From: a virus
IMG/VR virus record: IMGVR_UViG_3300022074_000161
Span: 1 to 35,854 of that record
DNA length: 35,854 nucleotides
Reading direction: 5' to 3' (one strand)
Each line of letters begins with the position of its first letter. Within the stretch, counting starts at the first letter, position 1. Shown here in pieces: positions 1 through 35,854 of the stretch. A program made the position numbers and the translations under genes. Under the pieces are notes generated by a model. It was not told the origin of the DNA. It made no database searches and saw only the letters and a list, made by a program, of their open reading frames with translations.

Positions 1-176
1 ATCATAATAAAGGACGAGAGGAAACAAAACCGACTCAACTGCTTAAGTTCGACTTAAATGTGACTGAACACAACCTTGAAAGTCTTATATTGAGTGGGTT
101 TGTTTCCCCACTATTAATATAAACCATATTCACGAATAATGCAAGTATGTGTGTGCAACCTAACAAACTGGCACAT
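1..176. other. Non-coding stretch downstream of the methyltransferase gene
   Basis: I see no credible gene here. Two structured sites are visible. A perfect inverted repeat TTAAGT-TCG-ACTTAA lies at 43-57. A hairpin AGTGGG / CCCACT with an 8-nt loop lies at 93-112. The hairpin is about 65 nt past the stop of the minus-strand methyltransferase gene and could help end its transcript, but no T tract follows it on either strand, so a terminator call is weak. Confidence 0.4.
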
Positions 177-1025
177 TCACACGAAATTCTCCAAGTTTAT
201 GGTGTATTCTGATACTCGGTTTTGAATTAACTTACCATAAGATTCATGTAACTCACATCCAATATAGTGACGACCTAATGACTTTGCAACCATGCCAGTA
301 GTTCCTGATCCCATGAACGGATCAAGAATTATATCTCCCTTCTGACTACCTGACATAATACAAGGTTCAATTAACTCTGGTGGATATACTGCAAAATGTG
401 CATCTTTATATGGTTTAGTCTTAATGTTCCATACACTTTTTTTTCTTTTTAATCCTTTACCATCTATAGTTGATTCTTTAATTGAATCAACATCAAAGTA
501 ATAGTTTTTACTTTTACTTAATAAGAAAATATATTCATGTGATTTGGTGCATCTATCTCTTACACTTTCTGGCATAGGATTTGGTTTACTCCATATTATA
601 TCTTGCCTTAAATACCACCCATCTTTTCTTAATGCAAATGCTAACATCCAAGGGATTCCAATTAAATCCTTACTTTTATATCCCTCTAACTTATTCCCAC
701 GAACTGGGGAAAAACTGGGTAAATCTTGATTTGTTTTACTTACTGTTTGTTTTGGATAATTTCCATCACTACGATAGTTATAATAAGTATCTCCAATATT
801 AACCCACAATATTCCATCATCAGTTAGAACATCCCTCACACTACGGAATACTTCAACTAATTGTTCAATATATTTTTCTGGTGATTCTTCCATACCAATC
901 TGGTCATCTTCTCCACCATAGTCACGAAGTCCATAATATGGTGGTGAAGTAACACACATTTTTACTGGTTCAGTTATTGTTGGAATTGTTTTTCTACAAT
1001 CTCCGAATAGTATTGTATCCTTCAA
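177..1025 (-). CDS. Beta-class DNA methyltransferase (SPPY type, probably N4-cytosine)
   Basis: This 282-aa protein should transfer a methyl group from S-adenosylmethionine to an exocyclic amino group of a base in DNA. The catalytic motif IV (TSPPYYG, residues 26-32) comes before the SAM-binding motif I (DPFMGSGTT, 235-243), which is the order of beta-class amino methyltransferases. SPPY rather than DPPY favours N4-cytosine as product, but N6-adenine cannot be excluded. The length suits a solitary phage enzyme and no restriction endonuclease sits beside it. The start is TTG at 1025, overlapping the TGA stop of the 45-aa ORF upstream as TTGA, which suggests translational coupling. No in-frame ATG lies upstream of the catalytic motif within the ORF. 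It is the last gene of the modification cluster. Confidence 0.93.
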   Translation of the reverse strand: MKDTILFGDCRKTIPTITEPVKMCVTSPPYYGLRDYGGEDDQIGMEESPEKYIEQLVEVFRSVRDVLTDDGILWVNIGDTYYNYRSDGNYPKQTVSKTNQDLPSFSPVRGNKLEGYKSKDLIGIPWMLAFALRKDGWYLRQDIIWSKPNPMPESVRDRCTKSHEYIFLLSKSKNYYFDVDSIKESTIDGKGLKRKKSVWNIKTKPYKDAHFAVYPPELIEPCIMSGSQKGDIILDPFMGSGTTGMVAKSLGRHYIGCELHESYGKLIQNRVSEYTINLENFV

Positions 1026-1159
1026 TCTATCAATTCCTCTAGTCCTAAAAACTCCTCCATGTAATAGTCACAAGTGACTTCATAATAAGATGCTAGTGCT
1101 TCAATATCGTTGGCATCAATACCAACTTTTTCAAATAAATCAAGTGTTGAATCGTGCAT
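1022..1159 (-). CDS. Small acidic protein, 45 aa, unknown function
   Basis: An ATG ORF of 45 codons (starting MHDSTLDLFEKVGID, ending GLEELID) fills the gap between the helicase and methyltransferase genes. It is preceded by a good ribosome binding site (TGAGG, 7-8 nt before the ATG) and by an extended -10 promoter, and its TGA stop overlaps the TTG start of the methyltransferase. The protein is strongly acidic and probably helical, with tyrosines and one cysteine in the middle. I recognise no family. Placement and coupling suggest a partner or regulator of the methyltransferase, or simply a leader cistron that delivers ribosomes to its TTG start; this is inference. Confidence 0.72.
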   Translation of the reverse strand: MHDSTLDLFEKVGIDANDIEALASYYEVTCDYYMEEFLGLEELID

Positions 1160-1181
1160 TGTTTTACCTCATAATGTTTAT

Positions 1182-1210
1182 ATTATAGCATAGTTAACTA
1201 CGAACTATGC
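1182..1210 (-). promoter_or_regulatory. Extended -10 promoter with inverted-repeat operator candidate
   Basis: Minus strand. A TGCTATAAT extended -10 (TATAAT at 1182-1187) lies 22 nt from the ATG of the 45-aa ORF. At the -35 spacing there is only GCATAG, a poor match, as expected if the extended -10 compensates. The spacer and -35 region are occupied by a perfect 8-bp inverted repeat GCATAGTT-N7-AACTATGC (1188-1210), which also overlaps the stop codon of the helicase gene. The repeat could be a repressor site. Confidence 0.6.
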
Positions 1211-2366
1211 TGATTGCAGGTTGACCATCTTTGAATACTGTATCAACAACTGTCTGTACTTTTCTTGATGTACTAATACCAACCTTGTCATATACTGGAA
1301 TACATACAAGACCAAATTTCTTAGTGATGTCTCCCTTACGAATGACTCGACCAATCGACTGACTTATACCAATGTAGTCCATTGATCTTAGAAACAATAC
1401 TGCTTCTAGACCATTGACATTGATACCTTCTGAGAGTATGCTGTGATGTAAGACTACAAATCTCTTGTCTGTCTTACCCCACGCATTGAGAACATTGAAG
1501 AACTCTTCTCTTGTCACTTTCTGACCATCAATCACACCACCAGTTTTTGATGTAATATACATGTAAGAGTAACCTCTCCATGCTAACTCATCAACAAACT
1601 TTGAGAGTGCAATTAGACTTACGATTTGCTTTGTTGATCTGGCACATATCAAAACTTTATCAACATCAACATCATCAATCGTTTCTATGATATGGTCACA
1701 ATCTTTCTCATAACCAAATCTGCTATCGTCAGTAACATCAATCTTTTTGACTACAACTTTAGGTGGTAAAATGTGACCCTCATCAACTAACTTAGGTGCA
1801 GGTACATTACAAATGACCTGACCAAAAATGTCACTATCATTCATACCAACTTTCTTAGGTGTACGAGAGTGCTTGGGTGTTGCTGTAAAGAAGTAAGATC
1901 TCTTTGCATACATTGAGCAATACTCAACTGCTTCAATAAAGTTCTTTTGAACTGAGTTGTGTGCTTCATCAAAGTATATTGTATCAATCTCAATATCAAG
2001 TGACTCTGTAATTCTATGTAATGAATGATATGTTGTGAAGATCAACTGATTTCTGATGCCATTGTGATACCAGTTTTCAATCACTTCTGTCTTTGTACTA
2101 CTGAAGTGATGAGTCTCTCCACTATGAACGTGCATCACATCTACATTTGTGATATGCTCAAGAAAATCTGCTGATAACTGATTTGCAAGTAAGATACGAG
2201 GAGCAACAACAACAATAGTTTTTGATATGCTATTCATATCGAATCTATACTGTGCATCCTCGATCATGCACATTGTCTTACCACCACCAGTAGGCACGAT
2301 AATTTGACCCTTATCACACTTCTGCATAGCAACAAGTGAATCTAACTGATGTGAACGTAATTGCAT
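1194..2366 (-). CDS. SF2 DEAH-box helicase / translocase
   Basis: Superfamily 2 ATPase acting on nucleic acid. Counted in the longer 416-codon frame (which opens at TTG 2444), the motifs are Walker A PTGGGKT (51-57), DEAH (159-162), motif III TATP (187-190) and motif VI QSIGRVIRKG (362-371). This set resembles the type III restriction Res-subunit/UvsW-like group, but no nuclease domain is visible. I prefer the ATG at 2366 (390 aa, starting MQLRSHQLDSLVAM) because the 26 codons before it coincide with a strong promoter, and that ATG sits exactly as far from the -10 as the ATG of the 1015-aa gene does from its twin promoter. The TTG start at 2444, overlapping the 134-aa gene by 11 nt, is the alternative. 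It could work with the two upstream proteins, or as a phage recombination/repair helicase. Confidence 0.9.
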   Translation of the reverse strand: MQLRSHQLDSLVAMQKCDKGQIIVPTGGGKTMCMIEDAQYRFDMNSISKTIVVVAPRILLANQLSADFLEHITNVDVMHVHSGETHHFSSTKTEVIENWYHNGIRNQLIFTTYHSLHRITESLDIEIDTIYFDEAHNSVQKNFIEAVEYCSMYAKRSYFFTATPKHSRTPKKVGMNDSDIFGQVICNVPAPKLVDEGHILPPKVVVKKIDVTDDSRFGYEKDCDHIIETIDDVDVDKVLICARSTKQIVSLIALSKFVDELAWRGYSYMYITSKTGGVIDGQKVTREEFFNVLNAWGKTDKRFVVLHHSILSEGINVNGLEAVLFLRSMDYIGISQSIGRVIRKGDITKKFGLVCIPVYDKVGISTSRKVQTVVDTVFKDGQPAISIVRS

Positions 2367-2387
2367 TAAAATCTCATTAATACTATT

Positions 2388-2431
2388 ATTATAGCAAAAA
2401 ATACTCCCCTTTTCAAGACAGTGTGACAGTT
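2388..2431 (-). promoter_or_regulatory. Sigma70-like promoter P2 with upstream TGTGACAGTT element
   Basis: Minus strand: TTGAAA (2411-2416), 17-nt spacer, TATAAT (2388-2393) with extended TG. The plus-strand sequence TGTGACAGTT (2422-2431) begins 5 nt beyond the -35 and is one arm of a wider inverted repeat, TGACAGTT-CATC-AACTGTCA (2424-2443). Spacer bases TATTTTTTGC, the upstream element and all spacings match the promoter of the 1015-aa gene. It lies inside the extreme 5' part of the long helicase reading frame and would give a leader of about 15 nt to the ATG at 2366. Confidence 0.8.
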
Positions 2432-2433
2432 CA

Positions 2434-2838
2434 TCAACTGTCAAAAAATGTCTCTAACCCTATAGGTTCACCAAAACTATAGTCATAAGTAAGTGCATCA
2501 TGACAAACGTAATGTGGATGATCTACTGACACACCTAAACGATCACACATTTCTTTATGATTATCTTCCATCAATTCTATAGCATAAAGCATATTATTTA
2601 CTACATATTCTTCTGAATGGTATTCTTCCAATCTATCTTTTAATGCAACAAGAAAATTACCATTACCTGCTGAAGGATCTATAAAAGTAGATTTAGGATC
2701 TTTTAATACATTTGAAGAAATACGATTTACCATTAAATTACATAATTCTATAGGGGTAAATACTTCTCCTGTTGAATCAATCCTAAAATCAGACCTTTCT
2801 ATATCTGATCCTACATTTTGATTATGTTTATTCTTCAT
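2434..2838 (-). CDS. Short N6-methyltransferase-like protein carrying only the SAM-binding half
   Basis: 134 aa. Motif X STGEVFTP (22-29), motif I IDPSAGNGNF (53-62), an acidic motif II region (AIELMED, 86-92) and a motif III-like CHDALTYDYSFG (112-123) match the N-terminal half of gamma-class N6-adenine methyltransferases (HsdM/Eco57I type). The protein stops where the catalytic NPPY motif would normally follow, so by itself it should bind SAM but not methylate. Short phage proteins of this kind exist, so I treat it as a gene rather than a broken one. Its ATG overlaps the TGA of the 1015-aa gene as ATGA, implying coupled translation. The upstream neighbour has the complementary feature: a clear NPPY but a degenerate motif I. 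Confidence 0.82.
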   Translation of the reverse strand: MKNKHNQNVGSDIERSDFRIDSTGEVFTPIELCNLMVNRISSNVLKDPKSTFIDPSAGNGNFLVALKDRLEEYHSEEYVVNNMLYAIELMEDNHKEMCDRLGVSVDHPHYVCHDALTYDYSFGEPIGLETFFDS

Positions 2839-5800
2839 GGAATATTCTTAATGACTTCCTTAGTACTCCATCCACTAAATTTAGTAAGCATTAATGCTTT
2901 TCTGATTTTCTCCGAATCGCAGTAATCGCAATATTCTTGTGCTTCCTCTAAATTATCAAATCCAGTAGTAAAAACTTGAATTTGAGTAAGTCCTTTATTA
3001 TGAACTACTTTAAACTCTGGAAAACCAGATAGAGTAACTGCTACTCTAATTTCTTTATTAATAGAAACATCTTCATTAGTATAAAAAGACTGAGAATTTG
3101 TATGCAAAACTTCTATCTTTCCATCAGAATCTTCCCATTTCTTACGATTTTGAGCATGATAATTACATTTAATTTCCCATTTTCTACCACCAGTAAGAGT
3201 ATTATTTACATACTCAACATTCTCTAAAGTAATATTATTAGGTAAAATAGATATATCTTTTAATGGCAACTCAATAGAACCATTCACTGTTTCAATTAAA
3301 CATTTATCTTGAATAGTATCCTCCACTGTAAGAACAACGAATGTAGATCCAACTTTGGGAAAATACTTTTTAACATCTGTACGAATATATGAAAGATATG
3401 GACGAATAGTATCAAAATGAGTTGATGGAGATATTTGAGAGGAAGGAACTACGAATGAAGTAGTCTTTGCTTTCTTCATTGCTTGTAATAAAAATAATTT
3501 ATGAAGTTTTTTATTACTATTTCTATCTAATGTAGAATAAGGTGGGTTGCCAATACAATAAGTTTTCTCTTTGTTCATTTTGTAATCCTCAATGTTGTTT
3601 AAAATATTTATTTGAGAAGAAATACTCTTAATTAAAAATCTGTGTGTTGAATTATTTTCCCACACCCAAATTTTAGAGGGTAATATACCCAAGTGTTCTA
3701 TTGCATAAGAACAGCAACTTCCACTAGGGTCTCCAACAATTAAAACATTCTCATCTTCTTCAACTTTAGGAAGTAATTTCCTAAGAAGATTTAAAGGAAT
3801 AACTTGTTGTGTTGCCTTTGTTATTCTAAAGGAATCTAGTGTTTTTGTAAAGTCTTTATGAACATTTTTTTCTATAATCGGATTGTTTTGATGTATTATT
3901 GTGGTAATATCTTTTGAGTTAATATCTTTTGTTTCAAGTAAATTGGATAATACTAATTGTGTATCCTGAGTAATAGGTATATAAAATTTAGATGTAAGTA
4001 ATTCATCAACTGTTCTTATCTTATTACCTGATTTAATGGCATGACTTAACACTAATGGTATAGACTTTAAAACATTTTTTAATTGATCTCTCTTTTCATT
4101 TTTTTCTTTCTTTGTTAATTCTCGATCAGGAAATATTGTTTTCTTTGCACTCAATTCGTTAGTATCATTATCACTAATAATAGAGCATTGTGGTTGCTTA
4201 TCTGATAACACACTTACATCATCAAGATTTTCATATAATAATCTTTCATCAGGTATAGACTTGGCAAGATTCTCAAAAGTTCCCTGTACATTGTCTTTAA
4301 TGTCAACGGAAAGAATATCAATAATATCATCATGAGATAATTTAATGAATCCATCATTCCACTCATAAACATTAACAAAGTCAACCATCTTATAATCTAA
4401 TAGTTCTTGATTATCCACTCTTGCTATGATAAACGAATTATCTAAACATTTAATTGCTCTTCTAGGTGCAAAATCAATTACATCCCAATCATGTGTTCCA
4501 CTTCCTCCACGAAAACTTAGTTGCATCCATTTTTCTATTGATGTACCTCCCCACAAGTGAACTACACAATCCCACTTCTTACAAGTAACACCTAATATAT
4601 TTGCTTGAACTGTGAGACAAATGGTTTTAGTATTCTCGTTGACAAACTTATTGATTGTATCAGAATTATGTCCACTCTCTCCTGTAATAACTAGAGGTGC
4701 ATATTCTTTTATGTAAGGTAAAGATAATTTACACGCTGCAACACTTGGAAGTGCTGCGACAATATGATTACACTTAACAATAATACGATCATAATTTCTT
4801 ATATGTCTCTGAAGAGTTGTTGTGAAATATTTGTTCCAAAAATTAGAAACTAAGTCAGGATTTAAAAATTCTGTACCATCTTCATTTGTATGAAATATGT
4901 TAGTAAAGGCATCTGGGTCATTACCAAATATTTGCCTATACTCATTATCTATTTTTGGATATGATACATTCATCTTAGGATATTGACCTTTATAATATAA
5001 TTGCTCATCCCAGTATGAATAAACAAAACGATTATCTTTAGAATATTGCCATGCTTGGTCATATGCTGTGCCAGATACCTTGAGACATTTTGCATCATTA
5101 AATTTATTTCTAACTTTTTTAAATTGGTCTGCATCTTCTCCAATATGACACTCATCAAACACTAATAAATCAATATCAGTTATTCTATCTAATGCAATTA
5201 ATTTTTTACATTTAGATGAACACAACCCTTGAATAGTTGACCAAAAAACTATTTGAATATTACTATCATCTTTCCATCTTTCATATTCTTGTTGCCAATC
5301 ACTTTTATATAGATTAACTATTCTTACATTCTTAAATTTATCGTACTCTTCACAATCTTCAATCCAAGATTGTTTAGGAGAATTAAATCTTGATACAATT
5401 AAAGTTCTAGACACATTTGCATCTACAATAGCAGAGAAAGTCATGATGGATTTTCCAGCACGACATTTAGCAAAAAGTAAAAATTCTTTCCACTTCTCCC
5501 AATTAGAAATAATCTTTTTAACAAAGTTTTTTTGATGTGGACGTAACTTTAATACTTCTCTTGTTCTTTGTATAAAAAACTTTTCTTCAATAAGATACTT
5601 GACAACATCAATACTTAGTCCATGACCCTCTTCAATTTTATAAGTTTCTCTACCAATTTGGGTGATACCAGATTTCTTTTTTAACCAAGCATGTATATCA
5701 TGATCTCTACCATCAAAATCTGTCCACCATCCTTTTTTTATTCTTGCACTACCTACTGCTTCTAAATCTTGTTTTGACTTAGTATAGTCTCCACCTTTAT

Positions 5801-5882
5801 GTCTTTCTTCATATGTGTGTATGGTTTCTCCTAAACCAAAGGCAGACGGATTACCTTTAAACCCATCAAGATAAATGTTCAT
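2835..5882 (-). CDS. Helicase-methyltransferase fusion (type ISP/DarB-like architecture, no visible nuclease)
   Basis: 1015 aa. Residues about 110-500 form an SF2 helicase: Walker A AKCRAGKS (138-145), DECH (243-246), motif III SGTAY (270-274), and a motif VI-like QLSFRGG (454-460). After a charged linker of about 190 residues, the C-terminal part resembles an N6-adenine methyltransferase, with a deviant motif I DPSGSCCSY (718-726), a clear motif IV NPPYS (779-783) and a likely target-recognition tail (to about 1000). Helicase followed by methyltransferase and recognition domain is the layout of type ISP restriction enzymes and resembles helicase-methylase proteins such as P1 DarB. I see no PD-(D/E)XK nuclease in the first 110 residues, so anti-restriction or modification is more likely than cleavage. 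It starts at ATG 5882, 22 nt from a strong -10, and heads the modification cluster. Confidence 0.88.
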   Translation of the reverse strand: MNIYLDGFKGNPSAFGLGETIHTYEERHKGGDYTKSKQDLEAVGSARIKKGWWTDFDGRDHDIHAWLKKKSGITQIGRETYKIEEGHGLSIDVVKYLIEEKFFIQRTREVLKLRPHQKNFVKKIISNWEKWKEFLLFAKCRAGKSIMTFSAIVDANVSRTLIVSRFNSPKQSWIEDCEEYDKFKNVRIVNLYKSDWQQEYERWKDDSNIQIVFWSTIQGLCSSKCKKLIALDRITDIDLLVFDECHIGEDADQFKKVRNKFNDAKCLKVSGTAYDQAWQYSKDNRFVYSYWDEQLYYKGQYPKMNVSYPKIDNEYRQIFGNDPDAFTNIFHTNEDGTEFLNPDLVSNFWNKYFTTTLQRHIRNYDRIIVKCNHIVAALPSVAACKLSLPYIKEYAPLVITGESGHNSDTINKFVNENTKTICLTVQANILGVTCKKWDCVVHLWGGTSIEKWMQLSFRGGSGTHDWDVIDFAPRRAIKCLDNSFIIARVDNQELLDYKMVDFVNVYEWNDGFIKLSHDDIIDILSVDIKDNVQGTFENLAKSIPDERLLYENLDDVSVLSDKQPQCSIISDNDTNELSAKKTIFPDRELTKKEKNEKRDQLKNVLKSIPLVLSHAIKSGNKIRTVDELLTSKFYIPITQDTQLVLSNLLETKDINSKDITTIIHQNNPIIEKNVHKDFTKTLDSFRITKATQQVIPLNLLRKLLPKVEEDENVLIVGDPSGSCCSYAIEHLGILPSKIWVWENNSTHRFLIKSISSQINILNNIEDYKMNKEKTYCIGNPPYSTLDRNSNKKLHKLFLLQAMKKAKTTSFVVPSSQISPSTHFDTIRPYLSYIRTDVKKYFPKVGSTFVVLTVEDTIQDKCLIETVNGSIELPLKDISILPNNITLENVEYVNNTLTGGRKWEIKCNYHAQNRKKWEDSDGKIEVLHTNSQSFYTNEDVSINKEIRVAVTLSGFPEFKVVHNKGLTQIQVFTTGFDNLEEAQEYCDYCDSEKIRKALMLTKFSGWSTKEVIKNIP

Positions 5883-5903
5883 AATATAATAAAAGTTATA
5901 CCT

Positions 5904-5947
5904 ATTATAGCAAAAAATACAGCACTAGGCAAACCTATGTGACAGTT
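5904..5947 (-). promoter_or_regulatory. Sigma70-like promoter P1 with upstream TGTGACAGTT element
   Basis: Minus strand: TTGCCT (5927-5932), 17-nt spacer ending TATTTTTTGC, TATAAT (5904-5909) with extended TG. The plus-strand TGTGACAGTT element is at 5938-5947, 5 nt from the -35, exactly as in promoter P2 at 2388-2431. It drives the 1015-aa gene with a leader of about 15 nt. Only one arm of the inverted repeat found at P2 is present. Confidence 0.82.
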
Positions 5948-5948
5948 T

Positions 5949-5974
5949 AAAAATTGAAATCTTAATAAAGATTT
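5949..5974 (-). terminator. AT-rich intrinsic terminator of the 70-aa gene
   Basis: On the minus strand, AAATCTT-TATT-AAGATTT forms a perfect 7-bp stem (5957-5974) followed by CAATTTTT. The stem overlaps the TAA stop of the 70-aa gene (5962-5964). The stem is AT-rich and so modest in strength. It would insulate the next transcription unit, whose promoter begins just below it. Confidence 0.55.
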
Positions 5975-6174
5975 GGATACCTTCCACTTTTCAATTCATT
6001 ACTTTCTCTTATCAAAGTAAACACCTCTGCAAGATCATTTACACTTTGAGTCATAGCACGATAACCAAGACCAATATAAATCTGACCTGCTAAAACTGCA
6101 CCAGTAGCAACACCCCAGAAAATATAATAGGCATTAGATTTAATTTGTGCCCGCAATTTACTCTTGTTTGACAT
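5962..6174 (-). CDS. Small membrane protein, 70 aa, unknown function
   Basis: A basic N-terminus (MSNKSKLRAQIKS) is followed by one hydrophobic span (about residues 16-38, YYIFWGVATGAVLAGQIYIG) and a polar, mixed-charge tail, which predicts a single-pass inner-membrane protein with its N-terminus inside. It has the look of a small conserved hypothetical of marine T4-like phages, but I cannot assign a role. The gene is a stand-alone unit: a strong promoter lies 22 nt upstream of the ATG and a terminator overlaps its stop. A GGGAG stretch sits about 16 nt before the ATG, further than usual for a ribosome binding site. Function could involve the host envelope, but that is inference. Confidence 0.82.
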   Translation of the reverse strand: MSNKSKLRAQIKSNAYYIFWGVATGAVLAGQIYIGLGYRAMTQSVNDLAEVFTLIRESNELKSGRYPNLY

Positions 6175-6195
6175 TTCAAAAAAATAGTTTCTCCC

Positions 6196-6224
6196 ATTAT
6201 AAAACCCCTGACCGAAAAAGTCAA
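6196..6224 (-). promoter_or_regulatory. Sigma70-like promoter of the 70-aa gene, embedded in a terminator hairpin
   Basis: Minus strand: TTGACT (6219-6224), 17-nt spacer, TATAAT (6196-6201). The -10 is 22 nt from the ATG at 6174, the same spacing as in promoters P1 and P2. The -35 and spacer are the same bases that form the hairpin terminator of the gene upstream. Confidence 0.78.
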
Positions 6225-6230
6225 GGGTTT
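6202..6230 (-). terminator. Hairpin terminator after the 48-aa gene
   Basis: In the minus-strand RNA, AAACCCUUGAC pairs with GUCAGGGGUUU (11 bp with one U-G) around a 7-nt loop, followed by a short UUUUAUAA tail. It lies 18 nt past the stop of the 48-aa gene. On the plus strand the same hairpin has one C-A mismatch but a longer T-rich tail (TTTATTTTTG, 6228-6237), so it may work in both directions. Confidence 0.7.
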
Positions 6231-6247
6231 ATTTTTGAATGTTACTT

Positions 6248-6394
6248 TTAGAGTAATACCTCCTTACAGATTCTTTTACATTCAGATTGCTTATCATTAC
6301 ACTCGACTAAGCACTCGTAGTAGTCTGTGATTAAATCTTTATCTTCATAATTTAGTGATCCATTGAGTTGATTTAGTGGAATTAAGTTGTGCAT
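6248..6394 (-). CDS. 48-aa twin CX3C protein, unknown function
   Basis: A 48-codon ORF with a good ribosome binding site (CGGAG, 8-9 nt before the ATG). The protein starts MHNLIPLNQLNGSLNYEDKD. Its C-terminal half has four cysteines spaced CX3C-X6-CX3C (C28, C32, C39, C43) in a segment likely to be helical (YYECLVEC...CKRICKEVLL). Two CX3C motifs on helices are typical of disulfide-stapled helical hairpins or metal-binding hairpins. I have an impression of similar YYECL.EC...CKR.CKE proteins in cyanomyoviruses, but I cannot verify this. It is too short for most gene callers. A terminator follows 18 nt after the stop. Confidence 0.78.
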   Translation of the reverse strand: MHNLIPLNQLNGSLNYEDKDLITDYYECLVECNDKQSECKRICKEVLL

Positions 6395-6481
6395 TAGTCG
6401 TTCTCCGTTTGGTTTTTAAATTAAACTCATAATATAGAGGAGTTTAACGCATCTTGACCTCCGTTTGATTCTACCATTATA
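6395..6481 (-). promoter_or_regulatory. Leader and weak promoter of the 48-aa gene
   Basis: Minus strand. A TATAAT box (6476-6481) has no good -35. Between it and the gene lies a perfect inverted repeat, 5'-TTAAACTC / GAGTTTAA (6421-6428 and 6440-6447, 11-nt loop). Upstream of the hairpin the sequence CAAACGGAGGTCAAG precedes ATG-CGT-TAA, a start codon followed at once by a stop. CAAACGGAG occurs again before the real ATG. Whether the two-codon frame is translated is unknown. Confidence 0.4.
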
Positions 6482-6526
6482 TAGTCAGGAAACCAACATT
6501 TTGAAACATATCGCAATTATGTATTT

Positions 6527-6691
6527 TTACTTATAGTCCGTCTTTTCACTATATTCTTCATCATTCTCACGAATATTTTTGTATGGATTATCTGGACGAA
6601 TTAAATCGTCAGGTTCGATTTTCCTCTGCAATATCCTGAGAAAAATGAACAACGAAGAAATTGATAATAGAAAACTAATTGGATTTATCAT
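6527..6691 (-). CDS. Single-span membrane protein, 54 aa, coupled to the 115-aa gene
   Basis: A 54-codon ORF whose ATG overlaps the TGA of the 115-aa gene as ATGA. The first 22 residues (MINPISFLLS followed by ISSLFIFLRILQ) form a hydrophobic span or signal anchor. It is followed by a positively charged stop (RK) and a charged tail rich in D, E, N and K (EPDDLIRPDNPYKN). The layout predicts an N-terminally anchored protein with about 30 residues exposed. No ribosome binding site is obvious, in keeping with coupled translation. I do not recognise a function. Confidence 0.74.
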   Translation of the reverse strand: MINPISFLLSISSLFIFLRILQRKIEPDDLIRPDNPYKNIRENDEEYSEKTDYK

Positions 6692-7035
6692 TGAGTGTCA
6701 AGTGGTCTATATTGTTGTGATTTGTATGCACCATAACTAACGACTTCATCAGGATCACGATCATCTTGTTTTGATACTCTTCTTTTTATGTACTCTAACT
6801 GATGCCAGTTTCTCTCATAACAACATAAACACACATGAATTTTTTTATGTAAAAATGTAGTCAAATCACATTGTTTTCTAGGTTTAGTTGCGATCTCAAT
6901 TGAAATGTATCTTGCAGGTGGATTCCATCCTTTTTTATGTTCTACTGGACTTGCTTTAAAATATACCCACCCCTCATGTATCATACCTAATTCCGTTGTC
7001 CAACGAACATAATCATTTACTTGGGGATCGTACAT
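6688..7035 (-). CDS. Conserved marine-phage hypothetical protein, 115 aa
   Basis: The protein starts MYDPQVNDYVRW and contains GWVYFKASPVEH, RYISIEIATKPR and a C-terminal KKIHVCLCCYERNWHQLEYIKRR segment. I associate this pattern with hypothetical proteins of T4-like cyanophages. It is soluble and beta-rich in the first half. Three cysteines lie in CLCCY and another further upstream, but the spacing is not a standard zinc ribbon. It leads a two-gene unit with the 54-aa membrane protein and is preceded by an extended -10 promoter 24 nt from the ATG. Function unknown. Confidence 0.85.
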   Translation of the reverse strand: MYDPQVNDYVRWTTELGMIHEGWVYFKASPVEHKKGWNPPARYISIEIATKPRKQCDLTTFLHKKIHVCLCCYERNWHQLEYIKRRVSKQDDRDPDEVVSYGAYKSQQYRPLDTQ

Positions 7036-7039
7036 ATAG

Positions 7040-7068
7040 TTGACAATTAATCGTTAATAGTATAACAT
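7040..7068 (+). promoter_or_regulatory. Plus-strand sigma70-like promoter
   Basis: Consensus TTGACA (7040-7045), 17-nt spacer, TAACAT (7063-7068). It points right, towards the 58-aa plus-strand ORF, leaving a leader of about 35 nt. It overlaps the opposite-facing promoter of the 115-aa gene, so only one of the two can be bound at a time. Confidence 0.68.
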
Positions 7069-7087
7069 ATATAGATAATGTTAGCAA
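7059..7087 (-). promoter_or_regulatory. Minus-strand extended -10 promoter of the 115-aa gene
   Basis: Minus strand: TTGCTA (7082-7087), 17-nt spacer, TATACT (7059-7064) preceded by TGT, giving an extended -10. The -10 is 24 nt from the ATG at 7035. It shares bases 7059-7068 with the plus-strand promoter. Confidence 0.65.
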
Positions 7088-7109
7088 ATCACAACACATA
7101 GCACGAACT

Positions 7110-7286
7110 ATGATGAAATACCATCTCTACGATCAAAATCACACTCATCAAGGAACATTTGAATCAGTTGAAAAACTTAGAAATTTCTTGTGTGATCGTA
7201 AATATGATAATAATTGTGACTTTGATTTATCCTGTACGTTTGATTATATACGGTCTATTAAATGGTTCTTTGAGATAGAAGAATAA
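7110..7286 (+). CDS. 58-aa plus-strand protein, unknown function
   Basis: The only credible plus-strand gene in the window. ATG ATG starts at 7110 and 7113, and either may be used. The product begins MMKYHLYDQNHTHQGTF and ends RSIKWFFEIEE. It is mixed-charge and aromatic, with three cysteines (positions 28, 36, 42). No strong ribosome binding site is seen. A consensus promoter lies upstream, and the gene ends 5 nt before the stop of the convergent 127-aa tail gene, marking the border between the left (accessory) and right (late structural) regions. No family recognised. Confidence 0.62.
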   Translation: MMKYHLYDQNHTHQGTFESVEKLRNFLCDRKYDNNCDFDLSCTFDYIRSIKWFFEIEE

Positions 7287-7291
7287 TTATT

Positions 7292-7675
7292 TTATGATGG
7301 TTTAGTGGGCCAAACGACATCAGCAGTAGTTGCTGCTTTTGTAATATCTCGAAGTGCCTGACGATATGTTTGATATGGTGTTTTAATTGTATCGGGTACA
7401 TCTACACCTTGTGTCCAATCACATTGAATAAGTAATTTATTTCGATGTACTCTCATTTGTTCCCATGTGTCCTTTTCCCTGTATTCTAAAATCATTGCAT
7501 CAGTGATTTTATCTGAACCAACAATTTGCTGTACAGTTTTTCCATATTCTGGATCAGAAGTATCAGTAACAGGAACCACATAACCTGGATCATATGAATA
7601 TTCTACACCATCAATCTTTATAGGATGATAGTACCATGATGGACTATATTCAAATGTTTCGCTAATCATTGGCAT
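7292..7675 (-). CDS. Tail fibre assembly chaperone-like protein
   Basis: 127 aa. The C-terminal half carries the pattern of phage tail-assembly chaperones (Phage_tail_APC/gp31-like): WEQMRVHRNKLL, then CDWTQG, then a YRQALRDI helix and a final VVWPTKPS. The N-terminal half has a short beta-rich part with SWYYHPI. It follows the 1182-aa fibre gene by 17 nt with a good ribosome binding site (AAGGAGAC), so the two are probably co-transcribed and the chaperone may fold or trimerise that fibre. The fibres here lack a recognisable self-cleaving S74 chaperone tail, which makes a chaperone in trans plausible. It may instead be a minor virion part. Confidence 0.75.
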   Translation of the reverse strand: MPMISETFEYSPSWYYHPIKIDGVEYSYDPGYVVPVTDTSDPEYGKTVQQIVGSDKITDAMILEYREKDTWEQMRVHRNKLLIQCDWTQGVDVPDTIKTPYQTYRQALRDITKAATTADVVWPTKPS

Positions 7676-7692
7676 TGTTAATGTCTCCTTAA

Positions 7693-10600
7693 TTAAAATA
7701 AAGCATAACCATTCTCTGAAACCGAACTCGTATTGGTGCTATAAGAAACAGAACCCATTGCTTCAATATGAACAACATAATGATGATACGCAGCAACAGT
7801 TGCATAGATGTCAATATATTGTGCATAATCATTTCCTGGTGAAGAATTAGAAGAAGTAGTATGGGATATAACACTTGAACCTATCGAACCATTCTTATCT
7901 TCGTGTCCTAAACTCCAAGTTGGAGTATAACCACCAGTATTTCTACCGTGACCATTTACCCACCACACTGCTTCATTTGTAGCAACATAATAAACTTGCT
8001 TGAGCCATATTTTATAGAATCCTGCTCCCCAATAATGTCTTCTAACTCTCATCAAATTAATAGTTGCACTTGATCCACCTGCACTTATGTATCTTGTATG
8101 TGTTCTCAGGGCATTTGACTCCATGTGCTCAAGTGTAGCATAACCTCCTGATGTTGTGCTAGGAGATCTATAGATTATTACTGATCCAGTATCTTTAATG
8201 CGAAGTCTTTCTGTTGGTACAGTGTTTGCATCACCTGTAACTCCACGGGTTCCAAATGCTAAATCACCTACACTATTACTACCTTGTCTTACATGTCCAA
8301 TATAAGCACCAGCATAACTTGTGGTAGAACCACTTTCTGAAAATACGATTTGTGGGCCTTGTCCAACTGTTGCACTATCTCCAGTCAACATTATATGTCC
8401 TTTGTTTGTCTGGAATGTAGATGCACCACGAATTAGTAGTTGATTACCATCTGGATCATCTTCACCAATACCAACTTTACCATCACCACGAACAACTAAA
8501 TGAGGATTATTTTCATCATATCCAGTAGCATATAGAGTATAAGTTGAAGATGAATTACCAGCTCTCAAGAAAATACCATTTCCACTCGTGTGATCACTTC
8601 TTAATTGTGCTAACCAGTTATTACTACCAGAGGAATAAACTTTAACAACTGGATCATAATCTTGACCTGTTATTGCTTGACCACCAACCTTATTTGTTCC
8701 GTGAGCAGTATTTCCAAGATGAACATAACCGTCTTCTGTAATTCTGACTCTTTCACTAGGACTTGTAGTACCGTAGTTTGTACCAAAACTTAAATATCCT
8801 GCACAGTCATAATCAGCAATCGGAGTGGTTGCTATACCTTTGATAAATGCAGCACCAAGATATCTTGTACCATCACTACCACTAAAATTAATATGACCAA
8901 TTTCATCATCTGCTGCAACTGCTGTGTGGTTTCCAATTGTTGCATTTCGTGATTTGGAAAATTCTAAACGGGCAGGATTAGCATCTGTAGACCATCTACC
9001 TATTGCTGCACTTGAGTCATCTCTAGCCGTTCCTGATATTTGAAGTGCAGCATTCTGTGCTTCATGCCTTACAACATTTGCAGTGTATCCGATTAGTAAT
9101 CTTCCTTCATTATCGATACGCATCCTCTCCTGTGGTGTGCCACCAGGACAAGTAACGAATACTGTATCCATTCTATTATTACCAGCAACATTTACACAAT
9201 TGATTGCATTATATCGATCATCAGGAGATGCTGCACTTGCCACCATTTTAATCTGTACTTCTGTATTTGCATTATTAGCAGCATTCACTAATACTAATGC
9301 CTGTGTAGTCGCAGCACCATTTGATGTTTTAACGTGTATTCCACCTGGAGTAACATTTGTTCCAGTTTCTCCACCTGTTAATATTCTACCATCTGTGTCG
9401 ATGCGAAGTTTTGCGGTATGTGATGTATAAAAAGTGAGAGAATTATCACCGTGATAATACTCAATAAGTCCTTCATATCTATCAGCACCACTTCCGTCAG
9501 TGCTGTCTCCAAAAGCTATTGATCCAAAATTGGTGCCTGATCCACTTGCAATAGTAATGCCTCTATTTCCAGATGCATTTCCAACAATAATATCATCCAT
9601 ATTTGGATGAGCAAGGTTGTCAGTTCCGTTAACAATTACTTGACCATCTGATGTGATACGAAGTTTTTCACCACCACTAGTGCCAAATCTTAAATCAACA
9701 GTTTCGGTACTACCAGAGTTTGCTTCGATATAACAAGTTTCATTATTATTTGAATTATCTCTTGCCATTAAATTAATTTTGGCAATCGAGTTCGCAGTAT
9801 CATGAGTTTGTAAAGTTAACGTAGCAGCTGGTTGTCCACTACCTTTCAACATATGCATATCGCCATAGAATTTTGCCTTTCTACTATTATCAATTTCAAT
9901 ACTAGTACCATAGATGTTTCTTAATTTTAATATATCACCATCATGGTTATATAAAATTCCACCCCTAAGACCACTAGCAGGACTTCCAAAATAGATAGAA
10001 CCTCCACCAGTATCGCTTGTGGATGTCATATTTATTGTTGGTGATCCATGTCTATCGAGATAGAGTACACTTGATCTAATATTTCCATTAACATCAAGTT
10101 TTTGTGCTGGAATTTCACTTCCGATACCCACTCGACCATTAGATGCGATGGTAACTCTTTCTACACCACCTCCATCCTCATCCATAATTCTAAGACGATC
10201 ATTAGCAATGACTGTCCATTCACCATTTGAATTATGCATTTTCACACCAGCGTTTCCTGACCCTGCATTTTCTACTGTAATGAAAGTATTGGCAGTATCT
10301 ACTTTATTGATAAGTGTTAATGAAGTTCCATCAACTTGAAGATTTGATGCTGGAACATCAGTTCCGATACCAACTTTACCATCAGCTGCGATACGAAGTC
10401 TTTCTTCATCTGATGTAAAAAATGTTATTGGTCTATATGCACCACTTTTACCACTATAGAAAGAACTTCTTATCCTTGCTTCATTACTAGTTAAATGAAG
10501 TCCAATAAATTCTAGATTTGCAGGATTTTTAGATGCGATTTCACCATTGGCATCTAATGTAAATTGAGGAGTATCAGTTCCAAGGCCAACTTTACCCTCA

Positions 10601-11241
10601 TCATCAACTGTAACTACCTGTGATGCACCATCATATAATCTAACTATATCTGCTGTTCCGCTTTGTGTGACCGCAATACCTGTGACTGTATTACTATTTG
10701 CTCCGACTTCAACTCGATCTACACCAATCAAATTTGTATCAAGTGTAGTGGTTGTTCCTTCGACTGTTAAATTATTGACTACTCTTAAATCATAAAATGT
10801 TGAGATACCACTTGGATTGTTTATTGGGGAACCAAGTATAAGCCCACTAAAAGATGTTGCAGTTAATATTCCAGTTACGACAGCTCCTGTTTCAGCTGTT
10901 TCAAATTTCTTTACATCATTATGATATAAATTTACTTGCCCATCAGTTTGACACCAGATAGAATTTTTAGCACCATTTCGGATATATAAATTTCCCGCCC
11001 CAGTCTCATCAATAAAAGAGTGACTGCCATTATGATATAATTTTAAATCCCCATCATTTCCAAATTTAAGTTTTACATTATCATTAAGTTCCAGTGCATC
11101 ATCTGAAGAGTCGAATATCGCAGAGTTGACACCAACCTGTGTTCCACGAAAATGTGCGTCACCATGAAGAATCGCACCAGACAAAGAAGTTCCCGTTGCG
11201 ATTCCAGATGTTGATATTCTCGTAAGGTCGGTGAGTGCCAT
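7693..11241 (-). CDS. Long tail fibre / adhesin, 1182 aa
   Basis: Virion fibre built from a stalk of repeated units with the pattern E(R/K)LRI..DGKVGIG..P, about nine copies spread over the first 1060 residues, separated by beta-rich segments. It starts MALTDLTRISTSGIATG, a short N-terminal segment typical of marine phage fibres that may join the tail. An early KLKFGNDGDLKLYHNGSH segment is a repeat often seen in such fibres. Residues about 157-218 carry the module shared with the other fibres. The last 120 residues (GYATLEHMESNALRTHTRYI to the C-terminus) lack stalk repeats and are rich in W, Y and H, so they are the likely receptor-binding tip. The 127-aa chaperone-like gene lies directly downstream. 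Confidence 0.88.
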   Translation of the reverse strand: MALTDLTRISTSGIATGTSLSGAILHGDAHFRGTQVGVNSAIFDSSDDALELNDNVKLKFGNDGDLKLYHNGSHSFIDETGAGNLYIRNGAKNSIWCQTDGQVNLYHNDVKKFETAETGAVVTGILTATSFSGLILGSPINNPSGISTFYDLRVVNNLTVEGTTTTLDTNLIGVDRVEVGANSNTVTGIAVTQSGTADIVRLYDGASQVVTVDDEGKVGLGTDTPQFTLDANGEIASKNPANLEFIGLHLTSNEARIRSSFYSGKSGAYRPITFFTSDEERLRIAADGKVGIGTDVPASNLQVDGTSLTLINKVDTANTFITVENAGSGNAGVKMHNSNGEWTVIANDRLRIMDEDGGGVERVTIASNGRVGIGSEIPAQKLDVNGNIRSSVLYLDRHGSPTINMTSTSDTGGGSIYFGSPASGLRGGILYNHDGDILKLRNIYGTSIEIDNSRKAKFYGDMHMLKGSGQPAATLTLQTHDTANSIAKINLMARDNSNNNETCYIEANSGSTETVDLRFGTSGGEKLRITSDGQVIVNGTDNLAHPNMDDIIVGNASGNRGITIASGSGTNFGSIAFGDSTDGSGADRYEGLIEYYHGDNSLTFYTSHTAKLRIDTDGRILTGGETGTNVTPGGIHVKTSNGAATTQALVLVNAANNANTEVQIKMVASAASPDDRYNAINCVNVAGNNRMDTVFVTCPGGTPQERMRIDNEGRLLIGYTANVVRHEAQNAALQISGTARDDSSAAIGRWSTDANPARLEFSKSRNATIGNHTAVAADDEIGHINFSGSDGTRYLGAAFIKGIATTPIADYDCAGYLSFGTNYGTTSPSERVRITEDGYVHLGNTAHGTNKVGGQAITGQDYDPVVKVYSSGSNNWLAQLRSDHTSGNGIFLRAGNSSSTYTLYATGYDENNPHLVVRGDGKVGIGEDDPDGNQLLIRGASTFQTNKGHIMLTGDSATVGQGPQIVFSESGSTTSYAGAYIGHVRQGSNSVGDLAFGTRGVTGDANTVPTERLRIKDTGSVIIYRSPSTTSGGYATLEHMESNALRTHTRYISAGGSSATINLMRVRRHYWGAGFYKIWLKQVYYVATNEAVWWVNGHGRNTGGYTPTWSLGHEDKNGSIGSSVISHTTSSNSSPGNDYAQYIDIYATVAAYHHYVVHIEAMGSVSYSTNTSSVSENGYALF
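10586..10770 (-). repeat. Fibre paralogous module, copy A
   Basis: Encodes the segment from TTTLDTNLIGVDRVEVGAN through GTADIVRLYDGASQVV to VDDEGKVG. It is strongly similar at DNA level to 14877-15065 and, less closely, to 19579-19770. Confidence 0.8.
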
Positions 11242-11257
11242 TTATATCTTTTTTAAA

Positions 11258-11265
11258 TATTTATT
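11258..11265 (-). promoter_or_regulatory. Late-promoter-like AATAAATA, unit of the 1182-aa fibre
   Basis: Minus-strand AATAAATA 17 nt upstream of the ATG at 11241, overlapping the TAA stop of the 61-aa gene. It matches the T4-family late motif TATAAATA in seven of eight positions. Same octamer as at 20737, 25237, 28784 and 34657. Confidence 0.62.
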
Positions 11266-11446
11266 CTTGAACTACCCTAAGATGTTCGGAACTTATACCA
11301 ACAGCAGTTGATGAAAGATAATCAATCACGCATTGTGTTTGATCTTCAGTTAGTCCAGTGTACTCATCTAACAAAGTAGATGTTGTTGCAGCACTCACCC
11401 AACTTCCATCTTTGTATTCTTCAATTTTGTAAGTTTTAATGTCCAT
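11261..11446 (-). CDS. Small protein, 61 aa, between two fibre genes
   Basis: Starts MDIKTYKIEEYKDGSWVSAA and contains LLDEYTGLTEDQTQCVIDYL, so it appears to have a beta N-terminal part and an alpha C-terminal part. A very strong ribosome binding site (TTAGGAGG) lies 6 nt before the ATG, and the gene is 13 nt past the stop of the 1386-aa fibre, with which it shares a promoter. The position after a fibre gene suggests an accessory or chaperone role, but no family is recognised. Confidence 0.8.
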   Translation of the reverse strand: MDIKTYKIEEYKDGSWVSAATTSTLLDEYTGLTEDQTQCVIDYLSSTAVGISSEHLRVVQE

Positions 11447-11459
11447 AATAACCTCCTAA

Positions 11460-14400
11460 TTAAGATATGGATGCACCAGATAATGAACCATAATAAATTT
11501 TAAGAACCACTCCACGAGATCCAACAGAACCAGAGGCCATAGTTTCTGAAATTCTAAATCTTCCAGTGTTGTTAGTACTAGATCCTTCATGACCACCTCC
11601 ATATCTAGCTCGATATGATGCACCAGGACTACCTGCTTCAGTTAATCCACCTTTCATATCGACTGAACCACCTCCACTTTGATCACTTACAGTAAATGAT
11701 ACTGATAAAGCACCACCATTACCACTGTGCTCATATATGAATCCTGTATGAGCATAGTGGTTATTTGCCCACTTACCCCTTACATAATGGTGCATATGAT
11801 GTCCACCGTTGGTTTGATGTTGAACGTAGGTAAACTCTGAATGGAAATAACTTCCACAAGTAAAATCAATCGTGTAACTTTGTTGTCCACTCCATGTAAA
11901 GTGATATTCATTAAATACTGGAGTTGATAATACAAGACCTGACCTAGTAAATCCACTATATTCGTTATCAACTCTTGCAACTGTCAATGCGTTATAAAAT
12001 CTTGCATCACCATTACTCTGAAGTCTTAGAACTTCTTTATCAGAGTTATTAACAGTAAAACTCATATCCGCATTACTACTTCCAGAAGTAACATTCTGAC
12101 ACTTTATACTACCAGTTTGTTCATCATTATTACCCTTAAATTGGATCTGAGTTCCATATCCTGTGCCTGTGGCGTATCTATTAACTAATTGTAGAACGTT
12201 TCTGGTACCATTATCATCAAATCTAAGAATCATATGAGAAAACTGTTCAGTGCTTCCATTCTGTTGGATTGTCATATAACGATTTGCACTATTGTCCCCA
12301 ACCCATAATGCAGTTTCAGTGCCCATCACATTGGATGTATTAATATGAAGTGCACCTAGAGCTGTACCACTATTTCCTTCGCCAATATTAATTCGATTAT
12401 CACTCTGGATTTTCATTGGCGTATTCCAACTTATAGTTCCAGTTCCTGATCCAGCATTTCTAAAGTAGAAATTACCATCATCCATTCCAATATCAGAGGC
12501 ATGATCATTCGCCATGTATGTCCAATTACCCGATGTATTGACATAAGCATTATTGGATAGGAAGGATGCACCACCATCGTCAGCCTGCCATATTCCATAA
12601 TTATTAAGTTGAATACTTTTATATGCAGAAAAGATAGATACTGGTGTACAATTAACTCCTATATTACCATCTGCTGCGATGCGAAGCCTTTCATTATTAC
12701 CATGATAAAAAGTATAAGGCCCAGTTGCTGCTGCTTGCCAGAAGTTCACCGAGTTAGCACCACCATAACCAGCACCAGAAGCACCTGGCCCTTGATTCCA
12801 AATCTGGAAATTCAAAGTTGGAGTTTTTAAATTTATTCCTGTGTAATTGGAACTTGTTCCTGTATTTTCAATCTTAGCATAAGTGGTCGTTGTTGATTGT
12901 TTAATATGTAAATGTTGATCTGCACCACCAGCACCTATCAAAAACATACCATTTGTGTCAAGTTTTGCTTTTTGACCACCAGTACCAACATAAATTGCTA
13001 AAGGAACAGTTGTGCTTGTAAGATAATTTTCAGTAGCACCACCCTCACCTTCAAGTCTAAATTGTGCATATCCTGATCCTCTTCCTTTCACACATATGGT
13101 TGTATTTGTTACTCCACTTGGAGGAAGAACATCCATTTCAAATTCTGGTGAAGTACTATTAATACCAACTCTACCAACATTTGTGATGCGGAATTTTTCT
13201 GATTGAGAACCACCAAATGTATTACAAGTTTCAATTGTAAATGAAGTACCAGTTCCATCATAAAATCCTGAAAGAAGAACTGCATTACCCGCATTACCAC
13301 TACCTGCTCCCAATTGAATTCCAGCACCAGTTCCAGCACCAGATGAATTATTACCAAGTTTTAATAATTGTGATACAGCACCATCATTTGAAGAATCTCC
13401 TATACTTAATTTTGCAAAGGGGTTGTTAGTATCAATACCCATTCTTCCTTCTGATGTGATACGAACTGCTTCTTGAGGTGAAGTTGCTCCACTAGTTGGA
13501 GTTGTTGAGAATATTATATCAGATGGAATTCTATCATTTGCAGGAGTTCCTGTTGCCTGAACAGCAATTTCTGCACCTCTTGCGTATAAATCACTATCAT
13601 CAGCACCTATAAATGTAAGAGATCCAATGAAATCATTCTGATTTGGTTTAGTAACTGAACCTATTGAAGTTCCTCTTGTTTTAATTAATTGTATTTCAGG
13701 GCCATTATCATCATTAGAACTCCGAATCATCGACATTCTAGTAGAATTATTACCAGTTCCTTCAATTAATAATACTTGATGTTGATTACTTCCCTTTGTA
13801 TTTCTTCTAGTTTCTCCAGGCCCAATTATGAAAGTTCCAAACTCATCAATACATGCTCTGTCTGCAAGCACTCTACTTGAATTTGCTACTGAAAAATGTA
13901 ATTTAGATGCATTATAAGAAGCACCACCTTTAGCACTTATCTGTGCTTGTGCAGTATTTGGATTATTATTCCAGAATGCTATACCTGGTCTTGATGACTG
14001 TGAATTTGTATAACTTGTAAGTTTGAGTAGATTAGCAGTTCCAGTTCCTATTGCATTTCCAATTTCAACTAAAGTATCTGGACTATCAGTTCCGATACCA
14101 ACTCTACCAGTTGTTCCTTTGATGGTTATTCTTCTTTCTGCAACAGATGATCCAGCAGTATAAAAATGAACACCACCATTATCACTCTCATTAACACCTA
14201 TATCAATTCTTGCATGATTATTATTAGCACTTGTGCTTTGAAGTTTTAATACACCAGTAGCACCATCATCTCCATATATTACTCCTCCACCATTAGCAGA
14301 ATGAAGTGATATACCTGTTGATACAAGACGCATGACCTCACTACCAGCAGATGAATTTCTGAAAAATCTGAGTTCTCTGCTTACACCACTAGATGAGGAT

Positions 14401-15620
14401 GCGTACATTCCAAAATAACCAGATGCGTTGTATAGTATTCCTCGATTATTTCCTGATTGAGTTCCAGCAAAATAAACATTTCCATTACTTGCGATACGGA
14501 ACATTTCAGTTGTATCTGATGTTTGGAATATTGCATCCGAATTAGATGAATAAACTGCAGCACCACCAATATTAGCAATCGAAACATCTGCACCATTATC
14601 ATCATCTTCTAAAATAATTTTTGGTGATGCATGATTGATTTGGAATGAAGCAGTTGGAGTATGAGTTCCGATACCTAATTTTCCATCACCAGTAATTCTT
14701 GCAACTTCTGCTGATCCACGGAAAATAAAATCACGAGAAGAAGAATTTGTATAAAGATATAAGTTTCCACCTTCACCACCGATTGTTGAGTGTACATTAC
14801 TATCGGTATCAGTCAATCTAATTAAAGGATTGGCACTTGCCAAGTTTAATAATGCACCTGGTATTGCACTTCCGATACCAACTTTACCTTCATCATCAAC
14901 TGTAACTACCTGTGATGTACCATCATATAATCTTAATATATCTGCTGTTCCACTCTGAGTTATTGCTACACCTACTACAGTACTACTATTTGCTCCAACT
15001 TCTATCCTATCTACACCTATTAAGTTTGTATCTAATGTTGTTGTGGTTCCATTTACTGTTAAATCTCCACCAAGAACTAAGTTACCACTTATATCTCCAT
15101 TTCCGTTTACATCTAATCCTGTGCAAGTAACAACACCTGCATTAATTCCACCACTACCACCACTGAATGATGATGCTGTTAATATTCCACTTATATTTGC
15201 ATTTCCAATTACATCTAATTCTTGTTTTGGTTGTAAACTACCAATACCAACTCGATTATTTGCATCATCTAAGTAAAAGAAACCATCATAGTTGAATGGT
15301 TTTGCCATTTGTGTGCCATTTACTGTCCCATTACCAGGCACACCAATTCCAATTGGAACTGCTAAAGCAAGACAGAAAAATCCATCCTGTGCTGTAGGAG
15401 CATTCGCAAATGTTATTTCGCTATTATTAATTTGATACGCAGACTCTGGTTCTTGTATAACACCACCAACAGAGACTAAAATCGAGAAGGCAGATCCTGG
15501 TCTAAATGCAGAACCTCCTACTGTTAAATTAAATGTTTGTGTTGATCCATTAAAAGATGAACTTATATCATCTAACTTTAAATAATTACCACGATTTAAG
15601 TCTCTACCTATATAAGGCAT
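11460..15620 (-). CDS. Long tail fibre / adhesin, 1386 aa
   Basis: The N-terminal 115 residues (MPYIGRDLNRGNYL, then FNGSTQTFNLTVGG and GGVIQEPESAYQINNSEITF) form the beta-sandwich seen at the head of many marine phage fibres, likely the tail-attachment part. A long stalk of VGIGS..P and RI..DGK.GIG repeats follows, with the shared paralogous module at residues about 185-247. The tip (about 1235-1386) is unlike the other fibres: it is rich in H, Y and G, has HHMHH at 1274-1278 followed by NNHYAH, and ends with a glycine/serine-rich beta segment. The histidine cluster could bind metal, as in other fibre tips, but this is inference. It shares a unit with the 61-aa gene and is preceded by a GATAAATAG late motif. 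Confidence 0.88.
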   Translation of the reverse strand: MPYIGRDLNRGNYLKLDDISSSFNGSTQTFNLTVGGSAFRPGSAFSILVSVGGVIQEPESAYQINNSEITFANAPTAQDGFFCLALAVPIGIGVPGNGTVNGTQMAKPFNYDGFFYLDDANNRVGIGSLQPKQELDVIGNANISGILTASSFSGGSGGINAGVVTCTGLDVNGNGDISGNLVLGGDLTVNGTTTTLDTNLIGVDRIEVGANSSTVVGVAITQSGTADILRLYDGTSQVVTVDDEGKVGIGSAIPGALLNLASANPLIRLTDTDSNVHSTIGGEGGNLYLYTNSSSRDFIFRGSAEVARITGDGKLGIGTHTPTASFQINHASPKIILEDDDNGADVSIANIGGAAVYSSNSDAIFQTSDTTEMFRIASNGNVYFAGTQSGNNRGILYNASGYFGMYASSSSGVSRELRFFRNSSAGSEVMRLVSTGISLHSANGGGVIYGDDGATGVLKLQSTSANNNHARIDIGVNESDNGGVHFYTAGSSVAERRITIKGTTGRVGIGTDSPDTLVEIGNAIGTGTANLLKLTSYTNSQSSRPGIAFWNNNPNTAQAQISAKGGASYNASKLHFSVANSSRVLADRACIDEFGTFIIGPGETRRNTKGSNQHQVLLIEGTGNNSTRMSMIRSSNDDNGPEIQLIKTRGTSIGSVTKPNQNDFIGSLTFIGADDSDLYARGAEIAVQATGTPANDRIPSDIIFSTTPTSGATSPQEAVRITSEGRMGIDTNNPFAKLSIGDSSNDGAVSQLLKLGNNSSGAGTGAGIQLGAGSGNAGNAVLLSGFYDGTGTSFTIETCNTFGGSQSEKFRITNVGRVGINSTSPEFEMDVLPPSGVTNTTICVKGRGSGYAQFRLEGEGGATENYLTSTTVPLAIYVGTGGQKAKLDTNGMFLIGAGGADQHLHIKQSTTTTYAKIENTGTSSNYTGINLKTPTLNFQIWNQGPGASGAGYGGANSVNFWQAAATGPYTFYHGNNERLRIAADGNIGVNCTPVSIFSAYKSIQLNNYGIWQADDGGASFLSNNAYVNTSGNWTYMANDHASDIGMDDGNFYFRNAGSGTGTISWNTPMKIQSDNRINIGEGNSGTALGALHINTSNVMGTETALWVGDNSANRYMTIQQNGSTEQFSHMILRFDDNGTRNVLQLVNRYATGTGYGTQIQFKGNNDEQTGSIKCQNVTSGSSNADMSFTVNNSDKEVLRLQSNGDARFYNALTVARVDNEYSGFTRSGLVLSTPVFNEYHFTWSGQQSYTIDFTCGSYFHSEFTYVQHQTNGGHHMHHYVRGKWANNHYAHTGFIYEHSGNGGALSVSFTVSDQSGGGSVDMKGGLTEAGSPGASYRARYGGGHEGSSTNNTGRFRISETMASGSVGSRGVVLKIYYGSLSGASIS
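14877..15065 (-). repeat. Fibre paralogous module, copy B
   Basis: Encodes TTTLDTNLIGVDRIEVGANS through GTADILRLYDGTSQVV to VDDEGKVGIG. It is the closest DNA match to copy A at 10586-10770, with most differences at third codon positions. Confidence 0.8.
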
Positions 15621-15651
15621 TCTGTTACCTCATTTTTTTCTCAGAATAAAA

Positions 15652-15894
15652 CTATTTATCCTTCTTAGTTGGTGCCTCTTCTACTACTTCTGGAGTTGCT
15701 TCTGCTGTTGGTGCTTCCTCTTCAGTTTCTTCAGGAATTTTCACACCGAGTTGATCTAGATATTCTGCAATACCTTGTAATTTGACGGCCATCTCACGCT
15801 TTGATGTGATCTGGTTATTAAGAGCATTAATCTCGTCAACTAAAGTTTTTTGCTGTGTTAAAACTTGCTTTAAATGATTTTCTTGGTCAGTCAT
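15652..15894 (-). CDS. Coiled-coil virion-associated protein, 80 aa
   Basis: Residues 3-50 (MTDQENHLKQVLTQQKTLVD onwards, with an L/I/V heptad pattern) should form a coiled coil. The tail (IPEETEEEAPTAEATPEVVE) is acidic and proline/alanine-rich, ending in KKDK, and is probably disordered. I associate the MTDQENxLKQVL start with small proteins in the fibre region of T4-like cyanophages. It follows the 107-aa gene by 67 nt. It may be a trimerising accessory protein; function is not known. Confidence 0.82.
   Translation of the reverse strand: MTDQENHLKQVLTQQKTLVDEINALNNQITSKREMAVKLQGIAEYLDQLGVKIPEETEEEAPTAEATPEVVEEAPTKKDK
15653..15659 (-). promoter_or_regulatory. Late-promoter-like ATAAATA, unit of the 1386-aa fibre
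   Basis: Minus-strand GATAAATAG 33 nt upstream of the ATG at 15620. The TAG stop of the 80-aa gene forms the end of the motif (AAA-TAG). It differs from the AATAAATA octamer in its first base. Confidence 0.55.
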
Positions 15895-15961
15895 TCTTAA
15901 TAAATTGATTACTTGTCTATTATATATGATACTTTACAAAGTGTCAACTATACGGTTTTTT

Positions 15962-16285
15962 CTATGATCCACCAACACCAGCTTGAGCATAATCAGCAAC
16001 CAACTTTGCCCTCCATGACTCTTTAACTGATGCTGTCCAAACAGCTGTGCATATTGCTTTAACTTCGTCTGCAATAGATGTGACTCCATCAGGTTCTTTA
16101 TCTAGTGGATTATCAACCAAATTATTGGAACCATCAAGATCACCTGGATCTAACACAAATCTTGTAAAAGATCTTGTAAGTTCTTTACCATCTTTTTTGA
16201 TGACGCTAGCTTTTCGGACATGTACTGCTTTCCATTGTCCAATAACTTCTATTTTATCGTATTCGATTGTTTCGGTAAGTGCCAT
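15962..16285 (-). CDS. Small conserved virion-region protein, 107 aa
   Basis: Starts MALTETIEYDKIEVIGQWKA and continues with a beta-rich domain (AVHVRKASVIKKDGKELTRS). The C-terminal helical half is IADEVKAICTAVWTASVKES. The pattern MAL.....DKIEV.G..KAV.VR...VI..DG.ELTRSF.R recurs in marine phage structural regions as far as I recall. It has a GGAG ribosome binding site 11 nt before the ATG and lies 70 nt downstream of the 1453-aa fibre, within the same unit. Exact role unknown. Confidence 0.82.
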   Translation of the reverse strand: MALTETIEYDKIEVIGQWKAVHVRKASVIKKDGKELTRSFTRFVLDPGDLDGSNNLVDNPLDKEPDGVTSIADEVKAICTAVWTASVKESWRAKLVADYAQAGVGGS

Positions 16286-16355
16286 TTAGGATTAATCTCC
16301 GATTAAAACGGGTTTATGGTGCTTAGTTTTAAGACTTAACTTCGGTCTAATATAT

Positions 16356-19300
16356 CTATGAAGTTTGATAAGTTCCAGCAAACATCATATAACGAGAACT
16401 CTCAGATCCCCATCTGCCATTTGATGTGCTTCCTCCTATGTTTGGATAAAATACTTTTGATCCATACTGAGCATATCCTGTATAACAATCATATAAATTA
16501 TTACTTGTGTTTTTAAAACAAGTTGTATGAGTAAATGTAAACTGTCCACCGTAATAGGGATCATTGTTCATAAACACGTAAGGTAGACCCCAAATTCTTG
16601 CTGCCTGAGTATTGAAAGTACCATCTGTACTAAAAGCACCAGTATAATACCAAACATGAACAAGATTACCTATTTTTGTATATCTTGCTGTTGTATATTC
16701 TAAAGCATCATCAAAGGTAACATTAACCCATGAACTACCATTATATGCTTGAAGAGCTGGAGTCCATGAGCCCTCTTCATAATCATCCAAAAGTTCGCTA
16801 CTACCTGTACCTTCAGTTGGGCCAGCAGTTGCAGAGAAGTCAATACCATGACCAGAAGTTCCTATTTGTAAATCACCATTAACAATCTTAAGATGACGGT
16901 CAGGATTAGTTCCTACATTATGATCGTCATTGTAAGTTAAACCACCCCAATCATTCTTATATGGAACGGTGTTTACTGGAAGTCCTGCGTCTCCACTAAT
17001 TGCAGTAGTATCATAAGTCCAACCTCTGGCATAATCTTCACTACCAGATGCAGAATAATAATCTGCAACATAAATTTTAAACCAATATCCAAGACTATCA
17101 AAATGAATTACGATCTTACCACTTTCAACTCCAAGAGTGATTAAAGGAGCCCAACCACCACTACTTGAGGCAATACGATTATAGAATTGGCCAGCATATA
17201 CGTGCCAGCAGATTTGTATATCTACTGTATCTCTTCCACCGTATCTAAAACCTCTGATGGTTACAGATTCTGCGTGTGAAAATCCAGTGTAAGGTATGTT
17301 TGTTTTTATTTTAAGTTGTGATGGAGTAGAACTACCTGTAATTTCTAAAATTCCGTGAGATAGTCGTGCATTGCTGTTCACCCTTTGAGTGAGAACTCCA
17401 CCATTTTGGAGAATCAGTCTCTCATTACCAGCAGTGTACATCTGAATTTTACTTTGAATAGTACCAGAATTACCTGCTAGAAATTGTAACGTACCGCCAT
17501 TACCACTATATTCATTACCATGCAATGCAATTTGAGCACCTCTAGTTTGTCCTGATGCACCTCCACCACCGATTATTATTCTTTTATTATCAGAACCGTC
17601 AGAAGTATTTGAAGTTATCTCATGATCTGTACCAGTTAATTGAATATTACCGTCAGATTTAATGCGAAGTCTTTCAATATCATTTCCAGAACCGACTCCA
17701 GTTTGAAATATAATATTACCACCTGTTCCTCCACCCTCATAAGTAGTAAACATTGCATTACAATTGGAGGTATGATATTCAGTATGATATGCTTCACTAC
17801 CAGAAGTTCTTGTTGTTATTTGTAAAGCAACATTTATTGGTGCAACAGTGTCACCAGGTCTACCCATTAATATACCACCACCATCTGCTGGTCGTATGGT
17901 TAATTCTTTTGTAATTTGAGTTGCACTGTGGTGTCCAATACCAATTTTACCATCTGATGTGATGGTAAATCTTGTAGTATTACTTGATGTAGTTCTAAAG
18001 TTTAAAGATCCAGTCTCATTATCAATATATCCATTACTACCTCCGTGCCAAATACTCAGATCCTGATGTTCACCAAATTGTAATTTTTGAGAATCATTTG
18101 GTAACTGAATACTAGCATCAGGTTCAATTCTTAATGCTGTTTTACTAGCACCAGCAGCCGAACTAACAACCATAGATATTCTACCATCATCTTTGTTCGT
18201 GGTATCGTCACCAGATTGTAAGTAAATTTGACAGACGTTATTTTGATTATTCCATCTTCCTTCCAATATTCCTAAAGCTGATGATGCAGCTGTTCTTGCT
18301 GCATCAAATCTCATTGACGTGTATTCGTTTCCAGTATTTCTTAATCTTAATCCTAATCCCTGTGTAGTTGAAGTTATATTAAGTAAACTTGCATCATAAG
18401 TTAAAGTTGATTCACCAACTAAGTTTGTTCCACTACCACCAGTAATTACTCTGTTGTCTGCATTGCCTGTTATCGTTACCTGTGTTGGAATTGCACTCCA
18501 AGTTGGTGCACTACTTGAACCACCACTTGTTAATACCTGACCAGATGACCCATAATTTGCTCCAGCGATACCAATTTGACCTGCAGATCCGATGCGAAGT
18601 CTTTCTGCTAAAGTTCCAGAATGTCTTGTCTGAATTGCAAAATCAGCAGAGGAACTCGTAGAATTGTTTAGACAGTTTAAGTTAACAACTCCTTTTCCAT
18701 TTCCATCAGAATACATGTGTATTCCAGAAGAGTTTGTAGCAGCAGAGGAATTAATATTTCCAATTGCTAATTGAGCACTCGTTGCATTTGCTGCATATGC
18801 GGTATTATGAGCTTCTCGTACATCTAATTTGTAAGATGGAGAATTAAGATTAGTTCCGATTCCAACTTTACCATCTGAGTTTACAGTGAGATGGTCATTA
18901 GCACCATGAGTAAGATTTATGGCACCAGTTTTATGATTATTAATGAATAAATGCTCAGTAGCATTTTCATACATTCCAATTTGATATTGTGCAGCATTAC
19001 TAGAATCTCTAACGAGATAATTCTGCGTAAAACTATTTCCACCTGCATTAGGAGACTTGATATCTATATTTCCACTCGGTCTAATGAAAGTTTGACATCC
19101 ACCATTTTCAATTTGGAATGAGTTTGTATAACTACCTGTGTGATGATAAACGATAGTTCCAGCATTTGCATCTGCTGAATCACCAAAGAAGATATGATTG
19201 TATGAACTTGCTAATAACTGAATGTCTGCACTACTTTCAGTACCTGCAGATATTATTAATTGTGCTCTTCGACTACTTATCTGTGGTGATCCGTATGATG

Positions 19301-20717
19301 TACCATCAGATATGTGGAGGCCTGCTAGTGGATTGATGGTTCCGATACCAACTTTGCCATCAGCAGCACCAGCACCTACAATACGAAGTCTTTCAACTCC
19401 ACTGGTGTAGAATCGCATGTAATCACCATTATTATGGTATTGAATTCTACCTTGTGTTTCACTACCACTATCACCGAATACTATATTTGTATTACCTGTA
19501 GTAGTATTTGATTCAAGTGCTAATGTAGGATTATCTGCTTGAATATGTAATTTATGATTTGGAATAGCACTTCCGATACCAATATTACCCTCATCATCAA
19601 CTGTAACCACCTGTGATGTGCCATCATATAATCTAAGTAAATCTCCTGATCCATTATGTGTAACTGCAACAGCCACATTAGTACCAGCAGTTGTAACTTC
19701 TATTTTATCTACATCTATTAAATTCGTATCTAATGTTGTTGTAGTTCCATTTACAGTCAGATCACCTGTGACTGTTAAATCACCTGTAATTGCTGCATCA
19801 TTGACTGTTACATTATCAGTGTTCTTTAAAACTACAGATCCAGTTCGACCATAGAAATTAGTAACTCCACTTCCACCACTTCCACTCGTTGAACCAGCAA
19901 AACCAATATGTCTTACTTGTATCTGAACATTTGCGTCAGGTGCGGTTACAAATGTCAATACATTCTCAACTACATTATATGCTCTGACTGTTCCATCAGG
20001 GTCATTTGGATACTGTACTACACCATCTATTGTGACTAATATATTTCGATTATCTGGTGGACTCTTTGATAAATTAAATGATACTGTGCTTCCGTTTCCT
20101 GTAAAATTATCTACATCATTATCTGATATATCAAAGGTAACATTATTGTTTGTTAATACATGTGCCCAATATACATCACCTACAACAGGTGCTTGTGATA
20201 AAACAATCGTACCATCTAAATCAAACCCAAATCCTGTGCTTGGTGTTGCACTATCATGTGGTTGCTGTATAACACCATTGACTGATATAACTAATTGTGC
20301 TGATCTTGTTATCTTTGCTTTTTGTCCGTTTGTATGAGTTGCTTTAAATTTTGTATTGATACCATCAAATGCAACATTCAATGTATGAGAAGATCCACTA
20401 CCAACATTTGTTATATTGACTGCTATTCCATTAGTTGCATTACTTGCACTTGTTGCTAATTTTATTGTATGGTGATCGTGTTTGATAATATAATATACAC
20501 CATCTGAAAGACCTGCAATTACGCTTCCACCACCCTTATTATATGTTACTCTTTGTCCTTGTACAAATCTATGATTTAAAGAAGTTATTGTATCATTTGC
20601 AGCAGAAACTACACTCGCATCAGAACCATCAAAAGTTAAAGTATATGATGATATGTCGTCAAGTATTTTAAAATTATTTTCATCTCCTTTGGATGGACTT
20701 TGACCAAGATATGGCAT
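16356..20717 (-). CDS. Long tail fibre / adhesin, 1453 aa
   Basis: The longest protein in the window. It starts MPYLGQSPSKGDENN, the same MPY(I/L)G opening as the 1386-aa fibre. Three beta segments follow, including a FVQGQRVTYNKGGG part and two FxGxGST/ISVNGVIQ-type sandwich units up to about residue 280. A stalk follows with the shared module (about 316-379) and many ERLRI...GKVGIG repeats. The C-terminal 146 residues start with SSELLDDYEEGSWTP, a well-known boundary motif of phage fibre tips. The tip (IGNLVHVWYYTGAF and following) is aromatic, with two cysteines (TTCF and YDCY) that could pair. It leads the unit containing the 107- and 80-aa genes. Confidence 0.88.
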   Translation of the reverse strand: MPYLGQSPSKGDENNFKILDDISSYTLTFDGSDASVVSAANDTITSLNHRFVQGQRVTYNKGGGSVIAGLSDGVYYIIKHDHHTIKLATSASNATNGIAVNITNVGSGSSHTLNVAFDGINTKFKATHTNGQKAKITRSAQLVISVNGVIQQPHDSATPSTGFGFDLDGTIVLSQAPVVGDVYWAHVLTNNNVTFDISDNDVDNFTGNGSTVSFNLSKSPPDNRNILVTIDGVVQYPNDPDGTVRAYNVVENVLTFVTAPDANVQIQVRHIGFAGSTSGSGGSGVTNFYGRTGSVVLKNTDNVTVNDAAITGDLTVTGDLTVNGTTTTLDTNLIDVDKIEVTTAGTNVAVAVTHNGSGDLLRLYDGTSQVVTVDDEGNIGIGSAIPNHKLHIQADNPTLALESNTTTGNTNIVFGDSGSETQGRIQYHNNGDYMRFYTSGVERLRIVGAGAADGKVGIGTINPLAGLHISDGTSYGSPQISSRRAQLIISAGTESSADIQLLASSYNHIFFGDSADANAGTIVYHHTGSYTNSFQIENGGCQTFIRPSGNIDIKSPNAGGNSFTQNYLVRDSSNAAQYQIGMYENATEHLFINNHKTGAINLTHGANDHLTVNSDGKVGIGTNLNSPSYKLDVREAHNTAYAANATSAQLAIGNINSSAATNSSGIHMYSDGNGKGVVNLNCLNNSTSSSADFAIQTRHSGTLAERLRIGSAGQIGIAGANYGSSGQVLTSGGSSSAPTWSAIPTQVTITGNADNRVITGGSGTNLVGESTLTYDASLLNITSTTQGLGLRLRNTGNEYTSMRFDAARTAASSALGILEGRWNNQNNVCQIYLQSGDDTTNKDDGRISMVVSSAAGASKTALRIEPDASIQLPNDSQKLQFGEHQDLSIWHGGSNGYIDNETGSLNFRTTSSNTTRFTITSDGKIGIGHHSATQITKELTIRPADGGGILMGRPGDTVAPINVALQITTRTSGSEAYHTEYHTSNCNAMFTTYEGGGTGGNIIFQTGVGSGNDIERLRIKSDGNIQLTGTDHEITSNTSDGSDNKRIIIGGGGASGQTRGAQIALHGNEYSGNGGTLQFLAGNSGTIQSKIQMYTAGNERLILQNGGVLTQRVNSNARLSHGILEITGSSTPSQLKIKTNIPYTGFSHAESVTIRGFRYGGRDTVDIQICWHVYAGQFYNRIASSSGGWAPLITLGVESGKIVIHFDSLGYWFKIYVADYYSASGSEDYARGWTYDTTAISGDAGLPVNTVPYKNDWGGLTYNDDHNVGTNPDRHLKIVNGDLQIGTSGHGIDFSATAGPTEGTGSSELLDDYEEGSWTPALQAYNGSSWVNVTFDDALEYTTARYTKIGNLVHVWYYTGAFSTDGTFNTQAARIWGLPYVFMNNDPYYGGQFTFTHTTCFKNTSNNLYDCYTGYAQYGSKVFYPNIGGSTSNGRWGSESSRYMMFAGTYQTS
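19579..19770 (-). repeat. Fibre paralogous module, copy C
   Basis: Encodes LTVNGTTTTLDTNLIDVDKI through LLRLYDGTSQVV to VDDEGNIGIG in the 1453-aa fibre. The two ends match copies A and B best, and the middle has diverged. Confidence 0.75.
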
Positions 20718-20731
20718 GATGTTCTAACTTT

Positions 20732-21376
20732 TTAAGTATTTATTGAATCAATCACTGCTTGCGGAGTGTTATTGATCACTGTTTGTGCTGCTGCTCTTTC
20801 TGTTTCATCAGCAACAACTAATGGATTTCTTACTGCATCAACTATAAGTGGTAATGGTTGAATTACATAACCAATTACATCCCTATCAACATAAGAATTA
20901 GTACTTTCATCCCAAACATTTTCAGTTCCAACCACACCTTTTACACCAGCCGATAATTCATACTGTGCGAGTCTTGCAGTTGCTTTTATATACTCTTCTT
21001 TTTGTCTATCAAAGATTGCTGCATTTACCCAATCAGGAATTGGTGCGATTGAAGTAATACCAACTTGAGTTTTTGGATACTTATCTTTTATTGCTTTGAT
21101 ATCTGCCTTCCACGCATCTACTCCACTATGATAAATTTTATCTAATTGTTCTTCAAGTGGTGGATACTCTGCAGCACGAGCTTCAGTATAAGTAGTGACA
21201 CCAACATAGTCAGCACCCTCCACAATTCCAGTTCCATTTATATAGATATCTTCGACAAATTCCCTGTAGTCCCAATTCTCAGACGATATTGGTATTGATT
21301 TTATTAATTGGCCCGAATCTGATAATTGATTAATTGCAACATCTTGACCATCGGATGAGTATATTTTATATTTCAT
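20732..21376 (-). CDS. Tail fibre assembly-like protein, 214 aa
   Basis: The N-terminal part (1-65) is beta-rich. Residues about 70-100 carry EYPPLEEQLDKIYHSGVDAW followed by IKAIKDKYPK, which is the YP...QLD..YH.G...W......I...K..YPK pattern of phage tail-assembly proteins. The next region (DWVNAAIFDRQKEEYIKATA) is helical and the C-terminus holds ERAAAQTVINNTPQ. Its ATG overlaps the TGA of the 449-aa gene as ATGA, so the two are coupled, and it may assist folding of the upstream adhesins. The final codons contain the late-promoter-like motif of the next unit. Confidence 0.75.
   Translation of the reverse strand: MKYKIYSSDGQDVAINQLSDSGQLIKSIPISSENWDYREFVEDIYINGTGIVEGADYVGVTTYTEARAAEYPPLEEQLDKIYHSGVDAWKADIKAIKDKYPKTQVGITSIAPIPDWVNAAIFDRQKEEYIKATARLAQYELSAGVKGVVGTENVWDESTNSYVDRDVIGYVIQPLPLIVDAVRNPLVVADETERAAAQTVINNTPQAVIDSINT
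20737..20744 (-). promoter_or_regulatory. Late-promoter-like AATAAATA, unit of the 1453-aa fibre
   Basis: Minus-strand CAATAAATAC 20 nt upstream of the ATG at 20717. It lies within the last sense codons (Ile-Asn-Thr) of the 214-aa gene. Confidence 0.62.
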
Positions 21377-22722
21377 ATTGCTGCTGAAAGTAGAATTGAA
21401 TTTCTTCTTGCTGAACTATTACGAGAAGCAACATGACATGGAGTAACTGAACCAGCATTTGAACCAGGATTCCAATCTAACCATATACCATGTAAACTTG
21501 AACCAGCAGTATTAATGGTATTAAAAGTTACATTTTGAGATGAACTTCCATTATACTGAGCATAAAAAGAATTACTTGGACTGTTTACATCATCAAAATC
21601 ATAAACTGATGCACTTGGCATTCCTCTCATTGAAACTGGTAAAAAAGTCATTGTTTGAAAAACTCCTGATGAACGAGTCCATCCTCTACCAATCACATTA
21701 TAATCACCTTGACCTGGATTATAACCACCCAAAGTTGCTGCAGATCCGTTGTTTATAGCATATGAACCTGGTGCTATACCATATTGGCAACCTAAAACTT
21801 GAATTCTTCTCATACAATAGATTAACTCCTCTGAATAATCACGATGTTCATACGGTGTAGCAGTCTCTCCAACTTCCATCTGCACTCCTGTAAGATTTAT
21901 ATAATTACTTGTGCTGTCTGCAAAATTAATACCACCATCAGCAATTGGATGTGCTCTGACTTCTTGTCCTTGTCCTGTTGCTATTGGTACAAAATTTCCA
22001 TTTTCTGTATTGTAACCTCCAGAGTTTTGTGAGTAATTATCTCCACCACTCCAAAAGAATTCGATAACAGCTCCTTTATTGGTATGGTAATCCATTTGAA
22101 AATTATAATCACCAGGATATGTAACAGTTTTATGTTCCCAAGTATTTGGTTTTTCAATTGTGACACGTCTTACACAAGTGCTGTCATTTCCACTAGAGTG
22201 GTTGTTTGATTCATTTTCAAGATTTACTGCAATTATTCCTGTTTTGTTTGATTTGATCCAAAAAGAAACTGTTACTGGTTTTGCATACAGGGTTCCATAT
22301 TGAAGAACCCAAGAATCCACACACTCCATTCTATAAACAGTATAAAAAAAACTAGCAGCATCAAGACTTGTATCTGCTGTAGTGCATTGAAGTTTTAGAC
22401 TTTTAGGAAATTCTTTATGATAGGGAGTATCATTGTCCTGAGAGGCTCTAAAAGTTCCTGCAGCATTAATAAGATGTTGCCATAAATCTGGGCCGTGATT
22501 ACTGTTGGTTCCACTACTAAAGTAACTACTAGTTGATCCAGTCTGACAAATTCTCATATCTCCATTCGCATTCAATCTTCTTCTACCAGCTCTTGCGAGG
22601 TTAAAGGTTTCTTCTGGATTTCTTGAGTTTAATATTTCAAGACCGTGATCTCCTACTGGGAGATCAAGTTCATTCATCTTGTCTCTCAGTGTGAAAGTCG
22701 GTTTTTCTATTCTGACTGTCAT
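21373..22722 (-). CDS. Tail fibre protein with carbohydrate-binding-like domain, 449 aa
   Basis: The N-terminal 45 residues (MTVRIEKPTFTLRDKMNELD) precede a short stem. Residues about 75-300 look like a jelly-roll carbohydrate-binding domain: KPVTVSFWIKSNKTG, TWEHKTVTYPGDY, and the closing GVQMEVGETATPYEHRDY-SEEL at 279-300. The last motif is a widespread phage fibre signature (usually ...vE.G..ATPFEHRSYGEEL). The remaining 150 residues, rich in G, N and S, form the distal part. It starts 1 nt after the stop of the 830-aa gene and is coupled to the 214-aa gene. It probably binds surface glycans of the host. Confidence 0.85.
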   Translation of the reverse strand: MTVRIEKPTFTLRDKMNELDLPVGDHGLEILNSRNPEETFNLARAGRRRLNANGDMRICQTGSTSSYFSSGTNSNHGPDLWQHLINAAGTFRASQDNDTPYHKEFPKSLKLQCTTADTSLDAASFFYTVYRMECVDSWVLQYGTLYAKPVTVSFWIKSNKTGIIAVNLENESNNHSSGNDSTCVRRVTIEKPNTWEHKTVTYPGDYNFQMDYHTNKGAVIEFFWSGGDNYSQNSGGYNTENGNFVPIATGQGQEVRAHPIADGGINFADSTSNYINLTGVQMEVGETATPYEHRDYSEELIYCMRRIQVLGCQYGIAPGSYAINNGSAATLGGYNPGQGDYNVIGRGWTRSSGVFQTMTFLPVSMRGMPSASVYDFDDVNSPSNSFYAQYNGSSSQNVTFNTINTAGSSLHGIWLDWNPGSNAGSVTPCHVASRNSSARRNSILLSAAI

Positions 22723-22723
22723 G

Positions 22724-25216
22724 TTATTGTTCTATGATGAGACCGTTTGATGCTGATATATCGTGTGTAACGGGTGTCTCTGTGTTATTTATTCTAACTA
22801 ATCCACGGAAATCACTACGCCCAACCGATGTACCTGCGTGTACAACATTTGTAGAATCATCAAAAGCAAGACCTGTTATTGCTGCTGCTGAACCAAACAA
22901 AGTACACTTTGCATTTTTTCCAAATAATTGAAGTTCATCTTTATACATCTTTTCAATCTGTTCTTTTGATGGTGCAAGTGTTTTTCCAATGCGAAGAAGT
23001 GTCATCTTAATTCCAGAGTCTGCACTACCCATATTAGGTGAGTGTCCAATTTCAACTATTCTCTTTTTATTACTATATGTACCATCAGCAGTTGAATTTA
23101 AAGTTTTACTCACATCTAATTTACCATCTACCCACAATTCAGCATTACCACCTCTTCTGATTGCACAAACCATGTGCCATCCATTACTATCCTGTATACC
23201 GTTGGTTCCTGTAATTCCCTGATAAGAACTTCCACCATCATCTGTTAAATCAAGTCTAACATTTCCACTATTGAAATAGATACCGACTCTACCAGCAAGT
23301 GAGCTATCTACATTATAACTCCAGTGTGATAATAAAACCTGACCAGTTGAGGATTCGCCTGGATTTACCCAGAATATGTAATACCAATCTCCACTGCCCA
23401 TTTCTAAGTTAGGATTGGTACCAGCTCTAATATAATTAGAACTACTAAATCCACCAAATGCCATTAACTCTGCACCATCAGCAACAGGTGTTTTTGTAAC
23501 TGTTCCAAAAGTTACATAGTCTTCACCATAAGGTTTTGTACGATCAGTTAATCTTCCGTGAGTATAGGTACAAGTAAGATTATCAAGTTCAAACACAGTA
23601 CCATTGTTTGGATCAAGTCCAAGTAAAATTCCAGTTGCACCGCCTGGTGAATCTACTGTTGTTGTGATTGAAAATGTTCCGTTTGCTCCACCACCAAAAC
23701 TGTATGCCGAAGCACGGTTTCCAGTTGAATCAGCTAAAGTTCCAAGACCACCAGAATCAGGAAAAGAACCTAAATCATCATTGTAGGGATAAAATTGAGC
23801 TACAGTAGCATTACCACCTGAAATTGAGTAATAGTTTCCACTTACAGTAATTGTTGCTCCTTGTGGAACCGTATGGTCAAATGCTCCATATGCATATACA
23901 TCACCAGTACCACTATTATTATATCTCATACGACCATTATTATATGTTACTGTTCCACGATTAGTATCCCAGTTTTGCCATCCAGTAATATTACTATCAA
24001 AGGTTCCGTTTTGAAGGATGTTTGCTCCTGATGTGCTTATTCCAACCTCTGTAGAATTGAGGTTGTTCACCATTGTATCTCTTGGCATCCATCCAGTGTT
24101 ATATGTGTGTCTAATATATGCAACTAAGTCTTGATTTACAGTTGATGAATTAAATATTGGTTCTGGATGGATTAAATTGAGTGCTTCTGAAGTTCCGACA
24201 GCAAAATCATGACCTCTCATTGCTGCTAATCTATGGAATGTATCAGTCGTATCTCCCTGTATAACTGTTACTTTACCTAAACCACCATAATTGTATTTGT
24301 AATATACAGATTCCCAATTTGCATAAGTTGCCCAATCTAATTCTTGAATGTGATGATAATCTCTAGCAAATACAATACCATTATTATTTTGTGCATGTGT
24401 ATCATTATGAACCACCAATCCACCATTTTCTGTAAATATAATTGCTTCAGGGCTATAACTATTTTGGAGATTAGAAACTAGTAATTTATGATACATTCCA
24501 CGATGTGCTTCAATATGAGTATCAGTTGCGATTACTATCGTGGGATCTGGTATTCCTCTATCTGGATTGATTGGAGTATTTGGCATAACTTTCGCATCCA
24601 ATGAGTATACCTCATCATTACTAAGTTGATGTTTTCCACCACCACTACCATATATCCATTTATTACCACCATTTCGATGTGATCCTACTGGTAATGCATA
24701 TGGAGTATCATAACCTGCTTCTTTAAAGTGACCTTTATCCGTAATAAAATCGATTACATGAAGTCCGAATGCCCTTCTCCCCACATATAACATTCCATTT
24801 AATGCTTTTACACAGGTTGTATATTCATTTGTTCTTCCGATCATTCTTTGACCATTTGCACCACCTGCTCTGAACACCATCCACATTGCACAATTTGGAT
24901 CGTCACCATCATATATCGTAACTTCATCATTCTCAGCAACTATAATTGCAACTGCAGGAAATTCTTTGCGGGCACCTCTATCCATATTTACACCTTCATT
25001 ATACCAAGAAGTGTGTTGTGTTCTCTTTCTCCATGCACCACCATCAGAATCTTTTCGAGTATCATATACAAATAATCCTTGATCTATCGTAGTGTCATTT
25101 GTTTTTGCTTTTATTTTATCAACAACAACTTCACCAACAGAATCTTGGTAGGCCAATCCACCCAACATTGCGTTGGTGGGGACTTGACTATTTCCGATTC
25201 CGACTAGATTAGGCAT
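22724..25216 (-). CDS. Large virion adhesin: propeller-like, carbohydrate-binding-like and LamG-like domains, 830 aa
   Basis: Residues 1-395 appear to form a beta-propeller-like region (FVYDTRKDSDGGAWRKRT, LNGMLYVGRRAFGLHVIDF, AAMRGHDFAVGTSEALN); this start is familiar from cyanophage structural proteins. Residues about 398-553 (ANILQNGTFDSNITGWQNWD) look like a carbohydrate-binding module. Residues about 585-745 resemble a LamG/concanavalin fold (NYIRAGTNPNLEMGSGDWYY, GWHMVCAIRRGGNAELWVDG, IVEIGHSPNM). The last 75 residues (IEKMYKDELQLFG, NAKCTLFGS, HAGTSVGRSDFRGL, ISASNGLIIEQ) are a C-terminal cap seen in many marine phages. It heads the unit with the 449- and 214-aa genes. The likely role is host surface recognition; an enzymatic propeller cannot be excluded. 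Confidence 0.86.
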   Translation of the reverse strand: MPNLVGIGNSQVPTNAMLGGLAYQDSVGEVVVDKIKAKTNDTTIDQGLFVYDTRKDSDGGAWRKRTQHTSWYNEGVNMDRGARKEFPAVAIIVAENDEVTIYDGDDPNCAMWMVFRAGGANGQRMIGRTNEYTTCVKALNGMLYVGRRAFGLHVIDFITDKGHFKEAGYDTPYALPVGSHRNGGNKWIYGSGGGKHQLSNDEVYSLDAKVMPNTPINPDRGIPDPTIVIATDTHIEAHRGMYHKLLVSNLQNSYSPEAIIFTENGGLVVHNDTHAQNNNGIVFARDYHHIQELDWATYANWESVYYKYNYGGLGKVTVIQGDTTDTFHRLAAMRGHDFAVGTSEALNLIHPEPIFNSSTVNQDLVAYIRHTYNTGWMPRDTMVNNLNSTEVGISTSGANILQNGTFDSNITGWQNWDTNRGTVTYNNGRMRYNNSGTGDVYAYGAFDHTVPQGATITVSGNYYSISGGNATVAQFYPYNDDLGSFPDSGGLGTLADSTGNRASAYSFGGGANGTFSITTTVDSPGGATGILLGLDPNNGTVFELDNLTCTYTHGRLTDRTKPYGEDYVTFGTVTKTPVADGAELMAFGGFSSSNYIRAGTNPNLEMGSGDWYYIFWVNPGESSTGQVLLSHWSYNVDSSLAGRVGIYFNSGNVRLDLTDDGGSSYQGITGTNGIQDSNGWHMVCAIRRGGNAELWVDGKLDVSKTLNSTADGTYSNKKRIVEIGHSPNMGSADSGIKMTLLRIGKTLAPSKEQIEKMYKDELQLFGKNAKCTLFGSAAAITGLAFDDSTNVVHAGTSVGRSDFRGLVRINNTETPVTHDISASNGLIIEQ

Positions 25217-25236
25217 TTGTTATATATCTCCTGTGG

Positions 25237-25244
25237 TATTTATT
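25237..25244 (-). promoter_or_regulatory. Late-promoter-like AATAAATA, unit of the 830-aa adhesin
   Basis: Minus-strand TAATAAATAC 21 nt upstream of the ATG at 25216. It shares bases with the TAA stop of the 980-aa fibre gene. The decamer is identical to that at 34656-34665. Confidence 0.65.
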
Positions 25245-28185
25245 ATGATGTCAGAGTGATTAACTGTGAATCTGGAAGTCTATCTGCATAATACATAATT
25301 CTCTTAATTATCACAAAAGCACTATTAGCATAAATTGCGTCTCCTATAATCATCGAATTAATTCCTGTTCCATGAGGAAATGCACCAGAGTTATCGGTTT
25401 GAACCGTACCTCCATTTACAGTTGAAGCATAATTATTTTCTTGGAATGCAAATGCATATTTACTAACATTATTAATACCAGCATGGGGTGAATTAGCATT
25501 AGTCACAACACTTGAGGAACCAACAACTGATTCAAATCTTGCATTAGCAGTGTTTGTACCCTGTGCTCTCAATTCTATTCGATTAACAGTACCAAAGTCT
25601 TGATAAAAACCAACTGTACCTTGATTTGCTATCGAATTAGTTGGTATGGCTTCTGCAATAAGAGTTCCTTCACCTTGATTGAATACATCAGTAACATCTT
25701 CTCCATCCAGTCGAACACCACCATCATCTGCAGTACGAGTGCCATTTGCATTAGTATCTGTCTTGATGTATGAGGATACATAATCACTTCTTTCAATTTG
25801 AGCACCCCAGACAGCAATGTCTCCGTTTGTGTTACCAACATAAAAAGAATGAGCAGTCGCATTTGTTAATGCTGCTGAACTTGTTACTACAACTCTCTGC
25901 CAATTTCTTGTGTTTGATATTGCATTTGCTGTAGAGGTGCTCCCTGTTGCACCATCTCTTATATAAATTGTTGCCTGTGTTGAAGTTATAAGTTTAATAT
26001 AGATTGAAAGTGTATGTTTTACATTAGCACCAGCAGTGATTTGTTGTCTGAGGACATTTCCATTAAATGTCGTTCCTGTTGCACCACTGATTGTATCTGC
26101 CATGAAAACACCAGAGGATGTTCCGTCTGGTGCGGTATATGTATTTCCAGTAATTGAAGCACTACCTACTTTAATCCAACTACCAGTAGCAACCACATCA
26201 AATCTGCGACTATAATGTGAGTAATTTGTTCCATCTCCTTCAAACATCAATCCCTTACATTCTCCTGTTACAATATCATGTTCAAATCTTGGTTCATTAT
26301 CAACAGCAAATTTAACACTACCAACACCATCATGGAATGATGCTTCTCCTACTCTAGCAAATGTCATTTCTGGTTTTAATTTTTTAGTTGCTGCAAAATT
26401 AAAATCTAATACTGGTCGTATGTTTGGATAGTCTTGTGATGCTGCGACTTCTCCATGAACAGATACACCTGTAGCAGTGGTTGCAAGTTTAGCAGTTGCA
26501 TGAGCACTCTGATCATAATATAGATTTACTGCTCCGTTTTCAAAAAACTCAGCCATATTTTCACTTACGGCAGCATTTTGTATATTTAATTGACTTGCAG
26601 AAAGAGATAAAATACCAGTGCCTACATCTTTAATCCTAGAATGGGAGCCATCGTGAAAAATTTCTAAATCCTGATCCGAACCCAAATATACTTTCTTACT
26701 GTCAGCAATATAAACATTACCAATCTCTGCAGATGCACTACCTATATCAACAGCACCAGCAGTGCCTGGTAGTAAGTGACCAGGATCTCCATCAATATAC
26801 CATCTTGAGATTGCATTTGTTTGGAAGCGTAAATTAGCATTTTTAGTTTGTTGTATATACAAATCTTGATTACCAGTTGACAACATACCAAAGTAATACT
26901 GACCAGCACCATTTACATCAGTTGCTTGAATATAATTAACAAGAGAGTTTCCTTGTGCTAAAGTGTCTTTTAAAATTATATTTCCAAGAGTATCAATTTT
27001 AAGAACTTCAGTATTACCTTGATGAACTGTAAAGTTTCTGGCAGTTGTTGAGTTTGCACCTCTTGAATATAATGAGTTATAACTAGCACCAATATACAAA
27101 GTCATAAAGTTGACAGTATCAGTATTTTTTATCTGAAGAGTGGCAGCAGAACCACTGTTTACATCAAGTAGAGCACTCGGTGTTCCACTTCCAATACCAA
27201 CTTTACCATCTGCTAATACTGTAATTCTTTTTGTTCCTGCAGTTGCAAAGGAGAGTATATTAGTACCACCTCTATACATTCCACTATCATGGTCTGAATA
27301 GAAAGCATATGAGGGTTCAGCGTTTGTTCCGTTTGCTCCTCTTGACTGACCTGAATATCTTATTGAACCTACGACATCTAATGCCATAGTGCTAAGTGGA
27401 ATGGTGCTTCCGATACCGACATTACCTGCACTTGTGATGCGAAGTCTTTCTGTAATATCACCTCTACCACTATTTGCAGAACTATCTACATTTGGACTTG
27501 TATAAAATACTAATGCTCCTGGTGCTTGAGAAACTGCTTCACGAATGACAGAAATTTTTGCCATATCTCCAGCATTATTTTCGTTTATCCACCTTAACGA
27601 TGCTGGTTGTTCACCAGTATTATTATTAGGAGATTTGAATATTAAACGACCACTACTATCAATTTGTAACCTTTGTTCTGAATTTGTATGTAATTCTACG
27701 GTATTAGAATGAAACTGTAATTTTGTGCCAGTATTACCAGTATGCACAAGACTATCTGCCATAGATATTGAATCACTTATTTTATTAAAAGTAGCAGTTC
27801 CTGTTGCATTTATATTTCCACCATCAGCAATTTTAAAAACTTCAGTGCTTGTATCATAAACACTAAGTATATCTCCTGAACCTCTTTGTGTGATTATACC
27901 TGCGACTGCTGTTGTATTTGCATCGACTCTTAATATCTCAACTTCTCTTAGAGTTGTGTTTAATGTGGTGAAATCTCCGTTTGCTGTAAGATTACCACCA
28001 ATGACTAAATTGCCACTTATATCTCCATTTCCGTTTAGATCAAATCCTGTTGCAGTTATAATACCTGCAGTAATATTTTTACTTGAACCACCAGTAAAAG
28101 GCCCATCAAATCCTGTCGCAGTAACAATACCCGCAACATTTATACCAGGATCTAATATACCTCCACTAACTTTGGTGAGTGCCAT
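25243..28185 (-). CDS. Long tail fibre / adhesin, 980 aa
   Basis: Starts MALTKVSGGILDPGINVAGI. The first 120 residues include a diverged copy of the shared module (LTANGDFTTLNTTL, then SGDILSVYDTSTEVF). A stalk of RLRI..AGNVGIGS..P repeats runs to about residue 580. It is followed by a receptor-binding-type region: RPVLDFNFAATKKLKPEMTF leading to DNEPRFEHDIVTGECKGLMF, a jelly-roll-like part (about 650-785), the WGAQIERSDYVSSYIKTDTN motif that often ends such domains in phage fibres, and a GEGTLIAEA beta domain to the C-terminus (ITLTS). The combination of stalk and glycan-binding-like tip indicates a host adhesin. It is the last gene in the unit with the 81- and 108-aa genes. Confidence 0.87.
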   Translation of the reverse strand: MALTKVSGGILDPGINVAGIVTATGFDGPFTGGSSKNITAGIITATGFDLNGNGDISGNLVIGGNLTANGDFTTLNTTLREVEILRVDANTTAVAGIITQRGSGDILSVYDTSTEVFKIADGGNINATGTATFNKISDSISMADSLVHTGNTGTKLQFHSNTVELHTNSEQRLQIDSSGRLIFKSPNNNTGEQPASLRWINENNAGDMAKISVIREAVSQAPGALVFYTSPNVDSSANSGRGDITERLRITSAGNVGIGSTIPLSTMALDVVGSIRYSGQSRGANGTNAEPSYAFYSDHDSGMYRGGTNILSFATAGTKRITVLADGKVGIGSGTPSALLDVNSGSAATLQIKNTDTVNFMTLYIGASYNSLYSRGANSTTARNFTVHQGNTEVLKIDTLGNIILKDTLAQGNSLVNYIQATDVNGAGQYYFGMLSTGNQDLYIQQTKNANLRFQTNAISRWYIDGDPGHLLPGTAGAVDIGSASAEIGNVYIADSKKVYLGSDQDLEIFHDGSHSRIKDVGTGILSLSASQLNIQNAAVSENMAEFFENGAVNLYYDQSAHATAKLATTATGVSVHGEVAASQDYPNIRPVLDFNFAATKKLKPEMTFARVGEASFHDGVGSVKFAVDNEPRFEHDIVTGECKGLMFEGDGTNYSHYSRRFDVVATGSWIKVGSASITGNTYTAPDGTSSGVFMADTISGATGTTFNGNVLRQQITAGANVKHTLSIYIKLITSTQATIYIRDGATGSTSTANAISNTRNWQRVVVTSSAALTNATAHSFYVGNTNGDIAVWGAQIERSDYVSSYIKTDTNANGTRTADDGGVRLDGEDVTDVFNQGEGTLIAEAIPTNSIANQGTVGFYQDFGTVNRIELRAQGTNTANARFESVVGSSSVVTNANSPHAGINNVSKYAFAFQENNYASTVNGGTVQTDNSGAFPHGTGINSMIIGDAIYANSAFVIIKRIMYYADRLPDSQLITLTS
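27840..27985 (-). repeat. Fibre paralogous module, copy D (diverged)
   Basis: Encodes ANGDFTTLNTTLREVEILRV through GSGDILSVYDTSTEVFKIAD in the 980-aa fibre. It is recognisable mostly at protein level against copies A to C. Confidence 0.6.
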
Positions 28186-28194
28186 TTATTACCC

Positions 28195-28521
28195 CTATGT
28201 TATTTCCATGATTGTCAGAGCAACATCAAGACTATTGTTGACATCACTGACTGCAGTAAAAGTATCCGTGGTTTCTAAAACAACTTTATTTCCACCCATG
28301 AATTCAAATGATGAACCTTGAGGTATTGGAACATTTTTCATCAAATTTACATTATCTGTTGCTGCTCTTGTAACTCCAACACCTACATTGATACTTGAAC
28401 CTGAAGTATTTGCAAGAGTCACACCAATCACAACTGTAGTTGTTGCTGAAGGAACCACATATACATCTGAAGTGGCAGTTCCCACATTTGCTTTCGTTTT
28501 TAATTTAAAGGTATTTGCCAT
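28195..28521 (-). CDS. Virion structural protein, 108 aa
   Basis: MANTFKLKTKANVGTATSDV, then a TTTVVIGVTLAN strand, then PIPQGSSFEFMGGNKVVLET and the ending ALTIMEIT. I associate this all-beta pattern with small structural proteins repeatedly found in T4-like cyanophages next to tail fibre genes. It could be a decoration or connector protein. It lies 3 nt after the 81-aa gene and 9 nt before the 980-aa fibre gene, all three apparently in one unit. Confidence 0.85.
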   Translation of the reverse strand: MANTFKLKTKANVGTATSDVYVVPSATTTVVIGVTLANTSGSSINVGVGVTRAATDNVNLMKNVPIPQGSSFEFMGGNKVVLETTDTFTAVSDVNNSLDVALTIMEIT

Positions 28522-28524
28522 GTT

Positions 28525-28770
28525 TTATCCTAATGCGATTGCAAGTGCTGTTGCGTCTGCTAATGCTGATGCTTGAATACTAACACCATTGACTTTAACA
28601 TCATTATTACTATTTATCGCACCGACTACATCTAATTTATATGATGGATCAGTCAGACCAATACCGACTTTTGGTGCAGAGGTGGTGGCAATTCCAACAT
28701 TCTTATTCGCATCATCAACTATAACGACTGATGCGATTTGGGATAGTTCTCGGTTTCTATTAATTGCCAT
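28525..28770 (-). CDS. Small virion-region protein with one stalk repeat, 81 aa
   Basis: Starts MAINRNRELSQIASVVIVDD. It has a single copy of the fibre stalk pattern (PKVGIGLTDPSYKLDVVG, residues 33-50) and a C-terminal alanine/leucine-rich helix (ASALADATALAIALG). It looks like a minimal stalk segment that may link or extend fibres. It leads a three-gene unit, with a late-promoter-like motif 14 nt before the ATG. No good ribosome binding site is visible. Confidence 0.8.
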   Translation of the reverse strand: MAINRNRELSQIASVVIVDDANKNVGIATTSAPKVGIGLTDPSYKLDVVGAINSNNDVKVNGVSIQASALADATALAIALG

Positions 28771-28783
28771 TATAGTTTTTAGT

Positions 28784-28791
28784 TATTTATT
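28784..28791 (-). promoter_or_regulatory. Late-promoter-like AATAAATA, unit of the 81-aa gene
   Basis: Minus-strand TAATAAATAA 14 nt upstream of the ATG at 28770, in the 46-nt gap after the protease gene. A related CTAAATAT lies about 20 nt further upstream, at the end of the protease gene. Confidence 0.62.
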
Positions 28792-28816
28792 ATGTTAAAT
28801 TGACCCATAAAAATAT

Positions 28817-30757
28817 TTAGTGCTGATAATTCAGAGTTGACCTACGGGGGAAAGTCATACCACTTGTTTTTCTTTCACCTTTTACATCTTCAATCATACC
28901 TGATGTTGATCTTGGGTTTTTAGATAGTAGGTATTTGTTAGGACTTCCTTTCTGACATGTCTCATCACTATGAGATCCAGTTCCTGAGTCAAAAGTCATA
29001 TCATTTAATTCACTATTTCTTTGTAAATATCCTATTGCATCTGACTGATTAAATCTTATTTTTGCAGTCGCAAGAGTTGCAAGCACACCACACACTTGAG
29101 GAGATGCCATACTTGTACCATTCATTGTACCATAGTAATTACCTGTTCCATAACCAGTTTTTGTATCATCATTTCCAGTGTTTCCATATGCTCCTAATAT
29201 GCGAACACCTGGTGCAAAAACTGTAATACCTGGCCCATATTGTGTAAATGTTGCTCTCGTAAAATTACGAGTATTATTTAATGCACCAACATTAATTATA
29301 GGCACATCAGGTGTATTAGGTGCACCACCTCTACAAAAATGCATTTGATATACTGTGCTTGCATTATATTGATAACCTATAGTATTATTCCAGTCATCTC
29401 CAGTAGGAACATCCATTAAAAGATTATCATTACCAGCAGCACCAACATACACCACACCATCATCTATTGCATCTTGAACATCTGCAGCAACTGCAGCACT
29501 ATAATAAGGGTAATATTCCAAACCAAAAGTTATACCAAAGTCTGTTTCTACTCCACTTTGTGTCCATCCTGAAGGATTAGGATTATTAGATCTGTATTCT
29601 GTACCTCTCCAAAGAACGAAAACTAAATCAGTAAACTGAAATGCTCCTTGATCAGCTCGTAAATATAAAACAGATCCATAACTATGATTTGTAATTGTAG
29701 GATTGCGACGGCCAGTTGTAGAGTTTACTGCTTTATATAAATGAAATGCTCTTAGGTAATCATGAACATATAAACCACCAAATATTTGTCCTGAAGCATA
29801 AGCAGCAGTAATTGCCATATTGTATATGTTTGCTTCCCTTGCCCAACCATAATGTTTTCCTGCAACTGTGCTTCCAACATGCATTCCGTGAGCTTTTGCC
29901 TCTGCTGTACCTTGCCTATATGTTATAGTTCCTGTGGGTAGAGTTTGAGAATCATCATCAATACTACTTACGGTACTGTTTAGTTCAGTAAACCATTGAT
30001 ATTGTACAAATCGTGAATTATTTGTTGAAGGACTCTTCCATTCAGCAGCATCATACGCCATCGGGCCATCAACAATAACTACATCTACATGTTTACCATC
30101 ATTATGAATATCAACACTTGTATTAACAACTTCATCTGTCGCTCCTGCCGATCTTTTTCCAAAAGTTCCCTTTGCTCTTTGAGATGAAGTTCCAGCACAG
30201 TGAACATGTCCCCATTGAAGATCTGTGCTCATATCGTATCTAAAAATCTGACAGGTTCCAGATGCAGATGTGTTTGGAGGTGAACCTGGTATTGCAAAAA
30301 TGAAATTATTTGCGTCTACTATTGAAGAAATAGGCACCTTACTATAATAATTTGATCCTGATACGTACCAAAATATATCATCATTCACCGCACAATCGTG
30401 ATTTGTAAGTGTTACTTTTATAGAATTGGCAGGTATTCCACCTGAAGCAGATGATCCTGTTTGAACATATGATAATCCAGTAAATGCTGTAGATTCCTTA
30501 AGGAAAACACCATTCTTAGTGTATGATGTATTATTGTATATTGCTTGTGGTATCTCAACCACTCTATCTGTAACCTCTTCAACATCTACAACTCTCGAAT
30601 CTTTCTTCAACTCCTCTGCCTGTTCAGCAGTCATATAGTAATGTGTATTCCGACTTATCGGACGTTTCTTAGATAATTTAAATCCATTTGAAGACATCTC
30701 TGCATAGAAATCTTCAAGATCATCTTTACTTTTTAACGTAACAATATATTCTTTCAT
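28817..30757 (-). CDS. Subtilisin-like serine protease (family S8) with I9-like propeptide
   Basis: 646 aa. Residues 1-65 (MKEYIVTLKSKDDLEDFYAE, HYYMTAEQAEEL, VVDVEEV) resemble the inhibitor I9 propeptide of subtilases, which folds the enzyme and is then cut off. An all-beta insert spans about 75-180. The catalytic domain carries Asp230 (VVIVDGP), His290 (AHGMHVGS), oxyanion Asn443 (GAAGNDN) and Ser549 (NGTSMASPQ), a full set. There is no signal peptide, so it likely acts within or on the virion rather than being secreted by the Sec system. Its ATG directly follows the TAA of the 1289-aa fibre, with a GGAG site inside that gene. It could process fibres or digest host surface proteins; this is inference. 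Confidence 0.92.
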   Translation of the reverse strand: MKEYIVTLKSKDDLEDFYAEMSSNGFKLSKKRPISRNTHYYMTAEQAEELKKDSRVVDVEEVTDRVVEIPQAIYNNTSYTKNGVFLKESTAFTGLSYVQTGSSASGGIPANSIKVTLTNHDCAVNDDIFWYVSGSNYYSKVPISSIVDANNFIFAIPGSPPNTSASGTCQIFRYDMSTDLQWGHVHCAGTSSQRAKGTFGKRSAGATDEVVNTSVDIHNDGKHVDVVIVDGPMAYDAAEWKSPSTNNSRFVQYQWFTELNSTVSSIDDDSQTLPTGTITYRQGTAEAKAHGMHVGSTVAGKHYGWAREANIYNMAITAAYASGQIFGGLYVHDYLRAFHLYKAVNSTTGRRNPTITNHSYGSVLYLRADQGAFQFTDLVFVLWRGTEYRSNNPNPSGWTQSGVETDFGITFGLEYYPYYSAAVAADVQDAIDDGVVYVGAAGNDNLLMDVPTGDDWNNTIGYQYNASTVYQMHFCRGGAPNTPDVPIINVGALNNTRNFTRATFTQYGPGITVFAPGVRILGAYGNTGNDDTKTGYGTGNYYGTMNGTSMASPQVCGVLATLATAKIRFNQSDAIGYLQRNSELNDMTFDSGTGSHSDETCQKGSPNKYLLSKNPRSTSGMIEDVKGERKTSGMTFPRRSTLNYQH

Positions 30758-33700
30758 TTAAATCTCCAGTGCTAGGTAATGTAAAGTTACTGTAATTGCT
30801 CCTGCACCTGAACCTGTATTCTTTACCTTTACATACACATTAGTTGAAGGAGTTCCATCGTTATTCCAACCGATTATACCAGGTGTTATAATTTGTGTAG
30901 CAGCACCAGTTGTAATTACCTCTGCAATTACACCAGAACCAGGTGCTGGATCAGTGGTTTGATTTCTACTTGAATCGTTACTCCTACTCGTTGAATCTGT
31001 ATACAAAGTCACCCATGCAGCTGCGGAGGTTTGTATTTTTTGTAAAACGTAAGACTTTGCTGCTGTTATTGTTATATTACCAGATGCACCAACAACTAGT
31101 GATGATGTAGCAGCATTTGCAGTTGTTCTTGCCTGTGTTGGACTACTCCAAGTTGGTGGTGCATCACCATTACTCTTTAATACCTGCCCTGAAGATCCAT
31201 AGTTTGACGCACCATTTACACAGAGTGCACCTGAAGCAGCAAACCTAAATCTTTCTACCATTGTTGTGGTTGTAGATCCGTTTACACCATATCCGTTCAG
31301 ACCAAAAGAGATCGCAGTTGCTCTATAGTTTGGATATGCACCCCAAGTTCCTGTTGGTATACCTCTAATATATCCACCCTCAAAAGCATTTTGATAACCA
31401 GAGAAGTAAATACTACCTAACTGTGCAGCACTTTGAGGACTTCGATTATTTAAATTTAAAACTGCATGATCACTAATTGTTGATGTTGATGTTCTATAAG
31501 ATCTAGATAAAGTTAAACTTTGTCCATCTTCTGTTCCATTACCATGTTGACTTTTACCACCTGACATAGGCCCGATAAACCATCTACCACTATAATCTAC
31601 ATGTCCTACGTCAAAGGTGTAACTTGCACCAGAATTAGAAGCATCTGTAAATCCAGTTGTAAATAGTAATTCATCTTGCTTATCACCAGAAGCAGGATTG
31701 TTAAGAGTTTGGGATATTTCAATTTTTCCTCTGTTTCTTTCAATAGTTGCTCGTGTTCCAATATCAGAAATTATTATAGTGCCAGCCATATTCTGATGAT
31801 ACTGGCAGACATAATATAATAAATCAGGTGCATCATGTGGGACTGCAAAAGTTATAGTTCCTGTCTCTCTATTACCTGTAACAGTAACACCAGAAGTATA
31901 CAAATTACCACCACTATATTGCCCACTTACTGTTTGAATATGGAATGGATGACCTGATGCGTTCATATTGAAAGTATAAGTTAATCCACGACTTAAATAT
32001 AAAGTAGGATCGTTTTCTCCTCCAATTACATAATGATTGGATGAAGAATTTGTAACTGTATATGGTTTTGCTGCGATTGTTCCTGATACGTTTGTAAGAC
32101 TCGCACCACTAATTGCAGGTAAAGCACCAGTTAATCTGGATGCTGACATTGTACCAGAAGCAATATTACTTGCATTTAAATTTGTTAAAGTTTCTCCTGA
32201 TCCACTAAATTTAGTTGCCGATAAAACCTCAGTTGAAGAATTGAAAGTTAAAGTTGAATTTGATTTTGGAGCAAGATCACCTGTTGCAGCAGTTGTAAAT
32301 AGAACATTACATGTAGTATCACTTGCCTCATTTGCTATTGTTATCTGAGTTGGAACTGGTAAGTTAGTTAAGTTTGCACCACTTGTTGTAGGTAGTGTTG
32401 TAGGAAATCTACCATTTGCAATTGTTCCTGTTAAATTACTTGCATCTAATGAACCACTGAATGATGTTGCTGTGCAAACTCCTGTTATTTTTACACCTGC
32501 TTGATCAGTAACTAATTTTGCCGATTCTGCATGATCAAGTTGCACATATGCCGATTTTGGACTTATTCTAATATATGAAAAGTCTTCAAACCATAATGGT
32601 AGATTGCCACTAGCATTACCTCTAAATTGATTTCTACTTGCAGAACTACTATAACTTATTGCAAGGTGAGTTGAAGCACCATTATAAAGATAAAATCCTT
32701 GGTTGCCAGTACCGATTTGGGCCTGAAAACTACCAGTTAGTGCGTGGAAACGACCTGCTGTAACAGCAGTACCAACAGCATTAATTCCACTAGCATTTGC
32801 AGTAACTGCTGAACCAACTACAATTTCATTAAAAACTGATGTTCCTGTGGTGCTGATACCTGCAATGCTACCACTTCCACCAGATGCAGTCACAGTTACA
32901 ATACCTGCAGAGATTGGAGTTACATCTAAGTTTGTAGAGAAGTTAATTGTGCTTGCAGTTCCAACAGTTGAACCATCGTGTTTGACAATAATACCAGTAC
33001 CCGATGCAGTCACACCAGTTATGTTTGATCCATCACCATAAAATTGATGGGCAGATACAATACCAACAGATAACTTAGCAGTGTTACCAGAACCAACAGC
33101 AGCATCAGGATTTACAGTTCCAATACCAACATTACCATTCGGATTAATATAAAACCTAACATTACTATTACCATCAGCAATAACTATATTGCCACTTAAA
33201 CTTCTTATATCAAGACCACCTTGATTACCATCATATTTACCTAGTATTGTATTCGCACTTGAATTAATCGCACTACCTGCGTTTGCACCTATAAGTGTGT
33301 TTGTAGATCCTGTGGTCATTGTAGAACCAGCAAGATGTCCAACCGCAGTATTACTTGGATATGAACTACTAGCGTTTGAACCTAAAGCACCCAATGCTTG
33401 AACTCCAACTGCAGTATTAAAAATACTACTTACATTTGCCCTCATGGCCAAATTACCAACTGCAACACACTGTGCTGCACCAGACATGTTTAGACCAGCT
33501 TCGTTACCAATCATTGTAGAAGTGGCATTTGGTGCTTTGATGTCTATTCCCTGAATTGAAGCAGCATTAATTGCAGAGATGATTCCAGTTACAACAATAC
33601 TTCCTGTGCTATTTGTAATTCTTGCGTGTGTATTATCATGTGATATCTTTAAATCATTATCTGTTCCGAAATTCGCAACAGCATCATCAATAAACTTTGC

Positions 33701-34627
33701 AGCAAAAGTATTATTATTTGTTCCGAGAGTAACTCCATCAGTTTCAATTTGTCCGAATGTTCCAGTTCCAGTTGCTTCTAAATCTGGGACTGTAATTCCT
33801 GAAGAAGTAGTTGTTAGTTTTGTTTGATTCTGATATTTAAGATCAACGCCTGCACTTGAAAAAGTTGCATACTCCCAATTGGGATGACCATTTTGACCAA
33901 GTTTAATATTATTACTATTTTGAAGTTCTAATCCACCAGTACTAGAACTGTTTATCATGTCAAGAGTGAGATTAGTCTGTAAATTAAATAAAGTTCCAAT
34001 ATTTACAATACTATTAAAAGTAGAAATACCACTTACACTTAAATTTCGTGTAGCAATATCTGCACCAAAAGTAGATGTCGTACCTGCACTCGTTACATTG
34101 ATACCACTAACGAAAAGATTTGTACCATCAAAAGTTAAATTAGCACTATCAACTAGTCTTCCAGAAGCACTACCAGCATAAGGAACACGACCATTAGTTA
34201 AATTACCAACCTCTAAGAAACCAGTAGTAGAAATTCCAGATACATCCAAACTTCCTGTAATATCAATATTTCCTGTTCCAGTTATAAACTTGCTATTAAG
34301 ATCAAGGTTCCCACCCAATTGCGGTGTCGTGTCATCAACAACATCAGTTAGTCCACCACTACTAATTGTGACAGTTGCAGTTCCTGCACTCAATGTAGCA
34401 GCAACACCACTACCAACAAAGTTAAATGTACCTGCAGTTCCTACAGCAGACCCCTCATCCTTGACAATAACACCAGTTCCTGATGCTACAACTCCAGTCA
34501 ATCCAGATCCATCACCTCTATATTGTGTCGCAGTTATAATACCAGTTACATTTATTCCATCAGAATTTGCAGTTATTCCAGTTCCGACTTCTAACCCTTT
34601 CTTTACCTTAAAATTTTCAGCAGCCAC
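30758..34627 (-). CDS. Long tail fibre / structural protein with cupredoxin-like domain, 1289 aa
   Basis: Starts at GTG 34627 (VAAENFKVKKGLEVGTGI when read literally), with GGGGGAG 8-12 nt before it. Residues 1-350 hold beta-rich T-G-I-I-T-A-T stalk units. Residues 375-465 carry NTAVG/NTLIG repeats that suggest a YadA-type beta roll. After VGIGTVNP (about 500-507) there is a second copy of the GDGS(G/N)(I/L)TGV unit. Residues about 853-953 resemble a cupredoxin: HPFHIQT (His893/896), then YYVCQYHQNMAG (Cys941, His944, Met947), the usual type-1 copper ligand spacing. The C-terminal 300 residues are beta-rich and end LHYLALEI. It shares its promoter with the adjoining protease gene. Confidence 0.88.
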   Translation of the reverse strand: MAAENFKVKKGLEVGTGITANSDGINVTGIITATQYRGDGSGLTGVVASGTGVIVKDEGSAVGTAGTFNFVGSGVAATLSAGTATVTISSGGLTDVVDDTTPQLGGNLDLNSKFITGTGNIDITGSLDVSGISTTGFLEVGNLTNGRVPYAGSASGRLVDSANLTFDGTNLFVSGINVTSAGTTSTFGADIATRNLSVSGISTFNSIVNIGTLFNLQTNLTLDMINSSSTGGLELQNSNNIKLGQNGHPNWEYATFSSAGVDLKYQNQTKLTTTSSGITVPDLEATGTGTFGQIETDGVTLGTNNNTFAAKFIDDAVANFGTDNDLKISHDNTHARITNSTGSIVVTGIISAINAASIQGIDIKAPNATSTMIGNEAGLNMSGAAQCVAVGNLAMRANVSSIFNTAVGVQALGALGSNASSSYPSNTAVGHLAGSTMTTGSTNTLIGANAGSAINSSANTILGKYDGNQGGLDIRSLSGNIVIADGNSNVRFYINPNGNVGIGTVNPDAAVGSGNTAKLSVGIVSAHQFYGDGSNITGVTASGTGIIVKHDGSTVGTASTINFSTNLDVTPISAGIVTVTASGGSGSIAGISTTGTSVFNEIVVGSAVTANASGINAVGTAVTAGRFHALTGSFQAQIGTGNQGFYLYNGASTHLAISYSSSASRNQFRGNASGNLPLWFEDFSYIRISPKSAYVQLDHAESAKLVTDQAGVKITGVCTATSFSGSLDASNLTGTIANGRFPTTLPTTSGANLTNLPVPTQITIANEASDTTCNVLFTTAATGDLAPKSNSTLTFNSSTEVLSATKFSGSGETLTNLNASNIASGTMSASRLTGALPAISGASLTNVSGTIAAKPYTVTNSSSNHYVIGGENDPTLYLSRGLTYTFNMNASGHPFHIQTVSGQYSGGNLYTSGVTVTGNRETGTITFAVPHDAPDLLYYVCQYHQNMAGTIIISDIGTRATIERNRGKIEISQTLNNPASGDKQDELLFTTGFTDASNSGASYTFDVGHVDYSGRWFIGPMSGGKSQHGNGTEDGQSLTLSRSYRTSTSTISDHAVLNLNNRSPQSAAQLGSIYFSGYQNAFEGGYIRGIPTGTWGAYPNYRATAISFGLNGYGVNGSTTTTMVERFRFAASGALCVNGASNYGSSGQVLKSNGDAPPTWSSPTQARTTANAATSSLVVGASGNITITAAKSYVLQKIQTSAAAWVTLYTDSTSRSNDSSRNQTTDPAPGSGVIAEVITTGAATQIITPGIIGWNNDGTPSTNVYVKVKNTGSGAGAITVTLHYLALEI
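32950..33030 (-). repeat. Internal duplication in the 1289-aa gene, copy 2
   Basis: Encodes the GDGSNITGVTASGTGIIVKH...GTA segment (residues 531-560). It matches 34431-34515 of the same gene at DNA level. Confidence 0.7.
34431..34515 (-). repeat. Internal duplication in the 1289-aa gene, copy 1
   Basis: Encodes the GDGSGLTGVVASGTGVIVKD...GTA segment (residues 37-66). It is the partner of 32950-33030. Confidence 0.7.
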
Positions 34628-34656
34628 AGGTTCACTCTCCCCCGTTGTTTATAATG

Positions 34657-34664
34657 TATTTATT
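34657..34664 (-). promoter_or_regulatory. Late-promoter-like AATAAATA, unit of the 1289-aa gene
   Basis: Minus-strand TAATAAATAC 30 nt upstream of the GTG at 34627. It overlaps the TAA stop of the edge gene. A TTATAAAC stretch lies between motif and start. Confidence 0.65.
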
Positions 34665-35854
34665 AAACCTTAATACCAGTAAACTTAACTTTAAATACTG
34701 TTGAGTTTGTACTTGCAGGTGTTGCTAGTAATCTCATATTTCCTGAACTTACATCAAGTGCAAAAGTTGAGAGAGATGACGTTGTAAATAATGTGCCATA
34801 CTCGTTGAAAGTGGCATTTGTTCCATCGTGAATTGCAAGAACTTTGGTTACATGATACTTCGTTCCTTCTGTAATTTGAATTGTATATTCTGCAGATCGA
34901 TATGTCGCAATTGGTAGACTTAAAATTGCAGTTTGAGATGTAGATGTTGTAGTTGTAGAAGGCGTATAATCATTTACAAATGCACTTCCATTATGTTGCA
35001 ATGTCTCACCAACAACTGGTGCTCCTGTTATCGTTACATCTGCTAATCCAGTTAAATTTGATGCTCCACCGCCACTCGTAACTGGAAGTGTATTCAGAGA
35101 AATAAATTCAAGTGTGTCGTTTTCAAAAGCAGCATCATCTAATACAATTGTCGATCCGTTGCTTGCTGTAAATTCAGATGTTGGTAATTTAACACCGTTG
35201 ACAAATACATCAACAAATCCAACATTATAAGAGAAGTTAAATGATGTTTGACCAGCTGTTGCTGTCTGAGTAGAAGTTGTTCGACTACTTGGCAATGCTG
35301 CCCAAGTGACACCAGTTCCAACTGATTTTAGATAGTATCCATCCGTTCCTGTTGTTGAACCTGCACTGACTGATCCTGTGAATGTTGCATCACCTGTGTT
35401 TAACGTGGTTGTATCTACTTGTCCAAATACTGTAATACCGATTCCAGAGGTTGATAATTTAATACTATAATCTGGAGCATATCCTTTTGTATACCATAAA
35501 TTTACAGGGCCATCAGCGTTAACCCAACTTAGACCAGTTCTTGTTGTACCTGTATTTTGTAACGTAAAAGAATTTGTTCTGTATGTCATCGCAGAAGCAT
35601 ACTTCTGGTGAGGAGCATAACTTGGGCCAGTACCAAATTGAATTTGACATTGATTACCAGGATCAAATATTTTTATTCTTCCTGCTATAATACTATCTGT
35701 TGCACCATTATCACTAGAAGATGTTACCTTAAATCCCCGACTAGTTGTTATTCCTGCAAATACTGCCTGTCCGTTTGAATCAATCGTTGCTCCAGTTCCA
35801 ACAGTAATTGTTCCACCAATCGATACATTATCTGGAAGACCGATGACTACTTTA
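34663..35854 (-). CDS. Tail fibre / structural protein, C-terminal part only (runs off the window)
   Basis: The reading frame is open without a stop to the right edge, giving at least 396 residues; the first visible ones are VVIGLPDNVSIGGTITVGTG. The methionine at 35589 (MTYRTNSF) is therefore internal, not the start. Visible parts are a beta stalk (GGTITVGTGATIDSNGQAVF), a TYRTNSFTLQNTGTTRTGLS segment, a sandwich unit with VGFVDVFVNGVKLPTSEFTA (a common marine phage fibre fold), and a final beta domain (ending KVKFTGIKV). It belongs to the same structural cluster; its start and promoter are outside the window. Confidence 0.85.
   Translation of the reverse strand, partial: KVVIGLPDNVSIGGTITVGTGATIDSNGQAVFAGITTSRGFKVTSSSDNGATDSIIAGRIKIFDPGNQCQIQFGTGPSYAPHQKYASAMTYRTNSFTLQNTGTTRTGLSWVNADGPVNLWYTKGYAPDYSIKLSTSGIGITVFGQVDTTTLNTGDATFTGSVSAGSTTGTDGYYLKSVGTGVTWAALPSSRTTSTQTATAGQTSFNFSYNVGFVDVFVNGVKLPTSEFTASNGSTIVLDDAAFENDTLEFISLNTLPVTSGGGASNLTGLADVTITGAPVVGETLQHNGSAFVNDYTPSTTTTSTSQTAILSLPIATYRSAEYTIQITEGTKYHVTKVLAIHDGTNATFNEYGTLFTTSSLSTFALDVSSGNMRLLATPASTNSTVFKVKFTGIKV

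What the first reader, a model, noticed from the sequence alone, without database searches (positions are those of the whole stretch)
177..5882. Phage-encoded helicase/methyltransferase cluster without a visible nuclease
Four proteins in a row carry the parts of a restriction-modification machine: a helicase-methyltransferase fusion, a SAM-binding half-methyltransferase, an SF2 DEAH helicase and an SPPY methyltransferase. I see no PD-(D/E)XK, HNH, PLD or GIY-YIG signature in any of them. Seen: the motifs and gene order. Known: type ISP and type III enzymes and phage P1 DarB combine helicase and methylase activities. Inferred: this is an anti-restriction or modification system, or a compact phage-borne defence against rival phages whose nuclease is unrecognised.
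Basis: partly seen in the sequence, partly recalled or inferred. Interest (0 to 1): 0.8.

Follow-up and report, generated by a model that had tools for sequence, protein, structure and literature searches.

The report
Phage-borne split methylase with nuclease-motor
A marine cyanophage carries a two-gene restriction-modification machine whose DNA-methylating enzyme is split into a conserved cofactor-binding piece and an exchangeable DNA-recognising piece fused to a motor and a probable nuclease, which suggests how one recognition piece could serve both protecting and cutting DNA.

Summary
The four ORFs are real but are not one machine. The 1015-aa and 134-aa proteins are an obligate pair; the SF2 helicase and SPPY methylase are neighbours that occur widely without them. 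The 134-aa protein is the SAM-binding half (motifs X, I, II, III) of a split m6A methyltransferase. The 1015-aa protein carries the NPPY catalytic and recognition half behind a degenerate SAM half, a coupler, an SF2 motor and an N-terminal GIY-YIG-like domain, so a nuclease candidate is present. A natural fusion in Aeromonas phages, a clean natural deletion of the nuclease-motor module in five contigs, and convergent loss of motif I across partner types support the split. The same components form the DrdVI family (cloned M1-2.DrdVI and M1/M2.MaeIV methylate DNA), so the kind is known, though only from brief mentions. Apparently new: it is phage-borne, modules are exchanged around a conserved core, and a start codon is conserved at the junction, with Shine-Dalgarno signals in actinobacterial relatives. 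I infer that one recognition half pairs either with the live SAM half (methylation) or with a dead SAM half tethered to the nuclease-motor (restriction).

The parts
2835..5882 (-). Partner gene, 1015 aa: GIY-YIG-like domain, SF2 motor, coupler, degenerate SAM half, NPPY catalytic/recognition half
   Evidence: homologues beside the core in all testable loci
5568..5882 (-). Residues 1-105, divergent GIY-YIG (T5orf172-like) domain, candidate nuclease
   Evidence: invariant Y4, G18, D32, D60, E79; relatives hit T5orf172 at 5e-8; hhalign 92% and 84% against at most 0.5% for an unrelated control set; strand/helix order in the model
4383..5555 (-). Residues 110-500, SF2 helicase-like motor
   Evidence: ResIII 8e-13; RadD Z 20.0 over 110-538
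3768..4325 (-). Residues about 520-705, helical coupler
   Evidence: helical in the model; alignment to PacII M subunit starts at 524 and to LlaBIII spans it
3579..3749 (-). Residues 712-768, degenerate SAM half (LIVGDPSGSCCS in place of a GxG motif I)
   Evidence: type T1, found with this helicase family in 14 of 15 loci, the exception being a truncated contig
3576..3578 (-). Conserved in-frame ATG (Met769), candidate internal start; 247-aa product; GAGG 8 bases upstream
2838..3578 (-). Residues 769-1015, catalytic half with NPPY (779-782, bases 3537-3548) and target-recognition region
2434..2838 (-). Core gene, 134 aa: SAM-binding half, motif X GEVFTP (2752-2769), motif I FIDPSAGNGNF (2653-2685); ATGA overlap with partner stop at 2835-2838
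1194..2366 (-). Neighbouring SF2 helicase of general cyanomyovirus type (start re-assigned to ATG 2366); not shown to belong to the system
177..1025 (-). Neighbouring SPPY (beta-class order) DNA methyltransferase, CcrM-like; not shown to belong to the system

Best explanation
The 1015-aa and 134-aa genes form a phage-borne restriction-modification system of the DrdVI split-methylase kind. The small core binds SAM. The C-terminal half of the large protein holds the NPPY active site and the DNA specificity. Together the two make the m6A methyltransferase that protects the phage genome. The large protein also carries a degenerate SAM half joined through a coupler to an SF2 motor and a GIY-YIG-like domain. 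Inferred step: in the full-length protein the recognition half folds with this dead half, recognises unmethylated sites without methylating them, and licenses the motor and nuclease to cut host, satellite or rival-phage DNA. The free recognition half that pairs with the core would be made from the conserved junction start codon. Shown by sequence: the split, the linkage, the degenerate half, the modularity and the conserved start codon. Inferred: nuclease activity, alternative pairing, internal initiation in phages, and the target.
For: Core and partner are adjacent in every locus with enough DNA, searched from either side. Natural fusion in Aeromonas phages: residues 1-264 match a partner (9e-25) and 284-369 the window core (5e-13); its model aligns as one methyltransferase domain, MboIIA Z 9.9. 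Motif I intact in 78 of 78 cores, GxG absent from all partner halves, with different lesions per type. Codons 1-775 precisely missing in five contigs, catalytic half kept, core kept in the four long enough. Degenerate half present with nuclease modules in 48 of 50 loci, absent in 32 of 32 without. Start codon conserved at the junction in 58 of 58, 0 of 21 in canonical enzymes, with Shine-Dalgarno sites in 11 of 11 fused actinobacterial genes. The homologous M1-2.DrdVI and M1/M2.MaeIV methylate DNA when cloned. 1015-aa model top hit is Type ISP LlaBIII.
Against: No activity data for any phage member. The GIY-YIG assignment of the window domain rests on weak profile links through relatives; Pfam and PDB searches with it alone fail. 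AF2 models are of moderate quality (pTM 0.45 and 0.63). Partners with a full degenerate half look like complete methyltransferase folds (PacII M alignment), so how the core would replace that half is unclear. Shine-Dalgarno signals are not enriched in phages and mixed in Bacillota. The window's motor motif VI looks unusual.
Confidence: 0.7

Rival explanations
1. Modification only: core plus catalytic half methylate phage DNA to evade host restriction, and the GIY-YIG-like/motor part is not a nuclease but helps loading or is a decaying remnant.
For: About 40 relatives keep only the catalytic half and core. The N-terminal domain is divergent and its activity untested.
Against: The nuclease-motor module is kept in several unrelated forms, always with its own degenerate half. 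The DrdVI subunit is described as a fused translocase and REase.
Confidence: 0.2
2. The conserved junction Met is only a scar of repeated fusions upstream of a stand-alone catalytic gene, with no internal initiation.
For: Module boundaries fall exactly at this ATG in L064 against L194. No Shine-Dalgarno enrichment in the phages; weak in two lactic acid bacterial copies.
Against: The Met persists in every fused lineage sampled. 11 of 11 fused actinobacterial genes have a Shine-Dalgarno match of 4 or more before it, against 15% of other in-frame ATGs in the same genes (p 8e-8, related sequences). In the one exception found the codon is GTG, also a start codon.
Confidence: 0.3
3. All four genes act together as one anti-restriction or restriction complex.
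For: They are adjacent and co-oriented, and P-SSM2 has a similar order with a helicase and a methylase after its core.
Against: Helicase and SPPY methylase relatives are scattered over many phages without the core; several core loci lack one or both.
Confidence: 0.07

Closest known systems
DrdVI (M1-2.DrdVI and DrdVI, plasmid pDrdVI) and MaeIV, 'split methylase/RM' family
   Same: Separate small SAM-binding subunit; Eco57I-type catalytic half with a degenerate SAM half before it; GIY-YIG-like plus SF2 protein; junction Met at -8
   Different: Phage-borne; nuclease-motor, degenerate half and catalytic half are one chain here; much shorter core (134 against 212 aa); different type of degenerate half; many exchangeable partner types around one core
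Type ISP restriction-modification enzymes (LlaBIII, LlaGI)
   Same: Motor, coupler, methyltransferase order; top structural hit
   Different: ISP is a single chain with an Mrr-family nuclease; here motif I in the chain is degenerate, SAM binding is in a second protein and the N-terminal domain is GIY-YIG-like
M.AquI and M.EcoHK31I (natural two-polypeptide methyltransferases)
   Same: One methyltransferase made of two polypeptides (PMC3404938)
   Different: C5-cytosine enzymes split elsewhere, without a nuclease-motor or a dead half
Aeh1-type Aeromonas phage protein (Aeh1p090)
   Same: Homologous catalytic half and core
   Different: The two are fused in one 415-aa chain, with no nuclease-motor module

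Membership tests
DrdVI-like split methylase RM | separate SAM-binding subunit homologous to M1.DrdVI | tested here: met
   32% identity over 94 aa, E 1e-10; motif X and I intact
DrdVI-like split methylase RM | Eco57I-type catalytic half (M2) with NPPY and no canonical motif I of its own | tested here: met
   NPPY at 779-782, degenerate motif I; direct similarity to M2.DrdVI shown for the relative L019 (6e-11), not for the window protein itself
DrdVI-like split methylase RM | SF2 translocase fused to a GIY-YIG domain | tested here: inconclusive
   SF2 part homologous to the actinobacterial relative (3e-12); GIY-YIG part only by profile links
DrdVI-like split methylase RM | site-specific m6A methylation by M1 plus M2 | not testable with these tools
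   shown for DrdVI and MaeIV in the literature
Type ISP | motor, coupler, methyltransferase in one chain | tested here: met
   LlaBIII top hit, E 6e-14; alignment 109-887
Type ISP | functional SAM motif I in the same chain | tested here: not met
   GDPSGSCCS, no GxG
Type ISP | Mrr-family nuclease at the N-terminus | tested here: inconclusive
   no Pfam hit; domain groups with GIY-YIG-like relatives
GIY-YIG superfamily (T5orf172/MUG113) | conserved Tyr/Gly/Arg/Glu motif pattern and fold | tested here: inconclusive
   Y4, G18, D32, D60, E79 invariant, R in most; two relatives over Pfam cut-off; window domain itself below detection
P1 DarB-like anti-restriction protein | packaged in the virion, protects injected DNA | not tested
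   no virion proteome available

The most novel reading that the evidence does not exclude
A single recognition/catalytic half serves two enzymes by pairing with two alternative SAM halves: a live one (methylation) and a dead one tethered to an exchangeable nuclease-motor (restriction). The free half is made by internal translation initiation at a start codon that is also the swap junction. Cyanophages exchange nuclease modules at that codon while keeping the SAM subunit constant.
Probability: 0.45. Interest if true: 0.9.

Novelty: new variant of a known kind. Interest (0 to 1): 0.7.

Why it matters
It puts a restriction-modification system with a nuclease candidate inside marine cyanophages, and it offers a concrete, testable assembly rule: one recognition half, two SAM halves. 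The rule would explain how modification and restriction keep the same specificity while being made in different amounts. It also turns a family known from brief mentions (DrdVI, MaeIV) into one with an architectural and translational rationale, spanning cyanophages, Actinobacteria, Deinococcus and lactic acid bacterial plasmids.

Tried and rejected
The four proteins as one machine: rejected, because relatives of the helicase and the SPPY methylase are scattered. Core as phage-specific: rejected after the genome scan and its follow-up. Categorically new split methylase: rejected after finding DrdVI and MaeIV. Direct identification of the N-terminal domain by Pfam, PDB profile or own-genome search failed. 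Direct hhalign against the two T5orf172-matching phage domains was weak until relatives were added. The PD-(D/E)XK-like neighbour family had no significant Pfam or PDB match. Shine-Dalgarno test in phages uninformative. Full-text searches for a split adenine methylase in cyanophages found nothing.
Full report
The observation. The four ORFs are at the stated places on the minus strand of a 35.9-kb virus record. Pfam and PHROG support helicase and methyltransferase assignments. The 134-aa protein matches a fixed-length family, PHROG 4376, found in cyanophages of the P-SSM2, S-CAM7, ACG-2014f and Bellamy groups.

A split methyltransferase. The 134-aa protein has motifs X (GEVFTP), I (FIDPSAGNGNF), II and III and ends where motif IV should follow. 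In 80 IMG/VR loci an exchangeable ORF with motif IV (NPPY, or NPPF, NYPY, NFPY, NSPY) lies beside it wherever the contig is long enough, usually overlapping its start by a few bases. Searching from the other side, with P-SSM2_036 as query, 51 of 53 new loci contain the core; the other two contigs end inside the partner gene. In Aeromonas phages the two are one protein: residues 1-264 match a cyanophage partner (E 9e-25) and residues 284-369 match the window core (E 5e-13). The AF2 model of that fusion (pLDDT 74, pTM 0.63) aligns over residues 1-371 as one methyltransferase domain with beta-class enzymes such as MboIIA (Z 9.9, 144 residues). Its N-terminal part alone aligns to the catalytic half of CamA and TaqI, and residues 296-411 to SAM-binding regions of Trm14 and DrdV.

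The degenerate half. Most partners also carry a SAM-half-like stretch before NPPY, of five cyanophage types plus one further variant. None keeps the GxG of motif I, and the lesions differ between types, while every core keeps it (78 of 78). About 40 relatives have no such stretch and begin eight residues before NPPY. The stretch is present with a nuclease-bearing module in 48 of 50 loci (the two exceptions are truncated contigs) and absent in 32 of 32 loci without one, and each type goes with one module. Part of that association is trivial, since several types are fused to their module, but types T1, T3 and T4 also show it with separate genes.

A natural deletion. Five contigs are colinear with L064 at about 76-92% nucleotide identity on both sides of a gap. 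Exactly codons 1-775 of the L064 partner (GIY-YIG-like domain, motor, coupler, degenerate half) are missing, and the match resumes at the ATG of codon 776. The catalytic half (86% identical) remains, and so does the core in the four contigs that extend far enough.

The window's large protein. Its model (pLDDT 65, pTM 0.45) has LlaBIII, a Type ISP enzyme, as top Foldseek hit (E 6e-14). The motor aligns to RadD (Z 20.0) and residues 524-897 to the PacII M subunit (Z 17.6). Residues 1-105 run beta-beta-alpha-beta-alpha-beta-alpha in the model. They share invariant Tyr, Gly, Asp, Asp and Glu positions with 17 relatives, of which two match T5orf172, at best 5e-8. Profile comparison gives 92% to a set of cyanophage relatives and 84%, after pooling with that set, to DrdVI-type and actinobacterial domains; an unrelated control set gives at most 0.5%. 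I read this as a divergent GIY-YIG domain; nuclease activity is untested.

Bacterial relatives. A genome scan with the core profile found the same three components in 27 of 30 bacterial loci, nearly all actinobacterial: a core of about 215 aa, a roughly 1100-aa KIG-type SF2 protein ending in a degenerate half (FADLFSTAG), and a roughly 350-aa catalytic half starting M-x-K-K-F-D-V-V-I-G-N-P-P-Y. A second actinobacterial variant fuses degenerate (DPxxKSG) and catalytic halves. In evenly drawn samples of the phylum, 11 of 296 genomes had the core and 11 of 396 the fused partner. On plasmids the system occurs in Lactococcus, Leuconostoc, Latilactobacillus, Arthrobacter and Deinococcus.

Prior art. 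The Deinococcus plasmid is pDrdVI and holds no other recognisable RM gene. M1-2.DrdVI, cloned in E. coli, is assigned m6A in GCAGCC (PMC6430315). [quoted passage not shown] These papers establish that cloned M1 plus M2 methylate DNA. They do not discuss a dead half, internal starts or phages in the passages read. No paper on a phage member was found in the library searched.

The junction start codon. A Met lies 8 to 10 residues before the NPPY asparagine in 58 of 58 fused phage partners, against 13% for a random ten-residue stretch, and in 0 of 21 canonical single-chain enzymes from Actinobacteria. It coincides with the start codon of stand-alone catalytic halves. In fused actinobacterial genes 11 of 11 have a Shine-Dalgarno match of at least 4 bases before it, against 15% of 93 other in-frame ATGs in the same genes (p 8e-8). 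The sequences are related, so the p-value overstates independence. Among lactic acid bacterial plasmids the signal is mixed (5, 3, 3), and DrdVI itself scores 4. In one Lactococcus copy the residue is Val, but the codon is GTG, also a start codon. In cyanophages the Shine-Dalgarno test is uninformative, because stand-alone starts lack the signal too. The window's own site has GAGG eight bases upstream.

Mechanism. Shown by sequence: split, linkage, degenerate half, module exchange (14 partner-type changes on the core tree, where 6 is the minimum) and conserved start codon. Inferred: the recognition half pairs with the core for methylation and with the dead half for restriction. This explains why the dead half comes and goes with the nuclease module and why the methylation parts survive its loss. 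The target (rival phages, satellites or host DNA) is unknown. A phage nuclease of vibriophage ICP1 acting against a subviral parasite is reported in PMC8263062 (abstract seen, paper not read here), so attack on competing elements is plausible.

Verdict. On sequence evidence, a phage-borne relative of the DrdVI-like split-methylase systems, with a new arrangement and a testable assembly hypothesis. The helicase and SPPY methylase next door are ordinary neighbours.

Noticed in passing
window 7693-22722: Several large tail-fibre-like ORFs (449-1453 aa) directly upstream; P-SSM2 has its core at a similar place beside tail fibres, so this may be a hypervariable locus.
   Followed up: no
L022, L026, L042, L050, L080: Two NPPY-type partner genes in tandem before a single core, as if one SAM subunit served two specificities.
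   Followed up: partly
L007:7436-7999 (Bellamy 87), L008 (ACG-2014f C90 gp052): A 187-200-aa family with an E...D..GIDG...QxKxK pattern, PD-(D/E)XK-like, next to the core and without a significant Pfam or PDB match; probably the nuclease of another module type.
   Followed up: partly
L005:8538-9926 (PSSM2_038) and relatives: A ParB-like protein with a GNHR motif lies between core and helicase in several loci.
   Followed up: no
window 1026-1230, minus strand: A possible short ORF (about 45 aa, MHDSTLDLFEKVGIDANDIEALASYYEVTCDYYMEEFLGLEELID) between helicase and SPPY methylase, where P-SSM2 has a 58-aa ORF.
   Followed up: no
L096: The core at 63% identity in a contig binned as a Rhodobacteraceae MAG, perhaps phage DNA in the bin.
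   Followed up: no
S-CAM7 records (hits H1, H4-H6): Two places per genome match the 134-aa core; the second was not examined.
   Followed up: no
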